Source: Cyclobacteriaceae bacterium (lineage in GTDB: Bacteria > Bacteroidota > Bacteroidia > Cytophagales > Cyclobacteriaceae). From it: a DNA stretch of 64,000 nucleotides. Position numbers and translations under genes: made by a program. Positions 1 to 64,000 of this stretch are shown in pieces. The DNA is taken from NCBI GenBank assembly GCA_016787605.1, contig JAEUUE010000096.1, positions 1 through 64,000 on the forward strand, in the 5' to 3' direction. Position 1 is the first letter of the stretch. Every line of letters begins with the position of its first letter. A model generated the notes under the pieces. It was not told where the DNA came from, made no database searches, and saw nothing but the letters and a program-made list of their open reading frames with translations.

Positions 1-1
1 C

Positions 2-385
2 TTCTCCCCGATCGATGCCCTTGCTATCCGTTCCGCCGTTGCACAAGGCGGCAAAGACGCCTCCTACCTGCTCATCCACGTGAACGAATCCGCGGGGGCC
101 ATGGTGTACGGGAGTGAAATTGAAGACCGGGAATCGAGTGAAGACCGGGCTTCGCTGGAGGAATACCTCAAGCAACTTACCGACCGGGGTTTCCAGGCCG
201 AGATAAAAGTCGGCTTTGGCAACCCCCGTCGCCGCATCCCAGAAATGGTCAGCGACTATAACGCCGACCTGCTGGTCATGGGTGCCCATGGTCACCGGTT
301 CCTGAAAGACCTGGTATTCGGAACCACGCTTGGCGTCGTCCGGCACCGGGTGAAGATTCCGATCCTCATTGTTCGTAACGATTAG
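2..385 (+). CDS. UspA-domain protein, C-terminal part (possible Nramp-UspA fusion)
   Basis: The reading frame is open from the first bases, so only the C-terminal 127 residues are present. They form a universal stress protein domain: the stretch GAHGHRFLKDLVFGTT fits the G-2x-G-9x-G(S/T) nucleotide-binding motif of UspA proteins, followed by a closing beta strand (IPILIV). UspA domains bind ATP and act in stress or transport regulation. In Bacteroidota this kind of tail is often the C-terminal cytoplasmic domain of Nramp-family divalent metal transporters; that is an inference here because the membrane part lies outside the window. A stand-alone UspA protein is the alternative. The mnmE start lies 83 bases downstream. 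Confidence 0.75.
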   Translation, partial: FSPIDALAIRSAVAQGGKDASYLLIHVNESAGAMVYGSEIEDRESSEDRASLEEYLKQLTDRGFQAEIKVGFGNPRRRIPEMVSDYNADLLVMGAHGHRFLKDLVFGTTLGVVRHRVKIPILIVRND

Positions 386-468
386 CGGGGCGGGTGTTGT
401 TTCCGTCAAAGCATACCACCGCCCTGCCGGCATTTTTTGAATAACTTGCGGGCATTCCACCACGACGC

Positions 469-1830
469 GTGCAGCATTCCGATACCATTGTAGCACTCGC
501 TACCGCCCCGGGCGTTGCCGCCATTGCGGTCATCCGGGTGTCGGGCAAAGACGCCATCACGCTGGTTCAGAAGGTCTTCGAAGGCAAAGACCTGACGCAA
601 CAAGCCTCCCATACTCTTCATCTGGGCACCCTGCGCGACGGCGACCACGCGGTCGATGAGGTGCTCGTGTCCTTGTTCCGGGAACCCCACTCCTACACGC
701 GTGAAAATTCAGTGGAAATCTCCTGCCATGGATCCATGGTCGTGGTTCAGCAGGTGATCAAACTGCTTTTGAATCATGGAGCCCGTCTCGCCGAGCCCGG
801 CGAATTCACGAAACGCGCTTTCCTGAACGGGCGGTTTGACCTCTCCCAGGCCGAGGCTGTCGCCGACCTGATCAACGCGGAAACCGACAACGCCCGGCAA
901 GCAGCGTTGAACCAGATGCGCGGCGGCTTCTCCAAAGAAATCAAAAGGCTTCGCGAAGAGCTGATTCACTTTGCTTCACTGATCGAACTGGAGCTTGATT
1001 TCGGGGAGGAAGACGTGGAATTTGCCAAGCGCGACGATCTCCGGAAGCTTATTGAGTCCATGAACCGCTTTATCCAGGGACTCATCGACAGCTTCGATAC
1101 GGGTCGGGTCATCAAAGACGGTGTTCCCACGGTTATCGCGGGAAAACCCAACGTCGGCAAGTCCACGTTGCTGAACGCTCTCCTGAATGAGGAGAAAGCC
1201 ATTGTGTCCGACATTCCCGGCACCACGCGCGACGTCATTGAGGATGAGATCACCCTGGGCGGAATCAACTTCCGCTTCATCGATACGGCCGGATTGCGAG
1301 AGACCGCCGACACCATTGAAGCCATCGGCGTTGGCCGGACGAAAGAACAGCTGAAGAAAGCTGCCCTGGTCCTTTACCTCGTTGACCTCACCACGGCCAC
1401 TTACGACGAGGTGCAAAAGGAACTGGCCTCGCTGGAGGAATTAAATGTGCCGGTGATCCGGGTGGCCAACAAGATGGACAAGGGCAACCCCGAGCTGGTC
1501 CGGCAGTTGATGAAGCAGGACTTCCAGTTCATCTCGGCGATGAACAAGACCAACCTGAAAGCCCTCGAAGACCGCATCATCACGTTGTTTCATGTCGACC
1601 GCGTCAAGCAGAGCGACGTTATCGTGACCAACGCCCGGCATTACCAGAGCCTGCGCGACACCAGGGATGCGTTACAACGCGTTCTAGACGGAATGGACAA
1701 AGGCGTTACCGGGGATTTTTTGGCGATGGACGTGCGGAATGCGCTGCACCACCTCGGGTTGATTACGGGGCAGATTACTACAGAAGATTTGTTGGGAAAT
1801 ATTTTTTCAAAGTTCTGTATCGGGAAGTAA
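469..1830 (+). CDS. mnmE: tRNA modification GTPase MnmE
   Basis: 453 residues, normal for MnmE/TrmE. With MnmG it makes 5-carboxymethylaminomethyl-uridine at wobble U34 of tRNAs. The N-terminal tetrahydrofolate-binding domain begins with DTIVALATAPG, the helical domain follows, and a Ras-like G domain is inserted: P-loop GKPNVGKST from residue 225, DTAG from 272 and NKMD from 334. The C-terminal FCIGK carries the family's conserved cysteine (C451). The start is GTG: no upstream ATG is in frame and the family N-terminus aligns from here. A TAACTTGC-like box lies about 20 bases upstream, so a promoter in the short gap after the UspA gene is possible. mnmG is not in the window. Confidence 0.97.
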   Translation: MQHSDTIVALATAPGVAAIAVIRVSGKDAITLVQKVFEGKDLTQQASHTLHLGTLRDGDHAVDEVLVSLFREPHSYTRENSVEISCHGSMVVVQQVIKLLLNHGARLAEPGEFTKRAFLNGRFDLSQAEAVADLINAETDNARQAALNQMRGGFSKEIKRLREELIHFASLIELELDFGEEDVEFAKRDDLRKLIESMNRFIQGLIDSFDTGRVIKDGVPTVIAGKPNVGKSTLLNALLNEEKAIVSDIPGTTRDVIEDEITLGGINFRFIDTAGLRETADTIEAIGVGRTKEQLKKAALVLYLVDLTTATYDEVQKELASLEELNVPVIRVANKMDKGNPELVRQLMKQDFQFISAMNKTNLKALEDRIITLFHVDRVKQSDVIVTNARHYQSLRDTRDALQRVLDGMDKGVTGDFLAMDVRNALHHLGLITGQITTEDLLGNIFSKFCIGK

Positions 1831-1907
1831 AGCCACCCTGGAGCAGGAACCGAACTGTCCCCCAATTGAAAAATTCTGTATATTGTCTTATCCTAAACCC
1901 AACACCT

Positions 1908-2441
1908 ATGAGAAAGCCCATCCTACTGGTTGGCCTGTTGGTACTCGCCAATCTCTCTATCGCACAAGACACGCCTGATCCCGAATTTGCAGGCAGGCCC
2001 TATCTGCTCAAGGACAATACCCTTGTTGATTTCGAACGCATAGAAGGCGACTTGGGAGGAAAAGCCGGCATGAAAGGCATGGAGACCTTTTATGCCGTGC
2101 AGGCGGGAAAATCAACCATACGATTTGCTTCGACTGCACCCCCAACGTTCATTCTTAAAGTGGAGCCCGGCACCGACCCGATGGAGACATTTACGGTTTT
2201 CCGTGGTGAAGCCGGAAAGAAAAACCGAACCTTTATTGTTCGCAAAACAGATGGCAAAATGGTAGCCAAGGACATCAGCGACCTGATCGTCAAGGTTACC
2301 TATACCAAAGTGCGCGATGGAGTCTATTCTGCCTCTTTTCCGAACGGCATCACACCCGGCGAGTATGCGATAATATCCTCAAAAGACTCCGGTGGTGGAA
2401 CTCAAATGAAATGCCGGATGTCGTGTTTTGGCATTGACTGA
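1908..2441 (+). CDS. secreted hypothetical protein
   Basis: 177 residues from the ATG at 1908; an in-frame TTG at 1866 would put 14 polar residues before the signal peptide and is less likely. Residues 1-19 (MRKPILLVGLLVLANLSIAQ) are a clear signal peptide. The mature part is beta-rich with a lysine-rich middle (GKKNRTF) and ends in a small cysteine-containing tail (KCRMSCFGID). The segment TPGEYAIISS followed by a hydrophobic FGID end resembles the C-terminus of small exported beta-sandwich proteins common in Bacteroidota, but I cannot name a family. It stands alone, convergent with the phosphofructokinase gene. Function unknown. Confidence 0.7.
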   Translation: MRKPILLVGLLVLANLSIAQDTPDPEFAGRPYLLKDNTLVDFERIEGDLGGKAGMKGMETFYAVQAGKSTIRFASTAPPTFILKVEPGTDPMETFTVFRGEAGKKNRTFIVRKTDGKMVAKDISDLIVKVTYTKVRDGVYSASFPNGITPGEYAIISSKDSGGGTQMKCRMSCFGID

Positions 2442-2476
2442 TCGTCTTTCCGAAAAGGCAAAAAGGCGTACCAGGC

Positions 2477-3676
2477 TTACTCACTCGCCATCAAGAACAA
2501 CGGCAGCATTTCGAAGTCCTGGTAAATCGGGCGGAAACGCTCGGTGTCGTAGTGCTTGGCCACGTGAACGAGTTTCTTCTTGCTCGTGACAATCTCGATG
2601 GGCAAGTGATCGTAGCGGCCGTTACGCAGGGCCACGAGACGACCGTGCACACCCTTCATGATCAGGTCAAGCGCCATGGTTCCATAGGCCATGGGCACAA
2701 TCGAGTCGATGGCATCCGGGTCGCCGCAACGCACCAGGTATCCCAGCTTCTGGTTGATGATGTCGATGCTTCTCCCCTTGTTGTACTTTCCTGAAAGCTC
2801 CTTGATCTTGGCGGAGATCATGTCGCCGATACCGCCCAGCTTGGCGTGACCGTAGGCATCTTTCTCCGCGCTTTCAAACAACATCTCCCCGCCGGAGAAC
2901 ATGGCCCCTTCGGAAGCAATCAAAATGGAATAGCGGCTGGGGTTCTCACTCCGGTCGGCCACGAGCTTTTCCGTCAGCTTTTCAATGTCAAACGGATGCT
3001 CGGGTATGACACAGCGGTTGGCGGCCCCGGCCATGGTGGGCAGGATCGCCGTAAAGCCGGCATAACGGCCAAAAACCTCCAGCACCATGATGCGCTCGTG
3101 GGAGCCTGCCGACGTTCTCAGCGCGTTGGTCATCGAAATGGTGCGGGTGATACAGGTACTGAACCCGATGCAATAGTCGGTCCCCGGGACATCGTTGTCC
3201 ATAGTCTTCGGGATGGCGTTCACGTTGACCCCCTTCTTCGACAATTCGACGCCGTAGCTCAGCGTGTCATCCCCGCCGATGGCGATGAGATGGTCAATGC
3301 CGATCCACTCCAGGTTCTTCAGAACCTCCGGGGTCAGGTCATTGGTCTTGGCGATATAGCTGTCTTTCAGGTGCTCCGGCACCCGGCTTTGGGAGACGTT
3401 GCTCGGTCTTGTCCGCGAACTATGAAGAAAGGTACCGCCGGTCCGTGACGCGCGGTCCACCACCACTTTGGAAAGTTCGATGAAGTTGTCTTCGTTGTTG
3501 GCCTTGGGGTCGCGCACGACATCGACGAGGCCGGCCCACCCTCTCCGGATGCCGACCACCCTGAATCCTTCGCGCAATGCCCTGACCGTGACGGCACGGA
3601 TGGCCGGGTTCAGGCCGGGTACGTCGCCACCCCCGGTCAATATGCCAATGGTTCCTCTTGACTTGATCGTTGTCAT
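2477..3676 (-). CDS. 6-phosphofructokinase, probably pyrophosphate-dependent
   Basis: 399 residues of the PfkA superfamily, which phosphorylates fructose 6-phosphate in glycolysis. The N-terminal loop reads GGGDVPGLN (16-23); the phosphoryl-donor motif is GGDD (134-137) and the catalytic block is PKTMDND (156-162; D160 is the presumed base). ATP-dependent enzymes carry Gly at the position of D137 (E. coli Gly104) and usually Gly at K157 (Gly124). Asp plus Lys at these places is the known signature of PPi-dependent enzymes, where the bulkier residues fill the ATP pocket. The EVFGRYAG substrate loop is present. The name pfkA/pfp is left open because donor use is inferred. Single gene, divergent from the DUF4395 protein. 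Confidence 0.9.
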   Translation of the reverse strand: MTTIKSRGTIGILTGGGDVPGLNPAIRAVTVRALREGFRVVGIRRGWAGLVDVVRDPKANNEDNFIELSKVVVDRASRTGGTFLHSSRTRPSNVSQSRVPEHLKDSYIAKTNDLTPEVLKNLEWIGIDHLIAIGGDDTLSYGVELSKKGVNVNAIPKTMDNDVPGTDYCIGFSTCITRTISMTNALRTSAGSHERIMVLEVFGRYAGFTAILPTMAGAANRCVIPEHPFDIEKLTEKLVADRSENPSRYSILIASEGAMFSGGEMLFESAEKDAYGHAKLGGIGDMISAKIKELSGKYNKGRSIDIINQKLGYLVRCGDPDAIDSIVPMAYGTMALDLIMKGVHGRLVALRNGRYDHLPIEIVTSKKKLVHVAKHYDTERFRPIYQDFEMLPLFLMASE

Positions 3677-3880
3677 AATCTTCCAGTAATCAGTTATAAG
3701 CTACCACTTTGGCCGTTTCCCGGCAACAAAAGCCCATGAGCGGCGATTAGGGACCAACACAAACGTTAGCGGAAAGGACCAGCCGGCACCAACTCTTCCC
3801 GCACCCATGCGTATATAGTTGTGGATAATCTATCCGGCCACCCCTTAACTTATCTTGCCCGCTTATCGAGCCCCTCACGC

Positions 3881-4582
3881 ATGACCCACAAAAGCAAAAT
3901 CATCCAATTCGGCGAGACCGTCGAAGGCTATAACATTCCTGTGCTCAACGAGCGCGAGGTCCGTGCAGCGGCAGGCATCTCGTTTGTTTTCATGCTCATC
4001 GCCCTCCTGCTGATTATCATGAAGGGCAACTTTCTGCTGATCAAGTACACCATTATCCTGTTTCTCACCGACATGCTCATCCGGGTGTACATCAACCCGA
4101 AGTATTCTCCTATGCTTATCCTGGGCCGTCTCATCGTGAGCCGGCAGAACCCTGAATACGTAGGTGCTCCTCAAAAACGATTTGCCTGGAAGATCGGGGT
4201 GGCCTTCGCCAGCTTCATGCTGGTGCTGATGGTGATCCTGAACTCGTACAGCGTCCTTTCCGGGCTTACTTGCCTCTTTTGCCTCGCCTTCCTGTTTTTC
4301 GAATCCGCCTTTGGCATCTGCCTCGGTTGCCTGGTGTATGCGTTCTTCTACAAAGACAAGGTTCAGTATTGTCCCGGAGAAATTTGCGATGTGAAAAACA
4401 AGCAGGAGATTCAGCGGACATCAGCGATCCAATTGCTCATCCTGTCCTTGTTCGTCGTCCTGGTGGTTACCCTGGTCATGATCTTCAATGAGGAATTCAA
4501 AAGAAAGCCCACCAACCTTTGGCAACGCTTCAGCACTCAGGTCAGCACTGGCTCACTCACCACTCCAACGCCGCTTGGGTGA
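3881..4582 (+). CDS. DUF4395-type integral membrane protein
   Basis: 233 residues from the ATG at 3881; an in-frame GTG at 3821 is rejected because a TATCTTGC promoter-like box lies between the two. A conserved cytoplasmic start (GETVEGYNIPVLNEREVRA) is followed by hydrophobic segments near 30-65, 110-160 and 185-210. Cysteines cluster in LTCLFCLA, GICLGCL and YCPGEICD, as in DUF4395 proteins, which are often found with thiol or sulfur-transfer genes. No such neighbour is seen here. Function unknown; it acts in the inner membrane. Confidence 0.8.
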   Translation: MTHKSKIIQFGETVEGYNIPVLNEREVRAAAGISFVFMLIALLLIIMKGNFLLIKYTIILFLTDMLIRVYINPKYSPMLILGRLIVSRQNPEYVGAPQKRFAWKIGVAFASFMLVLMVILNSYSVLSGLTCLFCLAFLFFESAFGICLGCLVYAFFYKDKVQYCPGEICDVKNKQEIQRTSAIQLLILSLFVVLVVTLVMIFNEEFKRKPTNLWQRFSTQVSTGSLTTPTPLG

Positions 4583-4596
4583 TTGTTTCTCTCCAT

Positions 4597-5430
4597 CTAA
4601 TGCTCAACCATTGTGGCCACTCTGGTCACGGCGCTGGCCTGAAAGAAACCCAGGGCACCGTTCGATAGATTGGATGGAGGATTGGAGGGCGGCGAATCAA
4701 ACATGCCACCGGAGCCGGTCGTCAGTTTGGCAAGACCCTCATAGTATTGGAAGGCCTCGCGGCTCAGGCTGAGACACTCCACCACCGCCCTATCATGCGG
4801 GCGGAAATTGACTGGCGCGGGCACCCCCTGAATCTTCTCGCTGAGGGTTTGATCGTCCACGGTAAAGGCACCGCGGCGTGGTTCATAAACCAGCGTGTCG
4901 TTTCGATATACGTTTATCAGGTAATAGTCCTTCGTGGTGCCCGGCTCCTTCCCAAACACCAGGACCTGGAAAGTACGACCCTTCTTCATATCACGCTCAC
5001 TGGGTCGGGGATCCGCGGCTGGGACAAGGGAATCCAGTTCCATGGCTGGCGACATGCGGTCAACGGCGGAATACACGTGTTCGTCAACCCGGACCGTAAG
5101 AGTGTACGATCGTCCAATTGACCCGGTGAATGGCGACTGAGGCACATAGTACCCGATGCTGTCGGGGTAGTTGCGGGGATTATGGACAAATGGAACAACC
5201 TGACCAAGGTCGTCGGTAACGGTTACCTGGGCATGAGACACCCTGGGCGTCGGGCCGCTTTCATAAAAACTGGCGCTCCTGGTAAGTCGTACGTATTGAC
5301 GTCCGACCTGATTGGTCACCAGGCCCTCGATGACGACCTTGGTGGGTGTTTGGCGAATGTCCAGTTCAACGGTCTCTTCGCAGGCAAAGAGGATGGCCGA
5401 GGCCAGGAGGAAGGTGGCAATCGTTTTCAT
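4597..5430 (-). CDS. DUF4249 lipoprotein, partner of TonB receptor
   Basis: 277 residues. A lipoprotein signal ends at C17 (AILFAC). The mature part opens with EETVELDI and the conserved beta pattern KVVIEGLVTNQVG of DUF4249 proteins, periplasmic or outer-membrane lipoproteins encoded next to TonB-dependent receptors in Bacteroidota. Its ATG overlaps the TGA of the upstream receptor by one base (TGATG), so the two are translationally coupled. It probably caps or assists the receptor in taking up an unknown ligand, in the manner of SusD, although it is unrelated in sequence. No substrate hint is visible. Confidence 0.88.
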   Translation of the reverse strand: MKTIATFLLASAILFACEETVELDIRQTPTKVVIEGLVTNQVGRQYVRLTRSASFYESGPTPRVSHAQVTVTDDLGQVVPFVHNPRNYPDSIGYYVPQSPFTGSIGRSYTLTVRVDEHVYSAVDRMSPAMELDSLVPAADPRPSERDMKKGRTFQVLVFGKEPGTTKDYYLINVYRNDTLVYEPRRGAFTVDDQTLSEKIQGVPAPVNFRPHDRAVVECLSLSREAFQYYEGLAKLTTGSGGMFDSPPSNPPSNLSNGALGFFQASAVTRVATMVEH

Positions 5431-7838
5431 CAGAATTTGAAGTTATAGGTTACGGAAGGAATAATCGGAAACAGGGAGATCATGCGGGCCTCCTTGGTGG
5501 AACCGTCACCCACGAGGTTGCCCGACTTATCAAGAACAGATCGCGTGTAGAGGGTGAATGGGTTCTTGCGACTGTAAACGTTATACACCGAGAATACCCA
5601 TTCACCCTTCCACTTGCGATTCTTATTAGCCTTAGGGGTATAGGTTACCGCAACGTCAAGCCTATGCACGGCAGGCAAACGGTAGCCATTGCGCTCCGTG
5701 ATGATGTCGGCATCAAAGTTGCCGAATTCATATCGTCCCGAAGTCACCGTAATGGGCCTGCCAGTACTATAGCTGAACTGTGAAGCAATCGTCCACCGGT
5801 CATTGATCTCGTAGACACCGGAGAGATTTAGTACATGCCTGCGGTCATGATTGGCGGCGTAGGCAATGCCCTGGTTTACCCCCGGGATCTCCCGCATGGC
5901 TGTGGACCAGGTGTAGTTCAACTGACCGGTAAACTTGCCCTTCGTCTTGGTCAGGCTAAACTCCACGCCGTACGACCAGGACTTTCCCTGTCGGACCTCC
6001 ATGACGAGGTCGGGGTTGAAGAACAGGTTGGCATTGTCGGTGAACTCAGTGACCTGGCTCATGTCTTTGTAGAACGCTTCAACCGACCACTCCACAGGCT
6101 TGCTTTGCCAGGTGTGGAAGTATCCGATAGCCCAGAGATCGGCCCACTGAGGACGAAGATGGAAGCCGCTGGGTAACCAGGTATTGAAAGGTAAGGGAAC
6201 GGTCCCGTTCGATATGGAGTGAACATTTTGCACCATCCGGCTATAGGAAGCCTTCAGGGAACTCTGCTCACCCAAGAGGTATCTGGCTGAAAAGCGAGGC
6301 TCCAGGTTTCCAAAGGACTTAACCGTTTCCAGGTGGCCAACCCGAAGCGTATCCATCCTCATCCATTGCCCGGAGGCGGTGGGCCCTGCATAGCGGATCA
6401 CATCCGAAGGCCCGACATTGCGGAACATGGAAAGCCGCAAGCCGTACCAGAGGGTGAGTCTGTCGCTCAGGCGATGACGGGTATCCACGTAGATGGCCTG
6501 ATCGATGGCTTGGTGCCGGTCCATCTGAATGGAACGGAAACTGCCGGTCCGCGCCGTGGAAGCAATGGTGCCGGGCTCAAACCACAGATAGCTGGCTTTA
6601 TAACCCAAGTTTATCTCATGTCTCCCTCCCGCAAAGACCACGACATCATATTGAAGCCCAGCCTGGTTGACGCTGGATTTCCACTGGAAGGGATTGGCTT
6701 CATCTTCTGAACGGAGAAGGTAATCGAAGCTGCCCACGATCAGGGACGTCTTGGAGAACACGCGATCATTGAAGGCATGTTTCCAGTCAAGAACTCCCGC
6801 GGTATTGCCCCAGGAAAAATCAAACCGCTTATCAAAATCAAAGTTGTCACGACCGCGGTAGAGGGACAGGCTGACTTGATCCCCTTGGCTTGCCCTCAAC
6901 ATCAGCTTGCCATTAAGGTCGTAAAAAGAGGCCGCATTCTTCTGCTGGGCCAATCGCATAAAGACATCGGCATAGCTCCTCCGGGCCGAAGCAAAGTAGG
7001 AGATCTTATCGCTGAGGGCGCCTTCCGCCATCACCCGGGAGGCCAGGGTGCCAATTCCTCCCCCCACGATGGTCTGGCCCGAAGCAGGGTCCTTCGTCTG
7101 CACATCAAGTATGGAGGAAAGTCGGCCCCCGAATTTTGTGGGCACACCTCCCTTGTACAACTCCGCATCCTTGACGATGTCGGCATTGAAGACAGAATAC
7201 AGACCAAAGAGGTGCGAGGCGTCATAAATGGGCGCTCCATCCATCAAAATGAGGTTCTGGTCCGCACTGCCGCCCCGGACGAAGAAACTGGAGGTTCCCT
7301 CTCCTGCCGAAATCACGCCGGGCATCGCCTGAACGGCCTTGATGATATCCACTTCCCCCAGGACCGTGGGCAATTTGCGAACCATGAGCATGTTCACTTT
7401 GGACTTGCTCATCTGAATATCCTCCACGTGAGAGTTGTCGCGCTCGGCCTGAACGACAATCTCCTCGAGTTCGGTGTCTTCGGCTTCGAGGTCGGCATCA
7501 AGCGTAAGGTTGCCGGTCACTTGGACAGCCTTCACCGTAGACTTAAAGCCGACGAAATTGAACACTAAACGATACGCACCTGGCAACAGACGCAAGGAAT
7601 AGAACCCGTTGATGTCTGCGGCCGTGCCCTTGGAGGTGCCTTCTACCCTAACGGTAGCTCCAATCAGGGCCTCCTGGTTGGATTTATCGCGGACGGTTCC
7701 ACTGATGGTAAGTTCCGGCTGAGCCACCGCGATGAGAGGACCTGCCAATAGCAGGATCATCGCGATGGCCCGAATCGACATGCTGGATAAGGTGGCGATC
7801 ACTTCTTGGGTTGGGTTGATTCGGGTCATCATATGCAT
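5430..7838 (-). CDS. TonB-dependent receptor with carboxypeptidase-like domain
   Basis: 802 residues from the most upstream ATG; the ATG at 7781 (MSIRAIAMILLLAGP) gives a cleaner signal peptide ending at AVAQ and may be the true start. After the signal come a carboxypeptidase-regulatory-like beta sandwich (SGTVRDKSNQEALIGATV), a plug domain (about 150-260, with FFVRGGSADQNLILMDGAP) and a 22-strand-type barrel ending in VTYNFKF with the terminal aromatic needed for outer-membrane insertion. It takes up a ligand using TonB energy. It is coupled to the DUF4249 lipoprotein downstream, a pairing distinct from SusC/SusD. Confidence 0.93.
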   Translation of the reverse strand: MHMMTRINPTQEVIATLSSMSIRAIAMILLLAGPLIAVAQPELTISGTVRDKSNQEALIGATVRVEGTSKGTAADINGFYSLRLLPGAYRLVFNFVGFKSTVKAVQVTGNLTLDADLEAEDTELEEIVVQAERDNSHVEDIQMSKSKVNMLMVRKLPTVLGEVDIIKAVQAMPGVISAGEGTSSFFVRGGSADQNLILMDGAPIYDASHLFGLYSVFNADIVKDAELYKGGVPTKFGGRLSSILDVQTKDPASGQTIVGGGIGTLASRVMAEGALSDKISYFASARRSYADVFMRLAQQKNAASFYDLNGKLMLRASQGDQVSLSLYRGRDNFDFDKRFDFSWGNTAGVLDWKHAFNDRVFSKTSLIVGSFDYLLRSEDEANPFQWKSSVNQAGLQYDVVVFAGGRHEINLGYKASYLWFEPGTIASTARTGSFRSIQMDRHQAIDQAIYVDTRHRLSDRLTLWYGLRLSMFRNVGPSDVIRYAGPTASGQWMRMDTLRVGHLETVKSFGNLEPRFSARYLLGEQSSLKASYSRMVQNVHSISNGTVPLPFNTWLPSGFHLRPQWADLWAIGYFHTWQSKPVEWSVEAFYKDMSQVTEFTDNANLFFNPDLVMEVRQGKSWSYGVEFSLTKTKGKFTGQLNYTWSTAMREIPGVNQGIAYAANHDRRHVLNLSGVYEINDRWTIASQFSYSTGRPITVTSGRYEFGNFDADIITERNGYRLPAVHRLDVAVTYTPKANKNRKWKGEWVFSVYNVYSRKNPFTLYTRSVLDKSGNLVGDGSTKEARMISLFPIIPSVTYNFKF

Positions 7839-7978
7839 CAGGTTTACTTAACTATTTGATTTTCTTATATTTATTACCTATTCATGCCCAAGGAATCACT
7901 GCTTTGTACCGGTTAACGGGAGAAGAAAAGACGGGATGTCCTTTGGCCTGAAATGTCCGATGATTGACTCTTCCAGCC

Positions 7979-8983
7979 ATGAACAGCGAACAAACCATTG
8001 CCTTTCTGTTGCTCCCGCGTGTCCACTTGATGGACCTCAGCGGGGCCGCCCAGGTCTTTTATGAAGCTTCACGACTCGGCACCAGGCAATACCAATTGGT
8101 TTTTACAGCAGCAGAAAGTCAGGTTTTGTCTGAGCAAGGCCTGCAACTCTCCAACCTCATCACCTTAGACCAACTCCGGCTGAAGAAGGGGGATCTCCTC
8201 CTGGTGCCGGGAATTGACTCCCAGGCGTTCATGGAAGGAAAACTGGAAGAAGCCATCCATCGCGTGAAACCGTGGTTGAAGGCATTCTACGACCTTGGAG
8301 TATTCCTGGGAAGCATTTGTTCGGGAGCACTAATACTCGCCAGGGCGGGGATGCTCGATGGACGCAAGTGCACCACACACTGGAAGAACATCGAGTACAT
8401 GCGGGAGCAGTTCCCCGACGTCACCGTGCTGGAGGACAAACTTTTCGTTTATGATCAACGGATATTCACCAGTGCAGGCATGTCATCAGGAATTGATATG
8501 TCGCTGTCCATACTCGAAGAACAGCAAGGCCCTGTCGTAACGGCCAAGGTGGCCCGTGAAATGGTCGTTTACCTGAGGCGGAATGACTCCGACCGGCAGC
8601 AGACCATCTACCTCGATTACCGAACGCATTTCAACCCCGCCATCCACAAAGTCCAGGACTATATCATCTCTCACCCCGAAAAGAATCCCACCCTGGAAGA
8701 ACTGGGAAGTGTCGGCAACCTGAGTGTCAGGAACCTGACCCGGCTGTTCAAGAAAGCCACGGGCCATACCATTATCGAGTTCAAGAATTCTGTCAAGGTG
8801 GAGATGGCGCGGTCCTTACTGCACAACAGGAACCTGACACTGGATGCCATTGCTCGGCAGTGCGGGTTTGATAGTGCACGACATTTGAGGAGAATCTGGA
8901 CACAAACCACCGGTACGACTCCGAAAAGCTTTCAGCTGGGTTTGCGCGATAGCCTCCACGACTCGGATAGTGCCGCACGATGA
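7979..8983 (+). CDS. GlxA-family transcriptional regulator (DJ-1/PfpI domain + AraC HTH)
   Basis: 334 residues from the ATG at 7979. The N-terminal half is a DJ-1/PfpI-like amidotransferase fold: TIAFLLLPRVHLMDLSGAAQVF and a nucleophile-elbow cysteine C114 in SICSGA. The C-terminal 100 residues are an AraC double helix-turn-helix (LEELGSVGNLSVRNLTRLFKKATG, then LDAIARQCGFDSARHLRRIW). GlxA-type proteins are cytoplasmic activators or repressors that sense small nitrogenous or aldehyde ligands. The gene converges on the metallo-hydrolase at 9039-9935 with 55 bases between and is the nearest regulator to it. Target unknown. Confidence 0.92.
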   Translation: MNSEQTIAFLLLPRVHLMDLSGAAQVFYEASRLGTRQYQLVFTAAESQVLSEQGLQLSNLITLDQLRLKKGDLLLVPGIDSQAFMEGKLEEAIHRVKPWLKAFYDLGVFLGSICSGALILARAGMLDGRKCTTHWKNIEYMREQFPDVTVLEDKLFVYDQRIFTSAGMSSGIDMSLSILEEQQGPVVTAKVAREMVVYLRRNDSDRQQTIYLDYRTHFNPAIHKVQDYIISHPEKNPTLEELGSVGNLSVRNLTRLFKKATGHTIIEFKNSVKVEMARSLLHNRNLTLDAIARQCGFDSARHLRRIWTQTTGTTPKSFQLGLRDSLHDSDSAAR

Positions 8984-9038
8984 TTGTCCTGGGGAGAAAT
9001 ATTCTTCACCCGTCCGGGGACCCGGTTCCCCAATCGCA

Positions 9039-9935
9039 TCAGGCTGGCTCCGGCATAAAAGCTGCCTTCATCGCGCGTATGTCATGGCTCGGGAGAAATA
9101 CGACATCATTGTTCCGGGCAAACTCCCGGATTCGATCCAGCGTCTTTCGGGCCATGGCCCTGTCGACATTAATTCCCGGGACAAATCCTGATTGAAGGTG
9201 GGCGCTGCTGAAGCAGGCATCGCCCGCAAAAAAGAATGTAGGCCCTGATGTCTTGAACATCACCGACTGATGACTCAGGGTGTGACCCGGTGTCGGAACG
9301 ATGACTACATCACCAGCGCGGGTCAATACATGGCCCTGTTCGAACTCACCCCCGATATCATCATAGTGCCCGATTAATTTCGGATTGAACCAGGCCGGGT
9401 AAACACCCTCCACAAAAGCATAGGGCCGGACGTATTCCTGGTGGGAAACAATGATCTCAGATTTGGGGAAATATTCCAGTCCACCGGCATGATCAAGGTG
9501 CAAGTGAGTCAGTACCACCCATCGCACGTTATCCGGGTGGATGCCCAGCAACCTCAGCTGTGCCGACAAGTCGTTCGATTTATCGATGTTGATTCGTGCA
9601 AGGTGCTTGTTCAGCCATCCATTCATGCCCCCACCCTTTAGCGCCTCGGGTCGGCTGGCCCTGGAAGTTTCCCCGGTGTCCACCACGATGGTCCCCTCCG
9701 GGTGCTCGATCACCCAGGAAAAAATGGGCACCCAATCACTCCAGGTCGGATCCAGGAGAACGAGGTAAGGGCCGAGTACAGAGTGAATGTGGGCGTTGCG
9801 GTACTTGATCCAGCCGCAGGTGATGGCGTGGATCTTGATGTTGTCCACGACTCGGGTGAAGATGCCGTGCTCGACCAGCGGGCTGATGGAAGGCGGTACG
9901 GTGAGTAAATCAACTGGCTGGGATCGCTGCACCAT
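9039..9935 (-). CDS. metallo-beta-lactamase-fold hydrolase, N-acyl homoserine lactonase-like
   Basis: 298 residues from the ATG at 9935; an upstream in-frame GTG would run into the GH3 gene. The zinc motif HxHxDH is intact (H144, H146, D148, H149 in THLHLDHAGG), with later ligands in PTPGHTLSH and FFAGDACFS. The layout (IVVDTGE near 75, HLHLDHAGG, GHTLSHQS, GDA) is that of AhlB/AiiA-type lactonases and related lactone or ester hydrolases. No signal peptide, so cytoplasmic. It starts 19 bases after the GH3 stop on the same strand and may be the last gene of the glucan locus. Opening a sugar lactone is as plausible as quorum quenching; the substrate cannot be read from the sequence. Confidence 0.85.
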   Translation of the reverse strand: MVQRSQPVDLLTVPPSISPLVEHGIFTRVVDNIKIHAITCGWIKYRNAHIHSVLGPYLVLLDPTWSDWVPIFSWVIEHPEGTIVVDTGETSRASRPEALKGGGMNGWLNKHLARINIDKSNDLSAQLRLLGIHPDNVRWVVLTHLHLDHAGGLEYFPKSEIIVSHQEYVRPYAFVEGVYPAWFNPKLIGHYDDIGGEFEQGHVLTRAGDVVIVPTPGHTLSHQSVMFKTSGPTFFFAGDACFSSAHLQSGFVPGINVDRAMARKTLDRIREFARNNDVVFLPSHDIRAMKAAFMPEPA

Positions 9936-9954
9936 AGGTATCGGTTTAAGTAGC

Positions 9955-12174
9955 CTACAAGAGGTCGAACGCTGCCTGACGAACATCCCGGGAATCGCCA
10001 CCCACAAAAACCAGGTATTGGCCAGGCTCTGTGCCGAAACTGCCATCTATCCGGCAAAATTCCAAGTCCTTATACGTAAGGAAAAATGTGACCTCTTTCC
10101 GTTCGCCTGGCTTCAGGCTGACTCGCTGGAATCCCTTCAACTCCATGACCGGTCGGGTCACAGAGCCCACTAAATCACGCACATACAGCTGCACCACCTC
10201 CACTCCCTCGCGGCTTCCGGTATTCGTGAGGTTTACACGAACGGCAAGGGTATCGCCAGCCCGCAAGGACGCCGTACTGAGGACCGGGTCCGAATAGGCA
10301 AACGTGGTATAGGAAAGACCGTAGCCAAAGGGGTAGAGCGGGGAATTGTCAACGTCCAGGTACTTGGACGTGTATTTACTGTTAACGTCAAGGGGCCGCC
10401 CCGTATTCTTCATGCTGTAGTAAATGGGCACCTGGCCCACCGAGCGGGGAAAGGTTACCGGCAACTTGCCCGATGGGTTGTAGTCACCAAAGAGGACATC
10501 GGCAATGGCATGCCCCGCCTGCGTGCCCAGGAACCAGGTCTCCAGGATCGCCGGGACACGCTGTGCCATCGCGTTGATCGTCAAGGGGCGGCCGCTCATC
10601 AGGACCACAACGACAGGTTTGCCCGTCTGCTGGATAAGGTCAACCAGCTGCTGCTGAACACCAGGCAAGTCAAGGGAACTGCGGCTGGCTGCCTCCCCGC
10701 TCAGCGAAGCAGACTCCCCTACGGCAAGGATGATCGCATCAGACTGTCGTGCAATACGCAAGGCCTGTTGAAAATAGGACGTAGAATCGTCGTTGACATT
10801 GCTGCCCTTTGCGTAAAGCACCTTGGTTGCTGGGCTTACCGCCGCGCGGACTCCTTCCAGGAGGGTAACCGACTTTGTCCAGTCGCCCGCTGCCGACCAG
10901 GATCCAATCATCTCGCGACGCGCGTCGGCCAGGGGTCCAATCACGGCCAGCGTGCCCAGGTTTTTTGAAAGCGGCAATACGGACTCATTCTTAAGCAAGA
11001 CGATGGACTTCCTGGCCACCTCACGTGCTTTGTCCAGATATTCAGGCTTCATGATGGTGGTTCTTTCCCGGATGGTATCGCTGTAGCGGTACGGGTCATC
11101 AAAGAGTCCCAGCTCAAACTTTTTGCGAAGGATGCGCCTGACCGATTGGTCGATCAATTCTTTGCTGATCTTGCCGGAAGCAACGAGTTGGGGAAGTGCT
11201 GATTGATAAAACCCGGCTTGCATGTCCATATCCAGCCCGGCCTGCAAGGCGAGGGCAGCGGCTGAAGCGGTGTCGGAAGCCACCCCGTGAGGAATGAGTT
11301 CCATGACCGAGGTATAGTCGCTTACGACAAAACCCTCGAACTTCAACTCGTTGCGCAACACTTCGGTTAATAAGTACTTGCTGGCTGTCGCCGGAACTCC
11401 GTCGTAATCGTTAAACGACGTCATCACCGTTGCGGCGCCAGCGTGGACGGCCGCTGCGTAGGGAGGCAGATAGACTTCCCGAAACATGCGTTCCGACATA
11501 TCGACCGAATGATAATCACGGCCGGCCTGGGCCGCTCCGTAGGCGGCAAAGTGCTTCACGCAGGCCATCACCGAATTCAGCTGACCAAGGCCCTGGCCCT
11601 GGAATCCCCTGACCCGGGCTTCCGCGATGCGTGAGCCCAGGTACGGATCCTCGCCGCTGCCTTCTGCCATTCGGCCCCATCGCGGATCCCTTGCGATGTC
11701 TACCATTGGCGCAAAGGTCCAGTGCAACCCCTCGGCCGCAGCCTCCTCGGCGGCGATCCGGTCAGCCTCTTCAATGGCTTTCAAGTCCCAGCTTGCCGCC
11801 TGTCCCAACGGTATGGGAAAAATCGTCCGGTGACCGTGAACCACATCATACCCGAACAGCAGCGGGATCTTCAGGCGGGTCTCTTCCACGGCAAGGCGCT
11901 GAAGTTCTCGTGTGTAGCGGGCCGTGAATGCGTTGAAGATCGCACCCACACGTCCTTTTCGGATCTCTTCCTTATATCCCTCGCGCATGGTTGGGCCGGT
12001 AACGTCCCAGTCACTGGTGTACAAAGACAATTGCCCGATCTTCTCTTCGAGGGTCATCAGGGCAAGCAGGGAGTCGACTTTCAGATCAATACGATCCTGC
12101 CGGTTGGCCGGGGGATTGCATGCATTGAGAAGAAGGATAAACAGGGCGAGGAACAGGTGTTTCGGCATTGCCAT
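9955..12174 (-). CDS. glycoside hydrolase family 3 beta-glucosidase, lipoprotein
   Basis: 739 residues from the ATG at 12174 (12168 is also possible), nine bases after the stop of the preceding gene. The signal ends in a lipobox (ILLLNAC, C19), giving a membrane-anchored periplasmic or surface enzyme. It has the GH3 barrel (LMTLEEKIGQ, GEDPYLGSRIAEA, KHFAAYGAAQAGRD), the nucleophile D286 in VVSDYTSV, the alpha/beta sandwich with the acid/base region SGEAASRSSLDLPG, and a C-terminal fibronectin-III-like domain. It would release glucose from oligosaccharides. GH3 enzymes paired with GH144-type proteins in Bacteroidota act on beta-1,2-gluco-oligosaccharides, which is the inferred role here. Confidence 0.95.
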   Translation of the reverse strand: MAMPKHLFLALFILLLNACNPPANRQDRIDLKVDSLLALMTLEEKIGQLSLYTSDWDVTGPTMREGYKEEIRKGRVGAIFNAFTARYTRELQRLAVEETRLKIPLLFGYDVVHGHRTIFPIPLGQAASWDLKAIEEADRIAAEEAAAEGLHWTFAPMVDIARDPRWGRMAEGSGEDPYLGSRIAEARVRGFQGQGLGQLNSVMACVKHFAAYGAAQAGRDYHSVDMSERMFREVYLPPYAAAVHAGAATVMTSFNDYDGVPATASKYLLTEVLRNELKFEGFVVSDYTSVMELIPHGVASDTASAAALALQAGLDMDMQAGFYQSALPQLVASGKISKELIDQSVRRILRKKFELGLFDDPYRYSDTIRERTTIMKPEYLDKAREVARKSIVLLKNESVLPLSKNLGTLAVIGPLADARREMIGSWSAAGDWTKSVTLLEGVRAAVSPATKVLYAKGSNVNDDSTSYFQQALRIARQSDAIILAVGESASLSGEAASRSSLDLPGVQQQLVDLIQQTGKPVVVVLMSGRPLTINAMAQRVPAILETWFLGTQAGHAIADVLFGDYNPSGKLPVTFPRSVGQVPIYYSMKNTGRPLDVNSKYTSKYLDVDNSPLYPFGYGLSYTTFAYSDPVLSTASLRAGDTLAVRVNLTNTGSREGVEVVQLYVRDLVGSVTRPVMELKGFQRVSLKPGERKEVTFFLTYKDLEFCRIDGSFGTEPGQYLVFVGGDSRDVRQAAFDLL

Positions 12175-12182
12175 AGCAGTTG

Positions 12183-14162
12183 TCAATTGGTAAACCCAAG
12201 CTTTGTCATCGCGGTTTGCACCTCCGGTGCCGACATGAACAGGTCCCACAGGAGGCCCGACCGGTAGTTTTCCATCATCACAATAATCGGTCCCTGATCA
12301 ATGGCCAGGTAGCTGGTCGCATACCAGTCTTTCCCCGGATTAAAGGCGTCATAAAAACCATAGGGTCCCCATAACCGGTCACCCAGGTTATAGTAGAAGA
12401 ACTTCATCGCCTTCATGGATTCCGTCGGCGAATACGGAAAACTGGACAAGGCGGCGGTGGGCGCTATGACGCCCAAATCATTGGTAGGCGAATGTGCGTT
12501 ATATCCTGATTCATTGTCGCTGGCGGTAAGGCCCCAGCAGGCGTCACTATAGCCAATCTTCGAGGAAGGATTGGTTTCGCAATAGTCGTGATTGATCAGC
12601 GAATGACTCACGTTTTGCGTCCAGTAGTTGGCATACGCATCGCTCAGGTTGCTAGGGTCCAGGCCAAGGAAGGAATAGTGGGCAAAAAACAGGGGGCCAC
12701 CGTAATCACTCCCCACCGGCAAAACATGGCCATAGAAAGTCTTGCCGTTAACCATGCCCCCATTTCGTGCCCAGCCCTGATGGTATACCGATGCATTAAT
12801 GGTATGGGTCGGTGAGCCGGCGGCCAGGAAATAGACAATGAGTCCTTCATTATAACCGCGGATTGGAAAATTCATTTTCCACCCGACAGTGGGTGACCAA
12901 TGCCAGTAGAGCACATTCTCTCCGCCCTTCGTGTACCAATCAAATTCTGTTTCCTGCCACAAAGTGTTGATCTTGGCGATGATGGCATTCTCGGTAGGGT
13001 CAGCGGGATTCAGGAACTGCCGCACGGTAAGGAGTCCTTGCAGCATAAAGGAAGTTTCCACCAGGTCTCCCCCATTGTCGTCGGTGCTGAACGGGACGAC
13101 CTTGCCCGTGTTTCCATTCATCCAATGAGGCCACACGCCATGAAACCGGTCGGCAGTCTGGAGGAACGAGACGATCGTGTTGAGGCGGGCCACTCCCTGC
13201 GACCGGGTGATAAAGCCGCGGTGGATGCCCACCAGAATGGCCATGACGCCGAATCCCGATCCGCCGATGGTTACAATGTCACCCGACGTATTCCGTTCGC
13301 GGGCCAGGCCGCAGTTCGGGTGAGCGAAATCCCAGAAGTATTTGAAGGTTTGTTGTTGAACCAGCGACAGCAGCTCATCGTCGGTGATGACGGGGAAAAC
13401 CGGGTTGGGATCCACGACGGTAAAGAACTCTTTGACAAATTGAGTCAATACCTCCCCCTGCTTTCCTTGGATCAGGTCAGACAGGTAAAGCCGGTGTCTT
13501 TTGAATCCCTTAAGATTTTGGGTGACGGTAATTGTAAGTTTTTGGTCTCCATTGGAAAGCGAAAGGTTAGCGCTTAAGGCCGGAGGTCCCAGTATTTGGA
13601 CCGAAGAAGAGGAGATGGTGGTGGGGTCTACCGGGGCCGAGAATTCGACTTCGATGACAAGCCCGGAAAGGGGCACGTTGACCACATTGGCCGTCAGGGG
13701 TGAAACCACCTGGGTGCCGATTTTCAAATATTGTATCGTGAGGGGAACGGCGAGTGTAGTAAAATCAAAGTTCACCCCTTCAAAGCGCTCTCCGTTCAAA
13801 CCCTTGACGGTGTTGGAGATGACCAACCGGTACGATTGGTTGCTCCCGAGTGGAATGGTCGGAAAGGCGGAAAAAGATTTCAGGTCAGAGGAAAAAACGA
13901 ACAGCAGCGGGACGAGCGTCCCTCCCTGGGTGAGGGTTACTCCCGCCTTTACGGATATAGTGTCCAGGGCCGATGTAAATTCAGCAACCAGGGGCTCACT
14001 TACCGGGATGCCCGTCGTTGATCCGCCGGGAGTCAACACCGTTGAACCGGACTTGACCTCCACTAATTGAAGGGCGCCGACGGGTACAGAGCTTTCGTCC
14101 TGCTTGCAGGATGCAAGCACCAGGACAGCGAGGAGAATGAGAAACTGAAAAGCCCTGAGCAT
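12183..14162 (-). CDS. glucoamylase-like (GH144-type) lipoprotein with Ig-like domains
   Basis: 659 residues from the ATG at 14162; lipobox LVLASC (C19). Two SbsA/Big_5-type Ig-like repeats (about 30-130 and 140-240, each with a VSxPLxxxF-like start) precede a catalytic (alpha/alpha)6-barrel region from about 255 (LVQQQTFKYFWDFAH). Hallmarks are WPHWMNGNTGK, DNGGDLVETSFMLQGLL, RGYNEGLIVYFLAAGSPTH and AIDQGPIIVMMENYRSG, typical of the Pfam 'glycoamylase' family that includes GH144 endo-beta-1,2-glucanases. It is expected at the cell surface or periplasm, cutting glucan for import. It sits between the LamG lipoprotein and GH3 genes, with a hairpin just upstream (14195-14223). Confidence 0.88.
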   Translation of the reverse strand: MLRAFQFLILLAVLVLASCKQDESSVPVGALQLVEVKSGSTVLTPGGSTTGIPVSEPLVAEFTSALDTISVKAGVTLTQGGTLVPLLFVFSSDLKSFSAFPTIPLGSNQSYRLVISNTVKGLNGERFEGVNFDFTTLAVPLTIQYLKIGTQVVSPLTANVVNVPLSGLVIEVEFSAPVDPTTISSSSVQILGPPALSANLSLSNGDQKLTITVTQNLKGFKRHRLYLSDLIQGKQGEVLTQFVKEFFTVVDPNPVFPVITDDELLSLVQQQTFKYFWDFAHPNCGLARERNTSGDIVTIGGSGFGVMAILVGIHRGFITRSQGVARLNTIVSFLQTADRFHGVWPHWMNGNTGKVVPFSTDDNGGDLVETSFMLQGLLTVRQFLNPADPTENAIIAKINTLWQETEFDWYTKGGENVLYWHWSPTVGWKMNFPIRGYNEGLIVYFLAAGSPTHTINASVYHQGWARNGGMVNGKTFYGHVLPVGSDYGGPLFFAHYSFLGLDPSNLSDAYANYWTQNVSHSLINHDYCETNPSSKIGYSDACWGLTASDNESGYNAHSPTNDLGVIAPTAALSSFPYSPTESMKAMKFFYYNLGDRLWGPYGFYDAFNPGKDWYATSYLAIDQGPIIVMMENYRSGLLWDLFMSAPEVQTAMTKLGFTN

Positions 14163-14194
14163 GTTATGATGTGACTGTGAGAGAAAGAGAAGAA

Positions 14195-14223
14195 AAGGGT
14201 TTCCGGATAACCCGGAAACCCTT
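14195..14223 (-). terminator. hairpin between LamG and GH144-type genes
   Basis: A perfect 12-base-pair inverted repeat (AAGGGTTTCCGG ... CCGGAAACCCTT) with a 5-base loop lies 28 bases past the LamG lipoprotein stop. On the minus strand it is followed by a pyrimidine-rich run (TTTCTTCTC). It could be a partial terminator or an mRNA-stabilising end that sets more of the surface-binding proteins than of the enzymes. Confidence 0.65.
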
Positions 14224-14250
14224 ATTCTCAAACTAAACCAAACCGAAGAA

Positions 14251-15528
14251 CTATGGCTTCTCAGCCGTATGCAGTGCAACAATCTCCGCCTCCGTGAGAG
14301 CGACCTTCCAAATCCTCAGGTCGTCCATGAGACCCTTGAAGTGGTTGTTGAGCGGGTCGGAAGGATCCGCCCATGAATCCGTCACGATGCGGTTTCCGCT
14401 GGCCTGGATGAACCCGAGGGCAAGCTTGTTGCCGCCACCCGTGGTGTTTCCGGCATACTTGACGCCAGTGGCTGCGCATTTGCCGGGAGGCGTGCAAGGA
14501 TTCGACCACAAGTCAAAGTCCCACTCGCGGGTCTTCTCACCGTTAACATACATCCGGCCGATCTTGGTCGAGGCCTGGTAGGTGCAAACAACGTGTACCC
14601 ACTTGTCCTTGAAATAGAGATCGATTCCGTTCGGAGCCGGAACATCTTTGGCAAACGTAGATCCTTGCCAGCCGTTAGGTTCGGCATTCCACCAGGTGTC
14701 TTCGGCTTCTGTAAGTCCGCCGGTGACATCGTAGCGGGTAGCCAGCTTGACTCCCTTGTCATCGGCATCCCAGGGGCCGCCCATGATTTCAAACTGGAAG
14801 CCGTACCATGCGGCCAAACCAAGAACGAAGTGGCCTTCCTTGGTACTGTTTGCCTTGATCCAGAAGCTGATGCTGAAGTCAGGACCTACCATGTAATCGT
14901 CACCTTCCGGGATCTCCACGATAGACGTGGTACCATTGAAGTTGGCAGCCAGTCCGGCAAAGCCGAAGCGGTCTTCTACAAAGGTAATGTCCTTAACATC
15001 GGCAGCCGCAGGGGTATGCAGGGCTCCTTTGGCATCGCTCACGTCACCATTGAAGGAGAAGAACGACAGCAAGTGGTCCGGCTGGGGTGCAGTCACCGCA
15101 GGAGGGCCAAATGACTTGAAGGTGAACGTCTCGGCCGAAGCGGAACCGCCATCCGAGGCTTTCAGGCCAGCAGAAATCTTGACCGTGTGGTTCGTGCCAG
15201 TCGCCATGTCTTCCGTCGGGTCAATGGTTATCACGGCGCCGCTGGCCGTGATGGTGGCCGGAACATCTACTCCATTAATCTGGAGGGTAATGTTGGCCGC
15301 GGTGGCCGTTGAAGCGTTTACCGCCTTGTTGAACGTGGCTACGACAGAGGCGCTCAGGGGAACACCGGTAGCCGCCGTGGCCTCATCGAGCGCGATACCG
15401 CCGTCGGTCATCAGGCTCACGATGGTGAGAGCACCCGGGGTATCGTCACTCGAGCAGCTCTCCAGGAACATGCCGGCAGGAACGGCCAGCAGTGCCATCA
15501 GAATCAAATACTTCGCTTTTTTCATCAT
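14251..15528 (-). CDS. LamG-domain surface lipoprotein of the SusCD locus
   Basis: 425 residues. The lipobox is MFLESC (C25) followed by SSDD, an acidic motif like the export signal of surface lipoproteins in Bacteroidota. A Big_5/SbsA-type Ig-like domain (about 35-135, with PLSASVVATFNKAVN) precedes a concanavalin A-like LamG/Laminin_G_3 domain (about 155-420: LSFFSFNGDVSDAKG, FSISFWIKAN, HVVCTYQASTKIGRMYVNG, GLMDDLRIWKVALTEAEI). Directly downstream of SusD, it occupies the place of SusE/SusF-type glycan-binding proteins, and a role in holding the polysaccharide at the cell surface is inferred. No catalytic residues recognised. Confidence 0.85.
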   Translation of the reverse strand: MMKKAKYLILMALLAVPAGMFLESCSSDDTPGALTIVSLMTDGGIALDEATAATGVPLSASVVATFNKAVNASTATAANITLQINGVDVPATITASGAVITIDPTEDMATGTNHTVKISAGLKASDGGSASAETFTFKSFGPPAVTAPQPDHLLSFFSFNGDVSDAKGALHTPAAADVKDITFVEDRFGFAGLAANFNGTTSIVEIPEGDDYMVGPDFSISFWIKANSTKEGHFVLGLAAWYGFQFEIMGGPWDADDKGVKLATRYDVTGGLTEAEDTWWNAEPNGWQGSTFAKDVPAPNGIDLYFKDKWVHVVCTYQASTKIGRMYVNGEKTREWDFDLWSNPCTPPGKCAATGVKYAGNTTGGGNKLALGFIQASGNRIVTDSWADPSDPLNNHFKGLMDDLRIWKVALTEAEIVALHTAEKP

Positions 15529-15578
15529 AGATAGTTTAGAGTTATGGTTTAAAATTGATTAGTAGGTAATTGGTCTCA

Positions 15579-17072
15579 TTAGTTCCAGCCCGGGTTTTGA
15601 GTGATGCGACCCTGTGACAGGTCGATTTGTGTTTGCGGGATGGGAAGCAGTTTGTACTTATCGGTATAACCCAGGGGTCCCAGTACGGCCAAGGCCTTGT
15701 TGGTACGCACCAGGTCCCAGAAGCGATGCCCCTCCATCGCCAGCTCATGCCGTCGCTCTTCGAGGATGATATCACGCAACAGGTCCTTGTTCGTTTCGGT
15801 AATGTTGGGCAACGTACCCCCGGGGGCTCCTGCCCTGGCCCTGGCCCGAACAGCATTCAGGTGAGTGTGGGCATCGGCAGGTTTATTGTTTTCATTGAGC
15901 GCTTCCGCCGCCATCAGCAATACATCGGCATAGCGCATCAAGCGGCGGTGATGGCCCCACTGCGACGGCACGTTGTCGCCGGGCGTCCACACCTTCTGAT
16001 TATAGCATTCTATTTCAATGATCACGGAGTTGAGATACGTGGTATCCGGGCACGTCAGGTCACCCTGGGTAGTGATCCCGTCAAGCACCTCCCCGAGGAA
16101 GATGATGGTCTTGTCCATACGGGGATCGTTGGCATCAAACGAGTTGATGAGGTCGGGTGATGGACGGTTGAAACCCCAACCACGGTTGGGAAAGCCCCGG
16201 ATGCCCTGGGTATTGCCAAACTGCGCACCCCCGTTCTCGGTGCCATCGCTGGGGCGGGCTCCTACTTCAAAAATCGACTCTGTTCCAAAATGTCCCAATA
16301 CGCCTGTTGCGTTGGTGAAGTCTGCCTCCAGGTTGTACTGCAGGGAGTTGATCACTTCCAGGGCATACTTCTCGGCATTGACGAAGTCGGGAACCGGATA
16401 GAACAGGTAGGCTTTGGCGAGATACGCCCTTGCCGCGCCCTTGGTAGCGCGTCCCACGTCATTGCCGGCATAGGCGTTGGCTTCCGGCAAATTATCCTTG
16501 GCAAAAAGGAGGTCAGGAAGAATGATGTTGTCGTATACCTCTTGAAGGGTGGAGCGGCCCAGGTCCAGCGGGGGTTCGGGTGAGGTGACCAGGGGAACTC
16601 CGCCCCAGGCGCGGACAAGATCAAAATAATAGAGGGCTCTCAGAAAACGAGCTTCGGCAATGCACCGGTTCTTCAGGCCGGCATCCATGGCGATATCGGG
16701 AACATAAGTGATCACGATGTTGGCGGCTTTGATGCCCTGGTAAAGGGCCGCCCACCAGCGGTCGAGCCCATCCTGCTGGTTGTTGATGGTGAAGTTGTCG
16801 TAGGCGCCCACCGTGGAGAATTGGTCGCCGGGGCTGCTCCCCTTGCGAGCATCATCCGACATAATGTCGAGGATGGGATAACCGCCTGAATTGAAATACC
16901 AATTGCGGAGCGAGGCGTAAGCGGCATTGGTTGCGGCGACCGCATCGGCTTCGGTAACGGGAAACGAGGTCTGGAGCAACTGGCCCTGGGGCTTCAGATC
17001 AAGAAAATCCTGGCAGCCGGCAGCCAATACCAGTATCATTATCAGCCACCCGCGATTAATGTGCTTCTTCAT
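15579..17072 (-). CDS. SusD/RagB-family nutrient-binding lipoprotein
   Basis: 497 residues from the ATG at 17072; ATG 17090 and GTG 17099 are in frame and would lengthen the signal region. The lipobox is LAAGC (C20), followed by QDFLDLKPQGQLL, the usual SusD N-terminus. The SusD-like domain (AVAATNAAYASLRNWYFN) and RagB/SusD C-terminal domain (LMRYADVLLMAAEALNENN; AHTHLNAVRARA; EERRHELAMEGHRFWDLVR) are complete. SusD proteins lie as lids on SusC barrels and hand oligosaccharides to them. The gene follows susC directly and is followed by the LamG protein. Confidence 0.96.
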   Translation of the reverse strand: MKKHINRGWLIMILVLAAGCQDFLDLKPQGQLLQTSFPVTEADAVAATNAAYASLRNWYFNSGGYPILDIMSDDARKGSSPGDQFSTVGAYDNFTINNQQDGLDRWWAALYQGIKAANIVITYVPDIAMDAGLKNRCIAEARFLRALYYFDLVRAWGGVPLVTSPEPPLDLGRSTLQEVYDNIILPDLLFAKDNLPEANAYAGNDVGRATKGAARAYLAKAYLFYPVPDFVNAEKYALEVINSLQYNLEADFTNATGVLGHFGTESIFEVGARPSDGTENGGAQFGNTQGIRGFPNRGWGFNRPSPDLINSFDANDPRMDKTIIFLGEVLDGITTQGDLTCPDTTYLNSVIIEIECYNQKVWTPGDNVPSQWGHHRRLMRYADVLLMAAEALNENNKPADAHTHLNAVRARARAGAPGGTLPNITETNKDLLRDIILEERRHELAMEGHRFWDLVRTNKALAVLGPLGYTDKYKLLPIPQTQIDLSQGRITQNPGWN

Positions 17073-17101
17073 GTCCGGATATACTTTCATAACCGCCACT
17101 T

Positions 17102-20100
17102 CTAAAAAGTAACATTCAATCCAACCGTATAAATCCTCGCCACCGGGTAAGCCCCATTGTCAATATTGTTTGCCAATACATTGGAACTTCCAAAATCCGG
17201 TGAGTATCCTGTGAAGTTGGAGATGGTAAAAAGGTTCGTTCCTCTCAAATACACCTTCACTTGCTTCACGGAAATCTTGCTTGTCCATGCCGAGGGCAGA
17301 GAATATCCCAGCGTCAGGCTGCGCAAACGGAAATAAGACCCATCCTGGATAAAACGATCAGAGATGGAATAATTGTATCCGCCGAAAGTCGGGCGAGGCT
17401 CGTAATACGAGGTTCCGTCGCCGGTCCATCGGTTCATCACGTGCCTCTCGAAATTGTAAGGGTCGGGCCGCACAATCTCCTTGCCGTTGAGAATCTGGTT
17501 GCCGGATTGTCCCTGGAAGTCGGCCAGGAGTTCAATGCCCTTGTACTCCAATTGAAGATTGAAGCCATAGATGAAGGTGGGGATGGGTGATCCGATGTAG
17601 GTACGGTCGGCGGCTGTCAGCTGGCCGTCATTATTCACGTCGACAAACCGCAAGTCGCCCGGCACCACGTTGGCGTCATGCGGGTAGGCGTTGATCTCGG
17701 ATGCATTCTGGAACACCCCGTTGGTACGGAAGCCGTAGAAGGCACCAATCGGGAGGCCGATGGTACTCAGCGTGGCCGGCTGGCCGTTGCCGAGGAAGCC
17801 ACCCACCAGGGTGGAGTCGATTCCCTTGGATCCCCCTACCGCCAGCACTTCGTTGTGGAGGGTGTTCCCCACAAATCCGACCTTATACTTGATTCCCTTG
17901 AATTCATCCTGCCAGGAGACATTGAATTCAAATCCGCGGTTGAGTACGGTGCCGGCATTGACCGTAATGAGTGCACCATTGCCGTTGCCGGCATAACCTT
18001 GCGTTCTCAGGGGAACGAGAATATCCTGGGTTTCTTTGCTGAAGTAGTCGAACTCCGCCGTCAGCCGGTCATTGAGGAAGGCCACTTCCACACCGATATC
18101 GGTCTGATAGGTAGTCTCCCAAACCAGGTTAGGATTGCCGGCTACGTCGAATGTTGTTCCTGATACGAGGTTGCTGCCCGCGCCAAAAACCGGGCTGGTG
18201 TTGCCATTGGAGGTTACGAGCGAATATTGCTTGAGGTAGTCGATCTTTTCATTGCCGATGGAACCCCAGCTGGCCCGCAGTTTCAGGTTGGTCATGACGT
18301 CGACACCCTTCATGAAGTCTTCGTTAATGATATTCCATCCCACGGCAAACGAGGGGAAATTCCCCCACCGGTTATCCGGTGAGAACTTCGACGAGCCGTC
18401 ACGGCGGAAGGAGGCGGTGACCAGGTACTTTTCCTTCCACGTGTAGTTTACGCGGAACAGGTAAGAGACCAGGCTGTAGTACATGTTGGCGTCGACCCCG
18501 TTGTTGATGGCGGAGAGATTATTGACGATCGGATTGGTGGTGGGGTCGTAAAAGTAGAGCGGGTTGTTGAGGTACCGCAGTTCCGGAAAATCGCGGATGA
18601 TATTGCTTCCCCGGATATTGATGAACTCATTCCGCGTGGATTGCATGGTAAACCCTCCAAGTACATTGAGCCGGTGATCGCCAAACTCCTTGGTATAGTT
18701 CAGGGTATTTTCCCACAGGAGCGTTGACGAAGATGAGCTGCCCTTGCTGAGTGAGCTTAGCAGGTTCTGCTGCTGGTTTGGTGTGCCATCAGGATTGAAT
18801 ACGGTGAACGCCGGGGTGAAATCCTCGCTCTTGGAATTGGACAAGTCGACGCCAAAGCTCGACCGGAACAGGAAGTCTTTCAGGAAGGTGACATCCATGA
18901 ACATGTTCCCGACAATCCGAAGGCCGCTGTTGAAGTTATTGGAGTATTCGAGGGAGGCCAGGGGGTTGCCCACGTTGGGCACCGCGCCAAAACTTCCGTC
19001 GGAATAATACGGTTCATGAAGCGGTTGAGCCCGGTAGGCCTGGTAGACCACATCGGGAGCATTCTGCTGACTGTAAGGAGCCAAGGTGATGTTGTTTCCC
19101 AGCTTGATGTTGTCGCTCAGGGCATAGGTATTGTTGAACTTGAGCGTCACGCGCTCAAATTTCGACTTGGGGATAATTCCTTCCTGGTTATAGTAGCCGA
19201 CGCCGACATAGTACTGCGATTTGGCGCCCGATCCTGCCACGGAAACCTGGTAATTCTGCATGGGCGCCGTACGGAAAATGAGCGACTGCCAATCGGTGTT
19301 GGGCAAGGCGTTGAGGTTATTGTAGGTGCCCGGAATGATTTCGTTGGTGATCTGGCCGAATTCCTTGCCATTCAGCAAGTCAATGGTCTTTGCCACTTCC
19401 TGAATGCTGTACTCGGCCAGCACATTGACGGTGGGCTTTTCCTGGCCAGTCTTTCCCAGTTTGGTTGTAACAATGATGACGCCATTGGCACCCCGGGCTC
19501 CGAAGATGGCCGTGGAAGATGCATCCTTCAGTACTTCCATCGACTGGATGTCTCCCGGGTTGAGGAAGGAAATGTCATCCAGGATCACTCCATCGACGAC
19601 ATAGATCGGCGAGGAGTTGTTGAACGTACCTACTCCCCGCACCCGCACTACTGGGCTTGCGCCGGGCGCCCCGGAGGTGTTGTAGACTTGAACCCCTGAT
19701 ACCCGGCCTTGAAGGGACTGAACTGCGTTGAAGGAAGGTATTCTTGTGATTTCGGAAGGTTTGATGGAGGCGATGGAGCCCGTCAGGTCGCTCTTGCTTT
19801 GTACGCCATACCCGACGACCACCACCTCTTGCAAGAGATCGCTGTCCGATTCCAGCGCTACGTCAATCACCGCGCGGTTATCGACCGTAATAGTTTGGGT
19901 GGTAAATCCCACAAACGAAAAAGTCAGGGTATTCTCCCCAGGTGCCAACTCAATCTGGTATTTGCCATCCATGTCGGTGGCTGTGCCCTTGGAAGTGCCG
20001 GGCACCGAGATATTGACGCCAGGCACCCCCTGACCATCTTCCTTGGCTGTTACCGTACCGGACACTACCCTGTTTTGGGCCAATGCAGCCATGGAACCAA

Positions 20101-20134
20101 GGCATAAGATGCTAACTACCAATGCTTTAATCAT
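17102..20134 (-). CDS. SusC/RagA-family TonB-linked outer membrane transporter
   Basis: 1010 residues, typical of SusC. A signal peptide ends near AALAQ (20); the carboxypeptidase-regulatory-like domain follows (SGTVTAKEDGQGVPGVNI), then the VVVGYG TonB-box-like stretch, the plug (VVRVRGVGTFNNSSPIYVVDGV; NPGDIQSMEVLKDASSTAIFGARGANGVI) and the barrel ending in an aromatic residue (GLNVTF). It imports oligosaccharides with SusD as lid. It is the first gene of the susC-susD-LamG-GH144-GH3 run. The 231 bases upstream separate it from the membrane receptor gene on the same strand and should contain its promoter. Confidence 0.97.
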   Translation of the reverse strand: MIKALVVSILCLGSMAALAQNRVVSGTVTAKEDGQGVPGVNISVPGTSKGTATDMDGKYQIELAPGENTLTFSFVGFTTQTITVDNRAVIDVALESDSDLLQEVVVVGYGVQSKSDLTGSIASIKPSEITRIPSFNAVQSLQGRVSGVQVYNTSGAPGASPVVRVRGVGTFNNSSPIYVVDGVILDDISFLNPGDIQSMEVLKDASSTAIFGARGANGVIIVTTKLGKTGQEKPTVNVLAEYSIQEVAKTIDLLNGKEFGQITNEIIPGTYNNLNALPNTDWQSLIFRTAPMQNYQVSVAGSGAKSQYYVGVGYYNQEGIIPKSKFERVTLKFNNTYALSDNIKLGNNITLAPYSQQNAPDVVYQAYRAQPLHEPYYSDGSFGAVPNVGNPLASLEYSNNFNSGLRIVGNMFMDVTFLKDFLFRSSFGVDLSNSKSEDFTPAFTVFNPDGTPNQQQNLLSSLSKGSSSSSTLLWENTLNYTKEFGDHRLNVLGGFTMQSTRNEFINIRGSNIIRDFPELRYLNNPLYFYDPTTNPIVNNLSAINNGVDANMYYSLVSYLFRVNYTWKEKYLVTASFRRDGSSKFSPDNRWGNFPSFAVGWNIINEDFMKGVDVMTNLKLRASWGSIGNEKIDYLKQYSLVTSNGNTSPVFGAGSNLVSGTTFDVAGNPNLVWETTYQTDIGVEVAFLNDRLTAEFDYFSKETQDILVPLRTQGYAGNGNGALITVNAGTVLNRGFEFNVSWQDEFKGIKYKVGFVGNTLHNEVLAVGGSKGIDSTLVGGFLGNGQPATLSTIGLPIGAFYGFRTNGVFQNASEINAYPHDANVVPGDLRFVDVNNDGQLTAADRTYIGSPIPTFIYGFNLQLEYKGIELLADFQGQSGNQILNGKEIVRPDPYNFERHVMNRWTGDGTSYYEPRPTFGGYNYSISDRFIQDGSYFRLRSLTLGYSLPSAWTSKISVKQVKVYLRGTNLFTISNFTGYSPDFGSSNVLANNIDNGAYPVARIYTVGLNVTF

Positions 20135-20365
20135 AACGCGGCCAATACTTCGGTCAATGATTTTCGTGGTTTTGCGAAATGAAGTTATGGCAATATCAAG
20201 CCGCGAGTAATTTTTTTTGCTGAAATCGTCGATTAAGCAAAGAAAATATGGCCAACGGGGGGATTAGAAATTAACGGAAGAAAAACATCGATTTCAAACG
20301 TATGCTGGGCACAAATGGCGAAAACGTCTGTTCCGCTTTGCGCATCAAAAACATGAAGAGGTAGG
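20135..20365 (-). other. leader and probable promoter region of susC
   Basis: 231 bases without a credible gene, between the end of the zinc-ribbon receptor gene and susC. On the minus strand it holds a TATTTTCTTTGC stretch (around 20240) and an A/T tract (near 20210), but no full TTG-N17-21-TAnnTTTG promoter that I would assign. It is the obvious place to look for an operator. Confidence 0.35.
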
Positions 20366-22306
20366 CTACCTCCTCAGGCGCCCCAGGGAACTCCGGATGA
20401 GACCCTTTACCCGGCTTCGGATGCCGGCCCTGGTTTCTGCACTGGCAATCAGGATGACATCTTCCCAATTGGCCGCTGTGGGACGGTTGCCCTTGAGTTC
20501 CAGCTCACCGATCCTCTCCGCAATCCTCTTCCGGAAGCCCCAAACGGTGTTCATTCGCAGGTCGAGAGTGTGTGCCAGCTCCTCGATCGTGACTTTCTTT
20601 CTCGCCGCAACGGCCACATAGGCGATGTAAAAGGCCTTTTCAATAGGAAACTTAATGCCATGAAATACCGTGTAGCTGGTGATGGACTCATTGTACCCGC
20701 ATCGGGTGCAGCGTCGTCCGAATTTCTGTGCGCCTTCAAAGTACTTCTCATTGGCGCAGCGGCGACACTGGTATCCCTTCGACCATTTCAGTGTCTCGAG
20801 GAACCGGTAGCACGCCAGGGCATCCGCGTAGATGGTCTTGAACTCCGAGTACTCCATCACTTTCTCATGAAGCCGCTCCTCCAGGACCTCCTTCACCTTG
20901 TTCTTGAGCTTCCAGTTGTCCAAATCCAGGAGGGAATTGATCTGGTTGATTTCCCTTGACTGGACCGTCAACTTCTCATTGCTTTCTTCCAACTCCCGGT
21001 TCTTCCGGTCCAACTCAAGGGTACGCTCCCTCACCTTCTCCTCCAGTTCCCGGTTGACCTTGTCCTTGAGCTGCATGTTCAGTTCGTGCTGCTGGATAAT
21101 CCGCTTCAGCGCCCTGTCACGGTTGTTCTTGAGAATCCGGATGCGGTCACCCAGCGCAAACGTGAGGAACAACATCTCCACGACAAAACTCAGGTGCAGG
21201 CTGTAATGCGACAGGATGGTGATCGACAGAATGTTGAAGTACACCAGGCTGCGCAGGAGGAAACCCGACAGGAGCAGTCCATAGGCGATCACAAAGAACC
21301 GGGCAGGCCGATACCCCCTCATCCAGATTTTAACCCCGGTATAAAAGATCAAGCCCAGGGGCAGGATCTCCACCATTCGGTATTCAAAGAACTCCGGGAA
21401 GTACAGGAACTCCACCAGGAAGACCACGGTGCGGAGGATAATCATCCCCACCAGCAGGCGATCCAGATGGGGAGACTTGGCCTTGGTGCTGAGAAAGCGA
21501 CGGGTAAAAACGAGCGCCCACAAAATAACGGAGTACAGGGATATCCCCACCGCATAATCGTTCCAGTCCGGGTGGTCCGGCCATAAGTACTGAAAGGCGA
21601 TGCCATCGAGGCTCATCGCGTAGAGGGCTACGCTGAGGATATAGAGGATGTAGTAGAGATTCTTGATTTCACGGATCGCCAGGTACACCAGGAAGTTGTA
21701 CAGGGCGATGATCAGGATCATTCCGTAGAAGGTGCCATACAGGAAATACTCATTCAACGCATAGTTGATGAACCGCCGGTCGGATCGGAAGGCGATCCGG
21801 ATGTCGGCAAAAGCATGCGAGCGCACCTTGAAGTAGTAGACCAGGGTAGTGTCCTTCCGCATCGTCAACGGCACCTCGAAGTTCTTGTGCTGTATGTTCC
21901 GCTGCGTGAACGGAAAATGATCACCCATGATCCACCGGCTGTAGCCGCCCCTCTCCGATGGCAGGTAGGCCTCAATTTGGTCAATGGTCTGATCGTAAAA
22001 TTCCAGGAGCCAAACCTGTTCCTGTGTCTGGATGTGGTGAATGGGAATGCGGATCCAATACCAGGTATCCACCTGGAAATCCTTGTTCTGATAGTCGGGG
22101 TTCTTCCGGAACCTCTGCTGAACCTGCGGCAGCAATACCGATTCGAATTCGATCAACCCCTCCGGGTCGGTGAAGTGATCCAGTTCCCGCATGTACAGGA
22201 TGCGTTCTTCACCTGCGGGAAGTTCGAAACCCTGGCCGTCAGCCGGAGCGACCGGGACCACCAGGGTGAGAACCAGGACCACCCATCCGGAAATTCGACG
22301 AATCAT
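20366..22306 (-). CDS. 7TM-DISM membrane receptor fused to a transposase-like zinc ribbon and HTH
   Basis: 646 residues. A signal peptide (1-24) is followed by a periplasmic 7TMR-DISMED2-like beta-sandwich (about 35-175; TWYWIRIPIHH, VWLLEFYDQTIDQIEAYL), seven hydrophobic segments of the 7TMR-DISM type (about 185-390), a long charged coiled coil (about 395-490), a zinc ribbon with C514, C517, C533 and C536, and then SITSYTVFHGIKFP plus an HTH-like segment (TIEELAHTLDLRMNTVWGFRKRI). The last 130 residues match the N-terminal zinc ribbon and HTH of IS1595/ISXO2 transposases, but no DDE domain follows. DISM receptors sense carbohydrates or small ligands; here the output is most simply DNA binding. 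The gene starts 7 bases after the second GH144-like gene and lies upstream of susC. Confidence 0.87.
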   Translation of the reverse strand: MIRRISGWVVLVLTLVVPVAPADGQGFELPAGEERILYMRELDHFTDPEGLIEFESVLLPQVQQRFRKNPDYQNKDFQVDTWYWIRIPIHHIQTQEQVWLLEFYDQTIDQIEAYLPSERGGYSRWIMGDHFPFTQRNIQHKNFEVPLTMRKDTTLVYYFKVRSHAFADIRIAFRSDRRFINYALNEYFLYGTFYGMILIIALYNFLVYLAIREIKNLYYILYILSVALYAMSLDGIAFQYLWPDHPDWNDYAVGISLYSVILWALVFTRRFLSTKAKSPHLDRLLVGMIILRTVVFLVEFLYFPEFFEYRMVEILPLGLIFYTGVKIWMRGYRPARFFVIAYGLLLSGFLLRSLVYFNILSITILSHYSLHLSFVVEMLFLTFALGDRIRILKNNRDRALKRIIQQHELNMQLKDKVNRELEEKVRERTLELDRKNRELEESNEKLTVQSREINQINSLLDLDNWKLKNKVKEVLEERLHEKVMEYSEFKTIYADALACYRFLETLKWSKGYQCRRCANEKYFEGAQKFGRRCTRCGYNESITSYTVFHGIKFPIEKAFYIAYVAVAARKKVTIEELAHTLDLRMNTVWGFRKRIAERIGELELKGNRPTAANWEDVILIASAETRAGIRSRVKGLIRSSLGRLRR

Positions 22307-22313
22307 CGGCTTG

Positions 22314-23681
22314 TCAACGTGTTAACCATCCCCCGCTGAACCCCGCTTTGCGCAGGCCTTCCACAATGTAGGGGTTCTTCTTCATGATTTCCCAAACCAG
22401 CCCCGTGCGGTAGTTCTCCAGCTGCATCAGGATGGGACCCTGGTCGATACCCAGGTAATCCGGATCGAACCATCCCCTGGACCCGTCGGCATACACCACC
22501 GAAGGGTTGAAGGCATCTTTGAAACCGTACGTTGAATACAACTTGTCTCCGTACCGCTTCGACATCTCCTCCAGGGCCGGCAGGCATACTTCGGGTGCGA
22601 ATGGAATCGATCCTCCCGCCGCGGTTGGGGCAATGGTGCCGTCATCCTGGATGTAGCCGCGAGCAGCGCCCCGGGCACTGTAGCCCATGAATGAGATGTT
22701 GGGGTCCGCATTACCTTGATTACCAGGGCCATCGCACGCCGTCAGGCCCCAGATGAGTTCGCTGTAGTCACTCCAACCGCCCGGATTGTAAATACAGTAT
22801 TGCCGGTTGGCGAGCGTGGCACGGCGGGAGTTCTCGAAATAGTCGATTCCCCGGCCTTTCATGTAGTCGTCCTGGATGCCGCGAAAATCAATGTACATAT
22901 GAGAGTACTGGTGGCCGAATAGCGGACCGAAATTGACGTGGGGCTGACCTTGCCACGTTGACCACTGGTAGGTTTTTGTCCAGGCCTCCCACGCTCCCTT
23001 ATCCAGGGGATGGGTGGGTGAACCCAACGCGAGGACATACAAAATCATCGCCTCGTTGTAGCCTCGCCAGGTGGAAGCCAGGAATCCGCTTTCGGGATGC
23101 CAGCCCATGCTCATGGTTGATCCCCCGTTCATCGCCCAATCCCATTCCACCTGCCGGTAAAGCGAGTCGGCCGCCTGGCGGATTTGAACCTCGACATCAC
23201 TGGTTCCATCAAAGTAGGATTGACTGGAAAGCACACCCGCCATGAGCAACCCGGTGTCGATCGTGGAAAGTTCGACCCGTTGAAACCGCATGCCGGTCTT
23301 CATATCCAGGAAGTGATAAAAGAAGCCGCGATGACCAGTGACTCCAGACTCCTGCTCGCCCTGCGGCGCCTTGAGGAAGAATCGTAGCGTGGTCAATGTC
23401 CTTGACGCAGCAGCCTCGCGGCTTATGTACCCTCGCTCCACTCCGATGAGGTAGGATGTCAATCCGAATCCGGTGGCGGCAATGCTGGAGAAGCTCGGCG
23501 TTGGCCACCGATCCGGTACGAGTCCGTTGTCAGGGTTGGTAAGCTCCCAAAAGAATCCAAAGGTTTTCTTCGACAAGGAGTCCTGAAAGGCAACATTTTC
23601 CGTTGTGCGTGAGTTTCCGGTTTGGCAACTCATCAGAGCAGAAAACCCACCCAGAATAACAAAGGCAGTTAGAAATCGCAT
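22314..23681 (-). CDS. second glucoamylase-like (GH144-type) lipoprotein
   Basis: 455 residues with lipobox SALMSC (C19) and no Ig-like domains. The (alpha/alpha)6-barrel region begins at DSLSKKTFGFFWELTNPDNGL and carries ELSTIDTGLLMAGVL, RGYNEAMILYVLALGSPTH and GIDQGPILMQLENYRTG, sharing the RGYNE, GSPTH and IDQGPI landmarks with the protein at 12183-14162 but differing in the WPHW/DNGGDLVET region. It is probably an endo-acting beta-1,2-glucanase or relative. Its stop is 7 bases from the ATG of the zinc-ribbon receptor, so enzyme and receptor are very likely cotranscribed. 48 bases separate it from the site-2 protease gene upstream. Confidence 0.88.
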   Translation of the reverse strand: MRFLTAFVILGGFSALMSCQTGNSRTTENVAFQDSLSKKTFGFFWELTNPDNGLVPDRWPTPSFSSIAATGFGLTSYLIGVERGYISREAAASRTLTTLRFFLKAPQGEQESGVTGHRGFFYHFLDMKTGMRFQRVELSTIDTGLLMAGVLSSQSYFDGTSDVEVQIRQAADSLYRQVEWDWAMNGGSTMSMGWHPESGFLASTWRGYNEAMILYVLALGSPTHPLDKGAWEAWTKTYQWSTWQGQPHVNFGPLFGHQYSHMYIDFRGIQDDYMKGRGIDYFENSRRATLANRQYCIYNPGGWSDYSELIWGLTACDGPGNQGNADPNISFMGYSARGAARGYIQDDGTIAPTAAGGSIPFAPEVCLPALEEMSKRYGDKLYSTYGFKDAFNPSVVYADGSRGWFDPDYLGIDQGPILMQLENYRTGLVWEIMKKNPYIVEGLRKAGFSGGWLTR

Positions 23682-23729
23682 GGTGAAAAGGTCGGAAAAA
23701 ATAATGAATTCGGTGACGCGCGAGGTGTT

Positions 23730-24812
23730 TTACCTGAGATGCTGTCTCGCCCGCTGAATCAGGACAAATTCCACCAGGTTGTCATTGTCTACCATCCCCA
23801 CTACGGCCTCTCCCTCCTTCACCAGCGCAATGGATTTCCCGGACGACTGCATCTTGATGATTGCCTCATTGACCGGCAGGCCGGACGGCAGGTAGAGGAT
23901 ATCTGTTTGCATGCAGTCGCGGACCGTCAGCTGATCTCCTTTGTCGCCCAGGGCCTTGATGACATCCATCTGGGAGATCACCCCGAGCACGAGCGAATCG
24001 TCGGCCACCACGAAGTTCTTTTTCTGGGTGTTGAGGATCTCCCGGATCATTTCTCCCACGGTGGTCTCGGGCTTTACCACCGGCATTTCATGCATGGTCA
24101 GGTCCATCACCGTGTGCCCCTCCATCAGCGCTTCTGTCGACGCGTAATTGGCTTCCGCCTGGGCGCCCAGGATGATGAACAATCCGATGAAGACCAGGAA
24201 GGGGTTCACGTAGAACCCGAGGAAAATGAATATCACCGCGATCACCTGTCCAAAGGTCGCCGCCACACGAGTGGCTTGCGGGCGGTCCATCCAAAACGAA
24301 AGGATGGCGCGAAACACCCTGCCGCCGTCCATGGGAAAAGCCGGCACCAGGTTGAATAGGGCGAGCCAGGCGTTGACTACGGCAAAGGCAAAGAGGAAGG
24401 TGTTCGGACCAATCTGGATCTCCGCCTCCTGGCTGGTCAGCTGGGGAACCGGCGCCAGCGGCAGCAGGAGCCCGGCGATAACCAGGTTCACCAAGGGGCC
24501 GGCCAGGGCGACCACCAGTTCCTCCTTCGGCTTACGCGGTATCGACTCCAGCCGGGCCACTCCCCCGATCGGGTAAAGCGTAATGTCGCGGGTGCGGATG
24601 CCATACTGCCGGGCGGCAAAGGCGTGGCCCAGTTCATGGAGTACAACGCAGACGAAGATGGACCCCACAAAAAGAAGCGTCCAGAGGATCGGGCCGGCGG
24701 ATGCGCCCTCGCGGAGGTTTTGCACAACGATCCAGACAATGAGCAGCAGGAAGGTCCAGTGGATGGAGACCTTGATGCCCGAAACGTTGCCCAGGGAAAG
24801 CGCGCTTTTCAT
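23730..24812 (-). CDS. site-2 protease family (M50) membrane protease with CBS domains
   Basis: 360 residues from the ATG at 24812; a TATCTTTC box at 24829-24836 lies inside the longer frame and argues against starts further upstream. The zinc motif HELGH (59-63) lies in the second hydrophobic segment and the partner FPMDGGR is in a later one, as in M50 intramembrane metalloproteases that release membrane-bound regulators. Two CBS domains (about 230-350: MHEMPVVKPETTVGEMI; ISQMDVIKAL; GMVDNDNLVEF) suggest control by adenosine nucleotides. Substrate unknown. Same strand as the glucan locus but probably a separate unit. Confidence 0.93.
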   Translation of the reverse strand: MKSALSLGNVSGIKVSIHWTFLLLIVWIVVQNLREGASAGPILWTLLFVGSIFVCVVLHELGHAFAARQYGIRTRDITLYPIGGVARLESIPRKPKEELVVALAGPLVNLVIAGLLLPLAPVPQLTSQEAEIQIGPNTFLFAFAVVNAWLALFNLVPAFPMDGGRVFRAILSFWMDRPQATRVAATFGQVIAVIFIFLGFYVNPFLVFIGLFIILGAQAEANYASTEALMEGHTVMDLTMHEMPVVKPETTVGEMIREILNTQKKNFVVADDSLVLGVISQMDVIKALGDKGDQLTVRDCMQTDILYLPSGLPVNEAIIKMQSSGKSIALVKEGEAVVGMVDNDNLVEFVLIQRARQHLR

Positions 24813-24927
24813 CGTGAGTTTGTCAAAGGAAAGATAACGGCTGAACTTCCACGAATTCCTGACAACCGTCATTTAAGGTAGCGGTGAGTTTCTGATCTTT
24901 GCAGGGCTTTCAACGCTCAACTAGTCT

Positions 24928-25749
24928 ATGGCTTTACTAACCCCGTTACTCCGCAGGGGGTTCCTGGTTGTCCTGGTATCGCTGCTCGCCGGCTCTCCGG
25001 CCTGGAGTCAGCAGAACCTGTTCAATGTTCCCAGCTCTGACATTACCATAAAGGGCAAGCTGTTTTTCCAGCAGCAAATCAACTTCCTCACCGACGGTAC
25101 GGCCGCCTTCAACACCACCTTCTGTTATGGGTTAGGCAAAGACTTTGAAGTAGGCGCCAACATTCTCGGGGTATTTGTCGATCCCCATGCGGCGGGGTCC
25201 GCCATTCAGACCAATTCTGACGGCGCCAAACCTCCGGTATATCCGTTCTTCACGGGGAACCTGCAAAAGGCCTTTGTTCTGAGTCCGACGTTTAAGGTTG
25301 GTCTCGGAGCGCAGGCCGGCTTTTCACCGGGGATGCATTTTGGTTTCTTCTCTTATGCCAACCTCGTGACGGTGATTCCGAAACTGCAACTCAAGATGAT
25401 CACCGGGGTTAATCACGGCACGGAGACCTTGCTCGGTCCTGGTGACCTCAACCCGGTTTTTTCTTCTACCTACGACCCCATTGGCTTTCAGTTCGGCTTT
25501 GAAAAGGAGATTGTCCATTCCAACATTCTCCTGCTGGCCGAGCACATCACCGGTACCCATACGCTGGGTATATCGGTCCTGGGGATTGGATATCACATTA
25601 CGGACCATTGGGTGCTGTCCGCCGGATGGCAGTTTTCCAGCGCGGGGAACCCTACGCCAAACAGTTTCGTACTGGAGTTCACCTTTGTTCCGTCGGCCGT
25701 AATTCATCACAGCCTCTACCACGAAGGGCACCCGGACAAGGGAACCTGA
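24928..25749 (+). CDS. exported beta-barrel-like hypothetical protein
   Basis: 273 residues with an N-terminal signal peptide (about 1-28, ending PAWSQ). The mature part alternates polar and hydrophobic residues with many aromatic and glycine positions (FCYGLGKDFEVGANI, FGFFSYANLVTVIPKLQLKMI, WVLSAGWQFSS) and looks like an outer-membrane barrel of roughly ten to twelve strands; the end is histidine-rich (HHSLYHEGH). No family recognised. A GATCTTTG -7-like box lies about 30 bases before the ATG. Located just before the metal-efflux operon; the histidine-rich end might fit metal contact, but that is speculation. Confidence 0.7.
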   Translation: MALLTPLLRRGFLVVLVSLLAGSPAWSQQNLFNVPSSDITIKGKLFFQQQINFLTDGTAAFNTTFCYGLGKDFEVGANILGVFVDPHAAGSAIQTNSDGAKPPVYPFFTGNLQKAFVLSPTFKVGLGAQAGFSPGMHFGFFSYANLVTVIPKLQLKMITGVNHGTETLLGPGDLNPVFSSTYDPIGFQFGFEKEIVHSNILLLAEHITGTHTLGISVLGIGYHITDHWVLSAGWQFSSAGNPTPNSFVLEFTFVPSAVIHHSLYHEGHPDKGT

Positions 25750-25798
25750 AGAATCCGGGCTCAGGCACCTCCTTAGTCGGCGTTACTTCGCCTGGTTA

Positions 25799-25826
25799 TT
25801 GTTTTTAATTGTTTGCCGTATATTTG
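25799..25826 (+). promoter_or_regulatory. Bacteroidota-type promoter of the metal-efflux operon
   Basis: TTG (25799-25801), 17 bases, then TATATTTG (25819-25826), an exact match to the TAnnTTTG -7 element. The ATG follows 12 bases after the box, so the 5' leader would be only about 5 bases. Confidence 0.7.
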
Positions 25827-25837
25827 CGACTGGTGAA

Positions 25838-26203
25838 ATGAAATCACTTCGAACTATAGCACCCCGCACGTCTCTTGCGATATCCCTGGTATTGCTATCG
25901 TTCATTTTCGGCGGCCCCCTACTTTCCGGGAATCCGGAGCACGACTCAGGCATACACGGGGAATATGCATCGAAACCTCAAACCGCTAATGACCTGGCCG
26001 GATTTGCTCGGCAGGCGTTGGATGGCGAGGTGCAGGATGCGGTCAGTGATGACCGAAATAAAGGCAACGTTACTGCCCTGATCAGTATTCTCCTTCAATC
26101 GAGAACGATTTCTGATTTTGTTCCAATCATTCAAAGCCGTCTGGCCATACAACTGAGGATTGGACCGCCTTTAGTAATACTCTTGGGTCAGTTTCTCATC
26201 TGA
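25838..26203 (+). CDS. small hypothetical protein heading the czc-type operon
   Basis: 121 residues from the ATG at 25838, which directly follows a good promoter. The N-terminus (about 12-30) is hydrophobic and could be a signal or anchor; the middle is acidic and contains a histidine or two (EHDSGIHGEYASK); the end is hydrophobic (IGPPLVILLGQFLI). No family recognised. Position first in the transcription unit with czcC, czcB and czcA homologues suggests a role in metal handling, comparable to small periplasmic proteins of other efflux loci, but the sequence shows no clear metal-binding motif. Confidence 0.6.
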   Translation: MKSLRTIAPRTSLAISLVLLSFIFGGPLLSGNPEHDSGIHGEYASKPQTANDLAGFARQALDGEVQDAVSDDRNKGNVTALISILLQSRTISDFVPIIQSRLAIQLRIGPPLVILLGQFLI

Positions 26204-26226
26204 TCCTCCTCCTCCTCCTCTTCTTC
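26204..26226 (+). repeat. TCC microsatellite
   Basis: Five perfect TCC units (26204-26218) followed by TC(TTC)2, directly after the stop codon of the small leader gene and about 75 bases before czcC. Noncoding. Confidence 0.8.
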
Positions 26227-26299
26227 GAAGGGAACCCTTTTTTGTTTAGTTCAGGTCGGATACCCACTGACTAGTTGTATTCATTTCCTATTCTTTCAT

Positions 26300-27553
26300 A
26301 TGAGACGATTTGCTTTGTACATGCTGCTATTGCTGATCAGATTACAACCGTTGTCTGCGCAGCCGCGTGATACCGTGATATCCCTTTCAGAGGCAAAAGC
26401 CAGGTTGATGAACTATAACCTTGGCTTGCTGGCCACCTACTACAACATCAGCCAGGCACGGGCGCAAGTGATCCAGGCCAAAGTCTGGAATAACCCTTAT
26501 TTCATCTTTAACGGAGAGCTTTGGAACAGTGAAACCAATGAATATTTCCGTGTATCCAACCAGTACCTTATTCAAATTGAGCAAACATTCTCTGTGGCCG
26601 GCAAGCATACAAACGCCGTGAGGCTTGCCCGGGTCAATGTTGAACTGGCGGAAAAGCAATTGGAAGACGTCATTCGGAGCCTCGTCTTCGAACTATCGAA
26701 TGTCTACAACGATGTAGCGGCCCTGCAGGAAAAAGAGATGGTGTATCGCCATGTGATGGCCAACTACGACCGGTTGATGGATGCAACCCGGAAACAACTG
26801 GAAGTAGGTGCGATCTCCGTGACCGAGACCGTGCGGCTGGAAGCCGAGTACCTTGCCGTAAAGACCAACGCCCTGAACAATCTCGGGCAAAAAGAGAAGT
26901 CACTCTCAGATTTGCGCACACTTCTTCGACTGCCGGCGGATACCGTTTTCTATGTGGAGCAGCGGCTTCCCCCCGTCGGACTTGAGTTTGAAGCCGGCGT
27001 AATAGCCGAACAAGCCATTACCGTCCGCCCCGACCTTCAATTGAGCAAGCTGGATGTACGCTACCAGGAGCAAAACCTCAAGCTCCAGCGCTCCGCATCC
27101 GTTCCAGACATCAAGTTCGGCTTTCAGCCCATTGACAAAGGCAGCAACTATGTCCGTCCCTATCATGGTTTCACCACCGAAATGTCCATTCCAGTATTTG
27201 ACCGTAACCAGGGCCGGATCAAGCAGGCAGAATACGCTATCCGTCAATCCAGCCTTCGTGTGGACGAGGCTGAAATCAGGATTCGCAATGAAGTACTGGC
27301 TGCCTATAACCGGTACAGGAATTCACTGGAGGGGGTAACCAACTATAACCAGCAATTTCTGGACCGGCTCCGCGATCTGAACCGAAGCGCCGACCTGAAC
27401 TTTCAACGGCGAAACATCAGCCTGCTGCAGTTTATCGACCAGCAGCGCATTTACATCCTCACCAACCTCCAGCTGATCGACATGCGCCAACTCTACCTGA
27501 ACAATGTCAATGAACTCAACTTTGCTGTAGGGACGAACCTGATCGAATACTAA
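26300..27553 (+). CDS. TolC-family outer membrane efflux protein (CzcC-like)
   Basis: 417 residues: signal peptide (about 1-22, PLSAQ), then two outer-membrane-efflux repeats rich in coiled-coil helix (LVFELSNVYNDVAALQEKEMVYRHV; VRLEAEYLAVKTNALNNLGQ; RIRNEVLAAYNRYRNSLEGV). TolC/CzcC trimers form the outer-membrane exit duct for an RND pump. With the adaptor (28358-29452) and pump (29462-32590) downstream it completes a Czc/Cus-type system. Six bases separate it from the next gene. Confidence 0.93.
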   Translation: MRRFALYMLLLLIRLQPLSAQPRDTVISLSEAKARLMNYNLGLLATYYNISQARAQVIQAKVWNNPYFIFNGELWNSETNEYFRVSNQYLIQIEQTFSVAGKHTNAVRLARVNVELAEKQLEDVIRSLVFELSNVYNDVAALQEKEMVYRHVMANYDRLMDATRKQLEVGAISVTETVRLEAEYLAVKTNALNNLGQKEKSLSDLRTLLRLPADTVFYVEQRLPPVGLEFEAGVIAEQAITVRPDLQLSKLDVRYQEQNLKLQRSASVPDIKFGFQPIDKGSNYVRPYHGFTTEMSIPVFDRNQGRIKQAEYAIRQSSLRVDEAEIRIRNEVLAAYNRYRNSLEGVTNYNQQFLDRLRDLNRSADLNFQRRNISLLQFIDQQRIYILTNLQLIDMRQLYLNNVNELNFAVGTNLIEY

Positions 27554-27559
27554 ATCACC

Positions 27560-28336
27560 ATGAAACCGAATCAAACCAAATCCCACCTCTGGAAGATTAC
27601 GCTGGCCGTCAGCTTGCTCCTACTCCTGATGACGCCCACCCTAATAGCCCAAACGATGAACTCGGTCAAACAGGAAAATCAGCCAGAGCAACTGCATGCA
27701 AAGAACTTGCATTGGGGAGTGGCCGTCCAGTTACTATGGACGACCCTTGACGGCCCCGCCCTCCCGGAATCCTATTATACCAAACCTTCGCTCGGAATCG
27801 GCCTTCGCGCCGAGTATTACTTCCTTCCCTTCCTGGGGATGAGTGCGGGCGTAGGCTTTCAGCAGCGGGGCGCCGGGATCATTAATCCGGACCACACCGG
27901 CGGCGCGTACTCGCATCCGCTCACGCTTGACATCCATGGCAACCAGGGTGACCCGGATTCCACACACCTTCAAAAGCTCCGGTTTAACACCCTCGAGTTG
28001 CCGGTATCGCTCCTTCTACAAACGCCAAACGAGATTATCGAAGGCATCCGGCTGAGCGCTTCTGTCGGCGTGATCTATATCTATCATTTTGAAGCCAACC
28101 TGGTGTTTGAAAGCGTATCCGACGGAGACCATTACGTCCAGCCGGTCACTCCAGCTTATTTGCGTCATGACCTGGGGTATCAGCTTTCTGCGGGGGTTGA
28201 TATCAACATCGCGGAAACCGGAAGTCGATTTCAAGTTCATTACCTCTACAACGCCGGGCTTGGCAATGTCTATGCCGCAGACCAGGGCCAGGGACGACAA
28301 GTGGCCTATGGCATCCGGTTAACCTGTTTATTCTAA
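27560..28336 (+). CDS. outer membrane beta-barrel protein inside the efflux operon
   Basis: 258 residues with a signal peptide (LLLLLMTPTLIAQ, about 15-30). The body follows the PorT/OmpW-like 'outer membrane beta-barrel' pattern: HWGVAVQLLWTTL, GLRAEYYFLPFLGMSAGVGFQQRGAG, LRFNTLELPVSLLLQTP, DLGYQLSAGVDINI, and a terminal strand ending in LTCLF. Its placement between CzcC-like and CzcB-like genes, with gaps of 6 and 21 bases, is unusual for czc operons and suggests an accessory outer-membrane function. No substrate can be inferred. Confidence 0.78.
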   Translation: MKPNQTKSHLWKITLAVSLLLLLMTPTLIAQTMNSVKQENQPEQLHAKNLHWGVAVQLLWTTLDGPALPESYYTKPSLGIGLRAEYYFLPFLGMSAGVGFQQRGAGIINPDHTGGAYSHPLTLDIHGNQGDPDSTHLQKLRFNTLELPVSLLLQTPNEIIEGIRLSASVGVIYIYHFEANLVFESVSDGDHYVQPVTPAYLRHDLGYQLSAGVDINIAETGSRFQVHYLYNAGLGNVYAADQGQGRQVAYGIRLTCLF

Positions 28337-28357
28337 GTAATCTAAAGACATACCTAC

Positions 28358-29452
28358 ATGAACCTTCCCACCACTCGCTACCCTCACGGAATCATGCTCC
28401 TTTTGCTCGTGTTAATGGCTGCCTGCGAACCCGGCACAGACGAGTCACCTGAGACGACATTTGTACTGACCGAAACCATTTCCAAGGATAAAGAACTTGC
28501 TGAAGCTGTGGAAAAAGTGGTGCAGCACGAGATCTCGTTGACCGGGAAAGTCAACTTCAACGAAAACACCGTGGCCCGGGTGTTCCCGCTGGCGGGAGGA
28601 TTCGTGGAGGAGCTTACCGCTGAAATCGGAGACTATGTTCAGAAAGGCCAGACCTTGGCGATTATCCGAAGCCCTGAAATCGCAGGCTTTATCCAGGAAA
28701 ATGAAGCCGCCCAATCGCGATTGCAGGTTGCGGAAAAGAACGCGGCGGTAACGGAAGCGCTTTATGAAACGGGTAATGCGTCAGAAGTTCAATTGGTTAA
28801 CGACATCAAAGAACTGGATCGCGCCAAGGGTGAGGCTGCCCGCGCTGAAGAAGTTCTTCGCCTGTATGGTGCCAGTGGAAGATCCTCGTATGCCATACGG
28901 TCCCCTATGTCGGGTTTTGTGATCCAAAAGAACATTTCCCTCAACATGGAACTGCGCACAGAAGATATCAGCCCGGCTTTTGTTGTCGGGAGCCTGGATG
29001 AGGTCTGGGTCATGGCCAACGTCTATGAATCCGAAATCGCGCTGATAAAGGTTGGTCAGGAAGTAAACATCAAAACCATCGCCTATCCTGATCGCATCTA
29101 TCCAGGGAAGATCGACAAGATTTTCAATACCATGGATCCCATTTCGCGGGTTTTGCGGGCACGTGTGACAATTCAGAACAAGGACAATGCCTTGAAGCCT
29201 GAAATGTTTGCTCAAATCATCGTCCGCTTCGAAGGCCCCCAACAGCGGATCGCCATTCCGAGCCGAGCGATCATTTTTGATAAAGGTCGGCACTTCGTCA
29301 TGGTCTACTTCGCCGACGATCGTATTGAAACCCGGGAGGTGCGTATCTACCAGGAACTGAATGGAGAGGCCTTTCTAGACAGCGGCATCAAGGCCGGAGA
29401 AAAAGTCATGACGAAATACCAATTGCTGGTCTACGATGCCCTCAACGACTAA
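28358..29452 (+). CDS. RND efflux periplasmic adaptor lipoprotein (CzcB-like)
   Basis: 364 residues; lipobox LMAAC (C23) instead of the uncleaved anchor seen in many adaptors. It has the first half of a biotinyl-lipoyl-like hairpin (RVFPLAGGFVEELTAEIGDYVQKGQ), a short helical hairpin (FIQENEAAQSRLQVAEKNAAV to AARAEEVLRLYG), the second lipoyl half (IRSPMSGFVIQKNISLN) and beta-barrel/membrane-proximal domains (VWVMANVYESEIALIKVGQEV). It links the inner-membrane pump to TolC. No histidine-rich metal-binding N-terminus. The pump gene starts 9 bases after its stop. Confidence 0.93.
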   Translation: MNLPTTRYPHGIMLLLLVLMAACEPGTDESPETTFVLTETISKDKELAEAVEKVVQHEISLTGKVNFNENTVARVFPLAGGFVEELTAEIGDYVQKGQTLAIIRSPEIAGFIQENEAAQSRLQVAEKNAAVTEALYETGNASEVQLVNDIKELDRAKGEAARAEEVLRLYGASGRSSYAIRSPMSGFVIQKNISLNMELRTEDISPAFVVGSLDEVWVMANVYESEIALIKVGQEVNIKTIAYPDRIYPGKIDKIFNTMDPISRVLRARVTIQNKDNALKPEMFAQIIVRFEGPQQRIAIPSRAIIFDKGRHFVMVYFADDRIETREVRIYQELNGEAFLDSGIKAGEKVMTKYQLLVYDALND

Positions 29453-29461
29453 TTGCCGGAT

Positions 29462-32400
29462 ATGAATCGCTTTGTCAAGAATATCGTCGCGTTTTCGCTG
29501 AAGAACCGATTCTTCGTCTTCTTCTCTACGCTGGTATTGATCGCCGCCGGGGTATGGAGCTATCTCAAAACTCCGTTGGAGGCATTCCCGGATGTAACCA
29601 ACACCCAAATCATTATTGTCACTCAGTGGAACGGGCGGAGCGCGGAGGAGGTGGAACGCTTCGTAAGTATACCCATTGAGGTGAGTATGAACTCCGTCCA
29701 GCGAAAGACCAGTGTTCGCTCCATCTCCATGTTCGGGCTGTCGGTGATCAAAATTATCTTCGAAGATGATGTAGAAGATTTCTATGCCCGGCAACAGGTA
29801 AACAACCTGCTTGTGAATGTAGCCTTGCCGGAAGGGGTTGAGCCGGACGTACAACCACCCTATGGTCCCACGGGCGAGATCTTTCGATACACCCTAAAGA
29901 GTGAACGCAATACAAGTGAATTGCTGGCCTACCAGGATTGGGTAATAGACCGGCAACTGCGTGCGGTTCCCGGTGTTGCCGATATCGTGTCGTTTGGGGG
30001 CGCCCGTAAAATCTATGAGGTCGTGGTCAACCCCATCAAGCTGGCGGAATTTGACATCACCCCGCTGGAGGTGTACCAGGCCGTCGCCAAGAGCAATATC
30101 AACGTCGGCGGTGACGTCATTGAAAAGAATGGTCAAGCGTTCGTTGTCAGGGGTATCGGCCTGCTGACGAGCATACAAGACATTGAAAATATCCTCATCG
30201 AAACTATCAACGACGTTCCTGTACTGGTGAAGAATGTAGCCATCGTAAAGGTCGGATCACTGCCCAGAGTCGGGATGGCCGGTCTGGATGAAAATGACGA
30301 TGTCGTGGAAGGTATTGTTGTCATGCGGAAAGGAGAAAACCCTGGCGACGTGCTGAAGCGGGTGAAGGCCAAGATCAATGAAATCAACGAAAAGGTACTG
30401 CCATCGGACATTCAGATGAAAATATTCTATGATCGGGATAAGCTGATCAGTTATTGCCGGGAGACTGTCACCGGCAACCTGCTTGAGGGCATCTTCCTTG
30501 TAACCGTCGTGGTGTTCATATTCATGTTCGACTGGCGTAGCACCCTGATCGTTTCGCTGATCATTCCTCTCTCCCTCCTCTTTGCCTTTATGTGCCTGAA
30601 ACTAAAGGGTATGAGTGCCAACCTCCTGTCCATGGGTGCTATTGACTTTGGCATTATCATCGATGGCGCAGTTGTCATGGTGGAGGGACTCTTCGTCCTC
30701 CTGGCCCACGAAGCCGACCATGTGGGCATGCTCAAGTTCAACAAGCTGTCCAAGTTGGGCGCCGTGAAACGATCCGGTGTGGAACTTGGCAAGGCGATCT
30801 TCTTTGCCAAACTAATCATCATTACCAGCCTCATCCCCATCTTCTCCTTTGAAAAGGTGGAGGGAAAACTGTTTTCACCATTGGCCTATACGCTTGGCTT
30901 TGCACTCCTTGGCGCGCTGATCTATACCCTCACCCTTGTGCCTGTATTGAGCAGTATTCTCTTTAACCACAACGTACGGGAGAAGCGCAACGTGGTAGTC
31001 AATTTTTTCAACCGCATTGTTCACCAGGGGTTCACCTTCTGCTACCAGCACAAAAAGATCAGCCTGATGGTAAGCTTTGCCATCCTGATCCTCAGCCTGC
31101 TGTCTTTTAAATTTCTGGGTTCTGAATTTCTACCCACTTTAAATGAGGGAGCCCTTTGGGTTGAAGCCAAACTGCCCATGAGCTCGTCCATCCAGGAGAC
31201 GAATAAATTCGTCCACATTTTCCGGTCAAAAATCAATGAATTTGACGAAGTAGAGTCTGTGCTTTCGCAGATCGGCCGATCCAATGACGGCACCGATCCG
31301 TCGGGCTTCTACTATGTACAATGCCAGGTCAACTTGAAACCAAAGAAAGAATGGAAGCGGGACCTCAGCACCGATGAGCTGGTAGAAGAGATGGATAAGA
31401 AGCTCCGGGAGTACCCGGGCGTAATTTATAACTACTCCCAGCCCATTATTGATAATGTGGCGGAGGCCGTAGCCGGTATCAACGCCTCACTGGCGGTAAA
31501 AATTGTTGGGGATGACCTGGAGGAGCTTGACGCCAAGGCCGACACCATCGCCGCGATTCTGCGCAATGTACGCGGAATCAAGGACCTAGGCATCCTCCGT
31601 AACCTTGGACAACCGGAAGTAAGTGTGGTGCTCAACCAGCAGAAAATGGCCTTCTACGGCGTGACCATTGCCGATGCCGGAACGGTAATTGAAATGGCCA
31701 TCGGCGGAAAAACAGCTACGCAGTTTTACGAACAGGAAAAGAAGTTTGATGTGCGAATACGGTATGCCAGCGAATTCCGAAAATCGGAAAGAGAAATCGA
31801 AAACCTAAAGGTGCCCACCGTCAAGGGTAATAAGATTCCGCTAAAGGAGATCGCGGATATCCGTGAAAACACCGGGGCCGCCTTTATTTACCGAAACAAC
31901 AATAAGCGCTTCATCGCCATCAAGTTCTCCATCCGCGAACGAGACCTGGGCAGCACTATCGCTGAAGCCCAGGAGAAGGTTAACGCAGGCGTCGTCATCC
32001 CCAAAGGGATGTCCATCGAGTGGAGTGGAGAGTTTGAAAACCAGGTACGGGCCCAGAAACGACTCTCGGAAGTTGTGCCCATCTGCCTGATGCTGATCTT
32101 CTTCCTTCTCTTCGTGGCCTTTGGCAATGTGAAAGATGCCGGTCTCGTGCTGGTAAACGTACCGTTCGCCCTGATCGGCGGAATACTCGCCCTTCATCTC
32201 ACCGGCACGAACTTCAGTATATCGGCAGGTATCGGATTTATCGCCTTGTTCGGAATTTGTATTCAGAATGGCGTCATCCTGATTTCTGTATTCAAGAAGT
32301 ACATCCGTGACTTCTCCCTGGCTGAGGCACTTGACCGAGGTGTGGCCGAACGCACGCGGCCCGTGATTATGACGGCCATCATGGCGGCTATCGGACTCAT

Positions 32401-32590
32401 GCCAGCCGCCCTCTCCACAGGCATAGGCTCGGAAACCCAAAGGCCTTTGGCTATCGTGGTCATCGGTGGATTGGTGAGCTCCACCATACTCACCTTGTTG
32501 ATCTTTCCGATCATCTTTGAACGCGGGTATCAACACCCGGGACATATCCATCACAAACCAGGAGGGACCCCCAGACGTTTCGAGCAGTAG
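29462..32590 (+). CDS. heavy-metal RND efflux pump (CzcA/CusA family)
   Basis: 1042 residues from the ATG at 29462; an in-frame TTG at 29453 is less likely. RND topology: TM1 near 10-30, two large periplasmic loops, twelve membrane segments. The proton-relay motif in TM4 is DFGIIIDGAVVMVE with D395, D401 and E408, the spacing of CzcA D402/D408/E415, which marks the heavy-metal (HME) class. The usual Asn after the Glu is Gly here (VEG). It exports divalent cations such as Co/Zn/Cd, or possibly other metals, from periplasm or cytoplasm using the proton gradient. Last gene of the operon starting at 25838. Confidence 0.95.
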   Translation: MNRFVKNIVAFSLKNRFFVFFSTLVLIAAGVWSYLKTPLEAFPDVTNTQIIIVTQWNGRSAEEVERFVSIPIEVSMNSVQRKTSVRSISMFGLSVIKIIFEDDVEDFYARQQVNNLLVNVALPEGVEPDVQPPYGPTGEIFRYTLKSERNTSELLAYQDWVIDRQLRAVPGVADIVSFGGARKIYEVVVNPIKLAEFDITPLEVYQAVAKSNINVGGDVIEKNGQAFVVRGIGLLTSIQDIENILIETINDVPVLVKNVAIVKVGSLPRVGMAGLDENDDVVEGIVVMRKGENPGDVLKRVKAKINEINEKVLPSDIQMKIFYDRDKLISYCRETVTGNLLEGIFLVTVVVFIFMFDWRSTLIVSLIIPLSLLFAFMCLKLKGMSANLLSMGAIDFGIIIDGAVVMVEGLFVLLAHEADHVGMLKFNKLSKLGAVKRSGVELGKAIFFAKLIIITSLIPIFSFEKVEGKLFSPLAYTLGFALLGALIYTLTLVPVLSSILFNHNVREKRNVVVNFFNRIVHQGFTFCYQHKKISLMVSFAILILSLLSFKFLGSEFLPTLNEGALWVEAKLPMSSSIQETNKFVHIFRSKINEFDEVESVLSQIGRSNDGTDPSGFYYVQCQVNLKPKKEWKRDLSTDELVEEMDKKLREYPGVIYNYSQPIIDNVAEAVAGINASLAVKIVGDDLEELDAKADTIAAILRNVRGIKDLGILRNLGQPEVSVVLNQQKMAFYGVTIADAGTVIEMAIGGKTATQFYEQEKKFDVRIRYASEFRKSEREIENLKVPTVKGNKIPLKEIADIRENTGAAFIYRNNNKRFIAIKFSIRERDLGSTIAEAQEKVNAGVVIPKGMSIEWSGEFENQVRAQKRLSEVVPICLMLIFFLLFVAFGNVKDAGLVLVNVPFALIGGILALHLTGTNFSISAGIGFIALFGICIQNGVILISVFKKYIRDFSLAEALDRGVAERTRPVIMTAIMAAIGLMPAALSTGIGSETQRPLAIVVIGGLVSSTILTLLIFPIIFERGYQHPGHIHHKPGGTPRRFEQ

Positions 32591-32610
32591 GGCAAGCGAA
32601 AGCGGGAGGA

Positions 32611-32618
32611 TATATTTG
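32611..32618 (+). promoter_or_regulatory. -7 box (TATATTTG) of the GH13 gene
   Basis: Exact TAnnTTTG match ending 8 bases before the ATG at 32627. No TTG is visible at the expected -33 distance. The transcript would begin almost at the start codon. Confidence 0.5.
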
Positions 32619-32626
32619 CATGTTAC

Positions 32627-34024
32627 ATGATGATCCGCAGATTCTTGCTGGGCGTTTTATTCCTGCTTGCCGCCGGCTGCTCAAGCCCCACGGTAGCCCC
32701 TGTGGCTCCGGCCCCCCCTCCTCCTGCCGTAACCTACACCGACCCGCCTGCCTACGGCGTGCCCTTCGCCCAGGTCCCGGAGACCAAAGACATTATTATG
32801 TATGAGGTCAACCTCCGGGCCTTTAGCACGTCAGGCACTTTCGCCGGCGTCACCGCACGGCTCGACTCCATCAAGGCCTTGGGTGCCAACACGATCTGGC
32901 TTATGCCCATCCACCCGGTGGGTCAACTCAACTCCGTCGGGCAATTGGGATCGCCCTATTCGGTGAAGAACTACAAAGAGGTAAGCACGGAGTATGGTAC
33001 CCTGGATGACCTGCGCCACCTGGTGACCGAAGCACATGCCAAAGGCATGGCCGTCATCCTCGATTGGGTGGCCAACCATACCGCATGGGATAACCCATGG
33101 ATCGTGAATACCACCTGGTACACCCGGAACCAGTACGGTGCCATTACTCATCCCCCCGGCACCAACTGGCTCGACGTGGCCGACCTCGACTACTCCAGCA
33201 ACGCCATGCGCCGCGCCATGATCAACGCCATGAAATACTGGATCCTGGCCGCCAACGTCGACGGCTACCGCTGCGACTATGCCGATGGCATTCCTTACGA
33301 CTTCTGGAAACAGGCCATCGACACACTCGAGGCCATGCCGGGACGCGAGCTGATCCTGCTGGCCGAGGGGGCCCGGAAAGACCACTTCACTGCCGGTTTC
33401 CAGTTGAACTATGGATGGGATTACTTCGGCGGCTTGGTTTCGGTTTTCAAGGATGGACAGGCCGCCACCGGACTCACCACGATCGATGCCAATGAAACAT
33501 TCAACATGCCAGCCGGTACCTACCGCCTGCGCTTCACAGCCAACCACGACGAGGTGGCCTGGAACGACACACCGCTGGGCCTTTTTGGCGGGCAAGACGG
33601 CTCCCTGGCTGCCTTCGTACTGGCTTCCTTCATGGGCGGTGTCCCCCTCCTCTACAATGGCCAGGAAGTCGGCTGCCCCGTGAAGTTGCCCTTCTTTTCC
33701 CGGTCACCCATCGACTGGAATATTAACCCCGGCATGACCCGGACTTACAAGAAGCTACTTTCCATTCGAGCCAATAGCGAAGCCATCAAACAAGGGACTA
33801 TTCAAACCTTCTCCGATAACGATGTAGTTGCCTTCAAACGCATCTCGGGAAGTGAAGAAGTGCTGGTGATCGTCAACACCCGCCCCACGACCGTAACGCA
33901 CACCCTCGACGGAACACTGATCAATACCACGTGGGGGGATACAATGAACCAATTGGCTGTCAAGCAGTTAGGGACTACCCTGGATCTTGGACCGTTTGCG
34001 TACTTCATCCTGAAGAAACCCTGA
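32627..34024 (+). CDS. GH13 alpha-amylase-family lipoprotein
   Basis: 465 residues; lipobox LLAAGC (C18), then a proline/alanine linker. The (beta/alpha)8 barrel has all GH13 regions: DWVANHT, GYRCDYAD with nucleophile D217, LLAEG with acid/base E247, and FTANHDE with D308. A short C-terminal beta domain (VLVIVNTRPTTVTHTLDG) ends the protein. It should hydrolyse or rearrange alpha-glucans at the cell envelope. GH13 subfamily cannot be fixed by eye. It starts 36 bases after the pump stop with its own -7 box, and has no other starch genes beside it. Confidence 0.93.
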   Translation: MMIRRFLLGVLFLLAAGCSSPTVAPVAPAPPPPAVTYTDPPAYGVPFAQVPETKDIIMYEVNLRAFSTSGTFAGVTARLDSIKALGANTIWLMPIHPVGQLNSVGQLGSPYSVKNYKEVSTEYGTLDDLRHLVTEAHAKGMAVILDWVANHTAWDNPWIVNTTWYTRNQYGAITHPPGTNWLDVADLDYSSNAMRRAMINAMKYWILAANVDGYRCDYADGIPYDFWKQAIDTLEAMPGRELILLAEGARKDHFTAGFQLNYGWDYFGGLVSVFKDGQAATGLTTIDANETFNMPAGTYRLRFTANHDEVAWNDTPLGLFGGQDGSLAAFVLASFMGGVPLLYNGQEVGCPVKLPFFSRSPIDWNINPGMTRTYKKLLSIRANSEAIKQGTIQTFSDNDVVAFKRISGSEEVLVIVNTRPTTVTHTLDGTLINTTWGDTMNQLAVKQLGTTLDLGPFAYFILKKP

Positions 34025-34194
34025 CCTCGGGATCCGGGTGATGGATCATTCCGGCCGTCGCCATCGCTCGCGATGGATTCAAAAAAAATCCCGCTATTGA
34101 TTTTTATTGATAAACTCTTATTTCAAATTTGTCTCCCGTTAGACAGACATTACCTGTTAACGCAAACCTTATAACCACCATAAACAGTTTTACC

Positions 34195-34425
34195 ATGGCA
34201 AAGAAGAAAGCAAAGAAGGCCGCCAAGAAAGTGAAGGCGAAAGCCAAAAAGGCGGTGAAGAAAGCAGCCAAGAAGCCGGCCAAAAAAGCCGCCAAGAAAG
34301 CTGCGAAGAAGCCTGCTGCCAAGAAAGCAGCTCCGAAAGCCGCACCGGCTCCTGCTCCGGCACCGGCACCTGCCCCCACTCCGGCTCCCACCACGGGCAA
34401 CACGGGCGGCATGGGCAACATGTAA
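34195..34425 (+). CDS. lysine/alanine-rich histone H1-like protein
   Basis: 76 residues from the ATG at 34195 (MAKKKAKKAAK). Residues 2-50 are almost only Lys, Ala, Val and Pro in AKKxAKK repeats, then an Ala-Pro repeat (about 50-64) and a Gly/Thr/Asn/Met end. This is the composition of H1-type C-terminal tails and of bacterial KA-rich DNA-binding proteins; nonspecific DNA or RNA binding is likely. Codon use is biased by the repeats. A TTG ... AAATTTG promoter-like pair lies at about 34108-34132, giving a leader of some 60 bases. Two hairpins follow the gene. Confidence 0.75.
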   Translation: MAKKKAKKAAKKVKAKAKKAVKKAAKKPAKKAAKKAAKKPAAKKAAPKAAPAPAPAPAPAPTPAPTTGNTGGMGNM

Positions 34426-34428
34426 TCA

Positions 34429-34475
34429 AAGACGTCAACGTCTTGTACGAAGAGCGGCTGCGGCCGCTTTTCGTA
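34429..34475 (+). terminator. paired hairpins after the histone-like gene
   Basis: Two adjacent inverted repeats: AAGACGT-ca-ACGTCTT (34429-34444) and TACGAA-g-AGCGGC-tgcg-GCCGCT-t-TTCGTA (34446-34475), the second followed by TTTTA. The second is a good intrinsic terminator for the gene ending at 34425. Confidence 0.7.
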
Positions 34476-34488
34476 TTTTAGGCCCCTT

Positions 34489-35538
34489 ATGAATCCTGCG
34501 CGACGACTACCCTACACCCTGATGGTGACAGGATTGTTGCTCGCCGCCACCCTGGTCCTGGCACGCCGCCCCTACTACAATTGGGACATGTTTCCCTACA
34601 TGGCCATTGTGATGGCTTCACCTGATATTCCGTTTGAACAGACACATGCCCGCGTCTACGAAGAAGCCAGGGCAAATATGCTACCCGGAGACTTCGAAGC
34701 CATCGCCTCGCGTCAGCCTGAACTGAAGGCCGATCCCCAGGCCTTCCAGGATATCCTCCGGTACCACACCCTCAAGCCTGGCTATACCGGAATCGCCCGG
34801 ATCCTCTACCATCTTGGAGTCAACCCCCTTGCCGCGACGTGGCTGCCTTCTTTGGTGAGTTATTTCCTCCTGGGCATCTTGATTTTCAGTTGGGCCAAAA
34901 TGCAGGCTCCCGTTCCCGCGGCCGCCTTGTTTACCTTCGTCATTACGCTATCACCGCCGATGATGGACCTGGCCCGATATTCAAGCCCGGACATGCTTGG
35001 TGCGCTGTTATCCCTCGCCGGCCTTGTCCTGATCCTCCAGAATAATACTACCTGGGGAACCGCCTTGTTGACGATGGCCATTCTTGTTCGACCCGATGCC
35101 ATCCTTATCCTGGCCCCGGTGGCCATTGTATTAGCCTGGACCAGGAAACTATCCGTTGGATTGGCGATTGTCTGGCTTGCCGCTGGCCTGGGTCTCACGG
35201 CATACCTCTTTTCTGATTTCAGGGTAGCCGGAGAATATACCTTCGCTGAGGCCAACCTTTCGGAAAGAATGCACCTCTATCGCGATGGTCTCACCTCATT
35301 GCTTTCGAGTTACACCATACCCCTGGTAGTCGTGGGGTGCTTCACCCTCCTTCTCCGACGGAAAAGTGACCTACTTTCCCTGCTGGTTTGGGCGGCTCTG
35401 TTTTCCATAGCCGTACGTTACTTACTCCACCCCTTCGTGGAGGACCGGTTTCACCTGCCCGCCTACCTGATTATCCTCCTGGCGACGTGGCAAACTGTGA
35501 GCCTGCGCGTCTTTAAGCCGGGTGAATCCAAATCCTGA
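34489..35538 (+). CDS. polytopic membrane protein, GT-C-like
   Basis: 349 residues with about eight to nine hydrophobic segments (near 10-27, 113-135, 140-158, 167-185, 190-206, 213-235, 270-290, 300-335). After the first segment a soluble loop (about 30-110) contains RPYYNWDMFPYMAIVM, an aromatic-rich stretch with an acidic residue just past the first membrane helix, as in GT-C glycosyltransferases and their hypothetical relatives. A short basic cytoplasmic end follows. I cannot name a family with certainty. It starts 13 bases after a terminator hairpin and is followed at 17 bases by another membrane protein. Confidence 0.7.
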   Translation: MNPARRLPYTLMVTGLLLAATLVLARRPYYNWDMFPYMAIVMASPDIPFEQTHARVYEEARANMLPGDFEAIASRQPELKADPQAFQDILRYHTLKPGYTGIARILYHLGVNPLAATWLPSLVSYFLLGILIFSWAKMQAPVPAAALFTFVITLSPPMMDLARYSSPDMLGALLSLAGLVLILQNNTTWGTALLTMAILVRPDAILILAPVAIVLAWTRKLSVGLAIVWLAAGLGLTAYLFSDFRVAGEYTFAEANLSERMHLYRDGLTSLLSSYTIPLVVVGCFTLLLRRKSDLLSLLVWAALFSIAVRYLLHPFVEDRFHLPAYLIILLATWQTVSLRVFKPGESKS

Positions 35539-35555
35539 ATATTCTATCTTGCAAG

Positions 35556-36311
35556 ATGGGTTTCATTTCAAAATGGCTCAATCGCACGCTTCCCGCGGCA
35601 GAATTGCAGCAGGAGAAGACCAAGGATTATCGGAACATTGTGCTCATCCAGGTGGTCATCGTGGTCTTTGGACTCACGCTGTCGCAACCCATCCTGGAAG
35701 ATTCTTCCAGTGACCTGAGCAAGTTCATCATCACCGTGTTCTCACTTTTCGGAACCGTGTACACCTACCTTCTCTGCGACTTGCTCCGCAACTTCACCCG
35801 CAACCGAACGCTCCTCGTGATCATTTTCACCCTGCTGGCCGTGACCATTGGCATAGGCATATTGGCCGAGTTCCCCTACTACAAGGTTATCGAAGTACCG
35901 GACCGGCAGATGTTGTTGCTCACCGTTCACGGCCTGCTGTTCCCCATCGAAGTCACTGTCATCGCGTTCGCCATCCGCGACATCTTTTCCGGCAGTCACC
36001 TCACCCCCGACAAGCTCTGGGGTGCGGCCTGCGTGTTCCTCATGGTAGGCATATCCTTTGGAAGTCTGTATGACTTGCTGACCATCCTGAATCCCGGATC
36101 CCTCGGCAAACCCATTGAACTGGGCTTTCCCAACTACTCGGAATGCGTAACGTACAGTTTCTGCGTCCTGGGCGGCATGGAGTCCGGCCTGGAACCTTCC
36201 AAGCTGATTCGCAACATCGCTACCCTCGAGGCGGTATGGGGCTCCCTCTACGGGATGCTCATCATCGGCAAGCTGCTGGGGCTGCCCAGGCTGCCGGAAA
36301 AACAAGGCTAA
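35556..36311 (+). CDS. ion-channel-like membrane protein with degenerate selectivity filter
   Basis: 251 residues. Hydrophobic segments lie near 28-45, 57-77, 84-104, 118-140, 155-175 and 222-243. The block 196-243 (ECVTYSFCVLGGMESG..., then LIRNIATLEAVWGSLYGML) matches the pore helix, filter and last helix of bacterial two-TM-type potassium channels (YFSFVTLTTLGYGDxxP...R...LEAxxGxLY), but the TTLGYGD filter is replaced by VLGGMESG. It therefore looks like a channel relative that may not select potassium. A TATCTTGC box ends 4 bases before the ATG. Assigned from this pore-region pattern; the rest is unassigned. Confidence 0.7.
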   Translation: MGFISKWLNRTLPAAELQQEKTKDYRNIVLIQVVIVVFGLTLSQPILEDSSSDLSKFIITVFSLFGTVYTYLLCDLLRNFTRNRTLLVIIFTLLAVTIGIGILAEFPYYKVIEVPDRQMLLLTVHGLLFPIEVTVIAFAIRDIFSGSHLTPDKLWGAACVFLMVGISFGSLYDLLTILNPGSLGKPIELGFPNYSECVTYSFCVLGGMESGLEPSKLIRNIATLEAVWGSLYGMLIIGKLLGLPRLPEKQG

Positions 36312-36389
36312 ACAGGACCCTTCAGTCATAGCCAAAGCCTTCCCAATTCACTACTTTAGGGGACCCCAAACCGGGAAAACACCTCTGCT

Positions 36390-37205
36390 ATGCAAAACCG
36401 CAAACTACCTATCATCATTTTGGGAATCATCGGGTTCATTATCCTGATGTCCCTGTCCTCCAGCCTTTTCTACACGATTCAGCCCACCGAGCGGGCTGTT
36501 ATTTTCTACCCTTTTGGCGATGCCCTTGACCGGGATCACGTCATCACGCCGGGCTTCCATACCAAGGCGCCCTGGAACGAAGTCATTGTCTACGAAGTCG
36601 CTGAAATGACCAGCGACGAGACCATGGACATTAACGATAAGAACGGCTTGCCCATTCACGTCGACGTCACCGTGCGCTACTTTCCCATGCACGACAAGAT
36701 CGGGTACATCCACGAGAAGTTCACCCGCGATTATCCCAACCGCCTGGTGATCCCGGAGATGCGCTCCATGACACGCCAGGTGCTGGCCCGCTACACCGCC
36801 GAAGAAATCTACTCGACCAAGCGGGCCGAGGTGGAAAACAGCGTGATCACCGAGACTGAGAAAGTCCTCAACGCCAACTATGTCAATACCACGGCCGTGC
36901 TCATCCGTTCGATTAAACTTCCCGATCAGATCCGCATCGCCATTGAAAACAAACTCCAGCAGCAACAGGAGGCGCTCGCCTACCAGTTCCGCCTGGACAA
37001 GGAAAAGAGTGAGGCCGAACGGAAGCGTATTGCGGCCGAAGGCGAGTCGCGGGCGAACAACATTATCAACAATAGTTTATCAGACAAACTGCTGAAAATG
37101 AGGGGTATAGAAGCCACCCTCGAACTGGCCAAATCGCCCAACACCAAGGTCGTAGTCATTGGCTCTTCCAAGGACGGCTTACCGATGATCCTGGGCAACA
37201 ATTAA
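36390..37205 (+). CDS. prohibitin/SPFH-domain membrane protein
   Basis: 271 residues. One N-terminal membrane segment (about 8-28) is followed by an SPFH/prohibitin domain (IQPTERAVIFYPFGDALDRDHVITPGFH; DINDKNGLPIHVDVTVRYF; MRSMTRQVLARYTAEEIYSTKRAEVE) and a coiled coil (about 188-225: QQQQEALAYQFRLDKEKSEAERKRIAAEGES). Such proteins form large ring or cage scaffolds at the membrane and modulate proteases such as FtsH. The order and residues fit prohibitin homologues in Bacteroidota. Single gene, 63 bases before gltA. Confidence 0.9.
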   Translation: MQNRKLPIIILGIIGFIILMSLSSSLFYTIQPTERAVIFYPFGDALDRDHVITPGFHTKAPWNEVIVYEVAEMTSDETMDINDKNGLPIHVDVTVRYFPMHDKIGYIHEKFTRDYPNRLVIPEMRSMTRQVLARYTAEEIYSTKRAEVENSVITETEKVLNANYVNTTAVLIRSIKLPDQIRIAIENKLQQQQEALAYQFRLDKEKSEAERKRIAAEGESRANNIINNSLSDKLLKMRGIEATLELAKSPNTKVVVIGSSKDGLPMILGNN

Positions 37206-37268
37206 ATTATTCAAAGGGTTTCCAAGTACCGAGGCCCGGATTTACTTTAGAGAAAAATAGGCTCAATC

Positions 37269-38555
37269 ATGGCAAAGACAGCACAACTCATTATCGACGG
37301 GAAGACCTATGAGTTTCCCATCGTGGAAGGCACCGAAAATGAAAAAGGCATAGATATCGGCGATCTCCTGGAAAAGACAGGCACCGTTACCCTTGATTTC
37401 GGATACAAAAACACCGGCGCCACCAAAAGCGCCATCACGTTTCTCGACGGCGACAAGGGTATCCTCCGCTACCGGGGCTACTCCATTGAAGACCTTGCCG
37501 AGAAATCGAACTTCCTGGAGGTCGCCTACCTGCTGATCTTCGGTGAGCTGCCGATGAAAGACCACCTGCAGAAGTTCGCCGACGACATCAAGCAACGCAC
37601 CATGGTCCACGAAGACATCAAGAAGATCCTCGATGGCTTCCCTTCAACGGCCCATCCCATGGGTGTGCTCGCCTCCCTGTTCTGCGCTCAAACAGCCTTC
37701 TACCCCGAATCGCTCGATCCGAACCGTTCCAGCGAAGGGGTGTACCTGAGCATCGTCAGGGCGCTGGCCAAAATGCCCACCTTTGCGGCCTGGGCCTATA
37801 AGAATTCCAAAGGTCACCCGGTGAACTATCCGGATAACCGGCTCGACTACTGCTCCCGCTTCCTCAAGATGCTCTATGCTTTGCCGGCAGAAGACTATCA
37901 TGTAGACCCGGTGGTGGCCGACGCGCTCGACAAACTCCTCATCCTGCATGCCGACCATGAGCAAAACTGCTCAACCTCGACGGTGCGGATCGTGGGCAGC
38001 TCCAAGGCCAGCATTTATTCTTCCATATCCGCCGGCATCAACGCCCTGTGGGGGCCGCTCCACGGCGGTGCCAACCAGGAAGTTATTCTCATGCTGGAGG
38101 AGATCCGTAAGGATGGCGGCGACACCGAGAAGTGGATCAATAAAGCCAAGGACAAGAACAGTGGTTTCCGCCTCATGGGCTTCGGCCACCGCGTGTACAA
38201 GAACTTCGACCCGCGTGCCAAGATCATCAAGAAGGCTGCTGACGACGTGCTGAAGAAACTCGGGGTCAACGACCCTGTCCTTGAGATCGCCATGAAGCTG
38301 GAAGAAGTAGCCCTGCGCGACAGCTACTTCATCGAACGCAAGCTGTATCCCAACGTGGACTTCTACAGCGGCATCATTTACCGCGCATTGGGTATCCCGG
38401 TCGATATGTTTACTGTCATGTTTGCCATGGGCCGTCTGCCCGGATGGATTGCCCAGTGGAAGGAAATGCGCGAGAACAAGGAGCCGATCGGCCGTCCCCG
38501 CCAGATCTATGTAGGCCAGAACCTGCGCAAGTACGTGCCCATCGAAAAGCGCTGA
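37269..38555 (+). CDS. gltA: citrate synthase
   Basis: 428 residues, the hexameric type II size. It condenses oxaloacetate and acetyl-CoA in the TCA cycle. The catalytic set is present: H265 in GPLHGGANQ, H307 in GFGHRVYKN and D364 in NVDFYSG, matching E. coli H264/H305/D362; H227 lies in LHADHEQN. The start ATG follows a TACTTTAG element by about 22 bases. Three bases after its stop begins the acyl-CoA-binding protein gene, which makes an operon of acetyl-CoA and acyl-CoA genes plausible. Confidence 0.97.
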   Translation: MAKTAQLIIDGKTYEFPIVEGTENEKGIDIGDLLEKTGTVTLDFGYKNTGATKSAITFLDGDKGILRYRGYSIEDLAEKSNFLEVAYLLIFGELPMKDHLQKFADDIKQRTMVHEDIKKILDGFPSTAHPMGVLASLFCAQTAFYPESLDPNRSSEGVYLSIVRALAKMPTFAAWAYKNSKGHPVNYPDNRLDYCSRFLKMLYALPAEDYHVDPVVADALDKLLILHADHEQNCSTSTVRIVGSSKASIYSSISAGINALWGPLHGGANQEVILMLEEIRKDGGDTEKWINKAKDKNSGFRLMGFGHRVYKNFDPRAKIIKKAADDVLKKLGVNDPVLEIAMKLEEVALRDSYFIERKLYPNVDFYSGIIYRALGIPVDMFTVMFAMGRLPGWIAQWKEMRENKEPIGRPRQIYVGQNLRKYVPIEKR

Positions 38556-38558
38556 CCC

Positions 38559-38822
38559 ATGGCCCTCGCCGACGATTTCCAGGCTGCCGTGGAGCGTTCG
38601 AAGACGCTCACACGGCGCCCTTCCAACGAAGAGTTGCTGGACCTTTACGCGTTGTTCAAACAAGCTACGGACGGCGACGTGTCCGGAGAGCGGCCGGGAG
38701 GATTCGACTTCAAGGCCATCGCCAAATTCGATGCCTGGGCCGGCAAGAAAGGCAAGAGCAAGGATGAAGCGATGAAGGAGTACATCGACCTGGTCGGGAA
38801 GCTGGTGGCCTCCTATGCCTAG
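38559..38822 (+). CDS. acyl-CoA-binding protein (ACBP)
   Basis: 87 residues, the exact size of classical ACBP. Four-helix landmarks: DDFQAAVERSKTLTRRPSNEELLDLYALFKQATDGD, then FDFKAIAKFDAWAGKKGKSKDEAMKEYIDLV, in which the KxxAWxxxxGxSxxxAxxxYI pattern forms the CoA and acyl pocket. It binds medium- and long-chain acyl-CoA in the cytoplasm, buffering or carrying it. ACBP is common in eukaryotes and patchy in bacteria. It sits between gltA (3-base gap) and rsmE (8-base overlap), so it is cotranscribed with both. Confidence 0.93.
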   Translation: MALADDFQAAVERSKTLTRRPSNEELLDLYALFKQATDGDVSGERPGGFDFKAIAKFDAWAGKKGKSKDEAMKEYIDLVGKLVASYA

Positions 38823-39516
38823 TACTCCCCTTTTCTACCAACCTGACCTAGCGCTTTCTCACCTTACGCCCGAAGAGTCGCATCATACGATTCATGTTCT
38901 TCGCCTGCGCGTCGGTGATGCCATTGAAGTTACTGACGGGTTGGGCACGCTGGCAAGCGCTGAGCTTACGAGCACCGAGAGCCGAATAGCTGGCTTCAGA
39001 ATTCTTAAGTCACAAAAAACACCCAAGCGAGAACCGGGCATCCATCTCGCCATCGCCCCCACCAAAAACATCGACCGGATGGAGTGGCTGGTGGAGAAGT
39101 GTACGGAGATCGGCGTGGGCAGAATCACCTTTGTGCGGTGCAAGACCTCCGAGCGGCCGAGTATACCCCTGGAACGCCTTCAGAAACTCGCGCTGAGTGC
39201 CATGAAGCAGTCGCGCCAGGCCTGGCTGCCCGTGCTGGCAGACATGACCCCCTTCAAGGAATTTATCGGCCTTGTTAAGGAGCCTCAGCGGTTTATCGCC
39301 TATGTAGATACTTCCAATCCCGATCTTCTCTCGGCGCTGTTAAGGCCCACAGGCGATCGCGTGTTATTGATTGGCCCGGAGGGGGATTTCACCGCCGAGG
39401 AGTTGAAACTTGCCCTGGATGCCGGATTCAAGAAGGTTAGCCTTGGCCCGAATCGCCTGCGAACAGAGACGGCGGGGCTCGTAGGGGCGGTGGTGATGAC
39501 CACGTCTGTCAAATGA
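38815..39516 (+). CDS. rsmE: 16S rRNA (uracil-1498 N3)-methyltransferase RsmE
   Basis: 233 residues. An N-terminal PUA-like domain (HHTIHVLRLRVGDAIEVTDGLG) is followed by a SPOUT methyltransferase domain with knotted SAM-binding loops: RMEWLVEKCTEIGVGRITFVRCKTSER, LLIGPEGDFTAEEL and SLGPNRLRTETAG. It methylates U1498 in helix 44 of 16S rRNA. The start overlaps the ACBP gene by 8 bases. A decayed copy of its C-terminal part is present beyond the rhomboid gene (41184-41320). Confidence 0.96.
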   Translation: MPSTPLFYQPDLALSHLTPEESHHTIHVLRLRVGDAIEVTDGLGTLASAELTSTESRIAGFRILKSQKTPKREPGIHLAIAPTKNIDRMEWLVEKCTEIGVGRITFVRCKTSERPSIPLERLQKLALSAMKQSRQAWLPVLADMTPFKEFIGLVKEPQRFIAYVDTSNPDLLSALLRPTGDRVLLIGPEGDFTAEELKLALDAGFKKVSLGPNRLRTETAGLVGAVVMTTSVK

Positions 39517-39541
39517 TTGACGACGCGGCAGTTCCTTCACT

Positions 39542-41011
39542 TCACTGTCCTCCGCCCAACTCCTGAATGATGGACTCTATCTTGTTGTTGTATTCCTGGA
39601 GTTCAGACTGGTAGTCGTCCGTATCCTCATCAATCGCTTTATAAAGCAATTGGTAACTTTCAATTCTTAGCTGGCAATACTCCAAAAGCTTCCTGTTCTT
39701 TTCGTGAAGCTCTTCAGGCAGATTCAGCTTATCCGCTTCTTCAATAATCTCTATGCTCTTGCTCCAGGAGGGAATCCCTCGCTCCTTGATTTCCTTCAGC
39801 AATTCTGCCTTTGGGGTAGTGCCATCCTTGTGATATACCCCCAGGGCTTTTGATTCCAGGGAGACAAATTCCTTCATCTTCGCATCATACTGCCCAAGGT
39901 CATTGGGCGTCTGGCTGTAAACCAGGAATGACGTTGACAAAACGAAAACCGCCAGCAGTGTCACGGTCGTATACTTCAAATTAACCTCGTGTGGCTTTTT
40001 CAGGCTTGGGTAGAAGGCGTAGCCGGCCAGGATGCCTGTAATGAGTCCACCAATATGCGCCGCATTGTCTATCCCCCCTTTCAGGCCGTTTAGCAAGTTG
40101 TAACTGATAAAAATAACCATGCTCGTCAGGAAGGTCCTTCTCGCCGATTTCTCAATAAGGTTGGTGGTCAGCATGGCCAGAAACACACCATACATTCCAA
40201 AAATGGCTCCGGAAGCACCGGCGCTTATGGTCAGGTCATGCCAATAAAGGCTGGTCACGCTTCCGCCCAATCCAGAAAGGAGGTAAGCGGAAAGGAACCT
40301 GGTTCTTCCCAATTGCGGCTCCAACAGTAGCCCGATATAGATGAGGGCATATAGATTCATCAGGAGATGGATCACTCCGATGTGGAGAAAGCAACTTGTC
40401 AGCAATCGCCACCCTTGTCCCTCCAGGGTAATCGGCCTGAAATTGGCACCCCAGTTAATCAGGCTTTCATTGTCGGGGAGCAGGATGTCTACACCGCTTA
40501 CCACCATGAGGACGAAGATCAGGATATTGGCATTGACGATGAGCGGAGTAAAAAAGTAGCCTTCGGTGGGGACAAAGATGGAAAACACGTTCTTTATCTT
40601 ATCTCTCGAAGTCTGCGGGGGCTGATTGAGCAAATCTTCCCCGGCACCGGCGCTTGACTTTATTTCCTGGTACCGTGACGAAACCTCTTCCTGTGATACC
40701 CGGGCGATAGTCTCTTTGAAGCTTCTCAGAAACGATTCGACGTTCTCCTTGTTTTTGCCCCAGTCGGCAAGCTGACTTCCCGTACATTCGCTTTTTATCG
40801 TCGCCTTGTTGTTCTCTATCTTGACCGTCACCTCCTCACTCCAGGAAAGCCAGGACACCTTGGTGTAGGCCACAAATCCGCTTTCGCTGGTATACCCAAT
40901 GTTCCAATTAATCTGCCTGGCCGCCTCCAGTCCGATGACCAGGATTTGTTCGTGGTTCAATTCCTCAAAGGTGATCTCCTCGATGTGCCGGGGGGTTATA
41001 CCAAATGCCAT
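39542..41011 (-). CDS. rhomboid-family intramembrane serine protease
   Basis: 489 residues. A soluble N-terminal domain (about 1-110, beta-rich, VSWLSWSEEVTVKIENN) precedes the rhomboid core: HLLMN (H215, N219), GASGAIFG with nucleophile S267, and AAHIGG with H319, over six or more membrane segments (about 155-350). A soluble helical C-terminus (about 365-489) is predicted to be charged and partly coiled. All catalytic residues are present, so an active protease is expected; substrates unknown. The gene lies inverted between intact rsmE and a remnant of a second rsmE, which suggests it arrived by insertion or rearrangement. Confidence 0.93.
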   Translation of the reverse strand: MAFGITPRHIEEITFEELNHEQILVIGLEAARQINWNIGYTSESGFVAYTKVSWLSWSEEVTVKIENNKATIKSECTGSQLADWGKNKENVESFLRSFKETIARVSQEEVSSRYQEIKSSAGAGEDLLNQPPQTSRDKIKNVFSIFVPTEGYFFTPLIVNANILIFVLMVVSGVDILLPDNESLINWGANFRPITLEGQGWRLLTSCFLHIGVIHLLMNLYALIYIGLLLEPQLGRTRFLSAYLLSGLGGSVTSLYWHDLTISAGASGAIFGMYGVFLAMLTTNLIEKSARRTFLTSMVIFISYNLLNGLKGGIDNAAHIGGLITGILAGYAFYPSLKKPHEVNLKYTTVTLLAVFVLSTSFLVYSQTPNDLGQYDAKMKEFVSLESKALGVYHKDGTTPKAELLKEIKERGIPSWSKSIEIIEEADKLNLPEELHEKNRKLLEYCQLRIESYQLLYKAIDEDTDDYQSELQEYNNKIESIIQELGGGQ

Positions 41012-41435
41012 GCGTAATTTTTATTTGTCTGCCTGATTCAATAGAAATCCGGATAAAACGAAGATACAATAATGTGACTATACCCATTTGCGTCCATTCA
41101 GTCATTTCGCGATAAAAATGTCCAGCCATGGATTTCACTAATGTTCATGATTGGTCATATTTTGATACCCTGATGCCGGCCCGCAGCGGTTTATCGCTTA
41201 CACCGATACGTCACATCCCCTTCTTCTGGTGGCACTTGTAAAGCCTGACGGCGATCAGGTCCTATTGATTGGTCCGAAAGGTTCTTCACCCATGAGAGAC
41301 TTCAGGAAAGTAAGCCGGGGCGCCCACCATTGGTGCCCAATCAGTAATTCGCAGCCAAAATGCAAGAAAAACCCTAACCGCCTTTTAATCTCCCCCAAGG
41401 CCAGATTGTACTATTTTGAGCGGCATAAGATCGTC
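41012..41435. other. 424-base region with rsmE remnant and promoters
   Basis: The only gap over 300 bases. It holds the upstream region of the rhomboid gene (41012-41180; no clear promoter seen), an rsmE relic (41184-41320) and the leader of the response regulator gene, with a TACTATTTTG box near 41410 as its likely -7 element. No RNA gene recognised. Confidence 0.6.
41184..41320 (+). pseudogene. rsmE C-terminal remnant
   Basis: Translated in frame, this segment gives QRFIAYTDTSHP, then VALVKPDGDQVLLIGPKGS, then FRKVSRG. The intact RsmE reads QRFIAYVDTSNP, SALLRPTGDRVLLIGPEGD and FKKVSLG in the same order, with about ten residues (the EELKLALDAG part) missing in the remnant. Similarity is also plain in the DNA (cagcggtttatcgc shared exactly). 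A stop codon at 41163 and the lack of any N-terminal half show it is not a gene. The match breaks down after about 41320. Confidence 0.8.
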
Positions 41436-42155
41436 ATGCGAACCGAGCCGAAGAAGATACTATTGGTGGAGGATGAAACGGGTGTTGCTTCCTTCATCAA
41501 GAAGGGCCTCACGGAAGAAGGAATGATAGTCAGTGTTGCCCTCGACGGCACTACGGGTCTGGATATGGCCCTTCGACATTCCTTCGACCTGATTATTCTC
41601 GATATCATGCTTCCTGGCCTCAACGGACTTGACGTGTGCCGTAACATCCGAAAGCAAAATCAAAGCGTAGCCATATTGTTTCTCACCGCGCTAGGCACCT
41701 CCGAGAATATTGTTGCAGGTTTCAATAGTGCGGCCGACGACTACCTCGTAAAGCCGTTCAAGTACGTCGAATTACTGGCCCGGGTGAAATCGCTCCTCAG
41801 GCGCATGGAAACCTCGGCGGCACCATCAAAGGCCGAGGAGCAGCACTACCATTTCAGCGACCTCATCCTCAACGATGTCAGCAAGGTGGTTACACGAAAC
41901 GATAGGGTCATTTCACTCACGGCGACCGAATACCGCCTGCTCTTTATGTTTCTCAAAAATCCCGGACGCGTCTTGTCACGCATGGCCATTCTGGAGGAAG
42001 TGTGGGGTGTCGATTTCGATCTGGGTACCAACGTGGTTGATGTCTACGTCAACTATCTCCGCAAGAAGATAGACCGCAATCAAAAGACCAAGCTCATTCA
42101 CACCGTCATCGGAATGGGTTATGTTCTCAAAGAGCAGCATGAAGACACAAACTAA
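41436..42155 (+). CDS. OmpR-family response regulator
   Basis: 239 residues from the ATG at 41436; the frame is open further upstream only through the rsmE remnant. The receiver domain (about 1-118) has acidic pocket ED (12-13 region), phospho-acceptor D56 in LIILDIMLPG, T84-region FLTA and the conserved K in LVKPF. The winged-helix DNA-binding domain (about 140-235) has LTATEYRLLFMFLKNPGRVLSR and VDVYVNYLRKKID. It pairs with the histidine kinase that overlaps its 3' end by 17 bases. It is followed by genes for a stress-like protein and an anion transporter, possible targets. Confidence 0.96.
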   Translation: MRTEPKKILLVEDETGVASFIKKGLTEEGMIVSVALDGTTGLDMALRHSFDLIILDIMLPGLNGLDVCRNIRKQNQSVAILFLTALGTSENIVAGFNSAADDYLVKPFKYVELLARVKSLLRRMETSAAPSKAEEQHYHFSDLILNDVSKVVTRNDRVISLTATEYRLLFMFLKNPGRVLSRMAILEEVWGVDFDLGTNVVDVYVNYLRKKIDRNQKTKLIHTVIGMGYVLKEQHEDTN

Positions 42156-43518
42156 GCTCGCCATTTTCTTTTTTTTGGCTTCCATGGCTACCATTGTGGT
42201 GCTCAGCGCAAGCGTGTACTATTTTATCATCCAGTACTCCTTTACCGACTTTTACAAGCGACTCGAAATCCGCGGGGTGGTCACCGCCAAAGCCCAATTG
42301 GACCAGGAGGAAGCGAGTCAAGCCGTCTTGCAGGAAGTGAGAAGACTTCACCTGGAACGACTTCCTGAGGAGAAGGAGTATTTCATACCTGCGGACGATG
42401 GGGAGCTGCCCCAAACAGCCGATAGCCTTGGTCTCCCCCTGAACTTCTTTCATCAAATACTACAGGAAGGTGAGGCTACCCATCAGAAAGAGAACACGTT
42501 CTATGCCGGAATCCTGTACCAGGGGAAGCAGGACAAGTACCTCGTCATCGTTTCGGCCAATAACTACCACAACTTACAGCTGCTGAGTCACTTGCGCAAC
42601 GGCTTCCTGTTGGCCATCCTCATTGTGTCCCTTCTTGCGCTTTCCATGGCCATTGCTTTTTCGAAGAAAGTCTTCCAACCTGTAAAGGCCATCACTCGAC
42701 GCGTGATGGAGATCAGTTCCAAAAACCTGCATTTGCGCCTGGAGGACCGCAAAGTGAACGACGAAATCAGTGAACTGTCCAGCACGTTCAATAATATGCT
42801 CGACCGGCTTGAAACGGCCTTTGAGACTCAAAACAACTTCATCAGCAACGCCTCGCATGAACTAAATACCCCGCTGACCTCCATCATCGGTCAAACCGAT
42901 GTCACTCTCGCCAAGGAGAGAACCAAGCAGGAATATGTGGAGACGCTGACTGTAGTGCAACGAGAGGCGGGGCGCCTGGAAAAGATTACCAAGTCCCTCC
43001 TCTTTTTGGCACAGACCGGGCTTACCGGCAAGGCCCTTACGTTCGACAAGGTAAGAATGGACCAGCTTCTGTGGGACGTGAAGGAAACTATTGACAAAAT
43101 GAATCCACGCAATAAAGTGCAACTCAATTTCAGCTTGATGCCTGATAGTCCGGAACTGCTAAAAGTGAAAGGCAACAATCAGCTCCTGCATTTGGCGCTC
43201 AGCAACCTGATCAACAATGCGTGCAAATACTCCAACAATCAGGCGGTCATCGTGTCGATAGCCGCCTCGGGCAGCAAGGTCATCCTGGTCGTGAAAGACC
43301 AAGGTATTGGGATTCCGGAGGATGAACTCAAATTCATCTTCGATCCCTTCTTTCGTGGTTCCAACACAAAAGCCTTTGAAGGATACGGTATCGGGCTACC
43401 GCTTACCCGAAACATTCTTCGCCTTCATCAGGCTGACCTCGAAGTTGTCTCAACCCTCAACAAAGGAACAACGGTACAGGTCGTACTGCCAACCGGTCAC
43501 TACACACTCGACCAGTAA
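42139..43518 (+). CDS. two-component sensor histidine kinase
   Basis: 459 residues from the ATG at 42139, overlapping the response regulator gene by 17 bases. Two membrane segments (about 7-30 and 155-178) flank a periplasmic sensor region of about 120 residues with no recognisable ligand motif. HAMP (about 178-230), HisKA with phospho-acceptor H240 in SNASHELNTPLTSI, and HATPase_c with N box (ALSNLINNACKYS), G1 (VKDQGIGIPED) and G2 (GYGIGLPL) follow. It should phosphorylate the regulator at 41436. Signal unknown. Confidence 0.96.
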   Translation: MKTQTKLAIFFFLASMATIVVLSASVYYFIIQYSFTDFYKRLEIRGVVTAKAQLDQEEASQAVLQEVRRLHLERLPEEKEYFIPADDGELPQTADSLGLPLNFFHQILQEGEATHQKENTFYAGILYQGKQDKYLVIVSANNYHNLQLLSHLRNGFLLAILIVSLLALSMAIAFSKKVFQPVKAITRRVMEISSKNLHLRLEDRKVNDEISELSSTFNNMLDRLETAFETQNNFISNASHELNTPLTSIIGQTDVTLAKERTKQEYVETLTVVQREAGRLEKITKSLLFLAQTGLTGKALTFDKVRMDQLLWDVKETIDKMNPRNKVQLNFSLMPDSPELLKVKGNNQLLHLALSNLINNACKYSNNQAVIVSIAASGSKVILVVKDQGIGIPEDELKFIFDPFFRGSNTKAFEGYGIGLPLTRNILRLHQADLEVVSTLNKGTTVQVVLPTGHYTLDQ

Positions 43519-43616
43519 CCGGGGGTCCGCCTTCTCATCTCATTTTAATCCCACTCTTAGGCCGCTTTAATGAAGGCTTCGGATAATTGCTATGGACAGC
43601 AAGAAACCGAGAGCCT

Positions 43617-44099
43617 ATGGCCAGAACCCTGCTCATTCCCACTGATTTTTCAATCGAGTCTCTCTGGCTCCTGAAGGAAGCCCTGAGACCCGTACAAATC
43701 GGAAAGGTCAGCATCATTCTGCTTCACTGCGTTTACACTTCCGACTCCATCGTGGAATTGCTTTTCTTCTCCCGGAAGGAACTTGTGGACAAACTCATCA
43801 ACGAAGATTTTCGGGACGCGTGCAAGATTCTCAGAAGGAAATACACCCATCATATAGAATCCCTGCGTATTGAAATATTCTCCGGCAACACGCAGCGAGC
43901 ATTCAAAGATTTTCTGCTTGCCAATCACATAGACGAGATCCTGCTTCCGCATCCATTCGGTCTCAAAAATGTTCATCGCGACAGCTTCAGTCCGGAGCCG
44001 TTCATCAGAAACTGTCACGCCGTTGTAACCGAAGTGGCCTGGCAGCCATCCGAGGATATACCGGAAAAGAACAAGCTGGCAGCCATATTTCTTCTCTAA
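43617..44099 (+). CDS. UspA-like hypothetical protein
   Basis: 160 residues from the ATG at 43617. The first strand and helix (RTLLIPTDFSIESLWLLKEAL) and second strand (VSIILLHCVY) follow the universal-stress-protein fold, but the G-2x-G-9x-G nucleotide motif is missing from the C-terminal half, where ILLPHPFGLKNVHRDSFSPEPF stands in its place. So it is a divergent UspA relative that probably does not bind ATP in the usual way. It lies 24 bases before the SulP transporter gene and is likely cotranscribed with it. Confidence 0.65.
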   Translation: MARTLLIPTDFSIESLWLLKEALRPVQIGKVSIILLHCVYTSDSIVELLFFSRKELVDKLINEDFRDACKILRRKYTHHIESLRIEIFSGNTQRAFKDFLLANHIDEILLPHPFGLKNVHRDSFSPEPFIRNCHAVVTEVAWQPSEDIPEKNKLAAIFLL

Positions 44100-44123
44100 C
44101 CCAACTCGCTGACCGCACAGCCC

Positions 44124-45575
44124 ATGAATACGCCCATCACGGCTCGACAGCGCCTCCGGCTCTTCTTTACCTTCTTCGATAGCCGGTTCGAAGACCTTAA
44201 CTCGTTTAACTGGCGGGCTACCGTCTACCGCGACTTCAGCGCCGGATTGATTGTAGCACTTACCGCCATCCCCATGGCCATGGGCTTTGCGATGGCTATG
44301 GGACTGCGGCCGGAACAAGGCATTATTGCCGGCGCCATTGCATGCATCATCGGCCGCACGTTCGGCGGCTCCAAATATCAGGTGTACGGCCCCACCGCGG
44401 CCTTCATTCCACTCATCGCCTCAGTGATTTACAAATATGGAGAACAGAATGGCGGCTCCTCTGCCGAGGCACACGGGTTCCTGGTGTTCGTCTCTGTCAT
44501 GGCCGGCCTTATACTGATGATCATGGGACTGACCGGGATGGGAAAGTTCGCAAAACTCGTCCCCAATTCCATCATAGTTGGCTTCACCGTCGGCATTGCG
44601 ATCTCCATCGCGCTCACCAACTTTGAGAGTATCCTGGGCATGGAGGACTTCACAGACATGCTCGGCCAGGATGAAGACATAAAAGGGGGCGTAATGCACA
44701 ACATCTACCTTGCCTTCAGCCACCTTAGCCGGATCAACTTGTGGTCAGTCGCTATTGGATTTGGGACATTTTTCCTCACCCGCCGCCTGCTGAAAATCTC
44801 GATCTTCATACCCGCCCCCCTGTTGGCCATCGGCGCAGCAACCATCGCCACATCCACTGTGCTTCATGACAAAGGCATCATTCTGGTACGGGATATCTAT
44901 GGAACCATACCCAACAATTTCTTCGTGTTTACCGGGCCAGTAATTCCTGACTTCACCATTGGCGTTCTTGTTGACGCGATCTACTTCACCGTTGCCATTG
45001 TATTCATCTCTGGCGTTGAGAGTCTCCTGTGCTCATCGATGGCGGACCGACTGGCCAACAACACCCGAACACCTTTCAACCCCGACAAGGAGTTCTGGGG
45101 CCAAGGCCTGGTTCAGATAGTAACTCCCCTTCTCAACGGCTTTCCTTGCACAGGTGCGCTCGCTCGCACGGCCACTAGTATCAGGGCTGGTGCGGTCACA
45201 CCGTTGGCCGGTTACTTTAAGGGCACCTTGAAACTGGGTATGGCCTACTACCTCGCCCCCTACCTCGAATTAGTGCCCATGGCCTGCATCGGCGGTATCC
45301 TGCTTTGGGTCGCCAGCAACATGATCAAGAAAAAAGAGATCCGTGAAGTAGTCGACACCGGAAGGTTCGAAATGATCATGCTTGTCTATACCGCCGTAAT
45401 GGTACCACTCACCGACTTTCTCACCGGAGTATTGTCCGCACTCATAATCTATTTCATTGCCAAGCGGTTCATTAAGAAGGACAAGCACAAAATCCATAGC
45501 GAGGAGGTTACGCCTGAACAACCCACCTTACGGGTTGCCCCGATGCCTGAAGCCGAAGAAATGGTGGAAAAGTAA
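44124..45575 (+). CDS. SulP-family anion transporter without STAS domain
   Basis: 483 residues, all of it the membrane core of the SulP/SLC26 family: FSAGLIVALTAIPMAMGFAMAMGLRPEQGI, KYQVYGPTAAFIPLI, KFAKLVPNSIIVGFTVGIAISIAL, GVESLLCSSMADRL, NGFPCTGALARTATSIRAGAVTPLAG. Sulfate or bicarbonate transport is known in the family; the substrate is not readable here. The usual C-terminal STAS domain (about 120 residues) is absent: the protein ends in a short charged tail after the last membrane segment. The UspA-like gene upstream may supply a separate cytoplasmic partner. Confidence 0.92.
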   Translation: MNTPITARQRLRLFFTFFDSRFEDLNSFNWRATVYRDFSAGLIVALTAIPMAMGFAMAMGLRPEQGIIAGAIACIIGRTFGGSKYQVYGPTAAFIPLIASVIYKYGEQNGGSSAEAHGFLVFVSVMAGLILMIMGLTGMGKFAKLVPNSIIVGFTVGIAISIALTNFESILGMEDFTDMLGQDEDIKGGVMHNIYLAFSHLSRINLWSVAIGFGTFFLTRRLLKISIFIPAPLLAIGAATIATSTVLHDKGIILVRDIYGTIPNNFFVFTGPVIPDFTIGVLVDAIYFTVAIVFISGVESLLCSSMADRLANNTRTPFNPDKEFWGQGLVQIVTPLLNGFPCTGALARTATSIRAGAVTPLAGYFKGTLKLGMAYYLAPYLELVPMACIGGILLWVASNMIKKKEIREVVDTGRFEMIMLVYTAVMVPLTDFLTGVLSALIIYFIAKRFIKKDKHKIHSEEVTPEQPTLRVAPMPEAEEMVEK

Positions 45576-45658
45576 CCCTTTCGTGAGCGCTCTTTTGCCA
45601 AGGTGAGCGGCGCCTCTGCCCAGGAAACAAATTCAACGGCGGCCTGAGAGTCCGTAAC

Positions 45659-47706
<2,048 letters not shown>

Positions 47707-47793
47707 CAACTTGGGTCAATCCAGGTAACCGGCCGGCAAGCCGGCTTGCCTCCTGCCGATTTTAGGATATTTTAGCGGTCGAAAGATTACCCC

Positions 47794-48300
47794 TTGAAGA
47801 ACACCTTCCTCCGTTGGCGCACGGCATCGGCCCTGCGCAAGAACAAGAGCCTGCGGGCCAGCACGCCCTACAAGCGGTCCAACCTGGTAGGCATCATTTT
47901 CAGCGTGGAAGACCGCCAGAAGCACGACGACATCAAGGAATTCATACGACAGCTCGAACAGGACGGAAAGCAGGTCAAGGTCCTCGAGTTCTTGCCGAAG
48001 AAGAAGGAGAACTACGAGTTCCTTTTCGACTTCTTCACCATCCAGGATCTCAATTTCTGGGGCAACATCGACAACGAGCAGGCCCGGAAGTTTGCCGAGA
48101 CCCCATTTGACTACCTCTTTTACATTGACCAGGAGCCTAACCCGCTTGTCCTCTACCTGTTGGCCCAAAGCCGGGCCCATTGCCGCGTTGGGCGGTATGG
48201 CGACGGCCTGGAGCCTTTCTTTGAACTGATGATCTCCGGCCAGGGTACGCCGAAGGGACTAATCGACAACATGTACAAATACACCAAGCAATTGCGCTGA
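47794..48300 (+). CDS. DUF6913-type hypothetical protein
   Basis: 168 residues from a TTG at 47794; no earlier or nearby ATG fits and the N-terminus (MKNTFLRWRTASALRKNKSLRAS) is basic as in relatives. The body (NLVGIIFSVEDRQKHDDIKEFIRQLEQDGKQVKVLEFLPKK; FDYLFYIDQEPNPLVLYLLAQSRA) is a small alpha/beta protein found almost always beside dapA in Cytophagales. Its stop overlaps the dapA ATG (TGATG), so translation is coupled. Function unknown; its place suggests a link with lysine/peptidoglycan precursor synthesis. Confidence 0.75.
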   Translation: MKNTFLRWRTASALRKNKSLRASTPYKRSNLVGIIFSVEDRQKHDDIKEFIRQLEQDGKQVKVLEFLPKKKENYEFLFDFFTIQDLNFWGNIDNEQARKFAETPFDYLFYIDQEPNPLVLYLLAQSRAHCRVGRYGDGLEPFFELMISGQGTPKGLIDNMYKYTKQLR

Positions 48301-49184
48301 TGAAAACATTGTATGGAACCGGAGTGGCCCTGGTCACTCCTTTCGACGAACAGGGAGATATCGATTTTGCATCGCTCAAGCGACTATTGGTTCATACCTC
48401 ACGTGGGGTGGACTACTACGTCGTCCAGGGCACCACCGGTGAATCCGCCACCTTGTCCAAAGAGGAAAAACGGAAGGTCCTGGCCTTCGTGGCACAGAAC
48501 AACCCCAGGAAGCTGCCGATTGTGTATGGCCTGGGGGGAAACAACACGGCTGCTGTATTGGAGGAGATCCAGGACACCGATTTCCGGCATGTCAGCGCCA
48601 TACTTTCCGTGAGCCCTTACTACAACAAGCCGTCGCAGGAAGGCATCATCCATCATTTCAATTTCGTAGCCGATGCGAGCCCCGTGCCGGTGATCCTGTA
48701 CAATGTACCCGGGCGGACCTCCTCCAACCTGAACGCCTCCACCACCCTGCGCCTGGCCCGCCACAAGAATATCGTCGGCGTCAAAGAAGCTTCGGGCAAC
48801 CTGGAGCAGTGCATGAAGATCGCCAAGGAGAAGCCGGCGGGTTTTATGCTCCTTTCAGGTGACGACTTGATGACTCTTGCCCTCTATGCGATTGGCGGTG
48901 TGGGGGTGATCAGCGTCCTGGCCAATGCCTTCCCGGTTACATTCAAGAAAATGAAGGAGTATGCCTTTGCCGGCGATTACAGCAAGGCCCAGAAAGAACT
49001 ATTCAAACTTGTGGATATCAACGGGCCCATGTATGAAGAAGGCAACCCTGTGGGAGTCAAGCAGCTGTTATTTGAGATGGGTGTCTGCGGTCCCAACGTC
49101 CGTTTGCCCCTGGTCCAGGCATCAGATGGCCTGGTCAGAAAGATCCGAATCCTTTACGAGTCAAATAAAAAGGGACTCCAGTAA
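48300..49184 (+). CDS. dapA: 4-hydroxy-tetrahydrodipicolinate synthase
   Basis: 294 residues of the class I aldolase type. It condenses pyruvate and aspartate semialdehyde in lysine and diaminopimelate synthesis. The Schiff-base lysine is K162 in VKEASGN; GTTGES, SPYYNKPSQEG and ILYNVPGRT carry the remaining active-site residues. Overlap with the preceding gene is one base. The stop codon lies in the loop of a strong terminator hairpin, so transcription ends immediately. Confidence 0.97.
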   Translation: MKTLYGTGVALVTPFDEQGDIDFASLKRLLVHTSRGVDYYVVQGTTGESATLSKEEKRKVLAFVAQNNPRKLPIVYGLGGNNTAAVLEEIQDTDFRHVSAILSVSPYYNKPSQEGIIHHFNFVADASPVPVILYNVPGRTSSNLNASTTLRLARHKNIVGVKEASGNLEQCMKIAKEKPAGFMLLSGDDLMTLALYAIGGVGVISVLANAFPVTFKKMKEYAFAGDYSKAQKELFKLVDINGPMYEEGNPVGVKQLLFEMGVCGPNVRLPLVQASDGLVRKIRILYESNKKGLQ

Positions 49185-49198
49185 AGGAGTCCCTTTTT
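49167..49198 (+). terminator. intrinsic terminator of dapA
   Basis: Inverted repeat GGGACTCC (49172-49179) / GGAGTCCC (49186-49193) flanked by five A and five T. The dapA stop codon (49182-49184) lies in the loop. Confidence 0.88.
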
Positions 49199-49235
49199 GA
49201 AGGCCCTCAGGCCTATATCGACAAAGAAGTAGTGA

Positions 49236-49415
49236 TTACTTCTCCTTGTTCTTCAGTTCCTGAACCTCAGCACGGATCGCCTGAGCGATGTTCTTGAGGT
49301 CCTGCATGCCTTTCCGAACGCGGGTGCCAGCGGCGCTGTTGCCCTTGTTATAGAATTTGTCAGCATCCGTTTCGATGGAGGCAATCAGGTTTTTCAGTTC
49401 TTCAAATTTTTTCAT
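49236..49415 (-). CDS. Hc1-type histone H1-like protein
   Basis: 59 residues, short and easily missed. Translation gives MKKFEELKNLIASI, ETDADKFYNKGNSAAGTRV, then RKGMQDLKNIAQAIRAEVQEL and a KNKEK end. This is the Hc1/histone H1-like family known from Chlamydia and widespread in Bacteroidota, whose conserved centre is FYxKGNxAAGTRxRKGxQ(D/E)LK. It is helical, basic and expected to bind DNA nonspecifically and compact the nucleoid. On the minus strand a TTG-18 bases-TAAATTAG pair lies about 45 bases upstream as a possible promoter. A different lysine-rich histone-like protein is at 34195-34425. Confidence 0.88.
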   Translation of the reverse strand: MKKFEELKNLIASIETDADKFYNKGNSAAGTRVRKGMQDLKNIAQAIRAEVQELKNKEK

Positions 49416-49502
49416 TGCTATTTAGTTTAGGGTTAAAACAAGGGATTTTCTGCTCGCTAATTTATGTAAAACAGGTCAAAAACAAGCAGAAAACGATATT
49501 TT

Positions 49503-50762
49503 TTACACTCCTTTGGTCACGGCCACCAGTTCCTCGCGACGGTAAATTCCGTCATCCAGCTTCTGTTTCAGGGCCGCAAAGGCGGTCAGGGTTTCCTGAA
49601 CGTCCTCCAGGGAATGGGCTGCAGTAGGGATAATCCTGAACATGATAACATCCTTAGGCACAACAGGATAGATCACCACCGAGCAGAAGATATGGAAGTT
49701 CTCCCGGAGGTCCATCGACATGTTGGCTGCTTCGCCCACCCCACCCTTGAAGAGTACCGGGGTTACCGGCGACTTGGTCGGGCCGAGGTAGAAACCTTTC
49801 TCGCGGAGGCCATCCTGGACGGCATTAACGATCGTCCAGAGCTTGTTCTTCAGCTCGGGCCGGGTCCGGAGCAGCTCCAGGCGCTTCATTCCCCCGATTA
49901 CCAGCGGCATCGGTAGGCTCTTGGCATAGATCTGCGACCGGGTGGTATACCGCAGGTACTTGAGGATGCGCTTGTCACCTGCGATGAAAGCTCCAATGCT
50001 GGCCATTGACTTGGCAAACGTGGAGAAGTAAAGGTCGATCTGGTCCTGAACGCCCTGCTCTTCGCCGGCGCCCGCACCCGTCTTACCCATGGTTCCGAAG
50101 CCGTGGGCGTCGTCAACCAGGAGACGGAACTTGTATTTCTTCTTGAGCTCGGCAATCCCCTTGAGGTCGCCCATATCACCCGACATCCCGAAGACGCCTT
50201 CGGTGATCACGAGGATACCGCCTCCGTTCTCATCTGCAATCTTCGTAGCGCGCTGGAGTTGCTTCTCCAGGTTCTCCATGTTGTTGTGGGGGAATACAAA
50301 ACGCTTGCCCAGGTGAAGGCGTACGCCGTCGATGATGCAGGCGTGGCACTCCGCGTCGTATACGATAACGTCCTTACGGTCAACGAGAGCGTCGATGGTG
50401 GAGAACACCCCCTGGTAACCGAAGTTGAGGAGCATGGCATCTTCCTTCATGACGAAGGAGGCCAGCTGCTTTTCAAACTCCAGGTGGTTGACGGAGTTGC
50501 CCGACATCATCCGGGCACCCATCGGGCTGGCCAAGCCATACTTGGCGGTAGCTTCCGTATCTGCCTTGCGTACCTCGGGGTGGTTGGCCAAACCGAGGTA
50601 GTTGTTGAGGCTCCAGTTCAGAACCTCCTTTCCATTGAATAGCATCCGGGGGCCGATTTCGCCCTCGAGCTTGGGGAAGAAGAAATAGTCATCAGGAAGG
50701 TGGGAATACTTGGCCAGCGGGCCGGCTTCCATCCGCAGCTTGTCAAACAGGTCTACTACCAT
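49503..50762 (-). CDS. alpha-oxoamine synthase, serine palmitoyltransferase-like
   Basis: 419 residues, fold-type I PLP enzyme of the alpha-oxoamine synthase family (serine palmitoyltransferase, glycine C-acetyltransferase, BioF). The PLP lysine is K251 in STFAKSMASIG; DDAHGFGTMGK gives the PLP-stacking and aspartate residues. The N-terminal part (PDDYFFFPKLEGEIGPRMLFNGKEVLNWSLNNYLGLANHPEV) and FAKSxASIGxFIAGD resemble the serine palmitoyltransferases of Bacteroidota, which start sphingolipid synthesis from serine and palmitoyl-CoA. Glycine C-acetyltransferase is the alternative. A TATTTTTG box lies 30 bases upstream of the ATG. Confidence 0.9.
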   Translation of the reverse strand: MVVDLFDKLRMEAGPLAKYSHLPDDYFFFPKLEGEIGPRMLFNGKEVLNWSLNNYLGLANHPEVRKADTEATAKYGLASPMGARMMSGNSVNHLEFEKQLASFVMKEDAMLLNFGYQGVFSTIDALVDRKDVIVYDAECHACIIDGVRLHLGKRFVFPHNNMENLEKQLQRATKIADENGGGILVITEGVFGMSGDMGDLKGIAELKKKYKFRLLVDDAHGFGTMGKTGAGAGEEQGVQDQIDLYFSTFAKSMASIGAFIAGDKRILKYLRYTTRSQIYAKSLPMPLVIGGMKRLELLRTRPELKNKLWTIVNAVQDGLREKGFYLGPTKSPVTPVLFKGGVGEAANMSMDLRENFHIFCSVVIYPVVPKDVIMFRIIPTAAHSLEDVQETLTAFAALKQKLDDGIYRREELVAVTKGV

Positions 50763-50791
50763 GGTCCTGGGTGGTTTCGTTAAAATTTCGG

Positions 50792-50799
50792 CAAAAATA
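50792..50799 (-). promoter_or_regulatory. -7 box of the Spt-like gene
   Basis: TATTTTTG on the minus strand, an exact TAnnTTTG match, 30 bases before the ATG at 50762. No clear TTG at -33. Confidence 0.45.
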
Positions 50800-50880
50800 G
50801 CTTAAAAATGGGAATGTCCACGAATTCGGGGCCGTCAGAAACCCAACCTGCACGAATTATTGCTTTTATTGCAGCCCGAC

Positions 50881-52383
50881 ATGAAAACAAGGAAAATCAA
50901 TAAGCTCTTGGTCGCCAACAGGGGCGAAATCGCACTCCGCGTGCTGCGCAGTGCCAAAGAGATGGGGATTCAAACGGTTGCTGTGTATAGCGAGGCCGAC
51001 CGCCATGCACTCCACGTGCGCTTTGCCGACGAATCCATCTGCATAGGTCCACCCCCCTCCTCGGAGTCCTACCTGCGAGGCGAAAAGATCATTGCCGCTG
51101 CCTTGCAGACCGGCTCGGATGCCATCCACCCTGGCTATGGATTTTTATCTGAGAATGAGGACTTTGCACAGGACGTTATCAATGCCGGGTTGATGTTTGT
51201 CGGGCCACCACCGGAAGCCATCCGGATCATGGGGAGCAAGCTGGCCGCCAAGCAGGCAGCTGCCAAATTCAATGTTCCCCTGGTGCCTGGGACTTCCGAG
51301 CCCATCAGCGACATCCCCCAGGCCAAGAAACTGGCGAAGGAGATTGGCTACCCGGTGCTGATCAAGGCCAGCGCGGGCGGCGGCGGCAAGGGCATGCGGA
51401 TTGTCAACCATGACGGTGAATTTGAAGAACAAATGGAACGCGCCGTCAGCGAAGCCATATCGGCCTTCGGCGACGGATCAGTTTTCATTGAGAAGTATGT
51501 CACGCAGCCCCGTCACATTGAGTTTCAGATCCTCGGTGACCAGCACGGGAACATGGTTCATCTCTTTGAACGTGAGTGTTCCATTCAACGGCGTCACCAG
51601 AAAGTCGTGGAAGAGGCCCCTTCCTCCGTCCTCACACCCGAGCTTCGCTCGAAGATGGGCGAAGCCGCCGTCAATGCAGCCAAGTCATGCGGCTATTTCA
51701 ATGCCGGCACGGTCGAATTCATTCTTGATGACAAGATGAACTTCTACTTCCTGGAGATGAACACCCGCCTCCAGGTAGAACATCCGGTCACCGAAGAGAT
51801 AACCGGGCTTGACCTCGTCAACCTTCAGCTGCGGATTGCCCAGGGTGAACCTCTGCCCTTCAGGCAATCCGACCTCCGCATCAACGGTCACGCCATCGAG
51901 GTGCGCGTCTACGCCGAAGATCCGACCAACAACTTTCTCCCCGACATTGGCACCCTCAAGACCTATCGCCGGCCCCAGGGCCATGGCATCCGTGTCGATG
52001 ACGGTTTTGAGGAAGGAATGGCTATCTCATTCTTCTATGACCCCATGATAGCCAAGATGATCTGCCATGCCACGTCAAGGGAAGCGGCCATCGAGAAGAC
52101 CATACGGGCGATTAACGATTACCATATTACGGGCGTGGAGACCACCCTGGGTTTCTGCAAATTTGTGATGGAACACCCCGCGTTTCGCTCGGGAAAATTT
52201 GATACCAAGTTTGTGGAACAACACTTCAAGCCGGAGCTGTTGAAACCCCTGCATGAATCCGAAGACCAGGATCGTGTGGCCGCCGCCCTGGCCGCCTACG
52301 TATTCAAGGACAAGCAGGCCGTGGTGCCTGCCGGCGAACCCACCCAGGCCGTAAGCCGCTGGAAGCAGAATCGCCTGAAGTAG
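50881..52383 (+). CDS. accC: biotin carboxylase subunit of acetyl/acyl-CoA carboxylase
   Basis: 500 residues from the ATG at 50881. ATP-grasp biotin carboxylase: LLVANRGEIALRVLRSAKEMG start, glycine-rich ATP loop KASAGGGGKGMR (162-173), HIEFQILGDQHGN, RECSIQRRHQKVVEEAPS and FLEMNTRLQVEHPVTEEITG with the conserved EMNTR and HxxxE residues. It carboxylates biotin on a carrier protein in the first step of malonyl-CoA (or another acyl-CoA) formation. The C-terminus runs about 40 residues beyond the E. coli length. No accB or carboxyltransferase gene is adjacent, so membership of acetyl- or propionyl-CoA carboxylase is open. Confidence 0.94.
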   Translation: MKTRKINKLLVANRGEIALRVLRSAKEMGIQTVAVYSEADRHALHVRFADESICIGPPPSSESYLRGEKIIAAALQTGSDAIHPGYGFLSENEDFAQDVINAGLMFVGPPPEAIRIMGSKLAAKQAAAKFNVPLVPGTSEPISDIPQAKKLAKEIGYPVLIKASAGGGGKGMRIVNHDGEFEEQMERAVSEAISAFGDGSVFIEKYVTQPRHIEFQILGDQHGNMVHLFERECSIQRRHQKVVEEAPSSVLTPELRSKMGEAAVNAAKSCGYFNAGTVEFILDDKMNFYFLEMNTRLQVEHPVTEEITGLDLVNLQLRIAQGEPLPFRQSDLRINGHAIEVRVYAEDPTNNFLPDIGTLKTYRRPQGHGIRVDDGFEEGMAISFFYDPMIAKMICHATSREAAIEKTIRAINDYHITGVETTLGFCKFVMEHPAFRSGKFDTKFVEQHFKPELLKPLHESEDQDRVAAALAAYVFKDKQAVVPAGEPTQAVSRWKQNRLK

Positions 52384-52387
52384 TTCC

Positions 52388-53689
52388 ATGGCAGAGATCA
52401 AGCCCTTTCGAGCCTGGCGTTACAATCCGTCGTTTGCGCGCGAGATCGAGTCGCTTACGTCCCCCCTCTTCGACGTGGTGTCTGACAAGCAACGGCAAAC
52501 GCTGTACAAGAACCCGATTAACAGCATCCACCTTTCCGTCCCGCTAGGGCCCGACCCGGCATCGGCGGCTGCCCGTACTCTTCAGCAATGGAAAAAGGAA
52601 GGCATCCTCGTGCAGGATCCCCTGCCGGCCATTTACGTGTACTACCAGTACTTCCGCCTGCCCGGCACGACGCAAACCTACTGCCGCAAGGGATTCATCA
52701 GCCATATCCGTGCCTACGACTGGAGCGAAAAAGTGGTCCTTCGTCACGAGAACACCATCCCCAGTGCCGTAAACGACCGCATTGAACTCCTGCAAAGGAC
52801 CGAGTTGCATGCGAGCCCGACTCATGGCTTGTACTCCGACCCTTCCTTTGAACTGGAGCCATACATGGACGAAGCCATCGCCAACCCGCTTTATGAGACC
52901 GAAGATTACCAGGGTGTGCGCGACGTACTGGCCGTCATCCACGATGCCGGGGTGATCCGGAAGTTTGTGGATCATATCGCCCACAAGACTATCATCCTTG
53001 CCGATGGGCACCACCGGTATGAGAGTTCCCTGGCGCTCAAGCACCGTCGCCAGGAGGAAGGATCGTGTACCGGCCAAGAGGGGTTCAACTATCACCTCAT
53101 GTTCCTGTCCAACATGGAATCCGACGATCTCCGCATCCTGCCCACCCACCGGCTGATCCAGGGACTGGACGATTTCTCGGAAGAGAAAGTGTTGCGCAAG
53201 ATCGCCCCGTATTTCACCATCAAACCTATCGAAGACCCCGACACCCTCTACGAGATCATCCTCGGGAAACCCTGGGCGTTTGGCTTGGTGTTTAAGGAAA
53301 ACAGTTACAAGGTCCGGCTCCATCCCGAGGCCTTCCTGGACTTCCACTGGCCTTTTCCGGATGAGATCAAGAAACTGGACCTGACGGTCATGCACTACTT
53401 CATCATCGAGAAGGCGCTCGGCATCCCCGGCAAGGAACAGCGCCAATCTCCACATATCCGTTTTGACCGGAGTTTTTCCGACTGCCTGACCAAAGTAGAG
53501 CGCGAAGAGGCCCAACTGGCCATCATCACCCAGGATGTGGCCATGGACGATGTCAAGCGCGTTTGCCTCAGCGGGTACACCATGCCCCAGAAATCCACCT
53601 ACTTCTACCCGAAGATCATCTGTGGGTTCCTGTTCAGTTCCATACGGGAAGATGAGTTTTCACTGCCCTCGTACTCCCCGTTTGCATGA
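52388..53689 (+). CDS. DUF1015 family protein
   Basis: 433 residues. The N-terminus (IKPFRAWRYNPSFAREIESLTSPLFDVVS) and the centre (LADGHHRYESSLALKH; HLMFLSNMESDDLRILPTHRLI) are the landmarks of DUF1015, a widespread bacterial family of unknown reaction (the GHHRYE stretch looks like an active site). Cytoplasmic, no signal peptide. It begins 4 bases after accC and overlaps maf by 4 bases (ATGA), so it is part of an accC-DUF1015-maf operon. Confidence 0.9.
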   Translation: MAEIKPFRAWRYNPSFAREIESLTSPLFDVVSDKQRQTLYKNPINSIHLSVPLGPDPASAAARTLQQWKKEGILVQDPLPAIYVYYQYFRLPGTTQTYCRKGFISHIRAYDWSEKVVLRHENTIPSAVNDRIELLQRTELHASPTHGLYSDPSFELEPYMDEAIANPLYETEDYQGVRDVLAVIHDAGVIRKFVDHIAHKTIILADGHHRYESSLALKHRRQEEGSCTGQEGFNYHLMFLSNMESDDLRILPTHRLIQGLDDFSEEKVLRKIAPYFTIKPIEDPDTLYEIILGKPWAFGLVFKENSYKVRLHPEAFLDFHWPFPDEIKKLDLTVMHYFIIEKALGIPGKEQRQSPHIRFDRSFSDCLTKVEREEAQLAIITQDVAMDDVKRVCLSGYTMPQKSTYFYPKIICGFLFSSIREDEFSLPSYSPFA

Positions 53690-54255
53690 TGACCACCCAG
53701 CGACCAATCATCCTGGCTTCCACCTCGCCCAGGCGCCAGTTTCTCATGAAGGAAGCCGGCTACCAGTTCCGCGTGGAGGCCCCTGTGCATGATGAACGCT
53801 TCCCCGACTACATGCCCGCGGAGATGGTACCGCGTTACCTGGCCGAGGAGAAAGCCAAGGTCTTTCTGCCCAAACTGAAAGACGAAGTCGTCATTACCGC
53901 CGACACGGTTGTCATCCTTCGCGGGCAGATTCTCAACAAGCCGGGCGACCGGAACGAAGCCATTCAGATGCTGACCCAACTTGCCGGCCGCACCCACAAG
54001 GTCATCACGGCGGTATGTCTCCTGGCCCGCGACAAACATGATCTCTTTGACGACATGACCAAGGTCACCTTCCGCAAACTGAGCCGGGAGGAAATCGAAT
54101 ACTATGTCGACACGTGCAAGCCTTTTGACAAGGCCGGATCCTACGGCGCGCAGGATTGGCTCGGCATGGTGGGGATTGAGAAGATCAATGGCTCTTACTT
54201 CACGGTGATGGGCATGCCCATGCACAAGGTCTACACCCACCTTCGCGATTTCTAG
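53686..54255 (+). CDS. maf: Maf-like nucleoside triphosphate pyrophosphatase
   Basis: 189 residues. Signature residues: ASTSPRRQFLMKEAG (SxRR motif), ADTVVILRGQILNKPGDRNEA (catalytic D in ADTVV and conserved KP) and SYGAQDWLGMVG near the end. Maf proteins hydrolyse non-canonical or modified nucleotides such as dTTP/UTP analogues to monophosphates. Four-base overlap with DUF1015 upstream; the stop TAG shares a CTAG palindrome with the stop of the opposite gene. Confidence 0.93.
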   Translation: MMTTQRPIILASTSPRRQFLMKEAGYQFRVEAPVHDERFPDYMPAEMVPRYLAEEKAKVFLPKLKDEVVITADTVVILRGQILNKPGDRNEAIQMLTQLAGRTHKVITAVCLLARDKHDLFDDMTKVTFRKLSREEIEYYVDTCKPFDKAGSYGAQDWLGMVGIEKINGSYFTVMGMPMHKVYTHLRDF

Positions 54256-55238
54256 CGGAGCGTTGCCAGCAGTTGTTCTTTCCGGATGGTAGTTGCACAG
54301 CGGAAGTGCCCTTCCGGGCAGTTGCGGTGGCCGTGGAGTCCGCAAGGGCGGCACTCCAGCCTCTGCTCCGTCTGCACCACGGTAGAATCATCCGACAGCG
54401 GTCCGAAGCCAAAATCCGGGAGCGTGGAACAGAATACCGCCGTGACCGGGGCATTCATCGCCGAGGCAAGGTGGAGCGGCGCCGAATCGTTGACGTAGTT
54501 CATCGCTGCGCCTGCCATCAGCGCAGCCGACTCAAGGAGTGAAAGCTGGCCGGCAAGGTTGATCACTTCCCCGTGGCTGGTCTTCGCTACCACTTCATCG
54601 CAGAGCGACTTATCGTCCGGACCTCCCAGCAACAGGACCCTGCATCCTGAAACAGAGGATAGAAATTCACTCCATTGGGCGGCCGGCAACTGCTTGGTAA
54701 ACCATACCGATGCCGGGGAGACCGTGATATACTTCCCTGACTGGTAGGGCTTTACCCTCTCGTAGTGGGCCGGTGTCGGGTATAACCGCGGGCGTGAAGA
54801 CGACTGAATTCCCAGGGGTGCAAGCAGGCTGAGGTTACGTGTCACTTCATGTACTTCACCAATCGTATGCGCAATGCGCCGCGAGAAAAACCGCGAGAAC
54901 GGATTCTTCTCAAAGCCAATCGTGATGGATGCGCCGGACATGACAGTCAATAGCCCGGTGGTGGCAAACCGCTGCACGTTGATTACACAGTCGTAGCGGA
55001 TCTTGCGGAAAGTCCTGGCCAGCTCCATCAAGCTCTGGTACTTCCTCTGCTTGTCAAGGACGTACACGGTGCGCAGTTTGGGGTGCCCTTCCAGTAATAC
55101 CTCATTTCCCTTCCGCACCAGGAAATCGATCGTGGCGTCGGGCTCCTGGGCTTGAATGGACTCAATGAGGGCCGTAGCCAGGACGACATCGCCAATGAAT
55201 GCCGTCTGGATGATCAAAACCGAAGGGCGCGGTTTCAT
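54252..55238 (-). CDS. glycosyltransferase family 9 (heptosyltransferase-like)
   Basis: 328 residues with the GT9 order: VLIIQTAFIGDVVLATALIESIQAQEPDATIDFLVRKG at the N-terminus, YDCVINVQRFATTGLL in the middle, KYITVSPASVWFTKQLPAAQWSEFL and GGPDDKSLCDEV for donor binding, and NLAGQLSLLESAALMAGAAMNYVNDSAPLHLASAMNAPV near the end. It adds a heptose or other sugar to lipopolysaccharide core or a surface glycan at the cytoplasmic face of the inner membrane. Its ATG overlaps the ppa stop (ATGA). The sugar is not determinable. Confidence 0.92.
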   Translation of the reverse strand: MKPRPSVLIIQTAFIGDVVLATALIESIQAQEPDATIDFLVRKGNEVLLEGHPKLRTVYVLDKQRKYQSLMELARTFRKIRYDCVINVQRFATTGLLTVMSGASITIGFEKNPFSRFFSRRIAHTIGEVHEVTRNLSLLAPLGIQSSSRPRLYPTPAHYERVKPYQSGKYITVSPASVWFTKQLPAAQWSEFLSSVSGCRVLLLGGPDDKSLCDEVVAKTSHGEVINLAGQLSLLESAALMAGAAMNYVNDSAPLHLASAMNAPVTAVFCSTLPDFGFGPLSDDSTVVQTEQRLECRPCGLHGHRNCPEGHFRCATTIRKEQLLATLR

Positions 55239-55789
55239 GGGTGAGCACCGGGAAATTTGCCAACGGAATTTCGGTAATTATCAATGGCCTTTTCAATGAT
55301 CGCCATCGCCGTCGCTTTTCCCTGGAAGTCAGGGACCGTGACCACCTTATTCTCCAGCTTTTTGTACGTCTCGAAGAATTCTTTCAGCTCGATGGTAAAA
55401 TGGGGTGCCAACTCGCTGACGTCATTGAGGTGCCCGACGCTGGCATCCTTCTCCGCCACCGCCAATATCTTCTCGTCGGCGAGCCCCTGGTCAACCATCC
55501 TCATGACGCCGATGACGCGCGAGGGTACCAGGCAAAGAGGCTGAATCGGCACCAGGGAGATGATCATGATATCAAGGGGATCATGATCATCACCCAGCGT
55601 TTGCGGGATAAAGCCATAGTTGGCCGGGTAATACACTGACGAATAGAGAATTCGGTCCAGCTTCAGCAGCCCGGTGTCTTTGTCTACCTCATACTTGGCG
55701 CGCATGCCGGTGGAGATCTCCACGATGCCGTTGACATATTCGGGAATATTCCTTCCGACGGGGGCTTCGTGCCAGGGGTGCTTGATCAT
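55235..55789 (-). CDS. ppa: inorganic pyrophosphatase, family I
   Basis: 184 residues. Metal-binding signature DHDPLD in LGDDHDPLDIMI, with KYEVDKDTGLLKLDRIL and YPANYGFIPQT for substrate contacts. It splits PPi to phosphate. Four-base overlap (ATGA) with the GT9 gene makes an odd but tight operon. A family I enzyme that removes PPi is noteworthy beside the pyrophosphate-type phosphofructokinase at 2477-3676. Confidence 0.97.
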   Translation of the reverse strand: MIKHPWHEAPVGRNIPEYVNGIVEISTGMRAKYEVDKDTGLLKLDRILYSSVYYPANYGFIPQTLGDDHDPLDIMIISLVPIQPLCLVPSRVIGVMRMVDQGLADEKILAVAEKDASVGHLNDVSELAPHFTIELKEFFETYKKLENKVVTVPDFQGKATAMAIIEKAIDNYRNSVGKFPGAHP

Positions 55790-55806
55790 GCATTAAAGGT
55801 AAGAAA

Positions 55807-55830
55807 GAACCCCGCTTGTGGGCGGGGTTC
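55807..55830 (-). terminator. terminator of the adaptor/TolC operon
   Basis: GAACCCCGC (55807-55815) / GCGGGGTTC (55822-55830); on the minus strand it follows the adaptor stop by 4 bases and runs into TTTCTT. Confidence 0.82.
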
Positions 55831-55834
55831 CGTG

Positions 55835-57247
55835 TTAGTTCTTCTCTTCGGGCTTCTCCTTGTTAGGACCACCCTTTCCTTTTTCAGCCTGTTTGATCTC
55901 ATCACCGTCTTTCAGTCGTTTCGATACGGCCAGGAACGGACCCGTGATCACCTCCGTGCTGTCGCTGATGCCGGAGAGAATCTCAATATTGTCGTAGTCG
56001 CTGATACCGGTCTTCACTTCGACCATTTTGGCCTTGCCGCCTTCGTTGATGAAGACCACGATCTTGTCGGCCTTCTTCTCGACTTTCTTGCTGGCATCCA
56101 CCACGACGCGGTTGTTGTCATTGTTGCCGCCACCTCCGCCACCCGGAGCACCTTCACCCATGGGCTTTTCGTCAGGGTTGCGTGTAGTCACCGAAGCCAG
56201 CGGCACGGAGAGGACGTTTTCGCGGCGGCTGGTCAGGATTTCCACGCTGGCCGTCATGCCGGGACGGAAGGGATAGCGGTTCCCTCCTTTTACCAGGTCG
56301 GCATATGAAGAGGAAAGGATGAGGATCCGGACTTCAAACTCGGTAATGGCATCGGCCGAAGTCTTGTCGCGGGCCGTGTTCGCGATATGGGTCACCAGGC
56401 CTTTGAACTGTTTGCCGGTATTCTGGTACGCATCGACATCGATAAGGACGCTGTCATTGAGGTGCACGCGGACGATATCGTTTTCGTTCACGTTCACGCG
56501 GACTTCCATCTTGTTGAGGTCAGCGATACGGAGCATTTCGGTTCCGCCCATGGTGGCCGTACCCACGACGCGCTCGCCTTTCTTAACGCTGAGTTTGGAG
56601 ACCACCCCTTTCAAGGGAGCCACCACCGTAGTCTTGCGCACGTTTTCACGCGATTCCCGCACCGAGGCCTCCGTGCTGTTCACGATGAACCGAGCTGCCT
56701 CCACACTTTGCTTGGAAGAGGCGAGTTCGTTCTTGGCGACCTCATAGTTCTGCTTGGCCAGCTGCCAGTCGGCCTCCGAGATGACCTTCTGGTTCCAGAG
56801 TTTCTCCTGCCGCTTGTATTCGGCATCTACGCGGGCGAACTGGGCCTCAGATCGGCTGAGGTTGGCCCTTGATGCCTCCAGGTTGGCCTTCTGCTGGCTC
56901 AGGGCTGCCTCTGACCGTTCCAATTGGCTCTGCCAGGTGTCCGGGCGGATCTTCACCAGCGGCTCTCCCAGCTTGACGCTGTCGCCGTCTTCTACATTGA
57001 GTTCTATGATTTCACCGGATACTTCCGGGGCCAGCTTCACTTCCACCACCGGCTGCACCGTTCCCGAGGCACTCACCTTCTCCACGATGGTGGTCCGTTT
57101 CGCTTTGGCCAGCTCTACCTCAATCTCCTTACCCTTGCCGATCCAGCCGGCCGATTTGGCGATGAACAGGAAGATCAGTAGGACGACAACGCCCCCGATC
57201 AGGTAATACATCAGCTTGCCCGACTTCTTGGTTTGCTTCTTTGCCAT
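55835..57247 (-). CDS. MacA/HlyD-type periplasmic adaptor
   Basis: 470 residues. One N-terminal membrane anchor (about 14-35), a lipoyl hairpin half (KVSASGTVQPVVEVKLAPEVSGEIIELNVEDGDSVKLGE), a long alpha-helical coiled hairpin (about 95-200, SQLERSEAALSQQKANLEASRANLSRSEAQF...), the second lipoyl half (VVAPLKGVVSKLSVKKGERV), a beta-barrel, and a glycine/asparagine-rich insert (about 355-385) before the last domain. The layout is that of adaptors for MacB-type ABC pumps. The matching TolC is directly upstream but no permease gene is next to it. Confidence 0.93.
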   Translation of the reverse strand: MAKKQTKKSGKLMYYLIGGVVVLLIFLFIAKSAGWIGKGKEIEVELAKAKRTTIVEKVSASGTVQPVVEVKLAPEVSGEIIELNVEDGDSVKLGEPLVKIRPDTWQSQLERSEAALSQQKANLEASRANLSRSEAQFARVDAEYKRQEKLWNQKVISEADWQLAKQNYEVAKNELASSKQSVEAARFIVNSTEASVRESRENVRKTTVVAPLKGVVSKLSVKKGERVVGTATMGGTEMLRIADLNKMEVRVNVNENDIVRVHLNDSVLIDVDAYQNTGKQFKGLVTHIANTARDKTSADAITEFEVRILILSSSYADLVKGGNRYPFRPGMTASVEILTSRRENVLSVPLASVTTRNPDEKPMGEGAPGGGGGGNNDNNRVVVDASKKVEKKADKIVVFINEGGKAKMVEVKTGISDYDNIEILSGISDSTEVITGPFLAVSKRLKDGDEIKQAEKGKGGPNKEKPEEKN

Positions 57248-57270
57248 GGATAGAAATTATTAGTAGAGGT

Positions 57271-58692
57271 TTAGTATTCAATCGGTTTGCCCTGATAGAA
57301 ATCAAGGACTTTCTTCCGGAAAATGAAATTGTACTTCGCCCGGGTCAGGTCTGACTTGGCACGGAAGAGATCATTCTCCGAAATCTGGAATTCAATAATG
57401 TTGAGAGCTCCCACGTCGAAGCGCTGCTTATTCATGCGGAAGGCTTCTTCCTGGGCATTTACCTGCTTGGTGGAGGCATTGTATGACCGAATCGCGGCGA
57501 GCGCATCGTTGTAGGCCGTCTCGATGGTCTGCCGCAACGTATTCTGAGTCTCCTTGACAGTGATGTTGGCCAGTTCCTGGTTGATTTTGGCACGCTGCAC
57601 GCCGCTGCGGGTGGCGAAACCGTTGAGAATAGGGATGTTCAGCTGCAAGGCGAAATTCCGAAACACGTTATCTTCCAGCTGCTGGTTATGCGAGTACTTC
57701 TCCGTGGTCACGTCGTTTACACTCGTGAAGACGGTCTCGCCGCTCTGGGTGACTCCAATGGGAACCTGGGAGGTCGTACCCGTTGGTATGCGCAATGAGT
57801 TCAGATCGCTGGAGTTGGACGAAACGGTTCCGGCGAGCCCGAGTCGAGGGTAATAGGAACCGCGTGCCGCCTTGAGGGCGTACTCCGCACTCTCCACGCG
57901 CAGGATGCTTGCCCGTATTTCAGGCATGGAAGAAACGGCCTGCTGATAGATGGACTCGGGATTGGAGTCGAGAATCAAGTCGCTCTCCGGAACAACCGGG
58001 ATATCAACGTCCAGGGGTTCGGATGCCGGGATCTGCATCGACTGCTTCAACTGTAGGATAGACAGGTTGAGCGCATTTTCCTGGTTGATAACATTAAGTT
58101 CATTGGTGGCTACCTGGGCCTCCTGGTTCAGTTGATTGGTCATGGCCAGGGAGCCTGCCTCCACCTGCTTCTTGATGCGGTCAAGTTGCTGCAGGCTGGA
58201 ATTGAGCTGGTACCGGGAATTGTCCAACAGCTCCTTGTTGAAGATCACGTTGATATACAACGTGACCACGTTCAACATGACATCATTCTTGGCCTTCAGA
58301 AGGTCTTCGTTGGAAGCCAGCAGGTCACGCTGGTTCTGCTTGAATGAATTCTGGATCCGGAGGCCCTGGAAAAGGGGAAGGTTCCCGTTGACCGACGGTG
58401 AGATGGCCGTTGAATTGCGGTCGACAAACAGGTTGGTCGTCGGGTTCAAGGCGCGACCGTAGTTCTTGGTATAGGCGCCGAATGCGTTGACGGTGGGCAG
58501 AAACTGTCCTTTGGCCTGCAGCAGGTTGGCTTTCGAGGTCTCGACCGCAAAAGAGCTCCGCTTGATCCGGAGGTTATTCTCCAGCGCCACATCCACGCAC
58601 TCCTTCAGGGTCCACTTCCTGACCTCCTGCGCGCGGAGCCCGGAAAGCCCGGAGATGAGAATAAGGGACACGGTAAGCAGCAATTTCGGCAT
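57271..58692 (-). CDS. TolC-family outer membrane protein
   Basis: 473 residues from the ATG at 58692, which gives a clean signal peptide (MPKLLLTVSLILISGLSGLRAQ); the ATG at 58722 adds ten polar residues. Two efflux repeats with long helices (WTLKECVDVALENNLRIKRSSFAVETSKANLLQ; QTIETAYNDALAAIRSYNAS) and RGSYYPRLGLAG, typical of the BepC/TolC class. It forms an outer-membrane exit duct. 23 bases before the adaptor gene, same strand, likely cotranscribed. Confidence 0.94.
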   Translation of the reverse strand: MPKLLLTVSLILISGLSGLRAQEVRKWTLKECVDVALENNLRIKRSSFAVETSKANLLQAKGQFLPTVNAFGAYTKNYGRALNPTTNLFVDRNSTAISPSVNGNLPLFQGLRIQNSFKQNQRDLLASNEDLLKAKNDVMLNVVTLYINVIFNKELLDNSRYQLNSSLQQLDRIKKQVEAGSLAMTNQLNQEAQVATNELNVINQENALNLSILQLKQSMQIPASEPLDVDIPVVPESDLILDSNPESIYQQAVSSMPEIRASILRVESAEYALKAARGSYYPRLGLAGTVSSNSSDLNSLRIPTGTTSQVPIGVTQSGETVFTSVNDVTTEKYSHNQQLEDNVFRNFALQLNIPILNGFATRSGVQRAKINQELANITVKETQNTLRQTIETAYNDALAAIRSYNASTKQVNAQEEAFRMNKQRFDVGALNIIEFQISENDLFRAKSDLTRAKYNFIFRKKVLDFYQGKPIEY

Positions 58693-58742
58693 ACGTATGT
58701 TCAGTTCAGGTTGAATATTCATTCGTTGGAATTTCCGGAGAA

Positions 58743-59414
58743 TCAGTCGAGGTGGATGTAGGTCACTTCCCTGACCCAGCTAAGACTCCGCAGGTAGTTT
58801 AATGTTACATCACGAATGCCCGAATCCATTTCGAGCACCAGGCAGGCAAGGTCCGATTTCCCTCTCCGGGAAACCGACATGGTGGCGATGTTGCAGTCGT
58901 CGTTGGCCAACACACTGGCGATGAAGGCAATACTGCCCTTCACATCGTCGGCCGTGATGATCACGGTATGCAGGCCCATGCTGAAATGAGCCTTGAACCC
59001 GTTGACCTGGGCAATGTTGATCACGCCCCCGCCCAGGCTTTCGCCCAGCACTTCAATGGTCTTATCCCCTTTCCGAATCCGCACCCGGATGGAGTTGGGG
59101 TGGAACGTGGAGGCATTGCCTACCGATTTGAACCGGTAGCTGAGGCCGGCCGGCTTGGCCAGTTCAATGGCTTCCTTAATGCGCTTATCGTCTGTTTTGA
59201 AGCCCATTAAGCCTGCCAGGATAGCCCGGTCGCTGCCGTGGCCTTCATAGGTCCGGGCAAAAGAGTTATAGAAGGTGATTTCTGCCTCCTCCGGGACTCC
59301 GCCCAAAATATTATGAGCTGTAAGCCCGATCCGTACCACGCCCGCAGTGTGTGAACTGGACGGACCAATCATGACGGGCCCGATCATATCAAAAACACTG
59401 CTTTTCTCGTGCAT
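58743..59414 (-). CDS. sdaAB: L-serine ammonia-lyase, beta subunit
   Basis: 223 residues from the ATG at 59414. SDH_beta domain: SVFDMIGPVMIGPSSSHTAGVVRIG, FYNSFARTYEGHGSDRAILAGLMG, HPNSIRVRI; then an ACT-like domain (about 150-220: AHFSMGLHTVIITADDVKGSIAFIASVLANDDCNIATMSVSR). With the alpha subunit it makes an iron-sulfur enzyme that deaminates serine to pyruvate. The alpha-subunit gene is not adjacent. 50 bases separate it from the TolC gene. Confidence 0.93.
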   Translation of the reverse strand: MHEKSSVFDMIGPVMIGPSSSHTAGVVRIGLTAHNILGGVPEEAEITFYNSFARTYEGHGSDRAILAGLMGFKTDDKRIKEAIELAKPAGLSYRFKSVGNASTFHPNSIRVRIRKGDKTIEVLGESLGGGVINIAQVNGFKAHFSMGLHTVIITADDVKGSIAFIASVLANDDCNIATMSVSRRGKSDLACLVLEMDSGIRDVTLNYLRSLSWVREVTYIHLD

Positions 59415-59513
59415 ATCGCTCTCAACAACGAAAAATCCCCCAAAAGGATGCCTAAATACCTTTAAAAGGCCACAAAAATAGGACAAGAGGTCTGGAAACC
59501 AAGAAGAGGTTTC

Positions 59514-60308
59514 TCAAACGGCGATAGGTGCCTTGATGGCGGGGTGCGATTGGTAGTTGACGATTTCGAAGTCCTCGAATTGGTATTCAAAAAGCGTGGT
59601 CGGCCGACGCTTGATTACCAGTTGAGGCAAGGGAAAAGGTGTCCTGGATAGCTGAATCTGAGCCTGTTCCAGGTGATTCAGATACAGGTGCACATCGCCG
59701 CCAGTCCACACGAAAGTGCCCGGCTCCAAGTCGCATTGCTGGGCGACCATATGGGTCAGGAGTGCGTAGCTGGCAATATTAAACGGGACCCCAAGAAAGT
59801 AATCGGCACTTCGTTGATAGAGCTGGCAGGAAAGCCGGCCATCCGCGACATAAAACTGAAACAACGCATGGCAGGGCGGCAAGGCCATCTTGTCCACTTC
59901 AGCAGGATTCCAGGCGGTGACCATATGCCGGCGGGAATCCGGTTTCTCTTTGATCTGCTTCAACACCTGTGAAATCTGGTCAATATGCCGTCCATCGGGT
60001 GCGGGCCAGCTTCTCCACTGTGAACCGTATACCGGCCCCAACTCTCCTCGTTCATCTGCCCATTCGTCCCAGATGGTCACCCCATTATCATTGAGGTATT
60101 TAATGTTCGTGTCGCCATTCAGGAACCAGAGCAGCTCATAAATGATGGAACGAAGGTGGAGCTTCTTGGTCGTGACCAGCGGAAATCCTTTGGAGAGATC
60201 AAAGTGCATCTGTCTCCCGAACACCGACAGTGTACCTGTGCCGGTCCGGTCGCTTTTCCGGGTTCCGTTTTGGAGAATATCCCGCATGAGATCGAGGTAC
60301 TGCTGCAT
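59514..60308 (-). CDS. thyA: thymidylate synthase
   Basis: 264 residues, exactly the E. coli length, from the ATG at 60308. Catalytic C146 lies in [10 protein letters not shown]. Folate and dUMP residues are present: [60 protein letters not shown]. It makes dTMP from dUMP with methylene-tetrahydrofolate. A TTCTTTGC box (60313-60320) lies 4 bases upstream of the start. folA is not seen nearby. Confidence 0.98.
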
Positions 60309-60312
60309 GGAT

Positions 60313-60320
60313 GCAAAGAA
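60313..60320 (-). promoter_or_regulatory. -7-like box of thyA
   Basis: TTCTTTGC on the minus strand, a shifted relative of TAnnTTTG, 4 bases before the ATG, with TTTAG about 20 bases further upstream. It implies a leader of a few bases at most. Confidence 0.4.
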
Positions 60321-60357
60321 AAGAAATTCATCCGCTAAACGGTGATCCGACAGGCAC

Positions 60358-60387
60358 AAAAAAAACCGCCCCGATGAGGGGGCGGTT
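60358..60387 (-). terminator. terminator after the lipoprotein gene
   Basis: AACCGCCCC / GGGGCGGTT stem (60364-60372, 60379-60387) followed on the minus strand by eight T. It lies 22 bases past the stop of the lipoprotein gene at 60410. Confidence 0.9.
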
Positions 60388-60409
60388 GGATGATTTCGCC
60401 GGGAAGATT

Positions 60410-61321
60410 TTAGTCTCCGTTAGCCGAAATCTGGATGTCTTTGGATCTTCCGTTTACGGTAATGGTAATGGTCGTATCACAATCGCCATTGCCGAAGTCG
60501 GTGACAATCTTCTTCGTGCCCGTGACAAGTTCTTTGGTACCTTCCACAGGGACAACCATTTTGCTCGAGATGGCGCAGGAGCGCTTGAACACGAGGGCCT
60601 TGGTAATCGTCATGACATATTCAACTCCTCTGCGGGTGGTGCCGAAGGCGGAGCCGGTAACCGTCCAGGAATCTTCAAGCGGGTTGGCCATGCGATTCCA
60701 CGTCCGGGTACGGGTAGCTGTACGGGTAGCTGTAGTGCCGTCCAGGAATGTAACCGTTACCTCTTCGGTGATGGTAAACTTGGGAGCGTCCTGGGTGCTT
60801 CCGGAGGCATTCAACTCCGTGCGGGTGCCGTCGATCTTGATGCCATCAACATAGTAGTTTTCGGTGGTGATGGTAACGGTCGATCCGGGCATGAAACGCG
60901 GGCCGTTGAACTCCACATGAATCATTCCCTTGCGTACCCGACCATTGGGTCCGGTGCAGCCCGTGCCAAAATCAATGTGGATGTATCCGTGAATGACGGA
61001 AGGCGGATTATTGTCCGCTGCAAATTCCAGGGTGACCGTGGCGCAGCTAAAACGCGTATCGCCTGCCGGCGTGATGACCCGGGAAGAACCCGCGGAACGC
61101 GCTCCGGTCAAGGTGCCTGCATCGGAGGCTACCGCAACGCCGGCCAGGTCAGAGACATCTTCCAGCTGAGCATCCATGCTGGCCTCGCTTTGGAGGTCGT
61201 TATTGTCACTGGAACTAAAGCTAATGGTCTCTTCGTCCTTACAGGAAGTAAAGAACAGGAAGGACGCCATCAGGGTGAGGACGAACGCCTTCAGGGCGAA
61301 CCGTGTTTTCATAGTTTTCAT
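60410..61321 (-). CDS. hypothetical lipoprotein
   Basis: 303 residues from the ATG at 61321 ([13 protein letters not shown]); the ATG at 61312 also possible. The lipobox LFFTSC is followed by [19 protein letters not shown], an acidic start typical of surface-directed lipoproteins of Bacteroidota. The rest is beta-rich and threonine-rich ([50 protein letters not shown]). A 12-base tandem duplication (60711-60734) encodes a short TATR repeat. No catalytic motif or family recognised. Monocistronic with its own terminator. Confidence 0.75.
60711..60734 (-). repeat. 12-base in-frame tandem repeat
   Basis: Two exact copies of CGGGTAGCTGTA (plus strand) inside the lipoprotein gene, giving a duplicated TATR-type tetrapeptide. 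Confidence 0.85.
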
Positions 61322-61385
61322 GGTCAGTTTTTTGTTGATTTGTCCGTTAGATGCCTCCCGGGCGGCCGGGTTTAACGGCCATCCG

Positions 61386-61393
61386 AAAATTTG
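61386..61393 (+). promoter_or_regulatory. -7-like box of the DUF4159 gene
   Basis: AAAATTTG ends 4 bases before the ATG at 61398; TTTAA lies about 17 bases upstream. Weak match, but the spacing repeats that seen at ligA. Confidence 0.35.
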
Positions 61394-61397
61394 TTCC

Positions 61398-62090
61398 ATG
61401 CATTGCAAAACCCACGCCAAAATGCTGATTTCAGGCATCAGAACGGCATTTATCGCTTCCGCCCTGCTGTTCGTAACCTGTCTCCCAGCCCTGGCCCAGT
61501 TCAAAATCGCCAAGTTACGGTATGGAGGCGGGGGTGACTGGTATGCCAACAAAACGGCACTTCCCAACCTGATCAAGTTCTGCAACACGCAATTGGGGAT
61601 GAACCTGGCGCCGGAAGAAGATGCGGTCGATGTTGGCAGCCGCGACCTGTTCTCCTATCCCTATGTGTACATGACCGGGCATGGTAACGTGGTCTTTACC
61701 CCCGAAGAGGCCGAAAACCTCCGGACCTACCTGGCCGGCGGAGGATTCCTGCACGTGGATGACAACTACGGCCTGGACAAATTCATTCGCCTGGAACTCA
61801 AGAAAGTATTCCCCGAGCTGGAATTGGTGGAGCTTCCCTTTGATCATCCCATCTATCACCAGAAATACCAATTCCCCAGGGGCCTTCCCAAGATTCATGA
61901 GCATGATGGAAAGCCTGCCCAGGGTTTCGGGCTGATCTACGAAGGACGGCTTGTCGTATACTATTCTTATGAATCTGACCTAGGCAACGGTTGGGAAGAC
62001 CAGCGGATTCACAACGACCCGGAAGCCAAGCGTCTCGAGGCGCTCCAGATGGGCGCCAATATTCTTTCGTTCGTATTTACCTCCTACTAG
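61398..62090 (+). CDS. DUF4159 domain protein, secreted
   Basis: 230 residues from the ATG at 61398 (61422 is also possible). A signal peptide (about 10-34, ending LPALAQ) is followed by the DUF4159 domain: FKIAKLRYGGGGDWYANKTALPNLIKFCN, YPYVYMTGHGNVVFTPEEAENLRTYLAGGGFLHVDDNYG, YEGRLVVYYSYESDLGNGW. The domain has a class-I glutamine-amidotransferase-like fold in relatives and occurs in aerotolerance/MoxR-type clusters or alone, as here. Function unknown. It is convergent with the thioredoxin gene (2-base gap). Confidence 0.88.
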   Translation: MHCKTHAKMLISGIRTAFIASALLFVTCLPALAQFKIAKLRYGGGGDWYANKTALPNLIKFCNTQLGMNLAPEEDAVDVGSRDLFSYPYVYMTGHGNVVFTPEEAENLRTYLAGGGFLHVDDNYGLDKFIRLELKKVFPELELVELPFDHPIYHQKYQFPRGLPKIHEHDGKPAQGFGLIYEGRLVVYYSYESDLGNGWEDQRIHNDPEAKRLEALQMGANILSFVFTSY

Positions 62091-62092
62091 GA

Positions 62093-63235
62093 TTAATTCA
62101 GCACTTCGCTGAGTTTCCGGTGCAGGGCATTGCCACGGAGGTTCTTGGCAATGATCACCCCTGAAGGGTCTACCAGGATGCTGAATGGAATGCCATTGAT
62201 GTTGTAGTCTTTGGCCGCCTGCGAATCGAAGTAGCGCAGGTCGGAGACATGGTTCCAGGTGAGGCCGTCTTCGGCAATAGCCTGCAGCCAATCTTCCTTC
62301 GTCCGGTCAAGGGACACCCCGAGTATGTCAAAGTTCTTGTCCTTAAAAGCCTGGTACGCTTTCACCACGTTAGGGTTCTCGCGACGACAAGGGCCGCACC
62401 ATTTCGCCCAGAAATCCACCAACACATATTTTCCGCGGAAGGATGAAAGCTTGATCACGTTGCCGTTGGGATCAGGCAAGGCAATCTCGGGTGCCGGCTG
62501 GCCGATGGCCGTTGCCCTGACCTTGTCGGCAAAGGCCACGAAGTCTTTTCCGTACTGAACATTCGCCCATTCCTTTCTGAACTTTTCCGCGGCCGACAGG
62601 TAGACGTCGATGTGCTTGTCAGGATCGAGAATACCGGCATTCTGCAGCAAGTGAATGAGCCCCAGCGAAGGAGGTTGCTGCCTCAGGACATCCGCGGCCT
62701 GTGCTGATGCTTTGTCCAGCAGGGCCAGGTACCGCTCCTGGAGCTCCTCGATCTTCTTCTGGTCGTTGCGTTGCACGGCGCCCTGGAACTCCTGCTCAAT
62801 GGACCTTGCTTCCTCCGACTCGCGGGCACCCTGAACGATGCCCTGCACCTGTTCGATCAGGTCCATGTCGGGTGAACCTTTAACGATGGCGATGCCTCCC
62901 GCACTATTCCCGTCCACCTCGATGGTCAGGTCAGATTTGTCGAGAATCACATCCACAATCTGCTGCTGGTAGAAGTCGATCCGGTAATAGCCGGGTCCCT
63001 GAATACGAAGCTTCTTCTCAAACGAATTGTCGCTGGCCAACTGGATGGTATCCTGGGTAGTGGCCGTTTGTCCTGTCCCCTGCCGCATTTCGGTGATCAG
63101 GATGAGGCCTGACTGCGGGTAATTGACTTTGCCCCTTACGGTCACCTCATAGCCCAACTCTTCCTTCCTGGTTTCACCCGAACAACCGGACAACGCCGCC
63201 AGGGCCACTACAACGATAAAATGGATTGGTTTCAT
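62093..63235 (-). CDS. TlpA-like thioredoxin lipoprotein with DUF4369
   Basis: 380 residues. The lipobox is ALSGC (C18). A DUF4369-like beta domain (about 30-125: YEVTVRGKVNYPQSGLILI) and a helical linker (about 125-235) precede a thioredoxin fold: LVDFWAKWCGPCRREN with redox pair C280/C283 and a cis-proline loop in YNINGIPFSILVDPSG. Periplasmic disulfide reduction or quality control is inferred. The gatB stop and this ATG overlap by 4 bases, so they are cotranscribed, although the roles are unrelated. Confidence 0.93.
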   Translation of the reverse strand: MKPIHFIVVVALAALSGCSGETRKEELGYEVTVRGKVNYPQSGLILITEMRQGTGQTATTQDTIQLASDNSFEKKLRIQGPGYYRIDFYQQQIVDVILDKSDLTIEVDGNSAGGIAIVKGSPDMDLIEQVQGIVQGARESEEARSIEQEFQGAVQRNDQKKIEELQERYLALLDKASAQAADVLRQQPPSLGLIHLLQNAGILDPDKHIDVYLSAAEKFRKEWANVQYGKDFVAFADKVRATAIGQPAPEIALPDPNGNVIKLSSFRGKYVLVDFWAKWCGPCRRENPNVVKAYQAFKDKNFDILGVSLDRTKEDWLQAIAEDGLTWNHVSDLRYFDSQAAKDYNINGIPFSILVDPSGVIIAKNLRGNALHRKLSEVLN

Positions 63236-64000
63236 GCTTCCGTTAATTTCTTCAAGATCAATTCGTTTGCCTTTCGTGGGTCAGCCTTTCCGCCGGACCT
63301 CTTCATGACTTCGCCCATAAACATACTGACAATTCCGGTCTTGCCCTTTTGATAGGCTTCCACCTTGAGCGGAAACTCCTTGATGACCTCGGCCACCAGT
63401 CGTTCCAATCCCTCCGCATCTGACTCCTGTATAACACCAAGCGCTGCGGCAAGTTCCCCTGCCCCTTTAGCGGGTTGATCGACGAGAGCAGGAAGGACGC
63501 GTTGGGCCGCCGCGCCAAAGCTCACCTGGCTGGATTCCACCAGGCCAGTCAGTTCAGCCAGCCGTTTCGGCTCCACGGGCCAGTGCCCCATATCCCATCC
63601 TCGTTGGTTCAACAATGATTTCACGGGACCGATCAGCCAGTTGGCGGCCGACTTTGGTTTCACGCCAAGTTCACAGAGTCGCTGAAAGTATTCCGCGCCC
63701 TCCCGGGAATCTGAAACCGTCAGCGCGTCGGCCGGGGAAAGGGCATATTGCCCGACCAGCCGGTCATACCATTCCTCGGGCAGCACAGGCAGGTGGCTGC
63801 GAATGTCCTGTAGCCATTCCGGGGAGACTTCAATCGGCGGTAAGTCCGGGTCCGGGAAGTAGCGATAGTCGTTCAACGCCTCCTTGGTTCGCTGTGGAAA
63901 TGTTTTTCCCGTCTGCACATCAAAGCCTCGCGTCTCTGAGGTTATCGGCAACCCGGCTTCGGCCAATTCGATCTGGCGTTGGATATCATAGGCCAACGCG
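63232..64000 (-). CDS. gatB: Asp/Glu-tRNA amidotransferase subunit B, C-terminal part
   Basis: The frame is open to the window edge; about 256 C-terminal residues of GatB are present. They start in the catalytic cradle (DIQRQIELAEAGLPITSETRGFDVQTGKTFPQRTKEALNDYRYFPDPDLPPIEV) and include the GatB/YqeY helical tail that recognises tRNA (EELAAALGVIQESDAEGLERLVAEVIKEFP; FMGEVMKRSGGKADPRKANELI). With GatA and GatC it converts Glu-tRNA(Gln) or Asp-tRNA(Asn) to the amide form. The N-terminal ATP/zinc part lies outside the window. Confidence 0.95.
   Translation of the reverse strand, partial: ALAYDIQRQIELAEAGLPITSETRGFDVQTGKTFPQRTKEALNDYRYFPDPDLPPIEVSPEWLQDIRSHLPVLPEEWYDRLVGQYALSPADALTVSDSREGAEYFQRLCELGVKPKSAANWLIGPVKSLLNQRGWDMGHWPVEPKRLAELTGLVESSQVSFGAAAQRVLPALVDQPAKGAGELAAALGVIQESDAEGLERLVAEVIKEFPLKVEAYQKGKTGIVSMFMGEVMKRSGGKADPRKANELILKKLTEA

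Follow-up and report, generated by a model that had tools for sequence, protein, structure and literature searches.

A 7TMR-DISM receptor with a transposase-type zinc ribbon and helix-turn-helix tail as a candidate regulator of an adjacent SusC-SusD-hydrolase locus in Cyclobacteriaceae

In Bacteroides, the starch locus is controlled by SusR, a membrane one-component regulator whose predicted direct repeats are spaced 67 or 77 bp from centre to centre, or 'six or seven helix turns' (PMC3878776). The same paper finds no significant similarity between the DNA-binding end of SusR and those of other known regulators, and names SusR, HTCS and ECF sigma/anti-sigma as types of regulator of polysaccharide utilization loci (PULs) (PMC3878776). 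A second described system is found in proteobacterial genomes, where a 7TMR-DISM is joined to a C-terminal DNA-binding domain of the ChiS family, a cryptic helix-turn-helix (HTH) (PMC8092284).

Here, we describe a receptor gene within a PUL of a Cyclobacteriaceae bacterium, located in a stretch of 64,000 nucleotides that was analysed as a whole (hereafter the window; GCA_016787605.1, contig JAEUUE010000096.1, positions 1 to 64,000). We consider it probable that this receptor is a membrane-tethered one-component regulator of the adjacent SusC-SusD-hydrolase locus, which would grip paired boxes in front of susC and activate this gene. The features of the locus are collected in Table 1.

Table 1. 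Features of the receptor, its promoter boxes and the surrounding locus
Feature	Position in window	Strand	Basis
GH3-type enzyme, presumed PUL end	9955..12249	-	Pfam
PF10091 hydrolase of PUL	12183..14282	-	Pfam
Big_5 + laminin-G-like protein of PUL	14251..15528	-	Pfam
SusD-type glycan-binding lipoprotein	15579..17099	-	Pfam
SusC-type TonB-dependent transporter, presumed target gene	17102..20134	-	Pfam
-7-like element, CATAACTTCATTT	20177..20189	-	Offset analysis
Box 2, TCGATGTTTTTCTTCCGTTAAT, 66 bp downstream of box 1, after ACGTTTGAAA	20270..20291	-	Motif search
Box 1 of paired direct repeat, TTCATGTTTTTGATGCGCAAAG	20336..20357	-	Motif search
Receptor gene	20366..22306	-	ORF, 646 aa
Transposase-type, putatively DNA-binding part (zinc ribbon + HTH, residues ~486-646)	20369..20851	-	Pfam/NCBIfam, hhalign 99.9% over 119 columns
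Receptor parts: signal peptide-like helix; DISMED2 (40-168); DISM 7TM (185-387); coiled coil (to ~479)			
Receptor parts, C-terminal: zinc ribbon (497-537; C514, C517, C533, C536); HTH (~552-604); low-confidence tail (623-646)			
Second PF10091 hydrolase, 7 bp upstream of receptor	22314..23681	-	Pfam, ORF list

Receptor architecture and genomic context

Translation of the open reading frame showed that the original prediction had placed the receptor gene correctly. Both the periplasmic DISMED2 domain (E 3e-25, 89.2 bits against a curated cut-off of 22) and the seven-helix membrane domain DISM_7TM (E 2.9e-48, 165 bits against a curated cut-off of 29) scored well above the Pfam thresholds, which identifies the protein as a 7TMR-DISM. 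AlphaFold modelled the whole receptor with a mean pLDDT of 86.3 and placed seven long helices across the Pfam 7TM region, the seventh spanning residues 364-479 and being followed by the zinc-ribbon strands and then the HTH; the C-terminal part alone reached a pLDDT of 89.0. Structural matches of the HTH part were mostly DNA-binding HTH proteins at modest Z, and a sequence search of solved structures with the whole receptor as query returned no match at E<=1. The architecture that had been read from the letters alone was confirmed, with the signal peptide-like helix, DISMED2, the 7TM domain, the coiled coil and a zinc ribbon with four cysteines plus HTH.

The genes of the window run in the order PF10091 hydrolase, receptor, susC, susD, laminin-G protein, PF10091 hydrolase and GH3. 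The PF10091 hydrolases, named 'putative glucoamylase' by Pfam itself, are presumably of the GH144 type with specificity for beta-1,2-glucan. The one preceding the receptor is possibly cotranscribed with it; among the 80 named loci, only 16 have a hydrolase of this family immediately upstream in the same orientation. Near the PUL end, ~11 kb from the receptor gene, a DJ-1/PfpI + AraC-type gene (7964-8983, + strand) is a possible second regulator. A role for the neighbouring M50 protease (23730-24872) in regulated proteolysis was rejected, as its homologue occurred in 0 of 33 other loci surveyed.

The tail was matched in 27 of 58 relative genomes (own included) and, at E<=1e-8, in 54 of 392 genomes of the phylum, where the matching frames exceed 600 aa in 12 genomes, all of the same family, order or class, and measure at most 368 aa in the rest, with none between. 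Of the 76 named loci having at least 600 bp of downstream sequence, 62 show a SusC-type gene that starts within this distance in the same orientation, with gaps of 132-533 bp; these loci belong to the 80 best-scoring ones, which share ancestry and are not independent, and the 62 include L098, whose nearest 'SusC' is a weak 64-bit match. As for the other 14, susC lies 1.7 kb away in L101, a hydrolase intervenes in L169 and L175, susC occupies the opposite strand in L170, and the remaining ten hold no SusC-type gene in the stretch examined. Within the genus, 20 out of 20 receptor loci, two of them paralogues, have susC downstream on the same strand. Most of the homologues examined adjoin PULs, as had been anticipated; the locus is also present in the cultured relatives Chryseolinea serpens (L111) and Ohtaekwangia koreensis (L101). 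The receptor occurs in 20 of 36 same-genus genomes (own included), and the locus hydrolase is present in all 20 of these compared to 3 of the 16 receptor-less ones, 7 of which are less than 90% complete.

Several related arrangements were noted. In L153, genes at 4383-6353 (-) and 6549-8396 (+) form a head-to-head pair of a DISM histidine kinase and a zinc ribbon-HTH DISM receptor, adjoining a GH3 gene. L173 carries tandem DISM receptors with transposase-type tails (3683-5554 and 5544-7511) overlapping by 11 bp, and a sensor-part paralogue in the own genome (L065, G000:C38:6971-8962) ends in an adenylate/guanylate cyclase domain.

Paired boxes between receptor gene and susC

The receptor-susC gap of the window contains two direct copies of a TGTTTTTnnnnCGnnAAA box, within the region (20135-20365) that had been proposed for a DNA-binding assay. 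By de novo motif search in 64 receptor-susC gaps (the window plus 63 loci, including L098, L100 with Ns and L121 at 599 bp downstream), we found a 22-bp consensus, TCAATGTTTTTtatgcGtAAAA, with a score of 1248.7 (40 starts); five shuffled sets, run with 15 starts each, reached 601-628. Best and second-best matches are 64-66 bp apart in 47 of the 64 gaps, so that long-spaced direct repeats upstream of susC, as in the SusR type, are present here as well. A self-comparison that makes no use of the motif likewise placed 64-66 bp among the best direct-repeat spacings in 34 of 63 gaps, about 2.7 being expected if spacings were uniform. Since no conserved columns directly follow AAA, a palindromic reading was rejected and the box is an asymmetric direct repeat. 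Of 58 loci, 21 have TAnnTT exactly 104 bp from box 2, no other distance being shared by more than 5; this sequence is like the -7 element of Bacteroidota. Directly before and extending into box 2, CGTTTGAAATCGA (window 20288-20300, - strand) recurs in many gaps and presumably resembles a LacI-type half site.

The box profile was trained on the same gaps, and its informative properties are therefore the spacing and the rarity elsewhere. Under fixed thresholds, the pair was detected in the window and in the gaps of 41 of 63 loci, 22 missing the thresholds, and six pairs lay outside the defined gaps in 2.26 Mb of scanned strand. On inspection, four of these six (L101, L127, L136 forward and L141) fall in receptor-susC or receptor-downstream regulatory DNA, the one in L098 probably precedes a susC beyond the contig end, and one in L136 is unexplained. 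Other genes have come to stand between receptor and susC in L101, where the pair remains just before susC; L098 carries the same small gene before the pair, and its contig ends there. The pair is absent from three equivalent SusC-SusD-hydrolase loci (L177, L178, L179) in genomes without a tail match, and from a fragmentary fourth receptor-less locus (L180) of which only ~250 bp precede susC. Its retention with susC in L101 and its absence from receptor-less loci were counted in favour of regulation by the receptor through the boxes. The simplified pattern TGTTTTTn(56-60)TGTTTTT has the window pair as sole match in its own 4-Mb genome (control 0); it was discarded as a general marker because it lacks specificity among AT-rich relatives, with matches in 56 of 58 genomes and similar counts in the control.

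The strongest alternative, which we nevertheless judge unlikely, is that a different regulator, for instance of the AraC or LacI type, binds the boxes, while the receptor acts indirectly or on other genes. It draws on CGTTTGAAAT preceding box 2, which looks like a LacI-type half site, on the AraC-type gene mentioned above, and on the receptors lacking a SusC neighbour, beside which no such pair was found at the fixed thresholds, nor in L169, L170 and L175. No clear pair lies near the paralogues L053 and L056 either; receptors without a pair would recognise different sites or have another function. Against it, however, stand the absence of the pair from the receptor-less loci described above, the lack of any LacI-type domain among the 16 window genes scanned with Pfam, and the occurrence of GTTTGAAATCRATGTTTTT (one mismatch allowed) in 11 of 20 receptor-bearing same-genus genomes, always in the receptor-susC gap, versus 0 of 16 receptor-less ones, 13 of which also lack the locus hydrolase; GTTTGAAATCRATGTTTTT matches elsewhere in three genomes of other genera. 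Binding of the boxes by the receptor itself is the reading we prefer.

Kinship of the tail with IS1595 transposases

Taken alone, the window receptor scores under the curated cut-off of 25.4 bits for Zn_ribbon_IS1595 (PF12760), with 22.7 bits (E 9.8e-5, residues 497-537) for the whole protein and 25.2 bits for its C-terminal part. Homologues lie on either side of this cut-off (L051 41.6, L054 31.1 and L058 28.2 bits above; L052 22.3, L055 19.3 and L059 22.8 bits below), and 55 of 57 C-terminal parts of the family match the model at E<=0.01. Residues 552-600 correspond to positions 3-52 of the 215 positions of the NCBIfam profile transpos_IS1595 (E 2.2e-4), their 21.2 bits being far below the full-length cut-off of 75 bits. 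One single hhalign comparison of the tail with IS1595 transposases aligned ~119 columns at 99.9% (E 9e-33), and 99.5% was still reached using distant IS1595 transposases only; the transposases had been gathered by searching with the tail itself, their Pfam identity serving as an independent check. Pfam, NCBIfam and hhalign hence agree with the original prediction that the C-terminal region matches the N-termini of IS1595 transposases. The kinship covers the zinc ribbon but not the DDE domain (PF12762), which found no match in the receptor by Pfam, as had been predicted, and is listed for none of the 57 C-terminal parts. The receptor ends about where transposases run on into their catalytic motif (VDExxxGG in L080), and the DDE domain scores above its cut-off in L060, L061, L063, L064 and L080.

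In a tree of 85 rows, thinned from 111 with L083 excluded and built on a short alignment of 128 columns, 64 receptors and two non-DISM proteins stand apart from 19 transposases, the transposase-type rows nearest to the receptors being L078 and L080. The split has a bootstrap of 96 and an SH-aLRT of 46, and appears in 94% of 200 bootstrap trees. With this mixed to moderate support, the tree is compatible with one capture of the transposase module. With a view to whether the tail might still recognise transposon ends, terminal inverted repeats were sought around IS1595-type copies; this gave a few weak candidates, none of them box-like by eye.

Other carriers of the module were encountered. A class-level relative (G218) has ten tail matches on IS1595-like proteins; the eight examined (L078, L187-L189, L191-L194) all retain the zinc ribbon-HTH, and none of them has the usual VDExxxGG motif; the DDE domain of L187 reaches 21.8 bits, below the cut-off of 27. 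These proteins may represent a second, soluble domesticated family. The module is also found on a protein of 303 aa whose N-terminal part is hydrophobic and which has no DISM match (L166:6198-7109) and on a stand-alone 151-aa protein (L079:1197-1649, - strand), and may be a general output domain.

It seems improbable to us that the tail has given up specific DNA binding, either by turning into a module for protein-protein signalling or by decaying to a remnant. Zinc ribbons are capable of protein contacts, and the fold search gave no match at E<=0.001. All 56 aligned receptors, however, share the four cysteines without exception, and the C-terminal part is conserved like the protein as a whole (mean column identity 53% over 57 sequences versus 49% over 56). 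Moreover, the module recurs on another N-terminal part and alone, and the genes of tail-bearing receptors adjoin the conserved paired boxes. An assembly or gene-fusion artefact, in which an IS1595 element, present as transposases in related genomes, would have broken the receptor gene of one genome, is refuted, since the fusion is conserved: among the 80 best named loci, which come from several genera, the DISM part accompanies the tail in 78 (the exceptions being L142, cut by a contig end, and L166 with its different N-terminal part) and the frame in the own genome is open, with no stop.

Proposed mechanism and relation to known systems

From the observed domain anatomy, the transposase homology, the conserved gene order and the conserved paired boxes with their spacing, we propose the following course of events for a receptor that acts as a DNA-binding regulator. 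A glycan fragment, probably a beta-glucan oligosaccharide, would bind the periplasmic DISMED2 domain, and the signal would pass through the seven membrane helices to the long coiled coil, which would dimerise. This would position two cytoplasmic tails, each made of a zinc ribbon and HTH from the N-terminus of an IS1595-family transposase, so that they could grip two boxes of the same direction on the same face of the helix, which lie 64-66 bp or roughly six turns of DNA from each other in front of the susC promoter. Contact of the tails with their presumed target would then activate, rather than repress, this promoter. A system of one gene could also act as a glycan-responsive switch.

Literature searches on 7TMR-DISM with transposase and zinc ribbon, on 7TMR-DISM with polysaccharide utilization and on IS1595 with zinc ribbon retrieved no paper; in the broader literature, where most subscription papers fall outside the coverage, titles and abstract starts among the matches listed (best 15 of 690, best 12 of 37) named no such regulator. 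The new elements are the descent of the module from a transposase, its conserved association with one type of locus and the candidate operator. Already known in kind are a membrane one-component PUL regulator and a DISM receptor with a DNA-binding end. ChiS itself is linked to chitin. As a qualification of the original prediction, the ChiS domain on 7TMR-DISM is a precedent for a DNA-binding end on a DISM receptor (PMC8092284). That fusion and the receptor described here both combine a DISM receptor with a C-terminal DNA-binding domain, presumed in our case, whereas the passage on the ChiS domain describes no zinc ribbon or transposase origin (PMC8092284). With 7TMR-DISM proteins having enzyme outputs, such as L065 (cyclase) and the neighbour in L153 (histidine kinase), the receptor shares DISMED2 and the 7TM domain, its output being a presumed DNA-binding module instead of an enzyme. 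IS1595/ISXO2 transposases (PF12760 + PF12762) share the zinc ribbon and HTH, alignable over ~119 residues; unlike them, the receptor is without the catalytic DDE domain and is fused to a membrane sensor. It would be a clear bacterial example in which a membrane sensor has taken over, as its output, the putative DNA-binding part of a transposase, together with a candidate operator.

The closest precedent appears to be SusR, which likewise unites a membrane sensor, a cytoplasmic DNA-binding end (putative in the receptor) and a sus locus, its predicted repeats being 67 or 77 bp apart compared to 64-66 bp here. Going by its published description (PMC3878776), SusR apparently has a DNA-binding end unlike the tail, and the similar spacing may therefore reflect convergence. 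With somewhat less confidence than in the regulatory role itself, we favour the view that a membrane receptor in Cytophagales-type Bacteroidota acquired the end-recognition module of a transposase in a single event and made it its output. The resulting one-component PUL regulators would form a class of their own, converging with SusR on a pair of direct sites some six turns from each other. If true, a type of PUL regulator is added beside SusR, HTCS and ECF sigma/anti-sigma. The long spacing common to SusR and the receptor loci points to a rule by which dimeric regulators held at the membrane may require sites far from each other, and two sites about six turns apart may be their general layout.
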